Of a DNA stretch of 64,000 nucleotides, positions 1 through 64,000 are shown in pieces. Location: the NCBI GenBank assembly GCA_015143295.1, contig CM026562.1, forward strand, positions 17,259,442 to 17,323,441, written 5' to 3'. The first letter of the stretch is position 1. Every line of letters starts with the position of its first letter. Origin of the DNA: Tetracentron sinense. Taxonomy: Eukaryota; Streptophyta; Magnoliopsida; Trochodendrales; Trochodendraceae. The notes beneath the pieces are model-generated. The model saw nothing but the letters and a program-made list of their open reading frames with translations. It was not told the origin of the DNA and did no database searches. A program made the position numbers and the translations under genes.

Positions 1-423
1 TTCCTGGACTAACTGAATAGGAGCAGGACCAGATAAAGTGAGAATACCTTCCCATTGATGATCGATAATGAGCTTAGGAAGGTGATAATCACCAAAATCT
101 GAAATTCTAATGCTCCTTTCAACCGTAACACCATTTTTACTAAAATACTCACTATAAAGCCGAGCAGCACTAGGGCTTATGAAGGGACCCAATAGAACAT
201 TCGAAGACGAACTAGCTTTTCCTTTTTGTTTCCGGGTTTTATCTGCTAAAGACTTTTGGTGATTTTCAGTAGTAGAATCAACCATTCTACGGATTGGTCG
301 ATCCCCTAATGAAATCCCATGACCTATTGGAGTGAAAGAGTAGGGCTCATTGAGTTCCTCTTCCTCTAGAGGGTCTTCTTGGTTGTTGAGGACCAATCTC
401 TGGCGTTTAGAGACATCGGACAT
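1..423 (-). CDS. Partial retroelement-associated protein, PF20167-like N-terminus, open at window edge
   Basis: The reverse strand is open from an ATG at 423 to the first base, giving 141 residues and no stop. The start reads MSDVSKRQRLVLNN. It is followed by an acidic, low-complexity stretch (EEEELNE), a basic Ser-rich linker, and then a segment with FISPSAARLYSEYF and VERSIRISDF. The pattern (aromatic, SxxA, R, then VER, then a predicted strand and W) resembles the start of the putative plant transposon protein family PF20167, which is found in many plant retroelements. I recognise this from memory and could not run a domain search. A TATA box and palindromes lie just upstream on the same strand. 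It could be a separate element or an extra ORF downstream of Copia-A pol, which has the same orientation. Its function is unknown. Confidence 0.55.
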   Translation of the reverse strand, partial: MSDVSKRQRLVLNNQEDPLEEEELNEPYSFTPIGHGISLGDRPIRRMVDSTTENHQKSLADKTRKQKGKASSSSNVLLGPFISPSAARLYSEYFSKNGVTVERSIRISDFGDYHLPKLIIDHQWEGILTLSGPAPIQLVQE

Positions 424-650
424 GAGGAATGCAAGAATAACTAAGGAGTATGAGAAAAGCATCACAAATTTTTGATGCCCTAGATGTGAAAAGTAAACCA
501 AAATCAAGAAAAGGATTAAAGTTTACCTTTTTAGATGCTTGGAAACCCTTGGAGTAGAAAGAATTGAACGTAAGAGAGATTTGGAGGAGAAGGAACTGAG
601 AGATCGCTCTAGAGTTCGGAGAACAATAGAATAGGAAAATGAGAAATGAG

Positions 651-715
651 GGTTTTATAACCCTGTTCACGAAAGACCGATCGATCGGTCATTAACACCG
701 AGCGATCGGTGGTCT
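651..715 (-). promoter_or_regulatory. TATA box with upstream palindrome pair
   Basis: On the minus strand TTATAAAACC lies at 660-651. Directly upstream are a perfect 16-bp palindrome GACCGATCGATCGGTC (675-690) and a near copy ACCGAGCGATCGGT (697-710). The next ATG downstream is that of the ORF starting at 423. This is the same TATA-plus-palindrome layout seen in the LTRs elsewhere in the window, so it probably marks an LTR or LTR-derived promoter. The LTR ends were not located. Confidence 0.55.
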
Positions 716-720
716 GCAAA

Positions 721-1864
721 ATTTTTGAAAAATTTTTTTTTTTTTTTTCTTAAAACCATTTTTCTCCCCCTCAATCAAAGCAAGATTTAAAATCATTTTC
801 ACTTCAAAATCATCTAATAAAAATTCACTTATGCAAACATTTATGTTATCAAAATCATAAAGAATATTCATCCAAGAATGTATATTACAGAATAGTTATG
901 AATAAGGATTATGTTAATAACTTTTAGTTTCCATAAGTGATTAATTTTGATTTTTGCATCAAATCCACATTTAGAGTAAAGAAACGCTCAGAAGTAATGT
1001 GTGTGTAATATTAAAAATTCATAACATGACTCTGAGGATTGATTTCATCCACAAAACAAGATTTTGACATTATAGCATAAAAGATACTCAAGAATGTACA
1101 AAAACTAGAATTACAACCAAGAGACATCCATAAAATTATGATGAGCAATGTTTACCCCAAATTTGATCAATAAGGTAATTTCATTTTATAATCAAATTTT
1201 ACACATTATCTGTTCTTTGGACATTGGTGCCTTTCACTCAAGTGAGAAGGTAGCCCTCTCTAATAACAGTGGGGGCTTTCACACTAGCAACCCATATAGA
1301 TACCTACTGTTTGTCTAGGTAGCCATTACTCACAGTTTGCATTCACTAGAAGCTATCACACAAACTCACAGGTAGTCCTTTCCATGTCAATAATTTTTTA
1401 AAACTAGGGGGCTCACCTTATGGAATTTTAATCACTTTGGTTATACTAGATTTGATTAAACTAGGGAACCATATGATATAATATTAGAATCTATAAATAG
1501 GAACTAATATCTTCTCAAAAATCAGTTAGAGTGCATGTGCAACACATAACATCTTTGTTTACTCAACTCTAACTGAGATTGGTGATCATGACCATTTTAA
1601 ATCACTAGATAGAACTAATAGTTGAACTATCCTTATTTATTCAATCCTATGAAAAATTTAACCTTGGAATTAATATTCAATTATGATTTCAGGGAAATAA
1701 ATTTAAGCATAATGATAGGAAAGAAGGTCATACAAACACACTATTTTTTGCAACATTTTTCAATTTTTGAATGTTTTTTATTAATTAAAGAAAACAACAA
1801 AAAAAATAGCTCTATGACTTAAATGAAACAAGAAGAACACATAGGCTATGAAGAAAGCACACCA
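721..1864. other. AT-rich non-coding stretch downstream of Copia-A pol
   Basis: No credible ORF, RNA gene or recognisable LTR is seen here. The 66-codon frame near 1622 is low-complexity AT sequence. Copia-A's 3' LTR should lie on this side of its pol, but the LTR terminus (ACGGAATTTGCCAACA in this orientation) is absent. Either Copia-A has the long 3' untranslated region typical of Sireviruses, or another insertion has pushed its 3' LTR out of the window. Confidence 0.5.
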
Positions 1865-3298
1865 TCACTCAACTCCGTACAAACCAATGGATTTCCTAAG
1901 GAACTCAAACCTAAGGGAATCTAAGGGTTTTGTGAGAATGTCTGCAAATTGTTTCTCTATTTGGACATATCAATACACAACATTTTGCTCAACTAAATCA
2001 CGAATGAAGTGATGCCTAATGTCAATGTGTTTTGTGCGAAAATGTTGAACGAGATTTTTGGAAATATTGATAGCACTTGAATTATCACAATACACAGCCA
2101 TAGTGCCTTGTTCAATCCCGTAATCATGCAACATCTGCTTCATCCACAGAAGTTGAGTGCAACAATTGCCAGCTGCTATGTACTCAGCTTCGGCAGTGGA
2201 CAATGAAATTGAATTCTGCTTTTTGCTAAGCCAAGCAACTAAGCAGTTTCCAATATAGAAACACCCTCCGGAGGTGCTCTTCCTATCATCAGCATTTCTG
2301 GCCCAGTCGGTATCAGAATATCCAACTATTGTGGCATTGGTATCAAAAGAATACCAGAGGCCAAATGATGGAGTTCCACTTACATATCGAATGATACGCT
2401 TGACTACAAGTAAGTAAGACTCTTTTGGGCTCGCTTGATAGCGGGCACAAGCTCCAACACTAAAGGCAATGTCTGGTCTAGTGGCAGTTAGGTAAAGCAA
2501 ACTACCAATCATACTTCTGTAAGAAGTTTGATCAACATCCTTGCCTGAAGTATCTTTACTAAGTTTTGTTGTAGAACTCATAGGAGTCCTAACATGCTTA
2601 GCAGAACTCATACCAAATTTCTTCACTAGATTTTTAGCATATTTGATTAGAGATACTGAGATCCCAGAATCTAATTGCTTGATCTGAAGACCAAGGAAGA
2701 AACTCAGCTCACCTACCATGCTCATTTCAAATTCATTTTTCATTTGTTCAGCAAATGATAGAGCATGTAAGTCTAATGTGGAACCAAACATAATGTCATC
2801 AACATATATCTGGGCGATGACAATATCACCTTTCACATTTTTTATGAAAAGGGTTCTGTCTACTCCCCCTCTCGAAAATCCCTTTTCCAAGAGATAAGTA
2901 GTCAACCTCTCATACCAAGCTCTTAGAGCTTGCTTTAAACCATAGAGGGCCCTTTTTAATTGATAGACTTGATCAAGGTGATGTGGATCTTCAAACCCTT
3001 TTGGTTGTTCCACATAGACTTCTTCTTGTAGAATGCCATTCAGAAAGGCACTCTTAACATCCATTTGAAACAGCTTGAATTTCATATGGCAAGCTACAGC
3101 TAGAAGAATTCTTATTGATTCTAGCCTGGCAACAAAAGCAAAGGTCTCATCAAAGTCAATGCCTTCAATTTGGGTGTATCCTTGTGCAACTAACCTAGCC
3201 TTATTTCTTATGATAGTACCTTTTTTTTTATCAGATTTGTTCTTGAAAATCCATTTGGTACCTATCACATTTGTATTGTTAGGCCTAGGTACTAAATA
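1865..3298 (-). pseudogene. pol: Copia-A reverse transcriptase and RNase H
   Basis: Copia RT (RVT_2) begins with the GTKWIFKNK and [12 protein letters not shown] motifs. It carries [10 protein letters not shown] and the catalytic YVDDI (about 2800), followed by the LSFFLGLQI and TRPDIAFSV stretches. RNase H follows with [17 protein letters not shown] and the YCDNSSAI metal-site segment. Three faults are visible. An in-frame TGA at 3299-3301 separates this part from the integrase linker (an RNDVW context, so TGG to TGA). A TGA at 1970-1972 cuts off the last 35 codons. The usual FAPVARLE reads FAFVARLE. The frame resumes after 1970 and reaches its natural TGA at 1865-1867 after the TKPLDSLRF-type tail. 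Otherwise the domain is full length. Confidence 0.85.
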
Positions 3299-4471
3299 TC
3301 AAACATCATTCCTAGTAAACTGAAGTAACTCTTCTTGCATTGCATTAATCCAATTATCATTTGCAAGGGCTTCAGCTACATTCTTAGGTTCAAAAGATGA
3401 AGTATAGCAAATGTAGCTAACTTCATTTTCAATTTGTTTCCTTGTTCTCACTCCACTTTCAAGATCACCAATAATATCTGTGGAAGTGTGAGGACTTATG
3501 ACCCTTGGATGTGTAGGTTTTAATGGAGATGATTGCTTAGTAATAAGTGGAGTTGAAGAAGTTTCAACATTTTTATTTCCAGCACTATCATCATCCTCAA
3601 GTTGCACATTTTCAACACTAGATTCATCCACAACTACATTGATGGACTCCATAATTGTAGAGGTTCTTAAGTTATACATTCGATAAGCTCTACTGTTTGT
3701 GGAATACCCAAGAAATATCCCTTCATCACTCCGGGATTCAAATTTGCCCAGTTGCTCTCTATCCTTAAGGATATAGCATTTACTTCCGAATTCTCGAAAG
3801 CACTTGACACTAGGTTTCTTGTTATTCCACAACTCATATGGGGTTTTCTTTGTTCCAGGCCTTAGAAAAACTCGATTAACTATATAACAAGCACTGTTTA
3901 CTGCTTCAGCCCAGAAATGAGAAGCTAGATTATTGCTATGGAGCATAACTCTAGCCATCTCTTGGAGAACCGTGTTCTTCCTCTCCACAACACCATTCTG
4001 CTGAGGTGTAATGGGTGCAGAAAATTCATGTTTGATACCCGACTCATCAAAAAAGTCGTTGTACTTAGAGTTTTCAAACTCTTTTCCATGATCACTTCAA
4101 ATTCGAGTGATTGGGCATCTTTTCTCATTTTGAATTTTCAAGCAAATACTTTTGAAATTTTCAAAAGCATTGGATTTCTCTCTTATAAATGCCACCCATG
4201 ACATTCTTGAGAAATCATCAACCATGACTAGGATGTATCGCTTTCCACCTAGACTTTCAGTTCTTGTAGGACCCATAAGATCCATATGAATTAATTCCAG
4301 TGGATATGAAGTAGCAATACTTAAAGTCTTCTTATGTGGGGTTCTAATTTGTTTACCAATCTGACATGGCCCACACATAGCAGTAGAAGGCTTTCCTAGT
4401 TTGGGCACACCTCTCACAAGTTCTTGCTTTGAGATTTTGCATAGGTCTTTGAAGTTCATGTGACCTACCCT
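3299..4471 (-). pseudogene. pol: Copia-A integrase and pol linker
   Basis: The part starting at 4459 holds the zinc-binding end (CGPCQIGK), the GAG-pre-integrase boundary and the first catalytic Asp (HMDLMGP). The second Asp lies in SDHGKEFEN and the catalytic Glu in QQNGVVERKN, near 3990. The C-terminal WAEAVNSACYIVNR block and the GKFESRSDEGIFLGYS motif follow. An in-frame TGA at 4097-4099 stands where Arg is expected before SDHGKEF (CGA to TGA). Another TGA at 4472-4474 stands in WH*RVGHM, where WHRRLGH is usual. The frame is the same on both sides of the 4097 stop, so these are point nonsense mutations and not indels. Confidence 0.85.
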
Positions 4472-4474
4472 TCA

Positions 4475-4924
4475 GTGCCACAAATCAACTTCCTCAATTT
4501 TAGCCCTATTACAGACATTTGAGAAATTAGAACTAGGGATTAAGCCGTAGCAATTGTCAGTGGTTCTCAACCCTTCTAGAACACACTTACCTTTACCATT
4601 AATGACTAAGCATTTATTTTGGGTAAAGTGCACAACATGGTTATCATCACATAGTTGACTTATGCTAATCAAATTAGCTTTCAGTCCTTCAACAAACAAG
4701 GCATTTTTCAATTTTGGTATGCCTGGTGAATCGATGATACCCTTCCCTTTAACTAATGACTTGCTTCCATCACCAAAAGTAACAGTCCCATCTGGATAGT
4801 CCTCAAATTGAGTAAATAGGGACTTGTTACCAGTCATATGCCGATGAACACCCACTGTCAAAGTATCACAATTCTGTGTTTTGGGCTTTAAAGGTAGTAT
4901 GAATGACAAGGCACTTAAGGTCAT
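4475..4924 (-). pseudogene. pol: Copia-A aspartic protease and GAG-pre-integrase
   Basis: The open part carries HMTGNKSLF, TFGDGSK, KGKGII and LKANLISISQLCDD, the standard stretch after a copia protease active site. The active site DSGCS is present at 4859-4845 but in another frame: one extra T before the RHMTG codons breaks the frame, and a TGA replaces the expected Trp just upstream. The enzyme is therefore inactive as written, although every part of it can be seen. It is flanked by gag on the right and integrase on the left, as usual in Ty1/copia. Confidence 0.8.
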
Positions 4925-6783
4925 CCTTTCTCACATACACAGTTTTTAAACTTTGTTTAGACATTTGAATATTGTTCTGTGTAGTAGAGACCTTTTTCTT
5001 TTTAGACCTTCTAGTCCTCTTTCTGTTCTGTTCAGTTCTAGCATAATGATTTGTCACATTCTTTCCTCTTGAGTAATCATAAGGAGTGAATGGACCATTT
5101 TCATTTCTAGACATTTGAGCAATCCTATTGACATCTTCACTCAAAATTCTAGATTTTTCAGCCAGAACTTGAATCTGCATTTTAAGATTCCCTTGACTTT
5201 GATTTTGGTTCCATGAACCATTTCGGGGAGCTCTTTTAAACGCATTACAGTTTGGTCGTATGTGACCTCTTACACCACAAAAGTGACATGTGGGTATGAA
5301 TCTAGAAAGAGGAGGAGGATTTCTTCTAAAAGGAATTTGATTCCTCAAAGCATTCACCCTAGGAGCTGCATTTCTAGGCTTTACAATATTTGTATAAGCC
5401 TTAGTACTTGATGTGGAAGGTACATTTACTTTGGGATCAGAATGTATTGGTTCAAACATAGCACTAGCCATTGTACCAACAGCTAAAAGACCAGCTGGTG
5501 TGTCAGCATGTCCTATCCCAGATCTATTAGAATTTGATCCATATTTTCTAACTAATTCATCTAGGCAGCTAGTATTTCCAAACATTCTTACTTCTTTCTC
5601 AAGACTATAGACCTTCTGAATCAAGTCAGTCTTGTCTTTAAGGGTTATATGATGTTCTTTTTCAAGAAATTTCACCTTATCGATAAGAGAATCTTTTAAA
5701 GATTCCAGCTCCACTAATAGAGTCCTTGACTCTCCAACTTCTTTCAAGGAAGTGTCTCTTTCAACTTCTAATCTTCTGACAACATTAGTCAATGAGACAT
5801 TTTCTTCCGAAAGACATTTAACTATTTCAACAAAAGCTTCTTTCTCATTTTCAAGCTGACTAACTAGAGCATTTATCTCCTTTGCTTCTAGTTTACAAGT
5901 ATCTCTTTCATTTTGAATGATTTTGAGTTTTTTTGCTCAAAGAGATTTTTTCTTTAGTCAGTTTCAAACTTTCAGAATACAACTTATCATAAGTTGTTTT
6001 CAAATCTTCATCACTTTCAGAGTCAGTATGACTCTTCTCAGTGTCTCCACTAGACTCAGCGTGACTACTTTCATCACTTCTATCATTCTCATCAACCACC
6101 GAGGTAGTCTCGAGAATCCCAGAAAGGGATACAGTGAAAGCAGTATGATTATTAGTTTCTTCACTAGAAGAAGAACTGTCTGATTCTTCATTCTCAGAAT
6201 CACTGTCATCCCAACAGGCATTCATCACCTTGCCCTTACTTTTCTTCTTGTTAGGACAGTTAGGTGAAATATGACCGAAGCCATGACATTCATAACATTG
6301 AACACCTTGGGGTTTCTTGTCGCCACTCTTGGAATTTTTCTTGATTTCCAGGGCTTAGACTTTGACTTCTCAAAAGATTTTCCTCCCTGTTTAGGATTGA
6401 ACCTCTTTTTCGTTCTAAAAAATTTTCAAAATTTTTTAACGAAGAGAGCCATTTCTTCCTCATCCATCTCTCCATCACTGTTATCGTCATCCAAAGATTC
6501 CTTAATTGATTCAAGGCTAAAGATTTGGTTTTCTTGGATGGTCGAAGATTGAGTTCATACGTTTGGATGAACCACTAATTCCTTCAATCTTCAGAGAGTC
6601 AACTTTTTACTCTCTTCCATAGCAGTGACCTTGTGTTTGAATCTCTCAGTAGAGAGTAGGACGTTCTACTGTCCTTGGACTCAGTTAATCTTCACCTACG
6701 GTTGAAACTACCATTGACAATGTCACTAAGTTTTGCATAAATTCATCATATGTGTCATCTGTCTTCCATTTTCAACATTTCAA
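4863..6783 (-). pseudogene. gag: Copia-A gag C-terminal half (left contig copy)
   Basis: From right to left: the CCHC knuckle with the acidic Ser/Asp/Glu-rich tail (WDDSDSENEESDSS, 6228 leftwards), a long Lys/Glu/Leu coiled coil (about 5950-5590), a Ser/Pro linker, and a second CCHC knuckle CHFCGVRGHIRPNC (about 5290-5250). A basic KRTRRSKKKK run follows. Two knuckles and a coiled coil suit a Sirevirus-type gag. From about 6560 to 6783 the sequence collects small indels relative to 8667-8898, which looks like uncorrected read sequence at a contig end. Frames there should not be trusted. Confidence 0.7.
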
Positions 6784-6883
6784 NNNNNNNNNNNNNNNNN
6801 NNNNNNNNNNNNNNNNNNNNNNNNNNNNNNNNNNNNNNNNNNNNNNNNNNNNNNNNNNNNNNNNNNNNNNNNNNNNNNNNNNN
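6784..6883. other. Assembly gap of exactly 100 N
   Basis: A round 100-N run normally marks a scaffold join of unknown size. Both sides carry the same Copia-A gag-pol sequence, so nothing is likely to be missing here. The two contig ends overlap by about 2 kb instead. Confidence 0.97.
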
Positions 6884-8022
6884 TTCCCTTTAAACTAAGA
6901 CTTGCTTCCATCACCAAAAGTAAACGGTCCATATGGATATCCTCAAAGGAGAAATAGGGACTTGTTACCAGTCATTATGCGATGAACACCACTGTCAAAG
7001 TATCACAATAGTGTTTGGGGCTTTTAAAAGGTAGTATGAATGCAAGGCACTTAGGGCATCCTTTCTCACATACACAGTTTTTTTAAACTTTGTTTAGACA
7101 TTCGAAAATGTTCTGTGTAGTAGAGACCTTTTGCTTTAGACCTTTCTAGTCCTCTTTCTTTTGTTCAGTTCTAGCAAATGATTTTGTCACATCTTTCCTC
7201 TTGAGTAAGCATAAGGAGTGAATGGACCTTGTCATTTCTAGACCCATTTGAGCAAAATCTTGACATTCACTCACAATTCTAGATTGTTCAGCCAGAACTT
7301 GAATCTGCATTTTAAGATCCCTTGGACTTTGATTTGGTTCATGAAATTTCGGGGAAGCTCTTTTAAACGAATTACAGTTTGGTGGAGTGACCTCTGACAC
7401 CACAAAAAGTGGACATTTGGATATGAATCTAGAAAGAGGAGGAGGTTCTGCTAAAAGGAAGTTGATTCCTCAAAGGCATGCAACCTAGGGAGATGGCATT
7501 TCTAGGCTACACTATGTGATAAGCATTAGTATTGATGTGAAGGTCCATTACTTGGGATAGACTGTATTGGTTCAAACATAGCATAGCCATGTACCAAACA
7601 GCCTAAAAGACCAGCTGGTGTGTCAGCATGGTACTATCCCAGCTCTATAGGAATTTGATCCATATTTTAACTAATTCATCTAGGCAAGTAGTATTTCCAA
7701 AATTCTTCCTTCTTTCTCAAGACTATAGACCTTCTGAATCAAGGTCAGTCTGTCTTTAAGGGTTATATGATGTTTCTTTTCAAGAAATTTCACCTTATCG
7801 CTAAGAGAATCTTTAAAGATTCAGCTCCACTAATAGAGTCCTTGACTCTCCAACTTCTTTAAGAGGTCTCTTTTCAACTTCTAATCTTCTGTACAACATT
7901 AGTCAATGAGACCATTTTCTTCGAAAGACATTAACTATTTCAACAAAAGCTTCTTTTCTCATTTCCAGCTGGACTAAACTAGAGCATTTATCTCCTTTGC
8001 TTCTAGTTTACAAGTATCTCTT
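6884..8022 (-). other. Error-rich duplicate of 4744-5907 (contig-end artefact)
   Basis: This stretch aligns throughout with 4744-5907 but has a single-base insertion or deletion every few tens of bases, mostly in short homopolymers. Only a scrambled 85-codon fragment of the second-knuckle region survives as a frame (7146-7403). From 8023 it becomes base-identical to 5908 onward. It should be treated as an unpolished redundant copy, not as a second gag. Confidence 0.88.
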
Positions 8023-9303
8023 TCATTTTGAATGATTTTGAGTTTTTTTGCTCAAAGAGATTTTTTCTTTAGTCAGTTTCAAACTTTCAGAATACAACTT
8101 ATCATAAGTTGTTTTCAAATCTTCATCACTTTCAGAGTCAGTATGACTCTTCTCAGTGTCTCCACTAGACTCAGCGTGACTACTTTCATCACTTCTATCA
8201 TTCTCATCAACCACCGAGGTAGTCTCGAGAATCCCAGAAAGGGATACAGTGAAAGCAGTATGATTATTAGTTTCTTCACTAGAAGAAGAACTGTCTGATT
8301 CTTCATTCTCAGAATCACTGTCATCCCAACAGGCATTCATCACCTTGCCCTTACTTTTCTTCTTGTTAGGACAGTTAGGTGAAATATGACCGAAGCCATG
8401 ACATTCATAACATTGAACACCTTGGGGTTTCTTGTCGCCACTCTTGGAATTTTTCTTGATTTCCCAAGGCTTAGACTTTGACTTCTCAAAAGATTTTCCT
8501 CCCTGTTTAGGATTGAACCTCTTTTTCGTTCTAAAAAATTTTCAAAATTTTTTAACGAAGAGAGCCATTTCTTCCTCATCCATCTCTCCATCACTGTTAT
8601 CGTCATCCAAAGATTCCTTAATTGATTTCAAGGCTAAAGATTTGGTTTTCTTGGATGGTCGAAGATTGAGTTCATAAGTTTGGAGTGAACCAACTAATTC
8701 TTCAATCTTCAGAGAGTCAACATTTTTACTCTCTTCAATAGCAGTGACCTTGGGTTGAAATCTCTCAGGTAGAGATCTAAGGACTTTTCTAACTGTCTTG
8801 GACTCAGTTAATCTTTCACCTAAGTTGAAACTAGCATTGACAATGTCACTAAGTTTTGCATAAAATTCATCAAATGTGTCATCGTCTTCCATTTTCAAAT
8901 ATTCAAATTTGGTGGTTAACATTTGGAGTTTTGAGATTTTAACAGTGGTCGTACCCTCATGGGTTATCTCTAGTATGTCCCATGCCTCCTTTGGTGTTTC
9001 ACATGAAGAAATTCGTCTGAATTCCTCAGCTGTGACTGCAGTAAAGATAGCATTGAGTCCTTTAGTATTCCAACCACTTGTCTCAAGCTCTTCTCTAGTC
9101 CATTCATTAGAATATTTGACAACAGTCAAATCACCTAGAGTTTTCACAGGCGTAGTCCATCCATTTTGAATAGACATCCAAATTCTCTCATCAATAGATT
9201 TGAGAAAAGCTCTCATACGGGCTTTTCAATATGCGTAATTATTCCCATCGAACCATAGGGGATGAGAGACTGAACCGCCCTCTCTTAGAGTACTCATAAT
9301 CAT
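8023..9303 (-). pseudogene. gag: Copia-A gag N-terminal half (UBN2-like) and first CCHC knuckle
   Basis: Gag starts at ATG 9303 (MIMSTLREGGS), 53 nt inside the PBS. The usual copia gag opening FDGNNYAYWKARM follows, but its Trp codon is TGA at 9226-9228, so the long open frame only resumes at 9216. The UBN2-like core reads TAVTAEEFRRISSCETPKEAWDIL in two parts, with TTVKISKLQMLTTKFE and LRSLPERFQPKV after it. The CCHC knuckle (CYECHGFGHISPNC) is encoded near 8410-8370, followed by the acidic WDDSDSE tail ending at 8023. Compared with Copia-C, the frame around the knuckle changes, so at least one indel is present between 8542 and 8420. Confidence 0.82.
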
Positions 9304-9355
9304 AGAGTAAGATATACAGGATCACACTAAAGGATTTAGTCTTAAAGGTGAACCC

Positions 9356-9367
9356 GCTCTGATACCA
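9356..9367 (-). other. Copia-A primer binding site (Met-tRNA)
   Basis: On the minus strand TGGTATCAGAGC lies two bases after the LTR end. It is complementary to the 3' end of plant initiator methionine tRNA. Confidence 0.9.
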
Positions 9368-9369
9368 AT

Positions 9370-10566
9370 TGAAATTATTCTGATCAATGATCTCTATAAC
9401 CTAGAGGGGGGGTGAATAGGTCTATCTAAGAACTTCTAACCAATTTTTAATTTTTTATCTAATTAGATTAGAAATCAATAAACCATTCATACAAACAATC
9501 CACACAAATCAAACACAATAGATTTTTATGTGGAAAACCCTTACGGGAAAAAACCACGGGACCTCGTCCAGCAACAAACTTCACTATAAGAAGAATTCAA
9601 GAACAAGACAAGATCTTACCCAAACCGGACTCGACGTTCCTAGGTACAGAATCTTACTCTTGATTTCCACGAACCAGTAGGTTCGATCTCCGCTGTAGCA
9701 GCTTCGGTTCCTAACCGACCAAATCTTCTCAAGCTACTTCAATACCATGATCACACACGATCGATCTCCTTCCACGAAGGTTCCGGATCATACACCGGAC
9801 ACACACACAAAGTATAGGGTTGTGAATCAATTTAGAAAGCTTCAAACCCTAGAGGGATCTCATACAGATCTGAGATCACACAATGCAAGATCAAAAGAAT
9901 AGATCTATACTTGCATTCTCTAGGATGATTGAAAAAGGAGGGATCACTAAAGATCTATGAGGAACAATGGAAAAAGCCCTAGAAGGGTTTCTCAGACCTC
10001 TACTCTTTCAAAAATAAACAAAGATACGAATTAGGTCTCCAAAAAGTTGTTTATATAGGGTTTAGAAAAGAGTCCAGAAAAAATAAAATTATGTTTACGA
10101 GGACCGATCGATCGGTGCTTATAATCGATCGCTCGGTCCAAAACCGATCGATCGCTACTTTCACCGAGAGATCGGTTAAAAATAGTCTCTCTGGAAAAAT
10201 ACCCCATACAAAGTTTTTGACCAGTCGATAGCCACCGATCGCTCGGTAGGCCACCGATCGATTGGTCGCAACACCGAGCGATCGGTTGAGACAGAATTTC
10301 AGCCTAAATATTTTTCTTTTGTTTTTGTTTGATTCAAATGAGATCAAACCTCTTTGGTAGGCTTAAAACTATCCTCCTAGGTATGTTTAGAGTTATCTAA
10401 GTCAAATCCAACCTAGGTAGGGGTCTCTAAGTCCATTACCTGTCTAGATCCGGAATAGAAGCTTTTTCTTCAATATCTTCAGTCTTCTTGAAACTTTAAC
10501 TCTTCCGACAAGTTGAACAAGACACAACACTCATAATCTATCTAATAATCACGGAATTTGCCAACA
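9370..10566 (-). repeat. Copia-A 5' LTR
   Basis: The LTR runs 1197 bp from TGTTGGCAAATTCCGTGAT (10566) to ...ATAATTTCA (9370). It starts TG and ends CA and abuts the PBS. It matches the Copia-C LTR (61210-62419) over its whole length. Downstream of the TATA box it has a long transcribed leader. Its outer edge meets Copia-B RT sequence at 10567. Confidence 0.9.
10051..10286 (-). promoter_or_regulatory. Copia-A U3: ACCGATCGATCGGT array plus TATA box
   Basis: The TATA box (TATATAA on the minus strand) is at 10057-10051. Upstream, between 10104 and 10286, are eight or so 14-bp palindromic or near-palindromic units such as ACCGATCGATCGGT and ACCGAGCGATCGGT. They fall in two groups around a spacer (10187-10212) that contains TTTGTATGGGG and TTCCAGAGAG. 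The same spacer is found in LTR K and Copia-C. Confidence 0.7.
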
Positions 10567-11160
10567 CCTATTTCTGGATTTACATTGGTTGTATCCTTGA
10601 GCTACTAGTCTAGCTTTATTTTTAACAATATTTCCTTCATCATTTTTATTTCTAAAAATCCATTTAATACATATTATAGATTTGCTTTTAGGTCTAGGCA
10701 CTAAATTCCATACTTGATTTCTTTCAAATTGATTTAATTCTTCTTGAATAGCAATTCCCCAAGATTCATCATTAATTACTTCAAGAGCATTCTTAGGTTC
10801 AATTTGAGAGAGGAATGCAAGGTTATTACAAATGCTTCTTCTTGTTCTTACACCTTGTTCCATATTACCAAGAATTTGTTCTTTAGGATGACCTTTAATT
10901 AATCTCCATGCCTTAGGAAGATGAATTTCATTTTCTTCTTCATTTTCATCTAAGTTTTCAACTTCTAAGGTTTCATTATCATCATTATCTTGGTTTGCAT
11001 TATCTTCTTTGTTGATTTCTAAGTTTGCTATATTTTTAGATAGGTTATCCACTTTGTTAGTTTGATCATTATCTTCAATTCTTTTGGTTTTAAAAGGATT
11101 GGATTCATAAAAAATAACATGTATAGATTCTTCAACAATTAGGGAGGTTTTATTAAACAC
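10567..11160 (-). pseudogene. pol: Copia-B integrase-RT linker and first RT motifs
   Basis: This covers the linker after the integrase (a highly acidic Asn/Asp/Glu run around 11080-10930) and the beginning of copia RT: GVRTRR, QEELNQFERNQVWNLVPRP, KWIFRNK and [12 protein letters not shown]. The match stops there. The next codons before the Copia-A LTR do not give the expected EGIDYDETF, and the LTR begins at 10566. The catalytic RT part is therefore not in this window. The A+T-rich, Asn/Lys-rich codon use differs clearly from that of the gypsy elements. Confidence 0.75.
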
Positions 11161-12380
11161 CCTATAAGGTTTGTTATTTGTAGAGTAACCAAGAAAAATT
11201 TCTTTACTATATTTTGGTTCAACTTTCTTTAAGTTTGGTTTACTATTAAGAATAAAACATTTGCAACAAAATACTTTGAAGTAACCAATATTGGGTGATC
11301 TACCATTCTAAAGTTCATAAGGGGTTTATTTAATTTATTTATAATAACAACCCTATTAATCACATAGCAAGATGTATTAATTGCTTCAGCCCAAAAATAA
11401 TTTGAAAAATTATGTTCATTTAACATAGTTCTATCCATTTCTTGTAGTGATCTATTCTTTCTTTCAACTACTCCATTTTGTTGAAGAGTTTTAGGAGTGG
11501 AGAAATTATGGTTAAAACCATTTTCTTTATAAAAGGATTCAAGTTTCTTATTCTTGAATTCTTCACCTCTATCACTTCTTATAGAATTAATGGATTAGCC
11601 TTTTTCATTTTGTACTATTTTACAAAATTTTTCAAACAAAACATGCACTTCACTTTTATGAGATAGAAATAACACCCAAGTGAATCTAGAATAGTCATCT
11701 ACAATAACAAAAGCATAAATTTTTCCGGCTAAACTAGCAACATCATTTGGCCTAAACAAGTCCATATGCAAAAGTTCCAAAGTCCTAGAAGTTGATATTA
11801 CATGTTTCTTTTTGAAAGATGATTTTATTTGATTTCCTAGTTGGCAAGCATCACACACTTTGTCTTTAGAAAACTTTGTTTCTGGTAAACCTTTAACAAG
11901 ATCTTTTCTAGATAGTTTTGATAGTAAATCCATACTTGCATAGCCTAGCCTTTTATACCAAAGCCAACTAGTCTCATTAATAGCTGAAAAACATATTAGG
12001 TTTTGAGAGATTAGTTCATCAAAATCAATAGAATAAACATTTTCATATCTATGAGCTATGAACATGGTATTAATGTTATCTTTGTCTTTAATGATACAAA
12101 CATTTGATTTAAAAGATACATTTAGTCCTTTATCACACAATTGGCTAATACTAATCAGGTTATGCTTAAGACATTCAACAAATAAAATATTTTTAATAAA
12201 GATAGTAGATTTCTTACCAATATTACCTATACCGATGATCTTTCCTTTTGCGTTGTCCCCGAAAGTCACATGTCCTCCATTCTTTGGAGAGATTGAGATG
12301 AAAAGATCTTTGTTCCCTGACATGTGCCTTGAGCATCCACTATCCAAGAACCATCTTGTCTTGGAGGAGTTGGATTTCAA
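11161..12380 (-). pseudogene. pol: Copia-B protease and integrase
   Basis: The part 12380-11595 opens with the intact protease active site WFLDSGCSRHMSGNK and TFGDNAKG. It continues through LKHNLISISQLCDKG to the integrase zinc-binding region, CDACQLGNQ, and the catalytic HMDLF. The zinc-ligand His of RLGHA reads Tyr (RLGYA, a C-to-T change). The frame stops at 11595 and resumes with SDRGEEF, the second Asp. The catalytic Glu lies in QQNGVVERKN near 11465. The stretch after SCYVINRV is shifted, with 11229-11438 reading off-frame after NKLNK. Confidence 0.78.
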
Positions 12381-13526
12381 ATATACCTACAAGACACAAT
12401 TTAAGTAACTCTAACATATGTTCCTCCCGGTACCCACACAGTTTTGGTTGGAACCCAAACTGATTTTTGGATGGTCTTGGGAGGGCGAGATCCTTTAGGG
12501 ATCCAAACCATGTTTGGTCCTTTATGGATGGTCTTGGGAGAGTACGATTCTTTTGGGATCCAAATTTTTTTAATTGTTTTCTTTCTATTAAAAGTAAAAA
12601 ATGCATTAGAAGGTGGGTTTAATACATTGGTTGATTTTGAAAAGAAATTTTGATACTCCTTTTATTTTGCAAAAGGGTTGTATCCAAGACCGGCCTTTCC
12701 AAAGACACATCTTTGTTGGCCCAAAAGTCTTTCAAGATTCTTTTCTCCCGTAGACAAAGTGTGAGCAATTTTAGTCACATTTTTGACTTTAGCTCTAAGC
12801 TCTTCACACTCACAAGATAGTCCTTGGGGTGAATTTTGAAAGTCTTTTAATTTTTCATTTAAAACATTATTTTCTTTCACAAGGATGATCTTTTCATTTT
12901 GCAAATCATCTTTTTCTTTTAGTAAAAATTCATTTGAGTTTGAAAGAGAAATATTGACCTTCTTAAGTTGTTTGTTCTTTGAACCTAATTTTAGAAATTC
13001 AATGTATAGTTCATCAAATGCTTCTTTAATTTCTTCATAAGATAGAGATTCATTATGGTGAAGAATTTACCTCTTCATTTTCAAAAGCCATTAGGCAAAG
13101 GTTGGCGACTTCTTCCTCACTTGAGTTATCATCTGACCCACTTCCTTCGGAGTCATCCCAAGTTGCCTTCATTGCATTTTTCTTGAATCTTTGGCCTGTC
13201 TTTAGTTGAGGACGCTTGGTCTTCATGTGTCCCGGCTTCTTACATTAATAGCAAATGACTTGCTCTTTCTTGCTTGATTTTCCCTTAGACATTTCTTTAG
13301 AGAATTATTTTTTATAGGGCCTCTTCTTGAAGTTCTTCTTGTGTTTCAAGAACTTCTTGAACTTCCTTGCCATTAGAGCAATGTCATCATCTTCATGACT
13401 CTCTTCCTCCTCAATTTCTTAAGTAGTCTTCAAGGCAAGTCCCTTCTTTGCTTTTGGTTCATATTCTTGATCTTTCATTATGACCTTATGTGTCATTAGA
13501 GATCCAAGAAGTTCATCCATTGAAAG
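12381..13526 (-). pseudogene. gag: Copia-B gag C-terminal part
   Basis: The frame is broken, but the order is clear. From right to left: the end of the UBN2-type core (MDELLGSLMTHK, beside the Tat-1 junction), a Lys-rich run, a CCHC knuckle near 13250-13215 in which the second Cys is preceded by a TAA stop and the last Cys reads Arg, the WDDSEGSGSDD acidic tail, and a coiled coil (about 13060-12660, including 12904-12662). A Trp/Pro-rich tail leads into the protease. This parallels Copia-A gag and supports the Sirevirus-like assignment. Confidence 0.7.
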
Positions 13527-13850
13527 TGTAAGCACCCGATTTTTACACCCCATCTTAATTGTAGTTAAAGCCCATTTTAAACTATGGTTATCCCCTCACC
13601 TCAACCCCAGTCCCTTAAACCTAGGTAAGCCTCTAGTCAAACCCTAGAAAACCCTAGAACCAAAACTACAGGTGAACCCTAGTAAATCCTAGGAATCAAA
13701 ACCGTGTCCTAAACCCTCACCTTAGTTAAACCCTACCCTTAGGACCAAACCCTCAGGACCATTAAGGCCCAAAAGCACTAAAGCCCAAGTCCCATAACCC
13801 GTATGTGCAGGCCCCGGCCCAGGCCCAATTTAAATAGATATCAGAATGTT

Positions 13851-14076
13851 GGTAGTCGATCTACCGACATTTATTTTTTGCCTTGTTTCGGAATGTCGGT
13901 ATATCTTCTACCGACATCTTCAAGTCCCGAGTTGCAGGCCTGCATACACCCCTGCACACTCTACCTCCACCTTGAACTCTCACTTCTCACCTCTTAGTCG
14001 ACCTCCCCTTGGTCCAACCACCTCCTCTCCCTTCTTCCTAATCCCACCTAGGTCCTTTGGTCCCTTCCCTATAAAA
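13851..14076 (+). promoter_or_regulatory. Tat-1 U3: TGTCGGTA/TACCGACA palindromes and TATA box
   Basis: GGTAGTCGATCTACC (13851-13865) and a hairpin with ATGTCGGTA and TACCGACAT arms (13893-13917) lie upstream of a TATAAAA box at 14070-14076. The right LTR has the same set at about 32840-32905. Further related inverted repeats lie downstream in the LTR. Confidence 0.65.
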
Positions 14077-14574
14077 CCCAAGCTCACCTTCATAGTTACG
14101 GGCTGCGCTTTTTTTAGAGAAGAACCCCTGTTGCAAAACCGAAATCCTCACCCTCTTCAAACCCTTGGTTCGGTTCTAGGCTTCCTCTAGACCTGTCTCT
14201 CCCCTCCCTTGCTCGTGTAGCGCCACCAGGACACACCACCACCGTGCACAGGCCGACCCTCTGTTTGGCAAAAAACAGAGTGCTAGGTAGGGACACTCCC
14301 TATCCATTTCTTTATTGTTCTCTCTCTTGTGAGCCCCTGGTCAATTCTAGGGGAGTTATTTATTTTTGTTTTGATTGTTTAGCATGTAAATAAGCCCACA
14401 CAGGGTGTTCACCCATCTAAACCATAGGTGTGGTGAACCCCTTTGGGTATGGCAACTCCGGAGCACCCAAAGCCATCACAAGACCTTCTAGGGGTCCCTC
14501 ACATCATGAGGGAACCCCTGGTAATCTCTGTGCACAGCCCCCATGGGCATGATCTCGGTTTTCAGAAAAACCTA

Positions 14575-14603
14575 GAATGGCGGTACTCTTAGTACCGCCA
14601 TTC
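14575..14603. repeat. Perfect 13-bp-arm hairpin in Tat-1 LTR
   Basis: The arms GAATGGCGGTACT and AGTACCGCCATTC are exact complements around a 3-base CTT loop. The corresponding site in the 3' LTR (about 33564-33592) has lost perfect symmetry. It belongs to a cluster that also includes GGTAATCCAGTTACC-type repeats at 14922-14947. Confidence 0.8.
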
Positions 14604-15942
14604 ATAAAAAAAGCCTATTTTCCCTTTTATCGGTGATCCCTCTGCCGACACCCTATTTCTGACCCTTTTCTAGAATGTCAGTAATACCTCTACCCATATT
14701 CTATTTCTCGCCTGTTTTGCTATTGTCAGTAATACCTCTACCGCCAATACACTGTTATCTGTGCTGCACCTTTGTGACCTTGTGGGGCCCACTCCAGGCA
14801 TCCCCTGGGGCCCACACAGAGCTTGATCTCTACCCAGGAGTCCCCCCTACCCTCTCATCACCTTGGTTCACCCCGGGTTACACCTTAACCCTAGTTAACA
14901 GTGGTAAAAACACTGTATACATGTTGGTAATCCAGTTACCGACATTATCTTTATTTTTGTTCTAGGCTTTTGCAGGGGCCCAGACCTGGTAGGAGACCAC
15001 TTTAGGCCCTGCCTAGCCCCCTGGGCCTGCCATGGACTATACCAGACCCTTAACCGTGGTTAAATCCATCTCCAGTTAACATTTAACCTCGGTTAAGCAC
15101 CCCTTGACCCCACAAACGTTTGGAAAATTAAACATAAATTCCTTAAAATTTAATTGGACCATAATCCTGACTTTGGCCCTCTCCCTAACCCTGGTTAGCA
15201 ACACTAATTACAGTTAGACCCCCTTAATCGCTGTTAGCAACCCTAACCGTAGTTAAACTTCGGTTTACGGCTTACCGAGCCTAAAAACCAAGTCTACCGG
15301 ACTTACCTCGGCTTATCGGGCCTCGCCTTAACCTATTGGGTTACAACTCACTCAGCCTTTACTGTGGTTGGCAACCTTAACTGTAGTTAGTTCGGCCTAA
15401 TCCCGGTTAGCAACTCTAACCCGGGCCGGACTCCTTCCTAGTCTACCGGACTACTCCCTAAGCCTACCGGGCTTACATACCTTGCACTTGACCCTCCTCG
15501 GTCAACCCACCCTAGTCTACCAGACTAGTCCATGTTAGCCACCCTTGGTGCACACACACACGCTCCTAGCCTCGGCACAGGCTCACTTGCCAGAACTATG
15601 CTCGGTCTGATCTCACCCTGTGAGTACGTAGGCAGCCTAACAAGGGCCCGACCCTAGTTAGCTTTTCTTTTCTTGGATTAGTGTTCACTAAAATGCTTCG
15701 GCATTCTAAACAAGATTAACTTTAATTGACTTAAACCCGGGAAGTACGGAACCATTGTAAAATGGAAGCCTCGGGGTGCCAAACACCTTCCCCGGACTTA
15801 ACCGAACCCCTTACCCTGATCTCTCTCGTGGACCAAGACCTTATCCAAAACTCGGGGGATTTATCCCTTCTGAATGAATAGGTGGCGACTCTCGAAACCC
15901 CATGAGACCAAATCAGGGAGTGAATTCCCGCGCTCACAGGTC

Positions 15943-15960
15943 TGGCGACTCTGCTGGGGA
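15943..15960 (+). other. Tat-1 primer binding site (Arg-tRNA)
   Basis: TGGCGACTCTGCTGGGGA follows the 5' LTR. It is complementary to the 3' end of a plant arginine tRNA (ending ...CCCCAGCGGAGTCG-CCA, from memory) with one mismatch. Arg-tRNA priming fits the Tat/Ogre lineage. Confidence 0.7.
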
Positions 15961-16175
15961 ATGTCGAGTTCTACCAAGAACCTGGGTTTAAGCCAACTAA
16001 ACCTTAATCTTGCTTAAAATGCCTGATTGTTTAACTAAACAACTAATCATTTTAAATCTCTTGGTTAATTGTGTACTGTGCATCCATACATGTCATAATA
16101 GCGTAATTATCTCATTCAACCCAGTAGACAGGCTTATTATGTTAATGGCTGCTGGATGATCATCCTCAGTGTCAG
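15961..16175 (+). other. Tat-1 leader, first part
   Basis: Untranslated leader between the PBS and the Tekay-1 insertion. No gene is seen. It ends with the target site GTCAG (16171-16175) and continues at 26162. Confidence 0.7.
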
Positions 16176-16436
16176 TGTCGTGACCCAAAACCCACCCTAG
16201 GTGTTAGAGTGAATCTTGGACGACTCAACATGACTTGCATAACTTGCTTGACAAAAATAACTTGCAAAAGACCTGGAGCATATAAACAGCGGAAGACTAA
16301 TCAAACCTCTATGTATATACATGATCCAAGTTTGTACAAAAAGATACGCAAAAGAAAGTGCGGACAGGCCCACCAAAATACATGATTACATCTCTCTCAA
16401 CTCACCCACAGCTATCCACTCAGAATCTACCACAAC

Positions 16437-16556
16437 CTAATAGTAACCCTCACCCTGAGGTTCCTCCATACGCTCCTCAATGTACTCCTCCTCCACCCAT
16501 GGGCCAGGAGCACAGACATCGAATGGAGCAGCAGCTCCCTCAGAACTAGCATACAT
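16437..16556 (-). CDS. LTR micro-ORF (PWVEEEY family), Tekay-1 3' LTR copy
   Basis: This frame of 39 codons plus TAG reads MYASSEGAAAPFDVCAPG, then PWVEEEYIEE, and ends GEGYY. The ATG lies 10 nt after a CTGAG/CTCAG stem-loop (16585-16567 on this strand). The same peptide is in the other LTR (24146-24027), in LTR H, and in diverged form in Tekay-2, G and J. It is very acidic and has no signal or membrane segment. Its function is unknown. It might be translated from the retroelement leader RNA, or be the second exon of a spliced product. Confidence 0.45.
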   Translation of the reverse strand: MYASSEGAAAPFDVCAPGPWVEEEYIEERMEEPQGEGYY

Positions 16557-17967
16557 AAACGTACGGCTGAGCATGAAATACTCAGCGTGTACCAAATACT
16601 AACCAACAATCATAGCAAACAATGACTATATGGAAAGCAGGAAGCAGTTCACAGATATAAAGTAGGAACAATTCATATCATCACACGATAGTAAAGCAGT
16701 TGATAATCATGCTTGCATTTCGTAAAAGCCGATAAAATCCTTGAAAAATATCGTGCATTTGACTTGACTTAAAACATCATTTTCGTGCCTAAAAACTTGT
16801 CTTGTCATGTGTCTTGTTTTGTCGTGTCGTGTCATGTCATGCGTGTCATGCTTGTATCATGCGTGTACCATGCTTGTCATTCGTGCTTGCTTGAGAGTTC
16901 AACATGTTCATGTACTTGTGAGATGCGCTTGTGAGATGCCTTGAGAGGGAAGGGAGGCACTTCTTTCGTGATATGCCTTGAGAGTGAAGGGAGACCCTTC
17001 TTTAATGCAATGCACTTGTGAGTGAGGGGAGACCCCTCATGGAAGGGAGGGAAGTGTAAACTCCCTCCTAAGAAATGCTTGTTCTTGTCATCTTGTCAAA
17101 AGCGAGGTAAAACATATCGTAAGATATGTCCCACCCCTAACATCCTTACTCTTGCAAAACTGTAGGTAAAACATGTCATGCATGCCGTGCTCGTGGAATC
17201 GTGTGCATACTTTCATTTGAAATTAAATATGACAATTTGGGGATTTCACAATACATAGAACATTCCAATTTGAGCAAGTAATCATTCATTCAAATTTTAG
17301 GGAAAGCAAGTAAGCACACTATCATAAGCCCTAGCAATTCCATAAACATTTAAACATGCATTTTCCACTACAAATCGTCATTTTCTCCATTGAGGCATTT
17401 CATCAAACACATGGTATGTGTATTTTGGTTAACACCTAAATCTTTCATTTTATCATACATAAATCATTCTTCATTCAATCCACATCATGTATGTTCATTA
17501 TTGAGGTGAAATGCCCTCCCTATTTCATTCATTACAACAAACACACGGCATCCAATCGCCCATTCACATCTACACCACCATCCATTCATCCCTATATTAT
17601 CTTATTTATAAATTTAGGGAAAACATAAAATAAGGAGAAAATAGAGATAATCGATGAACTAGAAGGGTAGTATAGGGTACCGACCTTGATTTGGGTTGAA
17701 GAATAACCTTGGTGTGTAGTTCCAACTTGAGGAAGAATCCCTCTTTGAGTTTGAGGAATTCTAGTTGCTTGAGGAAGGTCCTTTGCTTGAAAATCTTCAA
17801 GATGAGCTTCCCTTGATCTCCAATCCTAGCCTTCTCTGAAGGATTTCCCCAAAATCCTCTCTTCCCTTTTCTCCCATTTTCTCTCCTTTAGGTTAGGAAT
17901 GCCCCAAAATGAGGATCCCTAACAAGAAAAGGGTTTAAGACCTTCAAATCCAGAATCTGCTACTGCA

Positions 17968-18232
17968 TGCGATCGATCGCACACTTATCTGCGATCGATC
18001 GCAGGTCCTTGCGATCAATCGCACCTAGATGCGATCTATCGCAAATGAACCCGAACATTTCTGGTCTGATTTCCCCTGCATGCGATCGATCGCACACTCT
18101 TGCGATCGATCGCAGATCCCTGCGATCTATCGCACCTGGGGATCCATCTATTGCATATGACCCCGAGAGTTTGGGACCCATTTCACCTACATACGATCGA
18201 TGGCACCTGACTTGCGATCGATCGCACCCTCC
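17968..18232. promoter_or_regulatory. Tekay-1 3' LTR palindrome array (GCGATCGATCGC)
   Basis: About ten copies or near copies of GCGATCGATCGC, spaced 20-40 bp apart, starting at 17969. Diverged units (GCGATCTATCGC, GCGATCAATCGC) keep the outer arms. The array lies about 350 bp inside the LTR start on the minus strand, where U3 regulatory sequence is expected. Apparent ORFs on both strands through it (RSIDR/RSIAR repeats) are by-products of the palindrome. Confidence 0.75.
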
Positions 18233-18588
18233 AGATTTTGTTGCTTTCTTCCATTTTTCCACAATTTTGTAATTCGGCCATAACTTTCAACTCGTTTGTC
18301 CGATTTTGACGATTCAACTTGCGTTGGATTCGTCTTTCAAAAAGGAACATTCTTGGTGTGTCAGAAGTTCTAATTTATAATTTATTAATTGACTAAATCA
18401 CCCCTAAAGTCGACTGGTCCGTAAATGAGATTCAGCAACTCGGGTCTTCAATAGATCCGGCTTAGGAATACTACTTTTTAACACTTAGAGTTCTTTAATT
18501 TTCTCATTTCATAGTAATAGGAAGATTACAGAGGCATAATGCCTTTGCTCGGTTTCCAATACATGACAAAAAGTTTCAGGGCTCTACA

Positions 18589-18601
18589 TCCTCCCCCCTT
18601 T
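18589..18601 (-). other. Tekay-1 polypurine tract
   Basis: On the minus strand AAAGGGGGGAGGA directly precedes the 3' LTR. This is the expected plus-strand primer site and fixes the orientation of the element. Confidence 0.85.
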
Positions 18602-18664
18602 ACAAAATTTGGACGGGACAAGCATTACAAAACCAAAACAAAATCACAAGCCATATACACAAAC

Positions 18665-21600
18665 CTATTCGAACAACTCGGGATACTTTGCTTTGAACTC
18701 GGCTTCACACTCCCATGTAGCTTCTTCTCGAGCATGGTGCTACCATTGCACAAGAACCAAAGGAATAACCTTGTTGCGAAGCACTTGATCTCTTCGATCC
18801 AAAATTTGAACCGGCTTTTCAACCAACGTGAGATCTTCTCGAATTTCCATCAGTTCCAATTCTAGTACATGCGAAGGGTCCGCAATGTACTTCCGAAGCA
18901 TAGATACATGGAAAACGTTGTGAACCGCGGCCATGTGAGGTGGAAGAGCTACTCTGTAAGCTACTTCACCAACTCGCGTGATAATCTCAAAGGGCCCAAC
19001 ACACCGAGGACTAAGCTTGCCTCTCTTGCCAAATCTCATGATCCCCTTGCTAGGAGATACCTTCACAAAGACTTGATCCCCTACTTGGAATTCCAAGTCC
19101 CTACGGCGAGTGTCAGCATAGCTTTTCTGATGATCTTGGGAGGTTTTCAACCGATCCCGGATGATCTTAACTATATTCGCGGTTTGCTCGATCAACTCTG
19201 GACCAAGTACTTTTCTTTCTCCTACCTCATCCCAGTAGAGAGGAGACCTGCAACTTCACCCATACAAAGCCTCAAATGGAGCCATTTGGATACTCGCTTG
19301 ATAGCTATTCTTGTAGGCGAACTCTACCAAAGGCAAGTGCTCTTCCCAACTGCCTTTGAAATCCAGCATACAAGCTCAAAGCATATCTTCGATAACTTGG
19401 TTCACTCTCTCGGTTTGTCCATCCGTTTGTGGATGAAAAGTGGTGCTGAAATCAAGTCAGGAGCCCATAGCTTCCTGAAAGCTTTTCCAGAATCTGGATG
19501 TAAATCTCGTATCCCGATCCGACACAATACTGACTGGCACTCCATGTAACCTAACCACTTCCTTGATGTATAGCGCGGCCAACTGGCTAGAGTTGCAAGT
19601 AGTTCGGTAGGGTAGGAAATGAGCGAACTTTGTCAAACGATCCACTACTACCCATATCGCATCTGAGCCCCTTGCCGTCTTTGGCAAGCCAACTATAAAA
19701 TCTATGGATATGTTCTCCCATTTCAACTCGGGAATAGGGAGAGACTGTAATAGACCTGCCGGTCACATGTGTTCTGCCTTCACCTGTTGGCACACCAAGC
19801 ACCATGCCACATACTCCGTAACATCCCTCTTTATATTCCGCCACCAAAAGTGACTATTAAGATTCTGGTACATCTTTGTACCCCCAGGATGAATTATGTA
19901 CTTCGAACGATGTGCTTCATCCATGATCTCTCGTCGAAGATCTGCATTGGCCGGAACACACAGCGTTCCTTTAAACGTAATAGCACCTCGACTAGTGAGA
20001 GAAAAGTCTTCACTACCCTTGGCAACTTCCTTGTCCCGATAAGCCAACAATTCAGCATCCGTGGATTGGTATTCTTGGATCAAATCTATAATGTATGGCC
20101 GAACTGTGACATTTGCCAAAACAGGACCGCAGATAGTATCATTCACACTGATGTCCAGATTAGCCAAGTCTTCCGATAACTTCCATTCTTGCACCAACAT
20201 GTGTGCTAATAAACCTGAAGGTCTTCTACTCAAAGCGTCTGCTACCATGTTTGCTTTGCCTGAGTGGTATTGGATGGTGCATTCATAGTCTTTCAAAAAT
20301 TCCATCCAACGTCGTTGCCTTAGATTTAGCTCTTTTTGGGAAAAGAGATACTTGAGGCTCTTGTGATCTGTATACACATAGAATTCTACCCCGTAAAGGT
20401 AGTGTCGTCAAATCTAGAGTGCAAACACGACTGCGGCAAGCTCCAAGTCATGCGTGGGATAATTCTTTTCATGCTCTTTCAATTGCCTCGATGCATAGAC
20501 AATGACTTTCTTGTGTTACATGAGCACACATCTAAGTCCAACATGCGAGGCATCACTGTACACCTCATAACCACCATGTCTGGATGGCACTGTAAGGACA
20601 GGAGCTGTGGTAAGTCTCTTCTTTAGTTCCGTGAAACTGATCTCGCACTTGTCACTCCATACAAACTTTGCGTTTTTCCTTGTCAGGTAAGTGAGCGGTG
20701 CCGCAAGGCTGGAGAAACCCTCTACGAATCTCCTGTAGTAGCTTGCCAACCTAAGGAAACTGTGTATCTCTGTGACACTATTGGGCCTCACCTAACTCAT
20801 GACTACCTCTATCTTCTTTGGATCTACCAAAATGCCTTCCGCGGATACAACGTGGCCTAGGAATGCCACCTCTTCCAACCAAAACTCACACTTGCTAAGT
20901 TTGGCGTACAGCTTGTGTTCTCTCAACATTTCCAAAGCATGGCGAAGGTCTCACACAAGATCTTCCCGTGTATGAGAATATATCAGTATGTCATCGATAA
21001 ACACGATCACGCATCGATCTAGGTATGGCCGGAACACCCGATTCATCAAATCCATAAAGGCTGCCAGGGCGTTCGTGAGACCAAAAGGCATCACCAAGAA
21101 CTCATAGTGTCCGTATCGAGTCTTGAAAGCAGTTTTGGGCACATCCTTGGCCTTAATCTTCAATTGGCGATAACCCGACCAAAGATCGATCTTTGAGAAA
21201 AATCTTGCTCCTTTCAACTGATCGAACAAGTTGTCAATCCTAGGCAATGGATACCTATTCTTTATAGTGACTTTGTTCAACTGTCTGTAATTGACGCACA
21301 TACGCATTGAGCAATCCTTCTTCTTGACAAATAAAACTGGGGCACCCCACGGTGAGACACTTGGTCGAATGAAACCAAGGCCTTGCAATTCCTCCAACTG
21401 AGTCTTCAACTCTTTGAGTTCAATCGGGGTCATTCTATACGGAGCCCGAAAGATGGGAGCTGTGCCTGGCGCAAGCTTGATCACAAACTCAATCTCCCTG
21501 TCTGGAGGTAATCCTGGCAAATCCTCTGGAAACACATCCACGAATTCACTAACGACTGGAATAGTCGAAGAGTCCTTTGCCTCGGGGTTCACTAGGCTCA

Positions 21601-21990
21601 ACGCCGCAAAATGGGCAATATATGTACTTTTCAACCCTCGAAAGTGAAATGGCTTACCTTCCACGGGCCAGAAGAGTACCATCTTTTCAAAACAAGCCAC
21701 ATGCCCATGATGTGTTGCTAACCAATCTATTCCCAAGATGACATCGAAGTCTTGAAATCCGAGGATGATTAGATCAACCGCCAACTCGTGGCTCCCCACT
21801 TGAACCACACTATTTCTATACACTTTATCCGCCAATACTGTCTTGCCAAGAGGAGTCAAAATGGCTAACTCCGGTTCTAGCTGACTAAGCTCCACGAAAA
21901 AGCCTTTTGAGAAGCTCGGCGAGACAAACGAATGAGTAGACCTGGTATCAATCAACACTCGAGCTAAACATTCACTGACTAGTAAGGTTC
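18665..21990 (-). pseudogene. pol: Tekay-1 protease, RT, RNase H, integrase and chromodomain-like tail
   Basis: Protease: the active site reads DTR where DTG is expected ([12 protein letters not shown]), a likely inactivating Gly-to-Arg change. [47 protein letters not shown] and the catalytic FIDDILIYS (about 20990). RNase [21 protein letters not shown] and ADALSRRP. Integrase: HHCC zinc region ([11 protein letters not shown]), [17 protein letters not shown] and the [11 protein letters not shown] core. The C-terminal region has EFQVGDQVFVK, LSPRCVGPFEI and the chromodomain-like VLVQW...KYPELFE end. Stops near 20951, 20795, 20519, 20378, 19763 and 19457, among others, break it into pieces in mostly one frame. 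Confidence 0.88.
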
Positions 21991-22136
21991 TTGAAATTTT
22001 AACTAGCTAAGTCAATCCATACATCAATCATCATACTTATAGATAGATAGAGATATATATATAGCACACCACATACGTACACAAGGAATAATGCACAACA
22101 TGAATCGCGGGTAAAAGAATAACTCTAAACTCGTAC
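21991..22136 (-). other. Probable gag-pol intron of Tekay-1 (acceptor mutated)
   Basis: The donor reads G|GTACGA at 22137/22136, matching the donor of the Tekay-2 intron (G|GTACGC). The coding homology resumes at 21990 ([13 protein letters not shown]), where the preceding bases read CAA instead of CAG. The acceptor therefore seems to have lost its AG by a G-to-A change. The codon before the donor is TAA where Tekay-2 has CAA. Confidence 0.55.
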
Positions 22137-23385
22137 CTTACACCATATCATCAGATGCAAGTGCATCACCCTCTGTCAAGGCAAAAACTCACCCCTGATT
22201 CACCTGGTGAGATGTAGGTGTAGACTGGGTAGGCTGGGAGGATGCCTGGTAAGATCCTGTTGGACGAGCTGGCGGCCTAATACCTTGAGACTAGCCTGGT
22301 AAATACCGGCTAGGGCAATCCCTGATCACGTGGCCCTGGCGACCGCAATGGAAACATCCACCTGATGCCCTTCGACAATCTCCTGCCGGGTGCCTCTTGC
22401 CACATGAAGTGCAAGCCTCATATGTGTAAGTCGGAGGGGCTGGAGGTGGAGCATACCTCGCTACTTGAGGTGCAACTGGCCGTGGAGCCGGAAGAGCCTG
22501 AGGTCGTGGCGCCTGAGGCATGAATGGTAGTGGAATTGGAGGCGCATAAGATGGCCTCATCGGTGGTACTGGCCATGCATACTGATAAGGACCAGTCCGG
22601 GCCCGCCTTTCCAGAGGTGCTGAACTACTAGATTGGCCTCTCACCAATTCCATTTTTTTGGACACCGCCTTAGAATTGGTCTCGACCAACAAGGCTTTAT
22701 CCACCACTTCAGCAAAAGTGACGTACCTGAAGACCAATACTTTCTCCATAATAACATCCTTGAACCCTTGCTCAAACCTTCTCGCCTTTGTCACCTCGGT
22801 AGCGATCATATGAGTCGCGAAGCGTGATAGCTCCGAGAACTTGGCCTCATATTGCGCCACCGACATCGAACCTTGTTCTAGGTTGATGAATTCTCTCTCT
22901 TTCTTTTCCCGAGCTCCAACTGGGAAATACTTCTTGTAGAAGGTGTCCTTGAACTCCTCTCAAGTCCAGGGTTGACCTTGCATAGTCAACTCTCGAGTCG
23001 TCAAGGCGGACAACCACCAATGGTGTGCCTCACCCTCAAGCATGAAAACTGCCCATGCTACTCTATCCTCCTCTGAAGGCGAGAGGACCGCAAAGATCTT
23101 CTCCAACTGGAGGATCCAAGCCTCCGTGGCAAGAGGGTCCACACTCCCATGGAATGATGGAGGTCTCAATCTCCTGAATGTCTCAACCCCAGCTGTACGA
23201 TGTACTGGAGCTGCAGGCGGTGGAGTAGGTGATGCAGACGATGGAGTAACCTACCTAGCCACCAGTAAGGCTAAAGTCTCTGCAATAGAGCTAAGAACCT
23301 GAGAGAGGTCCGGCTGCTCAACCTCATCCCAAGAAGAAGATGAAGCTCAGGTATGTGGTCCACGACCCCGTGTGCCCCCTCTCAT
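22137..23385 (-). pseudogene. gag: Tekay-1 gag
   Basis: The frame starts at ATG 23385 (MRGGTRGRG) and follows the Tekay-2 gag closely: RRLRPPSFHGSVDPL, LEKIFAVL, AVFMLEGEAHHWW, KKYFPVG, SVAQYEAKFSELSRFA and the Pro-rich linker. The CCHC knuckle is CFHCGRQGHVIRDC (about 22350-22305), preceded by the second Cys/His motif CTSCGKRHPAGDC. Nonsense codons occur near 23348, 23253, 22960 (TWT*EEF, where Trp is expected) and 22291. Gag binds and packages the element RNA. Confidence 0.85.
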
Positions 23386-23719
23386 GACTAAAGTCCTGAG
23401 AACAATAGCACCACATGAGTCTAACTTGTAACCAAAATTCATCATACTTTCATTTCAAAATAATTTAAGTAGTACTATTGATATAATATTAGTATACATT
23501 GCATCATACCCATCGGTGTATACATAATAGACTTAGTGTTCTAGCGTTTCAAAACACGCACTTGGTTGGAGCAACCATTTTGGACTAAGACTAAAGTTTA
23601 GTCTTACACTTGGATCAAGACTCTCTTCCGACTTACTTCCTTCCTAACATGTTTCCTGACATATGCTTTTATCAAGCCGTGGTATAGATTCTAAGTGACC
23701 CTAGAGACCTAAAGCCTAA

Positions 23720-23731
23720 GCTCTGATACCA
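23720..23731 (-). other. Tekay-1 primer binding site (Met-tRNA)
   Basis: TGGTATCAGAGC on the minus strand, four bases after the LTR end at 23736. It is complementary to the 3' end of initiator Met-tRNA. Confidence 0.9.
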
Positions 23732-24026
23732 CTCCTGTCGCGACCCAAAACCCACTCTAGGAGTTAGAGTGAATCTTGGATGACTCATCATGACTTGCAT
23801 GACCAAAATAACCTGTAAAAGACCTGGAGCATATACAAAGAAGATATAAATAGCGGAAACATATTCTAACATAACACAGCGGAAGACTAATCAAACCTCT
23901 ATGTATATACATGATCCAAGTTTGTACAAAAAGATACGCAAAAGAAAGTGCGGACAGGCCCGCCAAAATACATGAATACATCTCTCTCAACTCACCCACA
24001 GCTATCCACTCAGAATCTACCACAAC

Positions 24027-24146
24027 CTAATAGTAACCCTCACCCTGAGGTTCCTCCACAGGCTCCTCAACGTACTCATCCTCCACCCATGGGCCAGGAG
24101 CACAGACATCGAATAGAGCAGCAGCTCCCTCAGAACCTACCGACAT
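24027..24146 (-). CDS. LTR micro-ORF, Tekay-1 5' LTR copy
   Basis: 39 codons plus TAG: MSVGSEGAAALFDVCAPG, then PWVEDEYVEEP, ending GEGYY. It differs from the 3' LTR copy at several residues but keeps length, start spacing and stop. The ATG follows the CTGAG/CTCAG stem-loop (24175-24157) by 10 nt. Being in the 5' LTR, it would sit in the leader of the genomic RNA, upstream of gag. Confidence 0.45.
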   Translation of the reverse strand: MSVGSEGAAALFDVCAPGPWVEDEYVEEPVEEPQGEGYY

Positions 24147-25540
24147 AAACGTACAGCTGAGCATGGAATACTCAGCGTGTACCAAATACTAACCAACAGT
24201 CATAGCAAACAATGACTATATGGAATGCAGGAAGCAGTTCACAGATATAAAGTAGGAACAATTCATATCATCACGTGATAGTAAAGCAGTTGATAATCAT
24301 GCTTGCATTTCGTAAAAGCCGATAAAATCCTTGAAAAACATCGTGCACTTGACTTGACTTAAAACATCCTTTTCGTGCTTAAAAAATTGTCTTGTCATGT
24401 GTCTTGTTTTGTCGTGTCGTGTTATGTTATGTGTGTCATGCTTGTATCATGCGTGTCATGCGTGCTTGCTTGAGAGTTCAACATGCTCATGTACTTGTGA
24501 GATGCGCTTGTGAGATGCCTTGAGAGGGAAGGGAGGCCCTTCTTTCGTGATATGCCTTGAGAGGGAATTGAGACCCTTCTTTAATGCAATGCACTTGTGA
24601 GTGACCCCTCTTGGAAGGGAGGAAAGTGTAAGCTCCCTCCTAAGAAATGCTTGTTCTTGTCCTCTTGTCAAAAACGAGGTAAAACATATCGTAACATATG
24701 TCCCACCCTTAACATCCTTACTCTTGCAAAACCGTAGGTAAAACATGTCATGCATGCCGTGCTCGTGGAATCGTGTGCATACTTTCATTTGAAATTAAAT
24801 ATGACAATTTGGGGATTTCACAATACATAGAACATCCAAATTTGAGCACGTAATCATTCATTCAAATTTTAGGGAAAGCAAGTAAGCGCACTATCATAAG
24901 CCCTAGTAAATCCATAAACATTTAAACATGCATTTTCCACTACAAATCGTCATTTTCTTCATTGAGGCATTTCATCAAACACATGGTATGTGTATTTTGG
25001 TTAACACCTAAATCTTTCATTTTATCCTACATGAATCATTCTTCATTCAATCCACATCATGTACGTTCATTATTGAGGTGAAATGCCCTCCCCATTTGAT
25101 TCATTACAACAAACACACGGCATCCAATCGCCCATTCACATCCACACCACCATCCATTCATCCCTACATTATCTTGTTTATAAATTTAGGGAAAACATAA
25201 AATAAGGAGAAAATAGAGATAACCGATGAACTAGAAGGGTAGTATAGGGTACCGACCTTGATTTAGGTTGAAGAATAACCTTGGTGTGTAGTTCCAACTT
25301 GAGGAAGAATCCCTCTTTGAGTTTGAGGAATTCTAGTTGCTTGAGGAAGGTCATTTGCTTGAAAATCTTCAAGATGAGCTTCCCTTGATCTCCAATCCAA
25401 GCCTTCTCTGAACGATTTCCTTAAAATCCTCTCTTCCCCTTTCTCCCCTTTTCTCTCCTCTAGGTTGGGAATGCCCCAAAATGAGGATCCCTAACAAGAA
25501 AAGGGTTTAAGACCTTCAAATCTGGAATCTGTTACCGCAT

Positions 25541-25800
25541 GCGATCGATCGCACACTTATCTGTGATCCATCGCAGGTCCTTGTGATGGATCGCACCTAG
25601 ATGCGATCTATCGCACATGAACCCGAACATTTCTGGTCTGATTTCCCCCTGCATGCGATCGATCGCACACTCTTGCGATCTATCGCAAATCCCTGTGATC
25701 TATCGCACCTGGGGATCCATCTATTGCATATGACCCCAAGAGTTTGGGACCCATTTCGCCTGCATGCGATCGATCGCACCTGACTTGCGATCGATCCAAC
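25541..25800. promoter_or_regulatory. Tekay-1 5' LTR palindrome array
   Basis: Counterpart of 17968-18232, starting with GCGATCGATCGC at 25541. Several units have drifted (TGTGATGGATCGCA, GCGATCTATCGC), so the two LTR copies show different patterns of unit decay. Confidence 0.75.
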
Positions 25801-26161
25801 CCTCTAGATTTTGTTGCTTTCTTCCATTTTTCCACCCTTTGGTAATTCGGCCATAACTTTCAACTCGTTTGTCCGATTTTGACGATTCAACTTGCATTGG
25901 ATTCGTCTTTCGAAAAGGAATATTCTTGACATTTCAAAATTTCCAATTTCTATTTTATTTATTGACTAAATCACCCCTAAAGTCGACTGATCTGTAAATG
26001 AGATTCAGCAACTTGGGTCTTCAATAGATCTGGCTTAGGAATACTACTTCTGAATACTTAGAGTTTTTTAATTTTCTCATTTCATAGTAATAGGAAGATT
26101 ACAAAGGCATAATGCCTTAGCTCGGTTTCCAATACATGGCCAAAAGTTTCGGGGCTCTACA

Positions 26162-26804
26162 GTCAGTGACTTAAACGTCTTGGAGGTCTGCGGAGTTACT
26201 CCTATTGGGTGATATCCCTCAAGAGAGGATTCTAAACGCTCCCGCTTACATTAATCGTCCATTTTTAGGTACGTTCTATACCGGGGAGTCGCATATACAG
26301 TGTTAAGTGATCCCCCTATCCTATTAGGAACACCTTTGCATCAAACCAACATTCATACATGTAGTCTAGGCTAGGGTATAGTTTACAAGCAGTCCATTCT
26401 GGAAGGGCTACCATAAATCCTAACCTGCTTGCACCCTATATCCGTCCCCAATCATGGTTGACTATCCGGGCACATTCTACCCGGATAACCACCCACTCAG
26501 GGGCATGTAATGAGCCAAACTTGTGCTTGTAACAAATTACATCCAACCTTGCTTCCCGATATAGCATATGGGGTCCAAATCCCAGGCAGATAGGCCTTCA
26601 CTAGGCCCATCCCAACCTTGATCTGATAGGTCCCTCGATTTCCAACAACCTGGGCTAAAGCTTGTCGGACCTCCGTCCGTCTGCCCTATCGAATCACATG
26701 TGCTTTATCACACCCAACCAAAATAAAAAATTTGCATCATCATTTTTGCATCCCATCTGCATGCACAGTGCACTCACAGAGTCTGTACATTCTTATTCAG
26801 GTAG
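26162..26804 (+). other. Tat-1 leader, second part
   Basis: Resumes with the duplicated GTCAG and runs to the ORF1 start. It is C-rich and non-coding, and no feature is seen. Long leaders are normal for Tat/Ogre elements. Confidence 0.65.
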
Positions 26805-27203
26805 ATGGCAGGTCCTTCAGGGATAACTCAGTCAATGGGTCGACAGTCACGACTCGTGCATCAAAATTCTCAGGGGGCATGTGATGATAACCTCTAGGCA
26901 TCAATTGAGGCTTTCACCTCGAGTCAGCGTCTCATTTGGGCTCATTACTACAAAACCAGAAATATCCTAGACCAATCTGTGGTTAACCCGGACTCGTGCA
27001 TCATGAACACTACTATCCAGTGCTGGAGCTCATCTCACATGGTATTTCGTTTTGGTAAGAACGAGCTCTGCCCAACACTGGAAGAGATTCAACGAATTCT
27101 AGGGTTAAACATGGACGGCGAAGCCATAGTACCGCGCTATAAGACAATATACCAAGCAGACCTATCCAGGTTCTTGTATATCAAGCCTGCCTACTTGCAG
27201 CCC
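26805..27203 (+). pseudogene. Tat-1 ORF1 remnant
   Basis: An ATG at 26805 (MAGPSGITQSMGRQSR) opens a frame interrupted by TAG at about 26895 (CAG to TAG likely). It continues in the same frame through FRFGKNELCPTLEEIQRILG, a motif I associate with the extra ORF1 protein upstream of gag in Tat/Ogre elements (the PTLEE..ILG pattern; mobile-domain-like family). It breaks off around YQADLSRFLYIKPAYL, where an internal deletion joins it to RT. Its biological role is not known. Confidence 0.6.
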
Positions 27204-28456
27204 AGTCCTACCGGCTCTTTTGATCGGATATCCGTGTGTCTTTTGATCGTCAAATCTCCTACTGTCGAGCAGCACCCAGAAGATCTGAAGAGACCCTGCG
27301 ACAGACTCCGTGAGTACAGCCTGAGACTAAATCCAACCAAATGGGTCTTTAGAGGCTCATTAGGTAAACTCCTTGGCTTCATAGTTAGCAAAAGAGGCAT
27401 TGAGATCGATCCAGCTAAAGCCAGAACTATCATTGAAATGCCAGCACCTGAAACTGAGAAGGAAATCCGTGGTTTCCTGGGTAGAATTCAGTACATCAGT
27501 CGGTTCATCTCTCAGCTAACTCTGATCTGCAAGCCAATCTTTAAGCTTCTCAGAAAGAAACACCGACAGTCTGGACAGCAAAATGTCAGGAAGCCTTTGA
27601 CAGAATAAAGCAGTATCTTCTGAATCCTCCAGTACTTGTGCCTCCTACACCGGGACGGCCACTGCTACTTTACATATCTATACAAGAGACCTCCATGGGG
27701 TGCATCCTGGAACAATATGATGAGACAGGCAGAATAGAGCAAGCCATCTACTACATCAGTAAGCACCTGCTAGAGTACAAAGAGCGGTACAGCCCTCTTA
27801 AGAAGACATGTCTGGCACTGGTCTAGGCAACTCAACGTCTTCGGCACTATCTGCTTTCCTACCCGGTAATTCTGATCTCCCGAATGGACCCATTGAAGTA
27901 TCTACTGGAAAAGCCAGACACCACCAGAAGGACTGCCCAATGGCTCATGATGTTGTCTAAATTCGACATCACGTACATGACACAAAAGTCAATCATGGGA
28001 CAAGCGATAGCAGATCACCTGGCCCACAATCCAGCACAGGACTACATGTCTGTACATGATCGGTTTCTAGATGAAGCCATCCTGTATACAGAAGCGGACA
28101 AACAGGAATACTCTAGCCGGGAGTTATACTTTGACGGAGCTGCCAACAGTTATGGGCATGGGGCAGGAGCAGTCTTGATCTCGCCTAAAGGAGCACAGCT
28201 CCCTATCTTAGTCAAGCTGAAGTTCAGATGCTCCAACAATGAAGTAGAGTACGAGGCGTTCATAGCCGGACTGAAAGAAGCCCTAGACATCGGGATTGAA
28301 GAGGTAGACGTCTACGGTGACTCATCTTTAGTAATCTATCAGGCAAATGAGTCTTGGGCCATCCGAGAAGTAAGGCTAGTCCCGTACTTATCCTACCTCA
28401 ACCTGCTAATCAGCCAGTTCAGAAGAATCAGCTTCAGCCACCGGTCCAGGAACTAG
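27204..28456 (+). pseudogene. pol: Tat-1 RT C-terminus and two RNase H domains
   Basis: The RT part begins after its catalytic palm: only VKSPTVEQHPEDL, KWVFR, LGFIVSKRGIEIDPAK and IRGFLGRIQYISRF remain. A frameshift near 27575 leads to the first RNase H (LYISIQETSMGCILEQYDETG, IYYISKHLLEYKERYS), with TAG replacing Trp at about 27823. The second, archaeal-type RNase H has YFDGAANSYGHGAGAV, NNEVEYEAFIAGL and VYGDSSLVI, supplying the Asp-Glu-Asp triad. Two RNase H domains are diagnostic for the Tat lineage. Gag, protease and the RT active site are missing. Confidence 0.85.
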
Positions 28457-29790
28457 AACAGATTCACCGACGCACTAGCCACTCTTGCTTCCATGGTACA
28501 GATCCCTACAGACATCATGCTTTGGCCGATAGAAATTCAGCAAGAAGATCAGCCTGCTTATTGCCTTCAGATCGACGAAGTATCAGACAATAAACCTTGG
28601 TATACAGACATCAAGTAGTATCTCGAGGACGGGACCTTCCCTCTCGATGCTACCAAAACAGACTGTCGGGTAATCAGAAGACTAGCCATTCAGTTCGTCC
28701 TATCAGGAGGTATCTTGTATAAGAGGTCGCCGAACCTACTCTGGCTCAGATGCCTAGATACCAGTGAAGCAGCACAGGTAGTCGAAGAGGTTCACGGAGG
28801 AACCTGTGGCCCACACATGAATGGGTTGATGTTATCTAAGAAGATACTGAGGCTAGGTTACTACTGGTCCACCATGGAATCAGATTGCTGCAAGCATGTA
28901 GAAAAGTGCCACCAATGCCAAATTTATGCTGACAAGGTAAATGCACCGCCGAACAGGCTGCACAATCTCATGCTCCTTGGCCATTCTTAGCTTGAGCATC
29001 GACGTCATCGGACCCATAGCTCCGAAAGCATCAAACGGACATCGATTCATTTTGGTAGCGATCGATTATTTCACAAAATGGGTCGAGGTAGCCTCTTATG
29101 CTAGCGTCACAGCCTCAGTGGTTCAGCGTTTTCTGAAAAGGGATATCATTTACAGATATGGGGTCCCGTATGAGATTGTAACAGACAATGCTCTCAACTT
29201 CTGCAACAAAGGGATGACTGACCTCTGTGAGAAATTCAAGATCCAACATCACAACTCTATGCTGTACAGGCCACAGACCAATGGTGCAGTTGAAGCCATC
29301 AATAAGAATCTAAAGAAAATCATAGAGAAGATGGCAACCAAATCTCTGCCTGGCATGAGATGCTCCCTTATGCACTCATGGCCTACAGAACGTCCATCCG
29401 AACCTCAACAGGAGCAACACCATTCTCTCTGGCCTATGGTATGGAAGCAGTCCTTCCTGTCGAAGTATAGATTCCGTTACTCTGGGTGTTAATGGAAGCA
29501 GGGCTCTTAGAAGCAGAGTGGGCACAGACCCGGTATGAGCAGTTGAATCTGATTGAAGAGCGGTGACTGAAAGCCATCAACCACTCTCAGGCCTATCAGA
29601 GGCGTATGGCTAGGGCATTCAACAGGAAAGTCAAGTCAAGAAGCATCGAGATCGGTGACCTGGTCCTCTGAAAAATGTTACCAAACCGTCCTGACCCAAG
29701 GGACAAGTTCACTCCCAACTATGAAGGCCCATACATCGTCTGAGAGAAATTCTCCGACGGTGCCCTTCAAAAGATACTACGCTTAGGGTC
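28457..29790 (+). pseudogene. pol: Tat-1 integrase
   Basis: After a linker with a TAG stop (about 28615), the zinc-binding region shows VHGGTCGPHMNG and KCHQCQIYAD (HHCC). The catalytic core follows in a shifted frame: SIDVIGPIAP, AIDYFTKWVE, IVTDNALNF and [17 protein letters not shown], giving D-D-E. Another frameshift at about 29355 and several stops (about 29470, 29565, 29669) break the C-terminal region. Weak similarity to the usual GDLVL and NYEGPYIV blocks runs to about 29790. Confidence 0.82.
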
Positions 29791-32455
29791 TAGAACTGAT
29801 AGGTGCTTTACACTTATAGTTTCTCCGGGAAATGACAAGAGGCCATCCTTAGCACACTCTTCATCTCTCCTTCCTGTAACCCGTTTACAAATCAAATAAA
29901 ATTCGCTAGTTAGCTCCTCGAGCCTAACAGCCCTTCTTTCATTACACTTTTTCAGGGACACCCTCCACTCGCCCTCAGAGGCATTGGCCCGAACTACTTC
30001 ATGACCTGATCCTGCAAAGGTACGTAGGCAACCTATCGAATCAGGTGCGGTCACAACTGGGTATCCACTCCCCGACTCTCCCCAAACAGAGTCCCTCTTT
30101 TCCTAAAGGAGTCATCAATTCTCCCCAAGCAGAGACAAACTGTCCTGGCTTTTCAAGTAAATCGATTCTCATGGGTACAAAATTTCTATCAAAAGAAAGC
30201 CCAAAATAGAAGTCGAAACATTTCAACAGTTAGAGACTCCCCACAGAGACAATCTCTCCGGACTCTTTACCCAACAGAGACAACCTCTCCAGAAAAACAA
30301 AATCCTCAGACAGAGACAACCTCTCTATCCCCAGCAGAGACAACCTCTCTCACTTTCTCTCCCCATTCCCTAGCAGAGCAAAAAAAAAAATCACCGGGAA
30401 TCATAAGGCATTGGCCTTAAGCAAACAAATCCCCCCGGAAACAGAAGAATTCTCCCCAGAGAGTGAAAATCAATTATTTCAAAACCAAAACCTCCAAGGG
30501 AGAGCAAATGAACAACAAACAGGAGAAATCCCAGGGTGTCCCAAACATCGGTCCCTCAGCCTACATTTCACCCTACTATAAGTCCTCCTCGATCCCTTAG
30601 GAATTATGAGTGCAAGCGTAATATCATGTCTGAATCCCCAGCAGAAATATCATCCTTAAATCCCCATGAGGAGCGCCATTTAGGGCAATGACGGGAGAAG
30701 ACCTTCTTTCCCCAGCATAAACCAAACTTCCCCAGTAAGTCGCGGGCATGAGTGAAAACTGGCAATAGCCTCATTGCGCAAAAATCACGCGATTCCCAGA
30801 CCTACTCTTGTGACTAGGGGCAAAAAATGGATGAAAAAAAAATCAATCAGCTTCGCAGGTATGAGGAAAACTGGCAACAGCCTCATTACGCAAAAATTAT
30901 GCGAACACCATGACTTGGTCATTCCAAGGGTAAAAAAGGGAGAAAAGCTGAAGGGCAGTTTGACAACAACATTCGGCAGCAATCAGTTTAGCCAGATAAT
31001 CCCCTACAGTAATCTTCGACAGGTGGCATAGAAGAGCAGCTTCCCCAACACTAGTCTCCAGCAGAGTTCAGATCCCTAGCAGTGATCAACGACAGTGTCA
31101 TGTCCCTTAGTAGATCCCCAGTAACGGTCTACAATGGCATTACATTCCCCAACGGATCTCCCCAGCTGAAGCATCCTATTTGCTCCCCCAGCAAGCTTCT
31201 CCCCAGTCAGAGTCTAACCTCCAGCAATTACAAAACAAACAGGTCTACCTGTGAGCATCCTCGACGGTGACAAAACCTCTTCTGGGTCACACTCTACTCT
31301 CCAAGAGCAAAAGGCAGAATAAATGATCCCCAAGCCCTCTCTAAGGCACTTTCCTGGCAATACTAATAGCTAGTTGAACATTCTTCCTGTGGAAAGCAAA
31401 ATTTTTTCAAAGGACCAAAACCTTTTACATAATGTTTTCAAAAACAAACTCTTTGGTATCCTGACCAGATTGTACCAGCCTGTACTGAGCAGCCCAGCAA
31501 GTCAAAGCAGAAGAAGCCGACACCATGCCTCCCCGTAAGTCACAATTAGTAGAGTCATGGGAAAGCATCCTCGCCTTTATCCCCTCCATGACATCCCTGC
31601 ATAGCATCACACCTTGTGTGACCAAACTCCTCAGCATCATCTTTGATCAAAATCCAGCACCTCTCGGCAATTTCAATCATCCGGCTAGTGCCTCTTAGAC
31701 ATGCCGTGATCCCTTTTTCGACACCCCGTGTGTCCTCGACATCCCGTGTATACCTTTACAACGTACCACCTGCATGTCTCATCCTCGACACTCCTGTGTG
31801 TCCTCGACATCCTGTGTATACCTTTACAGCGTATACTACCTGCATGTCTCATCCTCGACACCCCGTGTGTCCTCGACATCCCGTCTATACCTTTACAGTG
31901 TATACCACCTGCATGTCCACCCTTCTATATGTACCTTTACAGTGCACACTCCTCGACATCCCGTGTAAACCTTTGCAGTGTATACCACCCGCATGTCCAC
32001 CCTTCTGTATGTACCTTTACAGTGTACACTCCTTGACATTTCGTGTATACCTTTACAGTGTATACCACCAGCATGTCCTCCCTTTTGACACCTCATGTGT
32101 CTATGACATCCCGTGTGTACCTTTACAGTGTACTCCACCCGCATGTTACCCCCTTCAACACTCTGTGTGTCCTCGACACCCTGTGTGTCTCTTCGATCAA
32201 ACTCGATTGAATCCTTTCGGCTGACACCTCCGGGCTATGCTATCACTCCATCCATTATGCCCCAGTGAGTAGTTCAAACTACCCGCTCTTCCCATCAGTA
32301 GCCCTGCCACTACATTGCACTCGCCACGTTGCACTACATACATACATGCTATCATTCCGCATTCCTATTATCCGAGATCGGTGTAAAAATAGGATGATTA
32401 CAGTCTTTACCGTTCGAATCGCCAACCTTGGCATTCTCTAGCAAAGAAGGGCAGC
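29791..32455 (+). other. Tat-1 long 3' non-coding region
   Basis: About 2.7 kb without a credible gene. From 30060 to 31230 it is studded with CCCCAGCAGAG and GAGACAACCTCTCC motifs. From about 31715 to 32180 there is a tandem array. It ends with a purine-rich AAAGAAGGGCAGC tract directly before the 3' LTR (32456), the likely polypurine tract. Long repetitive 3' regions are usual for Tat/Ogre elements. Confidence 0.7.
31715..32180. repeat. Tandem repeat (CCTCGACATCCCGTGTATACC family)
   Basis: Eight or so imperfect units of 45-60 bp, each with a TCGACA(T/C)CCCGTGT start, an ACCTTTACAGTGTATACC middle and a GCATGTC end. The middle part is partly self-complementary (GTGTATAC and GTATACAC). Frames on both strands through the array (Cys/Pro/His-rich peptides) are repeat by-products. 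Confidence 0.8.
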
Positions 32456-34936
32456 TGTAAGCACCCGATTTTTACACCCAATCCTAACTGTAGTTATAGC
32501 CCATTTTAAACTATGGTTATCCCCTCACCTCAACCCCAGTCCCTTAAACCTAGGTAAGCCTCTAGTCAAACCCTAGAAAACCCTAGAACCAAAACCCCAG
32601 GTGAACCCTAGTAAATCCTAGGACTCAAAACCGTGTCCTAAACCCTCACCTTAGTTAAACCCTACCCTTAGGACCAAACCCTAGGAGACCTTACCATAAC
32701 CCATGACTTATAGGGCCTGGCCCAAGCCTCAGGACCATTAAGGCCCAAAAGCACTAAAGCCGAAGTCCCATAACCCGTATGTGCAGGCCCAGGCCCAGGC
32801 CCAGGCCCAGGCCCAATTCAAATAGATATCAGAAGCTCGGTAGTCGATCTACCGACATTTATTTTTTGCCTTGTTTCGGAATGTCGGTATATCTTCTATC
32901 GACATCTTCAAGTCCCGAGTTGCAGGCCTGCGTACACCCCTGCACACTCTACCTCCACCTCGAACTCTCCATTCTCAACTCTTAGTCGACCTCCCCTTGG
33001 TCCAACCACCTCCTCTCCCTTCTTCCTAATCCCACCTAGGTCCTTTGGTCCCTTCCCTATAAAACCCAAGCTCACCTTCACAGTTGGGGGCTACGCTTTT
33101 TTTAGAGAAGAACCCTTGTTGCAAAACCGAAATCCTCACCCTCTTCAAACCCTTGGTTCGGTTCTAGGCTTCCCCTAGACCTGCCTCTTCCCTCCCCTGC
33201 TCGTGTAGTGCCACCAGGACGCACCACCACCGTGCACAGGCCGACCCTCTATTTGGCAAGAAACAGAGTGCTGGGTAAGGACACTTGCTACCCATTTCTT
33301 TATTGTTCTCTCTCTTTTGAGCCCCTGGTCAATTCCAGGGGAGTTATTTGTTTTCGTTTTGATTGTTTAGCATGTAAATAAGCCCACACAGGGTGTTCAC
33401 CCATCTAAACCATAGGTGTGGTGAACCCCTTCGGGTATGGCAACTCCGGAGCGCCCAAAGCCATTAGAGGACCATCTAGGGGTCCCTCACATCATGAGGG
33501 AACCCCTGGTAATCTCTGTGCATAGCCCCCATGAGCATGATCTCGGTTTTTAGAAAAACCCAGAATGGCGGACTCTCAGTACCGCCACTCGTAAAAAAGC
33601 CTGTTTTCCCTTGTCGGTGATCCCTCTGTTGACTCCCTGTTTTTGACCTTTTTCTAGAGTGTCGGTAATACCTCTACCCAGATTCTGTTTCTCACCTGTT
33701 TTGGTATTGTCGGTACTACCTCTACCACCAATACACTGTTATCTGCATAGCACCTTTACGACCTTGTGGGGCCCACTCCAGGCATCCCCTGGGGCCCACA
33801 CAGAGCCTGATCTCTTCCTAGGAGTCCCCCCTACACTCCGATCACATTGGTTCACCCCGGGTTACACCTTAACCCTAGTTAACAATGGCAAAAACACTGA
33901 ACAAAAACACTGTATACATGTCCGTAATCCAGTTACCGACATTGTCTTTATTTTTGTTTTGGGCTTTTACAGGGGCCCAGGCCTGGTAGGAGACAACTTT
34001 AGGCCCTTCCTAGTCCCCTGGGCCCACCTTGGACTATACCAGACCCTTAACCATGGTTAAGTCCACCTCTAGTTAACATTTAACCACGGTTAAGCACCCC
34101 TTGACCCCACAAACTTTTGGGAAACTAAATGGAAATTTCTTAAAATGTAATTGGATGATAATCCTAACTTTGGCCCCCTCCCTAACCCTGGTTAGAAATC
34201 CTAACTACAGTTAGACCCCCTTAACCGCGGTTAGCAACCCTAACCGTAGTTAAACTTTGGTTTACGGCCTACCGGGCCTAAAAACCAAGTCTATCGAACT
34301 TACCTCTGCCTGTCGAGCCCCGCCTTAGCCTATCGGGTTACAACTCACTCACCCTTTAGTGTAGTTAGCAACCCTAACTGCAGTTAGTTCGGCCTAATCC
34401 CGGTTAGCAACCCTAACCAAGGCCAGACTCCTTCCTAGTCTACCGGACTACTCCCTAAGCCTACCGGGCTTACATACCTTGCACTTGACCCTCCTCGGTC
34501 AACCCAACCTAGCCTACCAGACTAGTCCATGTTAGCCACCCTTGGTGCACACACACATGCCCCTAGCCTCGGCATAGGCTCACGTGCCAGAACTACGCTC
34601 GATCTGATCTCACCCTGTGAGTACGTAGGCAGCCCAACACGGGCCCGACCCTAGTTAGCTTTTCCTTTCTTGGATTAGTATTCACTTAAATGCTTTGACA
34701 TTTTAAACAAGATTAACTTTAATTGGCTTAAACCCGGGAAGTACGGAATCATTGTAAAATAGAAGCCTCGGGGTGCCTAACACCTTCCCCGGACTTAACC
34801 GAACCCCTTACCCTGATCTCTCTCGTGGACCAAGACCTTATCCAAAACTTGGGGGACTTTATCCCTTCTGAATGAATAGGTGGCGACTCTCGAAACCCCG
34901 TGAGACCAAATCAAGGAGTGAATTTCCGCGCTCACA
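32456..34936 (+). repeat. Tat-1 3' LTR
   Basis: 2481 bp starting TGTAAGCACCCG and ending GCGCTCACA. It is followed by GGAAG and then by Copia-B gag (LPKAW... on the minus strand). It matches the 5' LTR throughout. Confidence 0.9.
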
Positions 34937-35540
34937 GGAAGCTTGGTCAAATCCTTAGCTTCTTGAATGGCAGTGAGTTTGGGACCCTAGCTTTTTGGGA
35001 GTGAGTGAAGAACTTTTCTTACATTTTCTGCATTGGAATATACTTTACTAAGAGATTTTAGTCCATTTAAAATATTAGTAAAGCGAGTAAACATATCACC
35101 TATTGATTCATCATTTTCTATTTTGAAAGTTCATACTTATGAACTAACATACTTATCTTTTCTTCTTTTACTTGATTCGTGCCTTCATATGTGACTTGAA
35201 GTTTGTCCTATATTTCTTTGGTGGAATCACATCCAAAGATTCTATTAAACTCTTGTGGACTTAGAGCACAATACAAATTGCTAATTGCTTTAGCATTTGT
35301 TTGGATGAGTTTAATATCAGCCTCATTCCATTCATCTTCAGTTTTAGGAATTCTAATACCATTAACTACTTTATGAGGTAGGTGAGGTCCTTTGACAATG
35401 ACTTTCCAGCAATCATAGTCAAGAGCTTGGAGATAAACCATCATCCTGGTTTTCCAATAGTTATTGTTTTCTTCATTGAATAATGGAGGACGGGTAGTGG
35501 ATTGGCCCTCTCCTAAGGTAGTAGCAAATATGTTTGCCAT
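34937..35540 (-). pseudogene. gag: Copia-B gag N-terminal half
   Basis: The start is at ATG 35540 (MANIFATTLGEGQS), followed by the typical copia gag opening FNEENNNYWKTRM and the DUF4219/UBN2-type core (CDSTKEI). A TAG at about 35208 stands in the STKEIW context, where Trp is expected, so it is TGG to TAG. The frame then continues through YEGTNQVKEEKISMLVHKYE with further small breaks to the Tat-1 junction at 34937. The gag resumes at 13526. Confidence 0.8.
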
Positions 35541-35586
35541 AAGGGATCTTTAAGTCAAGATGGTTAAATCAGAAATAGTGTACAAA

Positions 35587-35598
35587 GCTCTAATACCA
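35587..35598 (-). other. Copia-B primer binding site (Met-tRNA)
   Basis: TGGTATTAGAGC on the minus strand, two bases after the LTR end. It matches the initiator Met-tRNA PBS with one mismatch (C to T). Confidence 0.85.
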
Positions 35599-35600
35599 AT

Positions 35601-36164
35601 TGATGCCCAGATAATGGACCCTAGAGGGGGGTGAATAGGGTTTATGGTAATTTAAAAAATTACTCTAAGTGATTTTTTGCGGAATTAGAAATTTATCACT
35701 GTAACTACAAAATATAAATCAGAGATAAAAAGAGAGAGATAGAAATAAGATACCATACACCAGATATGTTATCGGGGTTCAACAACTTGCCTACGTCCCT
35801 ACCTTTAAGCATCCTGCTTTAAGGATTTTCACACGATTCACTAATCTACTCTTCTTTCCGGGCAGAGAGCAAGCCTTTATAATCTTTTTTCAGGCTTAGG
35901 ATGAACCTCTTAAAATCCTTTTAACAGGCTTAGGATCAACCTCTTCAAGAGAATCATTCTCTTGGATACAAGAAGACACTCTTCTGAACAAGGTGAAAGA
36001 ATCTCTGATTCTTGACTTTCAGTAATAATAGAAATTTGGTGGATTTGAAATCCGAATTGAAAGCTCTTGAATGAGCTGGAAAAAAATGGAAATCAGTGCT
36101 AACAATCTCTCAAGAATGAATGGAATTGAATGTTCAAAGAGAGAGGGATTGGGATTCTTGATGT
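35601..36164 (-). repeat. Copia-B 5' LTR, inner part
   Basis: The LTR ends ...CTGGGCATCA at 35601. At 36164 it is interrupted by solo LTR E and resumes at 54670. It holds the R/U5 end and no ORF. Confidence 0.8.
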
Positions 36165-36965
36165 TGTAGAGCCCCGGAATTTGGGTTCACTGTGCTATGA
36201 ATAGTGTCAGTGAATAGTGTCCTTGTATGGTGTGTGTAAAGGCTTAGAGCCTTCCATCTTGTTCTTGGTTGTATGGTGAGTCAAGTAAGTATTTTAGGTA
36301 TGTGTGTTGAGGCTCAGAAAAGAGAGTATAAGTAGACTCTAAGTGGGTAAAAATTCAAGGGTTTAAAATACCCTAGGTGCTTAAAGGGTCGTAAGTAAAT
36401 AGTGCGGTGAATAGTGCTTGTGAGGCTCAAAGTTCTCAATGTGCTTGTGAATTAGGTGAGGAGTTTATTAAGTCAATTACTATAGGTTTTATGGTGTGTG
36501 ACGGTACTAAAGAACCATCCTTGATGTTTATGGGTGTTAAAATAAAAAGGGGAAATGTTTTAAGTGTCAAGAGGGTGGATGTCTTACCATAACCTCAACT
36601 TGAGGGAGCTCTAGTTGGGTCATAGGTTATTGGAATCGAGTGATTCTTGAATCATTAGAAAGAAATTGAACCCCTCTTTAAATTTTATGGTTATGTCTTT
36701 TTGTGATTTGGACTAGAAGTTAAGTCAAATGTGGGATTTCCGGAACATGGTCTGCTGAGAATTCCTGGAATAGTTTGGAACAGTCCACTTGTGGGCTCAT
36801 TTCGACCCTTTAAAACTCAGAATTCGGATTATTATAAAAGATGAAAGTTGTTGCCCTTTGAATCTAAAATCCAACTCATGTTTAATCATCAAAATCTGAT
36901 CACTGAGTCAAAAGTTATGGCCAAAACATCAAGGCAGACAAAACCGAGCAGCATGAACTGGAGAC

Positions 36966-37183
36966 GAGCGGTCGACCCCTCCACTAAGGGTCGACCGGTC
37001 AGACCAGAGGTCGACCCCTCTAGCACTTTTTTGTATGGGGTTCATTTCCAAAACCCCAAAACTGAACCGATCAACCGGTCACACCTCCGGTCGACCCCTC
37101 CATGCTTTTTTGTGCTGAAACTGACTCTTTTGAGATCTTTTAAGGGTATGGGTGTCTTTGGCCAACCCATTTGGCTATAAATA
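36966..37183 (+). promoter_or_regulatory. LTR E: GGTCGACC array and TATA box
   Basis: GGTCGACC at 36970, GGTCGACCGGTC at 36989-37000, then GGTCGACC and variants to about 37110. They lie in two groups around a TTTGTATGGGG spacer. TATAAATA is at 37176-37183. About 230 bp further on, a donor-like AAAAG|GTAGATACACTC (about 37416) ends the leader. K has the same order of parts. Confidence 0.7.
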
Positions 37184-38176
37184 CAAGCCAATTTGGTGGC
37201 TTAGGGTTTACAACACCCTTAGAGAAGATTTTGAGAGAAATGAGAGATAGTTTGGGTTTCTGGCAAAGGGTTTTGCTTGTGCTTCGTCAAGGATCGTTAG
37301 GTAAAGCTTGTTCTTGCTTCCGAAGCCCAATCTTCACTTCCTCGAGCTTTCTCAAGCTTGGAGTGGATTCAATAAGCTTTCTTAAAGCTTTTATAGCTTC
37401 AAAGGAGTTCTTCTAAAAGGTAGATACACTCTACTACTTACCATGTACTCTTCCTCTTAAGAAAACCATGATTAAAGTATGTTCTTGGGTTGATTGGATG
37501 TTGATTTTATACTTAGATATAAACTACCACTATTAGGCACTCTATGTGTTTGGTTAAATGCCTCAAAGGGATTTTATGTTTAAGTATGCTCCTAATTTTG
37601 CTATGAGATGTAAGTTATCACCAGTATTGAGTTCTATGAATATGATGCTATGTCTACAAGCTTTCTAAATCCACATGATGCTCGCTCACAAGTACTATAT
37701 GCACTCTATGTTCACGAGTCTCGCATGATTAGATGATTTCTCACAAGAAAAGTGTTTTATTAAGTTCATAAGTTAAGATTTCGGTTCAAAAGGGTTTTTC
37801 TTCTAAGTTAAGGTTTCCAAGTATGGTTTTGCTAAAAGAGGTGTTTTTTAAAAGTGGATTTGCTCAAAGAATGATTTCTGAGATTCAAGGGCTTAGGCTG
37901 TAGCACCCCGGACTTTTTCATCCTAAATGAATAGCACCTTCGTAGCTAATTGGCCTTTTTTGTAGTCTAATTAATAAATAAGGGAGAAATTGGAAATTTC
38001 AAAATGTCAGAAATGTTTCTTTTCGAAGTACAAACCCAACGCAAGTTGAATCGTCAAAATCGGACGAACGAGTCAAAAGATAAAGCCAAAACAGTCTGGA
38101 CCTGCAGGCAATCGTAGCTCGGAAGGCAGTAAGGACGTAGCTCGAAAGGCACTAAGGACGTAGCTCTAGCTTTGAT

Positions 38177-38752
38177 AACGTATACGTTGTGCATCCGTTG
38201 TGCAACAGACAACGGGTACGTCGTGCAGCAGACAACGTGTACGTTGTACAACAAACAACGTGTACGTTGTACAACAAACAACGGGCACGTTGTACATAAG
38301 ACAACGGACAACGAGCTCAGCACTATGCACAACACAATGTGACAACGGGTTCGGCACCCTTCACAGCACAACGTGTTCATGCACAACACAACGTGACAAC
38401 GGGTTCGGCACTATTCACAGCACAACGGGTTCAGCACCCTTCACAGCACAACGTGTTCATGCACAACACAACGTGACAACGGGTTCGGCACCCTTCACAG
38501 CACAACGGGTTCGGCACCCTTCACAGCACAACGTGTTCATGCACAACACAACGTGACAATGGGTTCGGCACCCTTCACAGTACAACGTGTTTGGCACTAT
38601 TCACAGCACAACGTGTTCGGCACTATTCACAGCACAACGTGTTCGGCACTATTCACAGCACAACGTGTTTGGCACTATTCACAGCACAACGTGTTCGGCA
38701 CTATCCACAGCACAACGTGTTTGGCACTATTCACAACTCGACGTGTTCAGCA
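38177..38752. promoter_or_regulatory. Tekay-2 5' LTR: ACAACG(TGTA)CGTTGT array
   Basis: It starts with a perfect AACGTATACGTT palindrome (38177-38188), then ACAACGTGTACGTTGT units. It passes into a tandem array of about 27-bp units (CACAGCACAACGTGTTCGGC + ACTATT) from about 38320 to 38750. The AACGT/ACGTT core is kept throughout. Long frames through it (QHNVFGTIHSTT repeats) are repeat by-products. No clear TATA box follows. Confidence 0.7.
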
Positions 38753-39740
38753 CTCGTGTTTTTGCAGAAATTTCAGTAAGGGTATTATGGTCTTTTGGTC
38801 GGTTCATTCTTACCTTAAGAGTTTAACCCGAGCCTTTAGGGCTCATTCTCAACACTTAGAGGATTTGGGGGATTAGAAGAGAGGAGAAAGGGTTTCCTAA
38901 GCTAGGGTTTTGCTTTTGGAGAAGAATCAAAGGGGTTTTGAGACCCTAGATCACTTTAAGTCCGGTTTTTCTCCAAGATCACGGCTCAAGCACTCGTGGA
39001 GAGCGTTCTCCAAGCTAGGGCAGCAACCCAAGCACGTTTTTGAAAGGAGTTTCTTCCCCAACTCAAGTCTCCTTCAAGCAAAGGTGTTCTTCTTTCAAGT
39101 TGGAGCTTCAATCAAGGTTTCTACCAAGGATCAAGCCTTGATCTAAGGTTAGTACACCCTACTAACTTACCCTAGCAAAGATCTAGGTTTTCTATATAAA
39201 AATGTGATTCTTTATATTATGTTTTCTTCCTTATGAAATGTGTTATCCCCCATTAAATATAAACAAGATAATGGAAAAGGTGTGGATGTGTGGATGGAAT
39301 GTTGGATGTGGCGATTGGATGCCGAGATGTATGTTGTGTGATGTGTGTGATGGAAATGGTGGATGGGTATTTTACCAATAATGAACTTACCTTGATGTTT
39401 GGATGGAAAATATGCGCTAAAAAGAACAAGATGAATTATTAAGAAACATTGCATGTGTTGTGTTTGACAAAATGCCTAAACTATGAATAAACGACTTAGA
39501 TGAAGAAAATGGAAATAAGTTTTATGCATGTGTTCTTATAGACGATGAATTGATCCAATGTCATGTGAATTACTTAAGTTACCTATGCTAATATTATGAA
39601 TTGAATTGTAATGCCATATCTCTTTTGTTAAGCGCATTCCCACGATTGTTATTATTGGCACGCACATGAGCACGCATGATAGCATGAACCGAGATTTCAA
39701 GAGCATGTGCATATAATAAACAACAAGAAAATATTGCATG

Positions 39741-40128
39741 TCAAGGAGGTTGGTAGCCCACGGAGATTCAGGTGCTAGCCTCTGGCTCACAAGTGCATTG
39801 CATATCAAGGAGGTTGGTAGCCCAGGGACATTCAGGTACTAACCTCTGGCTCACAAGAAAACCATGCATTTCATAACAAGGAGGTTGGTAGCCCAGGGAC
39901 ATTCGGGTACTAACCTCTGGCTCACAAGAAAACCATGCATTTCATAACATGGAGGTTGGTAGCCCAGGGACATTCGGGTACTAACCTCTGGCTCACAAGT
40001 GCATTGCATATCAAGGAGGTTGGTAGCCCAGGGACATTCGGGTGCTAGCCTCTGGCTCACAAGTGCATTGCATATCAAGGAGGTTGGCAGCCCAGGGAGA
40101 TTCGGGTGCTAGCCTCTGGCTCACAAGT
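39741..40128. repeat. Tekay-2 5' LTR hairpin repeat array (6 units)
   Basis: Six units of about 52-73 bp built on CAAGGAGGTTGGTAGCCC, then CAGGGACATTCGGGT, then ACTAACCTCTGGCTCACAAG. Inside each unit GAGGTTGGTAGCCC pairs with GGGT(A/G)CTAACCTC to form a strong stem. The 3' LTR has five units. Confidence 0.85.
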
Positions 40129-40388
40129 TACAAGATGAAAGTTTACAAGATGATGATCATGCATTCATGCATGCACGCATATATGATTTCTACGAGGCAT
40201 ACCGGGACATGACATGGGTTTTCAAGCATGAGTTTTATCGGCGTTTTCGCACTCATGTACGCACGTCAGGATGCTTGTATTGTATCTTGCCTTATACTGT
40301 TTCTTTTGTGATGTTTCTATTACTGCTTGTATGATATTACTATTGTGTGTTTTTATTATTGTTATGGTCTGCTAGTAGCTTGTACTCG

Positions 40389-40407
40389 CTGAGTATTCCA
40401 TGCTCAG
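40389..40407 (+). promoter_or_regulatory. Conserved CTGAG/CTCAG stem-loop before micro-ORF
   Basis: CTGAGTATTCCATGCTCAG has 5-bp arms and a 9-base loop, and ends 10 nt before the micro-ORF ATG. The same stem is at 16567-16585, 24157-24175, 45964-45982, 51100-51118, 52089-52107 and 57359-57378, with loop changes but constant arms. It could be a leader RNA structure that affects initiation at the ATG. Confidence 0.6.
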
Positions 40408-40417
40408 CCGTACTTTC

Positions 40418-40558
40418 ATGTCGGCAGGTACTGAGGGAGCCCTCGACCCGGAGCCTTGGGTCGAGGAAGAGTATATAGAGGAGAGAGAGCCGGCTATTCC
40501 ATTACAGTCTCAGGCGGACCGAGACCTCGATGGGTGGCCATACCTCGACTACTGTTGA
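40418..40558 (+). CDS. LTR micro-ORF, Tekay-2 5' LTR copy
   Basis: 46 codons plus TGA: MSAGTEGALDPE, then PWVEEEYIEERE, ending DLDGWPYLDYC. Strongly acidic, with no export or membrane signal. The G(T/S)EGA start, the PW(V/I)EE(E/D)Y core and an aromatic C-terminus recur in the Tekay-1, G, H and J copies. Differences from those copies lie mainly at third codon positions. An AG|GT pair right after codon 3 (GGCAG|GT) is also acceptor-like, so splicing into this frame is an alternative. Confidence 0.5.
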   Translation: MSAGTEGALDPEPWVEEEYIEEREPAIPLQSQADRDLDGWPYLDYC

Positions 40559-40845
40559 GGGGAGAGTATGAGAGGGTCTTGTGTATTTTGATATTTTGAT
40601 AGGTGGGCCTGTCCACCTTAGACTTAGACATGTCTTGTATTTATGTTAACTTGGAATACTATTTCGGATCATTAGAAGAAATGAAAATTTGTTTACGCTT
40701 CCGCATATATGTTAGCTTCCGTGCTCTGATTATCGTTGTTAGTATTGTATTTCATCTTGTGCATTACAGGATGGTTTGATAGGTACGTAGTGTGACACCT
40801 AAAATATCCCTAAACTCCTAGGGGGTATTTTGGGGCGTTATAGAG

Positions 40846-40857
40846 TGGTATCAGAGC
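40846..40857 (+). other. Tekay-2 primer binding site (Met-tRNA)
   Basis: TGGTATCAGAGC, three bases after the 5' LTR. Complementary to initiator Met-tRNA. Confidence 0.93.
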
Positions 40858-41169
40858 TCTAGGCATTAGAGTCCCTAGGGTCACTTGGATGATTGAACAA
40901 GGTATTAGAATCACCTTAGAGAATTGTATTCCAAGTATAGACTAACAAGTTAGTCTTAGTCAAAATGGGTTGAACTTCAACTGAACATAGAGTCCTACGC
41001 TAGGAACACGGATTGTATGTTAGGCTATTGTGTTATATACCCTGTGTACATTATTTGTGTTGTACTTATTAAATATGCTTGATGAATATGTATTGAGTGA
41101 ATTGCGAAATTTGTACTAAATGCGTATCCAAGTTAGACTCATGTTGTATTGTTGTTCTCAGGAGAAATC

Positions 41170-42406
41170 ATGAGACGCAATACCCGGGGTCGTGGGTACA
41201 ACACGAGGGGTAATGGAGGTGATGTTCCATCGGGTGATGATCAACCCGGCTTTGCCCAAGCATTCGCATCCATAGCCGAGACTTTGGCTATGTTGGCGGC
41301 AAGGCAACCGGCCACTCCGCCTAATGCGGCACTTATTCCGGCTCCTCCTAACCGAGCCCAAGCCGGGATAGAAGCTTTTCGGAGGATGAGGCCTCCAACT
41401 TTTTGTGGAAGCATTGATCCACTTGTCGCCGAGGGTTGGATTCGGCAACTCGAGAAGATATTCTCGGTATTGGCACCTACAGGAGTGGAAAGGGTCACTT
41501 GGGCCGCCTTTATGCTTGAAGGCGAGGCCGACCATTGGTGGAAATCCGAACTTCGGACCCGAGAGTTGACCCGGCAAGGTCAAGATTGGACTTGGGAGGA
41601 ATTCTTGGAAGCTTTCAACAAGAAATACTTTCCGGTCGGAATGAGAGAGAAAATGGAAGTGGAATTTATTACCTTGGAGCAACGTAATATGTCCGTAGCG
41701 GCTTATGAAGCCAAATTTTCAGAGCTATCTCGATTTGCTCCACACATGATAGCTACCGAGGCTATGAAGGACCGGAAATTCGAGAGGGGGTTGAAGGCCT
41801 ACCTCAAGGATCGTGTCTCAATGTTCCGACATGAGACATATTCAGAAGTTGTGGACAAGGCATTGTTGGCCGAGTCGAATTCCGAAGAGTTCTTTAAGAG
41901 AAGAGGAATGGAGAAAGGACAGTCAAGTAGTTCAGGGGAGAAGAGAGCAAGGACTAGCTTGTATCAGTCCACAGGGCCGGCTCAGTCACAGAGGATGTAT
42001 TCGACACCACAGGTCCCTCGCTCTTTTGCTCCACCGGCTTTTCGCCCGGCTACCTCATATGCTCCTCGCTCCGCAGTTACTCAGGCTACGGGATATGCTC
42101 CTTCCTCCTATTTGCATGATGTCTGCACTCTTTCTGGAAGGAGGCATCTAGCAGGAGAATGCCGGAGGGTTTCAGGAAGTTGCTTCCATTGTGGTGACCA
42201 TGGTCACATGGTTAGAGATTGTCCCCGACGTCAATTGCAAGCTCAGTCTTCGGGGAGCAGGCCCCCGATTAGGCAGACATCTCAGCCTAGCTCTTCTCAG
42301 GCTTCGAGGGCCTCACAGTCTACCCGGCCTCCTCGCCCAGCAACACAAGGCCGAGTCTTTGCCTTATCCGAGAGAGATGCACGTGCATCCGACGATGTCG
42401 TGCAAG
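41170..42406 (+). CDS. gag: Tekay-2 gag (exon before intron)
   Basis: The start at 41170 (MRRNTRGRGYN) is chosen because it matches the Tekay-1 gag start; an upstream in-frame ATG at 41149 is not conserved. The retrotransposon gag core spans about residues 75-230: RMRPPTFCGSIDPLVAEGW, AAFMLEGEADHWW, FNKKYFPVGMREK and YEAKFSELSRFAP. A Ser/Pro/Ala-rich linker follows, then the CTLSGRRHLAGEC motif and the CCHC knuckle CFHCGDHGHMVRDC (about 42181-42222). Without splicing the frame ends six codons on, at 42421. With the predicted intron removed it runs into protease. Gag forms the particle and binds RNA. Confidence 0.85.
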
Positions 42407-42541
42407 GTACGCAAAAATTCTAGAGTCTAAGTTGTGTAAATTTTTATGGTTTATTATGTGATTATTTATACTAAGGGTTATTCTATGTATGATGCTTGTG
42501 ATTGTTTGAAATCTACTAATAGTAGTTACTTAATCGCACAG
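42407..42541 (+). other. Predicted spliceosomal intron between gag and pol
   Basis: The sequence reads CAAG|GTACGC...ATCGCACAG|GCGC, 135 bp and T-rich (TTTTTATGGTTTATTATG), with a branch-point-like CTACTAAT about 30 bp before the acceptor. Removing it restores a continuous phase-1 reading (DDVVQGALLVNE), typical for this family where gag and protease are normally one frame. Tekay-1 has the matching donor. Unspliced RNA gives gag alone and spliced RNA would give gag-pol, a possible way to set their ratio. Confidence 0.75.
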
Positions 42542-43623
42542 GCGCTTTATTAGTGAACGAGTGTCTCGCCCGTGCGTTGATCGACACAGGATCCACTCAC
42601 TCCTTTGTGTCACCTAGTTTCGCAAAGGGATTTTTGACTGAGTCTTCTCTGTTAGAGCGGGAGTTGACCATTGCAACTCCACTCGGCAAGTCAGTTGATA
42701 CGGACAAGATATTTAGGGATAGTGTGGTTCAAGTGGGTGAGAATGAATTGTTAGCCGATCTCATCGTCCTAGCTTTTCAAGACTTGGATTTTGATGTCAT
42801 CTTAGGGATGGATTGGTTGTCAAACCATCACGGGAATGTTGCGTGTTTTGAAAAGATGGTGAATTTCAAGCCGGTAGGAGTTAAGCCTTTTCATTTCCGA
42901 GGATTGAGAGAAAGGGATATTGCTCGCCTTGCAGCTTTGAGCTTAGCGAACCCCGAAGTACAAAACTCCTCGACTATTCCAGTTGTGAGTGAGTTCTTAG
43001 ACGTGTTTCCGGAGGAACTTCCAGGGTTACCTCCGAATCGGGAGATTGAGTTCGCTATAGAGCTTACTTCGGGCACCGCCCCGATTTCAAGGGCACCATA
43101 TAGAATGGCCCCTATAGAGCTGGAAGAATTGAAGAAACAGATTGAGGAGTTACAACAACTTGGTTTCATCCAACCAAGTGTCTCACCGTGGGGAGCTCCG
43201 GTTCTCTTTGTGAAGAAGGACGGGTCTATGAGGATGTGTATAGACTACCGTCAGTTGAACAAGGTAACTATCAAGAATCGTTATCCCTTGCCAAGGATCG
43301 ATGACTTGTTCGACCAACTGAAGGGAGCGAGATTCTTCTCCAAAATTGATCTTAGATCGGGGTATCATCAATTAAGGGTCAAGGCGGAAGATGTTCCGAA
43401 GACGGCTTTCAGGACTCGGTATGGGCATTACGAGTTCCTTGTCATGCCTTTTGGGCTGACGAATGCACCAGCGGCATTCATGGATTTGATGAACCGGTTG
43501 TTCCGATCTTACTTGGATCGATGCGTGATTGTATTCATTGATGACATTTTGGTGTATTCCCAGACACGGGAAGATCACGCACGAGACCTCCGCCTTGCTC
43601 TGGAGATGTTGAGAGAGCATAGG
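42542..43623 (+). pseudogene. pol: Tekay-2 protease and RT N-terminal part (before LTR G)
   Basis: Protease has the intact active site [13 protein letters not shown] and the ILGMDWL flap-side motif. RT follows with [71 protein letters not shown] and the catalytic FIDDILVYS (about 43535). The frame is open up to MLREHR, where solo LTR G enters at 43624. It resumes at 46438. A fortuitous frame into G ends at 43719. Confidence 0.92.
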
Positions 43624-44157
43624 TGTAGAACCCCGGATCTTGATGGCCATGTACGACGAATGATATCATATACTAAAGCATGTAAGAATGTATTTATGGT
43701 GTATGGGTGTTTGGAATGAAATAGGCAAGAGTATAGAATACTCTTGAGTATTGACAAGGGTTATGCCTTGGCATACCCTCGACTCTAAATAGCCCTAGCG
43801 TTCACACCGCTCGTCGGAATCAAGCGATTCTTGGATTTTTGGAAAGGTAATTGAACCCTATTCAGGGTTCATGTTGATCACTTGTCTTGGTTTTGAGTTG
43901 GTGTTAGGTCAAAAGACCGATTTCTGAAGTCGGGTCGGTTTAAAATCTGGATTGATGAAACCCAATTTCGGATCAGTCAGGTTTAGGGGCAAAATGGTCC
44001 AAGAAAAAGGAAGAATTGGAAGTTGTGAAAAACATGAAAGTTTTTTTCCTTCGAAAGAAGAATCCAACGCAAGTTGAATCGTCAAAATCGGACAAGCAAG
44101 TCAAAAGTTATGGCCGAGATACGAAAAAGCAAAAATGTTGAAGCTTTCTGCAAAAGT

Positions 44158-44408
44158 TGCGATCGCTCGTAGGGACCCTACGAACGATCGTAGCGGAGCT
44201 ACGAACGATCGTAGAGTTGCTACGATCGATCGTAAAGCCCTAGAAATGCTGGAAACTCTCAGGTGAAACTACGATTGATCGTAGGAAGCTATGATCGATC
44301 GTAGAAGGCTACGATCAATCGTAAATCGCTACGAACGATCGTAGATACGCGATTTTACTTTCTTGGATGCGATTTTTTAGGGGTTTTTCACCCCTTACAC
44401 TATAAATA
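44158..44408 (+). promoter_or_regulatory. LTR G: CTACGATCGATCGTAG array and TATA box
   Basis: Eight units of CTACGA(T/A)CGATCGTAG or close variants between 44158 and 44346. TATAAATA is at 44401-44408, about 55 bp further on. Variation falls at the centre while the outer CTACGA and CGTAG arms are kept. Confidence 0.75.
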
Positions 44409-45175
44409 GAAGACTTTAGGAGGGTTTTTGGGTTACCCTAAACCAAGGAGAGTTCCTAGAAAGAGAAGGAAAGGATCTTGAGCATTCCAAAGAGAGTTTT
44501 GCTTGAAACCAAGAAGAGCTTCAATCAAGGGTTTTAGAACCCTAGAACCGTTCTAAAAGGCTTGGATTCTCCAAATCCAACCTCAAGCTCGTGTGGAGTA
44601 CCTCTTCCAAGCTAGGGCAGCGTTTCTACATCATCCTCAAGGATTTTTCTTTCCCTTTTCAAGGTTAGTACACTCTTCCTAGTTACTTTAGTAATAACCT
44701 AGGATTTTTCTAAGTAAATATGTGTTGGATCTTCCCCATTGCTCCCTTGTGTTGGTATATGCTAAATCCCTAAAACATAAACAAGATAATACAAACAAAT
44801 GGTGGAATGTATGAATTGATGAAGAGTGGAGGCGATTGGATGCCATGTTGTGATGTGTTGAATGATGGGAAAAATGGTGGAAGGGCATATTACGCATAAT
44901 GAACACACCCCAAGTGTTTGATGAAATGTTCGAATGAGAAAATATGAAATAACTAAAGGTAAAAAGGTTGAATACCACATGTTTGATAGAATGCATGAAT
45001 AAACTAAGATTTGAAAGCATGAGTCACATAAATGTTCCCCATTTGGCAAGTTGTATGCATGTGTTTATTTCGCTTCTTAAATTCTCATGTGAGTTGGGAA
45101 TTGTTAAAATGCTATATGTCATCATGATTTCACGATTGCTATGCACGAGCACATATGTAGATGGAGGATATTGTC

Positions 45176-45780
45176 AAGGAGGTTGGTAGGCCCGGTTAAG
45201 GGTGCTAACCTCTGGCTCATAAGAAAGGAAATGGTATTGTCAAGGAGGTTAGTAGCCCAGGATTATGCGGGTGCTAGCCTCTGGCTCATAAGAAACGTAT
45301 TGCATTGTCAAGGGGGTTGGTAGCCGAGGGATCATGCGGGTACTAACCCCTGGCTCATAAGAAAGGACTCGGAAATGTTGCACTGTCAAGGAGATTGGTA
45401 GCCCCGGTTAAGGGTGCTAACCTCTGGCTCATAAGAAAGGAAATTGTATTGTCAAGGAGGTTAGTAGCCCAGGATTATGCGGGTGCTAACCTCTGGCTCA
45501 TAAGAAAGGTATTGTACTGTCAAGGGGGTTGGTAGCCGAGGGATGTGCGGGTGCTAACCTCTGGCTCATAAGTAAGGTATCGTACTGTCAAGGAGGCTGG
45601 TAGCCCAGGGATGTGAGGTTGCTAGCCTCTGGCTCATAAGAAGTGTATTGTACTGTCAAGGGGGTTGGTAGCCCAGGGATGTGCGGGTGCTAACCCCTGG
45701 CTCATAAGAAAGGTATTGTACTGTCAAGGAGGTTGGTAGCCCAGGGATATGCAGGTGCTAACCTCTGGCTCATAAGAAAT
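45176..45780. repeat. LTR G hairpin repeat array (9 units)
   Basis: Nine units of 61-79 bp: TGTCAAGGAGGTTGGTAGCCC, then (A/G)GG(A/T)T..TGCGGGTGCTAACCTCTGGCTCATAAG. Each has a GAGGTTGGTAGC / GGGTGCTAACCTC stem. In some units both sides change together (GGGGTTGGTAG with CTAACCCC), which keeps the pairing. Homologous to the Tekay-2 array. Confidence 0.85.
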
Positions 45781-45992
45781 ATTGAAAGGACAACTCAAAG
45801 AGGAATTGTATGATACATAGACATGTTTTAGTTTCATAATAATTATGACTTGATAAAATGTTTATGTATGAGGTTACTAGAAATGATTATGAACTATACT
45901 CCTCCCATTACTTGTATATGATGTTGTTCGTTATTACCACTGTTAGTTAGGGGCTTGTACTCACTGAGTATTCCATGCTCAGCCGTACTTTC

Positions 45993-46148
45993 ATGTCGGC
46001 AGGTACCCGAGTCCCTCTCGACATTTGTGATCCGAGTCCTTGGATAGAGGAGGACTATGGCAAGGAGGAACCTTATGAGGATCTAGTAGTCGAGCCTCAG
46101 GCGGAGGCGAGAGACTTAGACCATTGGCCCCACGGGGGTGACTATTGA
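45993..46148 (+). CDS. LTR micro-ORF, LTR G copy
   Basis: 51 codons plus TGA: MSAGTRVPLDICDPS, then PWIEEDYGKEE, ending DLDHWPHGGDY. The ATG follows the stem-loop (45964-45982) by 10 nt, as in the other copies. It combines the FDIC-like segment of the Tekay-1/H type with the longer LD.WP tail of the Tekay-2/J type. Open and undamaged. Confidence 0.48.
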   Translation: MSAGTRVPLDICDPSPWIEEDYGKEEPYEDLVVEPQAEARDLDHWPHGGDY

Positions 46149-46437
46149 GCGAGACAGAGTTGTATTTTGTCTTTTGTATTTTGTTAGGTGGGTCTGTCCA
46201 CCTTAGGCTTAGACGTGTTGTACATATGTTAAACTTGGAATACTATTTTGGAACTTTAGAAGAAAACAAAAAGAGTTGGTTGCGCTTCCGCATTTTATGT
46301 TTAGCTTCCGCGCTTTGATTTTCATTGTGTTAGTATTATATTTTGTCTTGTTCATTACAGGATGGTTTGGCAGGTTTGTATAGTCCACCTAAAGTATCCC
46401 TAAACTCCTAGGGGGTATTTTGGGGCGTGACAATAGG

Positions 46438-48685
46438 CTATATGCCAAATTGAGTAAGTGCGAGTTCTGGTTAGAGAAGGTCGCATTTCTTGGACATGTG
46501 GTGTCGGCCGAGGGCATTTCTGTAGATCCAGCCAAGGTTGAGGCAGTCATGAGTTGGGAGAGGCCCAAGAGCATCACGGAGATACGTAGTTTCCTCGGAT
46601 TGGCAGGCTACTACCGGAGATTTGTGGAGGGATTCTCCAGTTTGGCTGCACCTCTCACCTACTTGACAAGGAAAAATGCAAGGTTCAGTTGGAGTGACCG
46701 ATGTGAAGTAAGTTTCCAAGAGTTGAAGAAACGCCTCACCACAGCCCTTGTCCTTACTGTGCCATCTGGACCTTTTGGGTATGAGGTGTATAGTGATGCC
46801 TTGCATGTTGGACTCGGGTGTGTCCTAATGCAACACAAGAAGGTCATTGCCTATGCATCAAGGCAGTTGAAAGAGCATGAAAAGAACTACCCCACTAATG
46901 ACTTGGAACTTGCGGCGGTTGTGTTTGCACTTAAAAATTTGGCACCATTATCTGTACGGGGTGGAGTTCTATGTGTACACGGACCACAAGAGCCTCAAGT
47001 ATCTCTTTTCCCAAAAAGAGCTAAACTTAAGACAACGGCGTTGGATTGAGTTCTTAAAGGACTACGAGTGCACTATCCAATATCACCCGGGAAAAGCAAA
47101 TGTGGTGGTAGACACTCTGAGTAGGAAACCATCGGGGTTGTTGGCTCAGATGTTGGTGCGGGAATGGAGACTGTTAGACGATTTGGCAAATCTAGACATC
47201 AGTGTGAATGATTCTGTCCGCAGTCCGGTTTTGGCAAATGTTACAGTTCGGCCGTACCTTATAGACTTGATTCAGGAGTATCAAGCCACAGACACTGACT
47301 TGTTGGCTTTCCAGGATAAGGAAGTGGCTAAGGGTAGTACGGACTTCTCTCTCACTAGCCTAGGTGCTATTACATTCAAGGGAAGGCTTTGTGTCCCAGC
47401 CAATGCAGACCTTCGGAGAGAGATTATGGACGAAGCTCGCCGGTCTAAGTATACAGTGCATCCCGGGGGGAAAAAGATGTATCGGAACCTCAAGAGTCAC
47501 TTTTGGTGGCGAAACATGAAGAGGGAGGTTGCGAAGTATGTGGCCCGGTGTTTGGTGTGCCAACAGGTGAAAGCAGAGCATTTGAGATCGGCGGGTCTTT
47601 TGCAGTCTCTCCCTATTCCCGAGTGGAAATGGGAACATATCTCTATGGACTTCATCGTGGGGTTGCCGAAGACGGTTAGGAAGACCGATGCTATATGGGT
47701 AGTTGTTGATAGACTCACGAAGTCCGCTCATTTCTTACCGTACCGGACTACATTCAACTCCAATCAGTTAGCGGAGCTATACATCAAGGAAATAGTCCGA
47801 TTACACGGGGTGCCAGTGAGTATTGTGTCGGATAGAGACCCAAGATTCACATCCAGGTTTTGGAAAAGTTTTCAAGGTGCAATGGGCTCCCGATTAGACT
47901 TTAGCACAGCTTTCCACCCACAGACCGACGGGCAAACTGAGAGGGTGAATCAGGTTATTGAAGATATGCTCCGAGCATGTATGCTGGGCTTCAAGGGAAG
48001 TTGGGAAGATCACCTACCTTTGGTGGAATTCGCTTACAACAATAGTTATCAAGAAAGCATACAAATGGCGCCTTTCGAAGCTTTATACGGAAGGAGTTGT
48101 AGATCCCCGTTGTATTGGGATGAAGTGGGAGAAAGGAAGATTTTGGGCCCCGAGTTAATTGAACAAACCGCGGATAGGGTCAAGCTTATCCGGGAGAGGT
48201 TAAAGACCTCCCAAGATAGGCAGAAAAGCTATGTCGACAATCAAAGGAGGGATCTTGAATTCTGAGTCGGTGATTTTGTATTTGTAAGGATTTCACCAAC
48301 CAAGGGTGTTATGCGATTCGGGAAGAGAGGCAAGCTTAGCCCGAGATATGTGGGTCCGTTCGAGATCATTACTCGAGTCGGTGAAGTTGCTTACCGTGTT
48401 GCCTTGCCCGCTCATATGGCGGCGGTCCACGATGTGTTTCATATCTCCATGCTTCGGAAGTACATCCCAGATCCTTCTCACGTCATCGAGCTTGATCCAG
48501 TTGAGATTCGAGAGGACCTCATGTTGGTTGAGAAGCCGATTCACATATTGGATCAAAGAGACCAAGTGCTTCGCAACAAGACTATACCGCTAGTCCTAGT
48601 GCAATGGCAACATCACGCGAGAAAAGAAGCCACGTGGGAGCGTGAAGCCGAAGTCAAAGCAAAGTATCCTGAGTTGTTTGAATAG
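46438..48685 (+). pseudogene. pol: Tekay-2 RT C-terminus, RNase H, integrase, chromodomain-like tail
   Basis: Continues the RT ([33 protein letters not shown]), then RNase H ([26 protein letters not shown]). One extra A in AAAAA at 46933-46937 shifts the frame. It resumes in [11 protein letters not shown], ending RNase H. Integrase: [43 protein letters not shown] and [11 protein letters not shown], so D-D-E is intact. A TGA at 48263-48265 (EF*VGDFVF, from CGA or CAA) is the only nonsense codon. The C-terminal part has the LSPRYVGPFEI and VLVQWQHHARKEATWE chromodomain-like block and ends KYPELFE at 48685. Confidence 0.92.
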
Positions 48686-48764
48686 GTTTGTGTATATGGC
48701 TTGTGATTTTGCTTTGGTTTTGTACATGTATGTATCGTCCAAATTTCGGGGACGAAATTTTTGT

Positions 48765-48776
48765 AAGGGGGGAGAA
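48765..48776 (+). other. Tekay-2 polypurine tract
   Basis: AAGGGGGGAGAA directly precedes the 3' LTR. Confidence 0.88.
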
Positions 48777-51553
48777 TGTAGCACCCCAGACTTTTTCATC
48801 CTAAATGAATAGCACATTCGTAGCTAATTGGCCGTTTTTGTAGTCTAATTAATAAATAAGGGAGAAATTGGAAATTTCGAAAAGTCACAAATGTTTCTTT
48901 TCGAAGTACGAACCCAACGCAACTTGAATCGTCAAAATCGGACGAACGAGTCAAAAGATATGGCCAAAACAGTCTGGACCTGCAGGCAATCGTAGCTCGG
49001 AAGGCACTAAGGACGTAGCTCTAGCTCTGATAACGTACACGTTGTGCATCCGTTGTGCAATAGACAACGGGTACGTCGTGCAGCAGACAACGTGTACGTT
49101 GTACAGCAAACAACGTGTACGTTGTACAGCTCACAACGGGCACATTGTACATAAGACAACGGACAATGAGCTCAGCACTATGCACAACACAACGTGACAA
49201 CGGGTTCGGCACCCTTCACAGCACTACGTGTTCATGCACAACACAACGTGACAACGGGTTCGGCACTATTCATAGCACAACGGGTTCGGCACCCTTCACA
49301 GCACAACGTGTTCATGCACAACACAACGTGACAACGGGTTCGGCACCCTTCACAGCACAACGGGTTCGGCACCCTTCACAGCACAACGTGTTCGGCACTA
49401 TTCATAGCACAACGTGTTCGGCACTATTCACAGCACAACGTGTTCAGCACTATTCACAGCACAACGTGTTCGGCACTATTCACAGCACAACGTGTTTGGC
49501 ACTATTCACAGCTCGACGTGTTCAGCACTCGTGTTTTTGCAGAAATTTCAGTAAGGGTATTATGGTCTTTTGGTCGGTTCACTCTTACCTTAAGAGTTTA
49601 ACCCGAGCCTTTAGGGCTCATTCTCAACACTTAGAGGATTTGGGGGATTAGAAGAGAGGAGAAAGGGTTTCCTAAGCTAGGGTTTTGCTTTTGGAGAAGA
49701 ATCAAAGGGGTTTTGAGACCCTAGATCACTTCAAGTCCGGTTTTTCTCCAAGGTCACGGCTCAAGCACTCGTGGAGAGCGTTCTCCAAGCTAGGGCAGCA
49801 ACCCAAGCACGTTTTTGAAAGGGGTTTCTTCCCCAACTCAAGTCTCCTTCAAGCAAAGGTGTTCTTCTTTCAAGTTGGAGCTTCAATCAAGGTTTCTACC
49901 AAGGATCAAGCCTTGATCTAAGGTTAGTACACCCTACTAACTTACCCTAGCAAAGATCTAGGTTTTCTATATAAAAATGTGATTCTTTATATTATGTTTT
50001 CCTCCTTATGAAATGTGTTATCCCCTATTAAATATAAACAAGATAATGGAAAAGGTGTGGATGTGTGGATGGAATGTTGGATGTGGCGATTGGATGCCGA
50101 GATGTATGTTGTGTGATGTGTGTGATGGAAATGGTGGATGGGTATTTTACCAATAATGAACTTACCTTGATGTTTGGATGGAAAATATGCGCTAAAAAGA
50201 ACAAGATGAATTATTAAGAAACATTGCATGTGTTGTGTTTGACAAAATGCCTAAACTATGAATAAACGACTTAGATGAAGAAAATGGAAATAGGTTTTAT
50301 GCATGTGTTCTTATAGACGATGAATTGATCCAATGTCATGTGAATTACTTAAGTTACCTATGCTAATATTATGAATTGAATTGTAATGCCATATCTCTTT
50401 TGTTAAGTGCATTCCCACGATTGTTATTATTGGCACGCACATGAGCACGCATGATAGCATGAACCGAGATTTCAAGAGCATGTGCATATAATAAACAACA
50501 AGAAAATATTGCATGTCAAGGAGGTTGGTAGCCCAGGGAGATTCGGGTGCTAGCCTCTGGCTCACAAGTGCATTGCATATCAAGGAGGTTGGTAGCCCAG
50601 GGACATTCGGGTACTAACCTCTGGCTCACAAGAAAACTATGCATTTCATAACAAGGAGGTTGGTAGCCCAGGGACATTCGGGTACTAACCTCTGGCTCAC
50701 AAGAAAACCATGCATTTCATAACAAGGAGGTTGGTAGCCCAGGGACATTCGGGTACTAACCTCTGGCTCACAAGTGCATTGCATATGAAGGAGGTTGGCA
50801 GCCCAGGGAGATTCGGGTGCTAGCCTCTGGCTCACAAGTTACAAGATGAAAGTTTACAAGATGATGATCATGCATTCATGCATGCACGCATATATGATTT
50901 CTACGAGGCATACCGGGACATGACATGGGTTTTCAAGCATGAGTTTTATCGACGTTTTCTCACTCAAGTACGCACATCAGGATGCTTGTATTGTATCTTG
51001 CCTTATATTGTTTCTTTTGTGATGTTTCTATTACTGCTTGTATGATATTACTATTGTGTATTTTTATTATTGTTATGGTCTGCTAGTAGCTTGTACTCGC
51101 TGAGTATTCCATGCTCAGCCGTACTTTCATGTCGGCAGGTACTGAGGGAGCCCTCGACCCGAAGCCTTGGGTCGAGGAAGAATATATAGAGGAGAGAGAG
51201 CCGGCTATTCCATTACAGTCTCAGGCGGACCGAGACCTCGATGGGTGGCCATACCTCGACTACTGTTGAGGGGAGAGTATGAGAGGGTCTTGTGTATTTT
51301 GATATTTTGATAGGTGGGCCTGTCCACCTTAGACTTAGACATGTCTTGTATTTATGTTAACTTGGAATACTATTTTGGATCATTAGAAGAAATGAAAATT
51401 TGTTTACGCTTCCGCATATATGTTAGCTTCCGCGCTCTGATTATCGTTGTTAGTACTATATTTCATCTTGTGCATTACAGGATGGTTTGATAGGTACGTA
51501 GTGTGACACCTAAAATATCCCTAAACTCCTAGGGGGTATTTTGGGGCGTTACA
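48777..51553 (+). repeat. Tekay-2 3' LTR
   Basis: 2777 bp, TGTAGCACCCCAG to ...GGGGCGTTACA, followed by the TSD TAGGC. Its palindrome/27-bp array (about 49030-49520) and its hairpin array (50511-50840, five units) are each shorter than in the 5' LTR. Confidence 0.93.
51129..51269 (+). CDS. LTR micro-ORF, Tekay-2 3' LTR copy
   Basis: 46 codons plus TGA. It differs from the 5' LTR copy by one residue before the core (DPK for DPE before PWVEEEY) and a synonymous change in EEEY. It is preceded by the stem-loop at 51100-51118. Confidence 0.48.
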   Translation: MSAGTEGALDPKPWVEEEYIEEREPAIPLQSQADRDLDGWPYLDYC

Positions 51554-51559
51554 TAGGCC

Positions 51560-51830
51560 TTTCTTGTAAAGTATCGCTTTGATTTCGACTCAAGGGAGTC
51601 TACCTCCTTGCTTGTAAAGTCTCGCTTTGATTTTGACTCAAGGGAGTTTACCTCCTTGCTTGTAAAGTATCGCTTTGATTTCGAACTCAAGGGAGTTTAC
51701 CTCCTTGCTTGTAAAGTATCGCTCTGTTTTGAACTCAAGGGTGTTCTTCAAGGACCGCCTTGCTTGTAAAGTATTGTTTCATTTTGAACTCAAGGGAGTC
51801 TATCTCCTAACTTGTAAAGTATCGCTTTGT
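51560..51830. repeat. Tandem repeat in LTR E (TTGTAAAGTATCGCTTTG units)
   Basis: Five to six units of about 50 bp: CTTGTAAAGTATCGCTTTG, then ATTTCGA(A)CTCAAGGGAGT and (C/T)TACCTCC. AAGGGAG and CTCCTT can pair. The position corresponds to the hairpin arrays of Tekay-2 and G (after the leader, before the stem-loop at 52089-52107). Confidence 0.8.
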
Positions 51831-52377
51831 TATCGGTTTTGTGAATCACCCTAAGTGTCGGATTTGTTATGGCTCAAAGTATATGGTTAGTGAAATGCTT
51901 AACAATATGTGCCTTGAAAAGAAATGCTCAACAATATGTGCCTTGAAAAGAAATGCTCACATGCTATCTGTTTTATGAACTACTCTACGTTACATGCTCA
52001 TTCTGCCTTGCTATTGCCTGTTTTGTTCTGATAAATGCATATGCTATCCTTGGTATTCATAGCAATGTTATTTAGTAGTTTGTATACACTGAGTATTCCA
52101 TGCTCAGCTGAGTTGTAGAACCCCAGAACTTTCTATATATGTCTTGGTATCTGTGTCAAGGCATGATGCCTATGTAATCTCTAATTCCATGAAATAAGAA
52201 CTTGGAACATTTGAGAATTTCGCGTTGGTGTTACAAAATAATTAAATAAAATATTTAATAATGAACTATAGCCTTGAAAGAGTCCTAGTCATGTTTAGAA
52301 AAAGTCAAAAGGGAAGTAGGATAAGTCCAAGTAGTAGGAATAGGTGAAAAATGGTCTCAGTGTAGGAATTTGTAGAG

Positions 52378-52495
52378 CACCGATCGCTCAGTCCATTTCA
52401 GCGATCGATCAGTCCATAACCGATCGATTTGTTTTTGACCAGGAGCTCAGTCAAAACACCGGTCACTCGGTAGGCGACCGATCGCTCGGTCTATC
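52378..52495. promoter_or_regulatory. LTR H palindrome array
   Basis: Five or so degenerate units of the ACCGATCG(A/C)TCGGT type, some half decayed (ACCGATCGCTCAGT, GCGATCGATCAGT). No clear TATA box follows. It sits 265 bp inside the LTR. Confidence 0.6.
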
Positions 52496-53847
52496 TTGTT
52501 TTGTAGAATTTCATTAAGGGGTTTTTCGTCATTTGGGCATTTACACCCTTGCCTCTTAAGGCTTGCCCGAGCCTTTAGATTCTCATTCACCACACTTAGG
52601 CATTTTAAGAGATAAGGAGAGAGGAGAAAGGATATTCTAAACCTAGGGTTTGCATTTGAGAAGAAATCAAAGCATTTGAAGACCCTAGATCATCACAAGA
52701 TCGAATTTCTTCAAGTTCACGGCTTAAGCAAGCGAGGAGCACGTTCTCCAAAGCTAGGGCAGCGTTCAACCTTGACTCTTGCAAGGGGTTTCTTCCTCTA
52801 TTCAAGGTCGGTACCTTTTGCTGCCCTTCCAGTCATAGTTTTCTCTTTTTCTTCTTTATTCTTTGTTTTTCCCTCATCTATAACTATGCTACGAGTTGGG
52901 ATGTATGAATGGTATGAATGGAGATGGATGTTGGGAGAAGGATGCCAAGTGAATGTGATGTGATGAATGAAATGGGGAGGGTATTGTACCAATAATAAAT
53001 ATACATGTATGTTGTGAATATAAACCCACCTAGAAAAGTATGATGTAGGCTTTAACAAATAATGTGCACACTGCATGTTTGATGAAATGCCAAGGTGAAG
53101 AAAATGAGTTGTAAATCAAGAAATACATGCTTAAAGTCGTATGAAATTGCTAGGGTTTATGATAGTGTGATTACTTGCTTTCCCTAAAATGACATGAATA
53201 TTTACTTGTTCAATTATTGATATGCTATGTATTGTTGAAATCCCCAAACGTCATATTCAATTTCAAATGAAAGTATGTACACGATTCCACGAGCACGGGA
53301 TGCATGACATGGTTTACCGATGATTTTAAAGAGGAAGGATGTTAGAGGTGGGACATATCTTATGATATGTTTTACCTCGCTTTTGACACGAGGACAAGAA
53401 CAAGCACCGCATAGGAGGGAGTTTACACTTCCATCCCTTCCATGAGGGGTCTCCCCTCACTCACAAGTGCATCTCATTAAAGAAGGGTCTCCCTTCCCTC
53501 TTAAGTGCATATCATGAAAGAAGGGTCTCCCTTCCCTCTCAAGTGCATCTCACAAGTACATGAGTATTTTAAATTCCAAGCAAGCACGCATGACATGGCA
53601 CGCTCGACAAGATCAAGCAAGACAAACATGACAAGTTTTCAAGCACGAAACAAGTATTAAAAATCAAGTCATGTGAGATGATTTCAAGAGATTTATCGGC
53701 TTTTATGTGATGCAAGCATAAATATAAACTGCTTTACTTTCCTGTTATTATATGAATTGCTTCTTGCTTCATATATTGCTATTGTTATGCTATGACTGTT
53801 GGTTAGTATTAGGTACACACGAGTATTCTATGCTTAGCCGTACGTTT

Positions 53848-53967
53848 ATGCCAGTAGGTACTGAGGGAGCTGCTGCTCCATTCGACATCTGTGCTCCTCG
53901 CCCTTGGGTAGAAGAGGAGTATGTTGAGGAACCTATGGAGGAACCTCGAGTAGACGAGTACTACTAG
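53848..53967 (+). CDS. LTR micro-ORF, LTR H copy
   Basis: 39 codons plus TAG: MPVGTEGAAAPFDICAPR, then PWVEEEYVEEP, ending VDEYY. The upstream stem-loop has decayed (GAGTATTCTATGCTTAG), but the 10-nt spacing to the ATG is kept. Closest to the Tekay-1 copies. Confidence 0.48.
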   Translation: MPVGTEGAAAPFDICAPRPWVEEEYVEEPMEEPRVDEYY

Positions 53968-54270
53968 GTGGTGGATTCTGAGTGAATCACTATGGGTGTG
54001 AGTTTGAGAGATTGTATTTATGTATTTTGGTGGGCATGTCCGCACTTTCCTTTGTTTTCCTTTTGTACACAACTTGGATCATGTATATATATATGCTTAG
54101 AGGTTTTGTTAGTCTTCCGCTGTGCTATGTTAGTTATGTTTCTGCTATGATGTCCTCTTTGTATATGCTCCAGGTCATTTGAAGGTTATTTTGGTCAAGC
54201 AAGTCATGATGAGTCGTCCAAGATTCACTCTAACTCTTAGGGTGGGTTTTGGGTAGCGACACGAGTTGTT

Positions 54271-54405
54271 GACTTCAGTAGGTTCTATGGATGCACACGC
54301 TCCGAGCCTTGGATAGAAGAGGAGTACTACAAGCCGGAGCCGGCCATGGATCATTACCAGGATGATGGAGCTCTAGATAGGAGGCCCTACCTAGACTATT
54401 CTTGA
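54271..54405 (+). pseudogene. Decayed LTR micro-ORF of LTR E
   Basis: The initiator position reads TTG where ATG is expected, and a 1-base shift occurs before the core. After the shift the frame 54304-54405 reads EPWIEEEYYKPEPAMDH and ends PYLDYS with TGA. It is closest to the LTR J copy (PWIEEEYYEPEP). Confidence 0.5.
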
Positions 54406-54669
54406 GTGATGTGAGGAAGAGGGTTGTGTATTTTGAAAGTGGGGAATGTCCACTTTCGACTTTACATTTTGTATAAAACTATTGGTTTAGACTTGGAATA
54501 CAAATTACAGGATTATGTAAGAAGAAATTTGCAGGTTTGCCTTTTAGTATGCCTTATATGCTCTTGCAGGTTGGTATGTTCGCCTTATGTGTCATGACCG
54601 GATGGTATGACACGGCGGTCTCGAGCCTAAAGTATCCCTAACTCCTAGGGGGTATTTTGGGTCACGACA

Positions 54670-55474
54670 GATATTCAATGTAGAAACAGAGTGTTGATTG
54701 CTTGATGAATGTGAGTGATGAATAATCAATAGAGCAGTTTAAGAATCTCTTAGTTGAGTTATTTTGATCATAAATCAACTCTATTTGTATTTGAGCAATC
54801 AATATGGTCATTAGGGGTAGCATTTAATGCGAGCTAGCCGTTTAAAACTAGCTGTTACATATTTTTCCCGTAGGCACTCATCAACGAGTGAGAGAAATTT
54901 GGGCTTGAGTCATCGATGAGTGGAGACAGAAGCAATTGTTCCATTTTCCTATCTTCCACTCGTTGATGAGTCCCTTGTACTCGTCGACGAGTTCACTGAA
55001 TTTTTTTCAGTAAACTCATCTTAATGAGACCAAAAGGATGGGAATCATGCTAGGACCTTTAGGCAATCAATTTAACATTATTTTAGTCATTTTTAGGGCC
55101 TTAGATTGATGTCCAAATTATACTAGGTCTCCTAGGGTATATCTAGGTAATCTTTGAGCATTTCTTTTCCAAAGTCTTAAGGACTTTACAAGGTCCTAAG
55201 ACATCTATGCTAGTCTTCATTTGGTAACTTTCTTGTCATGGAGTTTGTGGAGCTTTAAATAGCTTGATTTTATGTATTAGCTTGATTCCTTGAAGCTTTT
55301 CTCCAAAATTGACTAGTGCTTGTACTTTTGCCTTGATGACCTTGATTTAAGCTCTTCAATTCTTCATATTTCTTGAGTTTTGATCTTAATGGACTTCTTT
55401 TCTGAAATTTCACATACTTAATGGAAATATTAGTACATAAAGAGTCATTCCATTATTTTGTTATCATCGAAACA
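54670..55474 (-). repeat. Copia-B 5' LTR, outer part
   Basis: Continues the LTR from 36164 after the GATGT/GATAT duplication. The minus-strand LTR start is placed at 55474 (TGTTTCGATGATAAC), a typical copia LTR opening. The exact end is uncertain because no TSD partner is in the window. Confidence 0.6.
54776..54992 (-). promoter_or_regulatory. Copia-B U3: ACTCGTCGACGAGT palindromes
   Basis: A perfect 14-bp palindrome ACTCGTCGACGAGT at 54979-54992, plus CACTCATCAACGAGTG (54875-54890), GAGTCATCGATGAGTG and CACTCGTTGATGAGT. On the minus strand they lie upstream of a weak TATA-like ACAAATAGAG near 54790. Confidence 0.6.
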
Positions 55475-55492
55475 ATCTAGGGTACTCAGAGT

Positions 55493-55783
55493 TGTAACCT
55501 TGAGGCTAACATTGGCATGTGACACTAGCCACGTGTCCTCCTCTTAGCTCATGATCAATTCTACCATTAAATAATTGAGCATTCACCCTAGGATATCGCC
55601 ACTTGTCATGATCCAATTTACTTTAGTGTTAAATACTTATTTTAACACTAAGCTTTATGCATTAAGCTTAATATATACTCCAATATACTTGTATACTTAG
55701 GTAGTACTAGGAATTACCAAATATTCAGTCATATACTGAATATATATAATATTTTTATTTCTAAAAATATTTGGGATGTTACA
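55493..55783. repeat. Possible small LTR or LTR remnant (TGTAAC...GTTACA)
   Basis: 291 bp with 6-bp inverted ends and a TTTGGGATGTTACA terminus typical of gypsy LTRs. The flanking 5-mers (AGAGT and CTACG) do not match, so it may be truncated or only look like an LTR. It contains the inverted repeats TAGTGTTAAA...TTTAACACTA-like (about 55624-55650) and TTCAGTCATATACTGAA. Confidence 0.35.
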
Positions 55784-56916
55784 CTACGATAAGGTGACAG
55801 TTGAATAATCAGAAAGTTGTTTGAGTCATGATGAATTTCAAACAAGAAATCCATGCTCATTAATTTGAGAGATTATCTAAGTTCCAGGGTAAGACAGTTC
55901 ATTAAGCTTAAAGCCTGCGCATGTGATTTTGAAATCAAATATGCTTGAAACATATTTTTAATAAAATATATTATATTAAATAATTTTTTTTTAAAAATGT
56001 TTTAACATGAGAAATAGTTTCTCATGGCACATGAACATAAACCAAGTGACACGAGATATCCATGTTGCAATTGAATCCCAATGAAAGAACATAAACCAAT
56101 AAAGGATCTTGCCACATGAACTAATGCGTTCGATTGATCCTTCCAATAACATTATCCCTAATAGGCCTTCAAGATTAAGATACTATCTAACCCATAGCCT
56201 ATTGTAAATCATCCAGGTTTCTAAAGGACTCCTTGTGGAGAATCTAGATTCTGTTATCCCTAATTTTTAGGGAGTTGGTTATACCCCTTTAATTAAGGAG
56301 TCCTTTTAGGAAAATGAAATATAATTTAGAAGTTTTGTGATAACAAACTTCTTATGGATCAACTAGGAGTCTACTAATGATAAGGGTTATAATTATTAGA
56401 AACTCCAATTAGATAATGATGAAGATGTGGATTAGATCCACATCTATAAATATCCCAAGCCAAACCGTGTGGTGGGATTGATAATTATTATTCAACACCA
56501 TAATTTTCGTGGGCTAAGGGAGATCACCTCAACGATTTTCATGGGCTAAGGGAGATCACCCCAAGAGATTTTTATGAGCTTCTAGTGGGGTTCTAAATTG
56601 TTAGAACTCCATCATCTCTTATTCTTCCAATGATCTTCTTCTAAGGATTGATCCGAGGATAATTTTGTTTCTCAAAAAGCTAAGGAAAGATTTGAAAGCT
56701 TCGCGGAGATAACGAAAGAGCGAGGATCGAGCTTGAACTGTTTCTTCGAGAAATCTCTACAAAGAGTTCTGAAGTTCTATCATTTTTGTCCGTCACCGGT
56801 GAACATCATTCACCGAGGTAATCTTCTTCTTTAATATAGTTAATAATAAATGTTTTCTATGGTGTAAAGATCTTCGGGATCTAGTTTCCACATAATTTTT
56901 ATATGTATTCCCTTCA
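55784..56916 (+). repeat. Copia-L 5' LTR (left end not resolved)
   Basis: AT-rich sequence with TATAAATA at 56445-56452 and a long leader, ending ...CCCTTCA at 56916 two bases before a PBS. A 36-bp unit (ATTTTC(A/G)TGGGCTAAGGGAGATCACC) is duplicated at about 56503-56565. No ORF. The LTR start lies somewhere in or left of this interval. Confidence 0.5.
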
Positions 56917-56918
56917 AG

Positions 56919-56930
56919 TGGTATCAGAGC
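56919..56930 (+). other. Copia-L primer binding site (Met-tRNA)
   Basis: TGGTATCAGAGC in plus orientation. LTR J begins four bases later at 56935, so the internal region of Copia-L is displaced to the right and not seen. Confidence 0.75.
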
Positions 56931-57205
56931 TCATTGTCGAGCCCCAAAATACCCCTAGGAGTTAGGGATACTTTAATCATGACCGACGTGTCAAACCATC
57001 CTGTATGACATAAAGCATACTTAACATCCTGTCAGAGCGCACAATTTATACATATAACTAAAACAAAGCGGAAGCAATTCAAAATAACAAACTCCTATCA
57101 TTAGGTTCAAGTTTGAACCAACAGAACATAGTAAACATTAAGCATGAAGTGGACAAGTCCCACTCTCAATACTATCAAAATGTAAGTATACTCTCTCTCT
57201 TTCTC

Positions 57206-57346
57206 TCAACAAAAGTCTAATTCGGGCCACTTATCTAGTACTCCATCATCCTGATGATGCATAGTAGGCTCCGGCTCGTAGTACTCCTCTTCTATCCAAG
57301 GTTCTGAAACACAGATGTTGAAGGGAGCATGTGCACTTGTTGACAT
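57206..57346 (-). CDS. LTR micro-ORF, LTR J copy
   Basis: 46 codons plus TGA: MSTSAHAPFNICVSE, then PWIEEEYYEPEP, ending LDKWPELDFC. It has the same length as the Tekay-2 copies although the sequence differs widely. The ATG lies 12 nt after CTGAGTATTGAAACACTCAG read on the other strand (57378-57359). The frame is open further upstream into solo LTR M only by chance. Confidence 0.48.
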   Translation of the reverse strand: MSTSAHAPFNICVSEPWIEEEYYEPEPTMHHQDDGVLDKWPELDFC

Positions 57347-57897
57347 TAAAATGTACGGCTGAGTATTGAAACACTCAGTGAGTACCAACTGAAAGTATGC
57401 CTCATTTTTAATTTTAGAAACACAGTTCTTGGGGGGCATACATCGAATCCCAAGATCTGACTAAGATTCTAATTGATTTTATTCAATGAAGGTTAGAATA
57501 ACATTCACCTTTGCGACTTTGAAATTGTTAAGTCAAATCCACGTTAGAATAGTACTCGCAAAACATCACAAGTGTCAAGTCTCCTGTCGATTCACACGAA
57601 CCTTCTTTTTCCTTTAAAGCTTTCTCTAATGGAAGCTAATGGCCCTTCTAAATTTCATGCTCTTTTATCTTTTCTTCTTTTCATTGATCCAAGAACCTTT
57701 CTTGATCAAACAAGATCCAATCTTGATCCTCAAAGAACTTGTTCTTGATCATCAAGATCAAAAACCAAACAAAAGGAAGAAGGGGAAGGGTGACCGTACA
57801 CCCTCAAAGGGGGAGAGAGCTGGGTGTAAACTTGAGGAGAGGGAGAGAAGAAAAAATTCTGGAGAATTATTTTTCTTAAAGGGCTAGGCATCCAATC

Positions 57898-58141
57898 CTT
57901 TATATAAGTTCCCTCTTGGTTGCTTGAATTGTAATCCAATTATAATTCATTAACCTTATCCTAATCCAATTAGGATTCCTCAATAGTTTCCTTTATTGAT
58001 TATTCTCCTAATCCAATTAGGATTAATCTTAAAAGAAACCAACCTTATCCATTAGTAACTAATCTTATCCTTATCCAATAAGGAATCTTGAATTAGTAAC
58101 TAACTAATGGAATCCCTAACAATTAGGGAATCTTTAATTAG

Positions 58142-58185
<44 letters not shown>

Positions 58186-58199
58186 CTTATCTAATAAGG
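57898..58199 (-). promoter_or_regulatory. LTR M: TATA box and 15-bp inverted-repeat array
   Basis: TATATAAAG on the minus strand at 57906-57898. Upstream are five 15-mers with 6-bp arms and a 3-base centre: CCTAATCCAATTAGG (57960-57974 and 58007-58021), CCTTATCCAATAAGG (58069-58083), CCCTAACAATTAGGG (58114-58128) and CCTTATCTAATAAGG (58185-58199). The arms differ between units but always match each other. Confidence 0.8.
58142..58184. repeat. (AACT)n microsatellite
   Basis: About ten uninterrupted tetranucleotide units between two of the inverted repeats of LTR M. Confidence 0.95.
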
Positions 58200-60160
58200 A
58201 TATTAGTTATTAGAAACTAATTAAAATAATAACAATTATTATTCCTCCTTGAAGTGGGCGTCCCACCCTAGGTGGGTCCCACTCCACACGCCCAAAGGGT
58301 TTCCAAAACCCTCTTGGTCACTTGAATTATTCTTTTATAATAATTCCCAATGGGTCCTACCCATTTGGTTTTTCACATCTAATGTGATTCCACCTTTTAG
58401 AGCTTCACTATACCATATAGTGATTACTTAGAGAAATTAATTAATTTAATTATAAATTAAATTAAATACTTTAAGAAGGTCCTTGTGTGTGGGATCTAAA
58501 GGGATCTCCTATTTCCGGTTGTGGGACCAAGTACTTCACCTTTTTGGTTGAAGCATTGTTACTAGGAAACACCTTTCCTATACTCCATTAGGATTAAAGA
58601 ATTTTATCTATATCCCTGGACTTCCACCAATCACAATTAATATCCATTAACACAAAGTGATTAACCTCCAGAAATTAGAGAATTGCTTGTAAGTACCATC
58701 TCATAATATATTTACAAATAAATCCTTCCACATTCCGATATCACTTGTAAGCTTCCGGGATTGGAACAATTCCACTGTCTTAGTCCCTAGCTTATGAATA
58801 GAACCCTTTCTCATGATTACCTTTTCAATGAACTGAACCTCCAAAACACTTTTGAAGAAACATTAGAAAAGAACTGACATATATATATTTATATATACAT
58901 TTCTATATTGAAAATATCAACTTCGATAAAGACCATTTTACCGAAAAGCACCAGTACTGGATTTAACAGTTCAGTTCAACAAGTATCACCTTGATATCAT
59001 TATCTCCAATTAAAGAGTTGTGGATTCCTTATTGAGTGTTTACACACTTCTCCAAACATAGTGTACATGACCCAACGTACCCGGAGTTAGTCCTGTGTAT
59101 TAGACATTACCGATTGGCACATCAAAGCCATATAAACAAATGTCTGAGAAGATGTTAACGTCTCAGGTCTAAGGACAATTTGTCAAATGGATAACCCTAA
59201 TACAATCTGACAGTGTATTCCATAGGGTATCCATTAGTGACCCCGTTCAGTATTATGTACTTGCTACATATACTCACATGTTAGTCAAGAGTCACCACTC
59301 TCTGTGAATGAGATTCATCACACTATCTCATAGAACTACACATGTGCAAGCCATGATGAAGTACGGCGCCCAACCAGTACTCTAGAGGCTTCGAACAATC
59401 TTAGGTTTACAAGGAACCAGAAAATCATATCTCCTCGCAACCTTTGCATGATTTTCCTACAATGTTACCTATGGAACTTTATGTCTTCATCATATGAGAC
59501 AGTAATTAATATAAATACCCTTTATAGTTGGTTGTGTGAATATGATGCTTATCTAATCAACATAGAAAAGTCTCTTATTGGCTTTCGAGGGCACATATGT
59601 CCAACACCAACCACTAGCCAACAATGTAATAACAAGATCATGCATACAGTTATAGAAATCATAGAGCGTAGAGCATAAAAAAAATGTGCATATTTTCCAA
59701 AATTCGTATTATGAGCTTTCGTGTAAAAACATCATCTTATGAGGCCTTGCGAGAACTTATGATGTGTCTTATGAGTTCTTATGAGCATGGAGCACTTATG
59801 AGTTCTTATGAGATCCATAGAGCATGTGAGGTCCTTGGAGCATGTGAGATCCTTAGAATATATGAGATCTTAGACATTGAGATCCTTCTGAGCATGAGTA
59901 ACTGATCTTAGAAACCAACCCAAAGTTTGGCATGATCACTTATGAGTTCCTGTGTGTTTCCTTAAAACATGTCTTATGAGTTTTGAAACATTTAACTTAT
60001 GGGAAATCTGATTCATGCAAGCTTGTGTACATGTAAGACTTGTGAGCATCATCATAGACTCAAAACATAACTCTTGTGAGCATCATGATAAGCATAGAAC
60101 ACTTAAAATATTTAGGTATACTCATAGAAGGTCATACAACATAGAATTCCATTGATATGA

Positions 60161-61209
60161 TGTAGAGCCCCGAAATTTCATTTCACTAAGAATGAATAGT
60201 GTGCGTATAGTGCCCAAGTGTGGTTTTGTGCACTTATGGATCTTATGTTAATATATGTGTTTGGAATTATGGCGTATATGTTCCAATGGGTCTATATGTC
60301 CTTAGGGAATGTGTTGAAAGCATAAAAGAGTGTTGGAAGTGCATTGGGGAAGATTCGAGTGGTGTAAACAAGGTTTTTCAGCAAAGCAGGGGTCGACCTA
60401 TCGCTCGGTCATTACCTGCAATCGATCGGTCAACTACCGATCGCTCGATAGCTGTCGCACGGTCAACTTTTTTGTATGGGGAAAAATTCCAGAGAGTGTT
60501 TTTGACCGATCTCTCTGTCATAACACCGATCGACCGGTAAGCCACCGATCGCTCGGTCAATACCACCGATCGATCGGTCATACGCAGATTTTCTTCATTA
60601 AGGGTGTTTAAGACTTTAACCATCACCCTTTGCCTATAAAAGGGCTGGGTTCGTGCCTTAGGGTTTCACAAACCCTTTGTGCATTGTTTTTGAGGGATTT
60701 GAAGAAGAGAAGGAGGAGAGGACCTTGGTGATCGTTCAAGCTTGTGGAAGATCAAGTTCTTCCTTTCCATTTGGTGTTTCCCAACCAAGAACTCACTGTT
60801 CTTGCTTGTTCCAGCCATTGGGAGTCAAACTCATTGATTTCTCTAAGGTAGATACACTCTACTACAATCTTGCAATCCTACTAGTTACTAATTATGATTC
60901 TTCTTATCTATGCCCTATATATATGTATTGATTTTATGTATGAAAATGTGTGATTATATACTTGGATGAAGGTTACTATTATGATGCACTCTAAGTGTTT
61001 GATAAAATACCTCTAAGGGATTCTATGCTTAAATACGACAATTTCTCTTATTAAGTGCATATGCTCGCATGTCTCGCATCAACCGATGGTTTCCATGGAT
61101 TTCTCCAAGTACAAACAAAGGTTTTTCACGAAAAGAAGAATAATGAATGATTCTAAGTAACTCTATGATTTCTCTAAGATCGTTTCACAAGTGTAAATCC
61201 CTAAATAGG
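60161..61209 (+). mobile_element. LTR K, 5' part (E-related), interrupted by Copia-C
   Basis: Starts TGTAGAGCCCCGAAATTTC and follows LTR E part by part: palindromes, TTTGTATGGGG spacer, TATA, leader, AAG|GTAGATACACTC (about 60847), and CACTCTAAGTGTTTG-like sequence. It is cut at 61209 by the Copia-C LTR. TSD candidates are TATGA (60156-60160) for K and ATAGG (61205-61209) for Copia-C; their partners lie outside. The downstream micro-ORF region is not visible. Confidence 0.78.
60391..60642 (+). promoter_or_regulatory. LTR K: ACCGATCGATCGGT array and TATA box
   Basis: Eight units between 60391 and 60578, including GGTCGACC at the start and ACCGATCGCTCGGT and ACCGATCGATCGGT later. They are split in two groups by the spacer 60471-60496 (TTTGTATGGGG, TTCCAGAGAG). 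TATAAAAG is at 60635-60642. The array uses the same palindrome as Copia-A/C although K is E-like. Confidence 0.75.
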
Positions 61210-62419
61210 TGTTGGCAAATTCCGTGATCATTAGATAGGTCAGTTGAGTCGAGTCGTCGAGTCATGTTTAACTTGTCAGAAGAGAAGAGCTAAAGCTTAA
61301 GGAAGATTGAAGAAAGTGAAGGACAAAGCTTCTACTCCGGATCTAGACAGGTAATGGACTTAGAGACCCTACCTAGGTTGGATTTGACTTAGATAACCCT
61401 AAAAATACCTAGGAGGATAGTTTTAAGCCTACCAAAGATATTTGATCTTAGTTGAATCAAATAAAAATAAAATGAAAATGGTTTTGGCAAAAATTCTGTC
61501 TCAACCGATCGCTCGGTATTGCGATCCGATCGATCGGTGGCCTACCGAGCGATCGGTGGCTATCGACTGGACCAAATTTTGTATGGGGAAATTTTCCAGA
61601 GAGATGATTTATGACCGAGCGATCGGTCATTAGAACCGATCGATCCGTTGTGAACCGAGCGATCGGTAGTGAGCACCGATCGATCGGTCCCCGTAAAAAG
61701 AATTTTTCTTTTTCTGGATTCTTTTTTTAACCCTATATAAACAACTTTTGATAGACCTAATTCGTGTCTTTGATATTTTTTGAAAGAGTAGAGGTCTGAG
61801 AAACTCTTCTAAGGTTTTTCTTATTGCTTTTATTAGATCTTTGTTGATCCCTCCTCTTTCTAAGATCCTAGAGAATGCAAGTATAGATTTAAATCTTTGA
61901 TCTTGCATTGTGTGATCTCAGATCTGTATGAGATCCCTCTAGGGTTTGAAAATTTACTAAATTGATTCACAACCCTACACCTTGTGTGTGTCCGGTGTTT
62001 GATCCGGAGCCTTCGTGGAAGGAGATCGATCGTGTGTGATCGTGGATTTGAAGTCGCTTGAAAAGATTTGGTCGGTGTGGAACCGAAGCTGCTAAGGCGG
62101 AGATCGAACCTGCTGGTTCGTGGAAATCAAGAGTAAGAGTCTATACCTAGGAACGTCGTTTCTGTTTTGGTAAGGTCTTGTCTTGTACTTGATATCTTTT
62201 TATAGTGAAGTTTATTGCTGGACAAGGTCCCGTGGTTTTTTCCCGTTAGGGTTTTCCACGTAAAAATCTTCTGTGTTTGATTTGTGTGGATTGTCTGATT
62301 GAATTAATCATTGATTACTAAACATATTAATTGAAAAATTAAAATTGGTTAGAAATTATTAGATAGACCTATTCACCCCCCCTCTAGGTCTTAGAGATCA
62401 TTGATCTGGATAAATTTCA
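61210..62419 (+). repeat. Copia-C 5' LTR
   Basis: 1210 bp, TGTTGGCAAATTCCGTGATC to ...GGATAAATTTCA. It matches the Copia-A LTR end to end. Confidence 0.93.
61504..61741 (+). promoter_or_regulatory. Copia-C U3: palindrome array and TATA box
   Basis: ACCGATCGCTCGGT-type units from 61504 to 61688 in two groups around the spacer 61578-61603 (TTTGTATGGGG, TTCCAGAGAG). TATATAAA is at 61734-61741. Homologous to 10051-10286. Confidence 0.75.
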
Positions 62420-62421
62420 AT

Positions 62422-62433
62422 TGGTATCAAAGC
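62422..62433 (+). other. Copia-C primer binding site (Met-tRNA)
   Basis: TGGTATCAAAGC, two bases after the LTR, with one mismatch to the usual TGGTATCAGAGC. Confidence 0.88.
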
Positions 62434-62480
62434 TTGTTCACTGATAAGGCTAATCCCTTAAGTGTGATCCTGTATTATCC

Positions 62481-64000
62481 GTGATCCTGAGTACTCTAAG
62501 AGAAGGAGGATCCGTCTCTCGTCCACCACTTTTTGATGGAAATAATTATGCATACTGGAAAGCTAGAATGAGAGCCTTTCTCAAATCTATAGACGAGAGA
62601 ATTTGGATGTCTATACAGAATGGGTGGACTACGCCCATAAAAACTGTAGGTGATTTGACTGTCGTCAAATATTCTGATGAATGGACCAGAGAAGAGCTTG
62701 ATTCAAGTGGATGGAACACTAAAGGTCTCAATGCTATCTTTACTGCAGTCACTGCTGAAGAATTCAGACGAATTTCTTCATGTGAAACAGCAAAGGAGGC
62801 TTGGGACATTCTTAAAATTACCCATGAGGGTACTACCACTGTTAAAATCTCAAAACTCCAAATGTTAACCACCAAATTTGAACATTTAAACATGGAAGAC
62901 AATGACACTTTTGATGAATTCTATGCAAAACTTAGTGACATTGTCAACGCTAGTTTCAATTTAGGTGAGAAAATATCTGAGTCCAAAATAGTTAGAAAAG
63001 TCCTTAGATCTCTCCCAGAGAGATTTCAACCCAAAGTCACTGCAATCGAAGAGAGTAAAATGTTGACTCTCTGAAGATTGAGGAATTGGTTGGATCACTC
63101 CAAACCTATGAACTCAATCTACGTCCATCCAAGAAGAATAAATCTTTAGCCTTGAAAACCATCAAGGAAACTTTGGATGAGGATGACAGTGATGGAGATA
63201 TGAATGAGGAAGAAATGGCTCTTTTCGTTAAAAAATTTCGAAAATTTTTTAGAACGAAAAAGAGATTTAATCCCAACAGGAAGGAAAAACTTTTGAGAAG
63301 TCAAAGTCTAAGCCCTGGGAAAACAAGAAAAATTCCAAAAGTGGCGACAAGAAATCCCAAGGTGTTCAATGTTATGAATGCCATGGCTTCGGTCATATTT
63401 CACCTAACTGTCCTAACAAGAAGAAGAGTAAGGGCAAGGTGATGAATGCCTGTTGGGATGACAGTGATTCCGAGAATGAAGAATCGGACAGTTCCTCTTC
63501 AAATGAAGATACTGGAATCATACGGCTTTCACTGTTTCCCTTACTGGGATTCTTGAGACTACCTCTGCGGTTGATGAAAAGGATAGAAGTGATGAGAGTA
63601 TTCATACTGAGTCTAGTGATGACTTACAAAAGAGTCAAACTGACTCTGAAAGTGAAGAAGATTTGAAAACAACTTATGATAAGTTGTATGCTGAAAGTTT
63701 GAAACTGACTAAAACAAAAATCTCTTTGAGCAAAAAACTCAAACTCATTCAAAATGAAAGAGATATTTGTAAACTAGTAGCAGAAGAGAAGAGTGCACTA
63801 GTGTAGTCAGTTGGAAAATGAAAAAGAAGCATTTGTTATAAAAGTTCAATGTCTTTTGGAAGAGAATGTCTCATTGACTAATGTGGTCAGAAAATTAGAA
63901 GTTGAAAGAGACACTTCCATGAAAGAAATTGAAGAGTTAAGAACTCTGCAAATGGAGCTGGAAACTTTTAAAGTTTCTCTTGTTGATAAGGTGAAATTTC
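62481..64000 (+). pseudogene. gag: Copia-C gag, partial
   Basis: The position of the Copia-A start codon reads GTG (62481) and the next Met reads CTG, so the initiator seems lost. The frame itself is intact through FDGNNYAYWKARMRAF, with Trp kept where Copia-A has a stop, and the UBN2-like core. One missing A near 63060 (AAAA versus AAAAA) stops it at 63074. It resumes in another frame at 63086 (SLQTYELNLRPSKK). The CCHC knuckle CYECHGFGHISPNC lies at about 63370-63412, then WDDSDSENEESD. A one-base deletion near 63511 and a stop at about 63806 follow. The coiled coil continues to the window edge. Confidence 0.85.

Follow-up and report, generated by a model that had tools for sequence, protein, structure and literature searches.

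A short acidic reading frame near the 3' end of chromovirus-type plant LTRs has probably been kept by selection as a peptide, and a splice-acceptor-like block lies ahead of gag

According to the sections consulted of each paper, the aORFs of plant LTR retrotransposons sit in the internal region, with chromoviruses named as carriers of 5' aORFs (PMC7264820), and the 5' aORF of sunflower Tekay encodes 402 aa in a study whose ORF search used minimum_length = 300 (PMC11728184). Among the CRM chromoviruses, part of the integrase lies within the 3' LTR (PMC3059260). For the ribosome shunt of CaMV and RTBV, the uORF peptide is described as neither conserved nor essential for shunting, and attenuation of the main ORF by conserved-peptide uORFs is also known (PMC5902531). 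Moreover, spliced RNAs separate translation from replication in Ogre, EVADE, and BARE, where the introns are found within gag-pol (PMC12786077). In the portions of these five sources that were consulted, a separate conserved short frame inside an LTR is not described, and our literature search (titles and abstract starts, with subscription papers mostly absent) did not find an LTR-encoded plant peptide.

Here, we analysed a window of 64,000 nt, the whole stretch at contig position 17259442-17323441, from a genome that comprises 1.16 Gb in 1479 contigs. The window holds plant-type LTR retrotransposons nested within one another, and such LTR elements are abundant in plants. Foremost among them are two Ty3/gypsy elements with both LTRs present in each, these being Tekay-2 (T2) on the plus strand (5' LTR 37899..40842, paired with the 3' LTR 48777-51553) and Tekay-1 (T1) on the minus strand (5' LTR 23736..26161, paired with the 3' LTR 16176-18588). 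"Tekay" is the clade label of an earlier note on this DNA, and we use it as a name, not as a placement derived from RT phylogeny. In T2, the Pfam matches follow the gypsy order of gag, protease, RT, RNase H, and integrase (41149-42423, 42553-43719, and 46877-48265), with a gag frame at 41170..42423 (plus strand; ATG at 41170) that includes Retrotrans_gag and a zinc knuckle. Both elements are decayed, T2 having an in-frame stop in pol ahead of 48266 and T1 a stop shortly past the ATG of its gag frame. Past the pol stop of T2 lies a C-terminal piece of integrase (48266..48676, plus strand), in which SH3_Tf2-1 (2e-26) precedes a Chromo match that is weak (E=1.3e-4, 22.2 bits) and below the Pfam cut-off of 25.1. 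Given the gag-pol domains and this weak Chromo match in the C-terminal piece of integrase, T2 is probably a chromovirus.

Right after the T2 5' LTR is the primer binding site (PBS) TGGTATCAGAGCT (40846..40858, plus strand), which we take to be of the initiator-Met tRNA type. Past this PBS, we noticed an inverted repeat, GACTAAC..GTTAGTC (40940-40955, plus strand), in a stretch partly common to T1; it is a possible packaging or dimerisation stem. Further LTRs are inserted in and around these elements. Inside the T2 pol is the solo LTR G (~43624-46432, plus strand), with ATAGG flanking it on either side, and its ~65-bp tandem units (45169-45784) resemble an array in the T2 LTR (39733-40128). LTR H (~52114-54261, plus strand; flanks TGAGT/CGAGT) lies inside LTR E, between the stretch with the E hairpin (52082-52113, plus strand) and that with the E frame (54262-54405, plus strand). 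LTR J is on the minus strand with its end near 56935, and its 3' end (~56910-56935) adjoins a PBS-like sequence in reverse complement (GTGGTATCAGAGCTC), as would result from insertion of J beside the PBS of another element in the opposite orientation. An LTR pair of a different element (13527-15940 and 32456-34938; 90% identical), with another PBS type, encloses T1.

Near the 3' end of the chromovirus-type LTRs, 4 nt past a conserved hairpin, is a short open frame of 39-51 codons (the micro-ORF). The eight frames listed in the earlier note, which had left out the strand, are all present. In T2, these are at 40418..40558 (5' LTR) and 51129..51269 (3' LTR), each on the plus strand and encoding 46 aa, and in T1 at 24027..24146 (5' LTR) and 16437..16556 (3' LTR), each on the minus strand and encoding 39 aa. 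The others are in solo LTR G (45993..46148, plus strand, 51 aa), LTR H (53848..53967, plus strand, 39 aa), LTR J (57206..57346, minus strand, 46 aa), and LTR E (54271..54405, plus strand). Since the micro-ORF lies wholly in the LTR, within both LTRs of T1 and of T2 and not in the internal region, an element carries two copies of it and a solo LTR can keep one. The ATG, frame, and stop are intact in seven of the eight copies, from five families, and thus the frequent frameshifts named beforehand as an argument against a peptide are not what we see in the window. The eighth, that of E, is a remnant that is open though without a start. It had earlier been described only as a decayed copy, which overlooked that the H insertion sits between the hairpin and the frame; simple truncation as the reason for the absent start was ruled out, in that H separates the parts of E and the aligned start position (by eye) has no ATG.

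All eight rows of the peptide alignment share the invariant residues P, W, one E, Y, and one later E. The conserved core, PW[VI]EE[ED]Y, is located mid-peptide and is followed by 14-29 residues that vary in both length and sequence. The peptides are strongly acidic, with 10-14 D/E against 0-3 K/R and 5-6 aromatics in the six that were counted. Two further features that had been put forward as common to the frames turned out to be less general than proposed: the (S/T)EGA start is found in five of the seven full frames and is missing from G and J, and the (F/L)(D/N)(I/V)C segment is likewise found in five of seven and is missing from both T2 copies. At the -3 position of the micro-ORF ATG, there is a T in 7/7 copies, as against an A at the T2 gag ATG. 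An AlphaFold prediction for the peptide gave a mean pLDDT of 65 (80 for block 11-20), which is of low confidence, with zero secondary structure assigned. As a control, the LTR pair at 13527-15940 and 32456-34938 gave zero W[VILM]EE matches in six frames, though this strict pattern also misses the WVED of T1b. That the micro-ORF is a remnant of gag or of some other domain was ruled out, as it has no Pfam family and has its own start and stop.

More conspicuously, the nucleotide variation in the core follows the codons. Among its seven codons, the variable columns number 1/7, 0/7, and 6/7 at the first, second, and third positions, and the only amino-acid changes are V/I and E/D, just as the earlier note had it. 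Third positions thus vary in 6/7 columns and the others in 1/14 (Fisher p=0.00085, alike for 8 copies, 7 copies, or 5 family representatives), which speaks against equal conservation at all codon positions; with the two upstream codons added, the p value is 0.0027. This phase test rests on 21 columns, and the data, from five families in one genome, are few. Over the gap-free 39 codons of the T1b and H pair, 22 differences fall 5, 4, and 13 by codon position (binomial p=0.012).

In 19 between-family pairs drawn from seven copies (Nei-Gojobori, protein-guided alignment), pN/pS is 0.30-0.52 and so not close to 1, in support of the selection on a peptide proposed earlier, for five families of one genome. 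E was omitted from these pairs because it has no start and has an indel. In the same pairs, pS is 0.40-0.94, and as this implies saturation, the true between-family pN/pS is expected to be lower; the codon-guided alignment, for its part, biases pN/pS downward outside the core, though the core test is independent of it. Rather differently, the T1a and T1b LTR pair of one insertion gave a pN/pS of 1.1 (10 differences, of which 2 are synonymous and 8 replacement), and the T2a and T2b pair, with only 2 differences and a pN/pS of 0.27, is uninformative. From the contrast between the families and the T1 pair, active lineages seem to keep the peptide as a single insertion drifts, which is consistent with lineages being under purifying selection and inserted copies decaying neutrally. 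In our view, the micro-ORF has very probably been under selection as a peptide.

The hairpin that precedes the micro-ORF is at 40382..40413 (plus strand) in the T2 5' LTR, with further copies at 51093-51124, 45957-45988, and 53813-53843 (plus strand) and at 16561-16592, 24151-24182, and 57353-57385 (minus strand); that of E (52082-52108) is parted from its frame by H. It has the form GTAC..CTGAGTAT...ATGCTCAG..GTAC, and, apart from one gap in H, seven copies retain all 12 predicted pairs. Among these seven copies, three changes that keep a pair are one-sided and zero are two-sided compensatory changes. When single folds were compared with 200 shuffles, those as good numbered 2 for T1a, 2 for J, 8 for T2, 33 for G, and 41 for H. 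Searching the window with the hairpin anchor gave 6 matches, against 0 in 100 shuffles. In T1, T2 (at 40400), G, and H, the hairpin contains an ATG that shares the reading frame of the micro-ORF and gives an MLSRTF extension (MLSCTF in T1b), and the J hairpin has no in-frame ATG.

The LTR families had been called hard to align outside the micro-ORF, which proved too strong, as their last ~480 nt can be aligned between families. Here, the mean pairwise identity in 30-column blocks from five families is best at the hairpin (0.83), followed by the LTR 3' end (0.76) and then the core (0.68). Outside its core, the micro-ORF has a sliding identity of 0.24-0.55, no better than the remainder of the region. 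The hairpin, at least as conserved as the micro-ORF, had gone without mention. Because it outscores the core in identity, part of the conservation may be at the RNA or DNA level, and the 3' part of the LTR combines a coding frame with an adjacent RNA or DNA element.

By DNA order, the micro-ORF is upstream of gag, and between its stop and the gag ATG there are 14 ATGs in 611 nt in T2 and 21 ATGs in ~641 nt in T1, which makes simple cap-to-gag scanning unlikely. Directly ahead of the gag ATG, at a distance of 8 nt in T2 and 10 nt in T1, is a block that resembles a 3' splice site (41133..41163, plus strand, in T2; the T1 block at 23394-23424, minus strand, is near-identical). It consists of a branch-point-like ACTCAT, a pyrimidine-rich run, and CTCAG/GA, its end reading TTGTTCTCAG/GA (a slash marks the putative junction). 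This acceptor-like block has 2 matches in the window and 0 in 100 shuffles, with the remaining leaders of T1 and T2 diverged from one another. Scored with a donor matrix, the best donor-like sites differ between families: they are TAG/GTACGT in T2, located past the frame but still short of the LTR end, CAG/GTTTGT in G at a comparable place, and GAA/GTAAGT in T1, past the PBS; for G, H, and J the scan covered the LTR only, and J has no donor-like site of similar quality. Because the 14-21 ATGs precede the gag start and a splice-site-like block adjoins it, a spliced RNA is probably the message for Gag, as far as the sequence can tell. This putative splicing is independent of the peptide, and the proposal draws on the two elements T1 and T2.

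In a genome search with the T2 peptide, the best 150 of 26,208 loose first-look candidates are all full-length, without a stop, and 96-100% identical to the query, with 12 of them identical. Among the matches listed are same-strand pairs ~7.6 kb apart (C12:18353084/18360682 and C13:32642103/32649686), an arrangement that LTR pairs would show. These matches, being the top of the ranking, represent a large young family and not between-family constraint. A protein search that used the alignment of all eight peptides produced 13 word candidates and zero at E<=10 in a database that may have few plant proteins, and a profile search of the PDB with the micro-ORF peptide gave zero matches. A Pfam match of one of the eight peptides to GyrB_hook (E=0.046) was taken as chance. 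In IMG/VR, the 14 pattern matches of a peptide scan were none of them confirmed by tblastn, and a scan with the hairpin pattern gave zero matches. The single hairpin-pattern match in GTDB, from a Pseudomonadales MAG (L001), was likewise put down to chance, one downstream frame having been translated with nothing alike found. Rfam at the gathering threshold gave zero matches in the window.

As the explanation we favour, the 3' part of chromovirus-type LTRs would encode a short acidic peptide that was retained as the families diverged. Transcription would start upstream of the hairpin, and in the element RNA the micro-ORF would then sit in the 5' leader, directly past the stem-loop and a long way ahead of gag; we consider it likely that such a leader is where it is read. 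Scanning ribosomes would translate it from weak-context AUGs, and the resulting micropeptide may act in trans, its short linear motif binding a protein of the element or of the host. Splicing from a putative donor to the block ahead of gag would remove the PBS and the intervening AUGs, and unspliced RNA would remain for packaging and for the peptide. Taken as a whole, a leader-encoded acidic micropeptide kept by selection as a trans-acting short linear motif, together with gag expression from spliced RNA, has in our judgement an even chance of being correct. The wider statement, that a chromovirus lineage makes an LTR-encoded, trans-acting acidic micropeptide from its unspliced RNA and Gag from a leader-spliced, PBS-less RNA, is offered tentatively and is doubtful in its full form.

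One choice to be made is how the peptide would act. A cis-acting conserved-peptide uORF, the nascent chain of which slows or stalls the ribosome and so limits downstream translation, would agree with a selected peptide upstream of gag and with the attenuating uORFs of this kind in the consulted part of PMC5902531. Set against this are the mid-peptide location of the motif, the 14-29 residues that come after it, variable in number and in sequence, and the many further ATGs that separate the micro-ORF from gag; this reading is unlikely in our estimate. Peptides that stall ribosomes generally do so through residues close to their C-terminus. It is the conserved acidic and aromatic motif mid-peptide, with length and ends variable, that favours action in trans over ribosome stalling, as does a predicted structure of low confidence except near the core, and to a peptide that acts in trans through a short linear motif, rather than in cis, we give slightly less than an even chance. 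A different choice is whether the frame is incidental to an RNA or DNA element, be it a hairpin or one for packaging, dimerisation, promoter-downstream function, or polyadenylation. Such an element would account for the hairpin being the best-conserved 30-column block, for its retained pairing with three one-sided changes and one gap in H, and for the T2, T1a, and J folds that beat most shuffles. However, the G and H folds are ordinary, two-sided compensation is absent from the hairpin, and the third-position variation in the core is not what an RNA or DNA motif would produce, so that we regard an incidental frame as quite improbable.

The acceptor-like block also allows for the micro-ORF to be a first coding exon, in which a GT in codon 4 would be spliced to the conserved block, the Gag N-terminus would start in the LTR, and the remaining frame would be a by-product. 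Codon 4 does contain GT in 7/7 full frames, and in T2 this site (CAG/GTACTG) ranks third among leader donors and its fusion to the acceptor is in frame with gag. In T1 and J, though, the codon-4 donor scores poorly, the T1 fusion is out of frame, and selection on a core downstream of codon 4 would be left unexplained, all of which makes this exon very improbable. Shared ancestry without selection, by way of recent common descent and recombination between families, would be in keeping with the related LTR 3' parts of families that all lie in one region. Yet synonymous sites are strongly diverged (pS 0.40-0.94) and the core residues are not, and since the phase bias of the core weakens it further, we find this account scarcely probable.

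Were the favoured account of a selected, trans-acting micropeptide true, an element credited with gag and pol only would have a third gene product, a regulatory one, which even solo LTRs can carry. LTRs are usually treated as regulatory DNA; with a selected peptide in them, this abundant class of plant elements would gain a gene product. Solo LTRs such as G do carry the micro-ORF, and host transcripts could express the peptide there. The acceptor-like block, for its part, suggests a testable way in which ribosomes could get to gag despite 14-21 upstream ATGs and in which the element RNA could be apportioned to translation and replication.

The comparison with the systems introduced above extends as far as the consulted parts of their descriptions. 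Like the plant aORFs, the micro-ORF is located beyond gag-pol, is conserved across copies, and has no known domain; as a frame outside gag-pol, it is kept in most copies, namely seven of eight in the window, and the best 150 of the 26,208 genome candidates are without a stop. Unlike those internal frames, of which the sunflower example has 402 aa, it has 39-51 codons and lies wholly within the LTR. It resembles the CaMV and RTBV uORFs in being a short ORF that precedes the first large one, in a predicted long leader rich in AUGs and with RNA structure, though here, in contrast to those uORFs, the peptide core is the conserved part. The purifying selection on the peptide that characterises conserved-peptide uORFs is found as well, in five families of one genome. 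As in CRM, protein-coding sequence occurs within a chromovirus LTR; there it is the tail of the pol frame entering the LTR, whereas the micro-ORF is separate, has its own start and stop, and sits near the opposite LTR end. Finally, the putative splicing would split the element RNA into translated and replicated pools, as in Ogre, EVADE, and BARE, but with an acceptor-like block that lies ahead of gag and a predicted intron that would take out the PBS.
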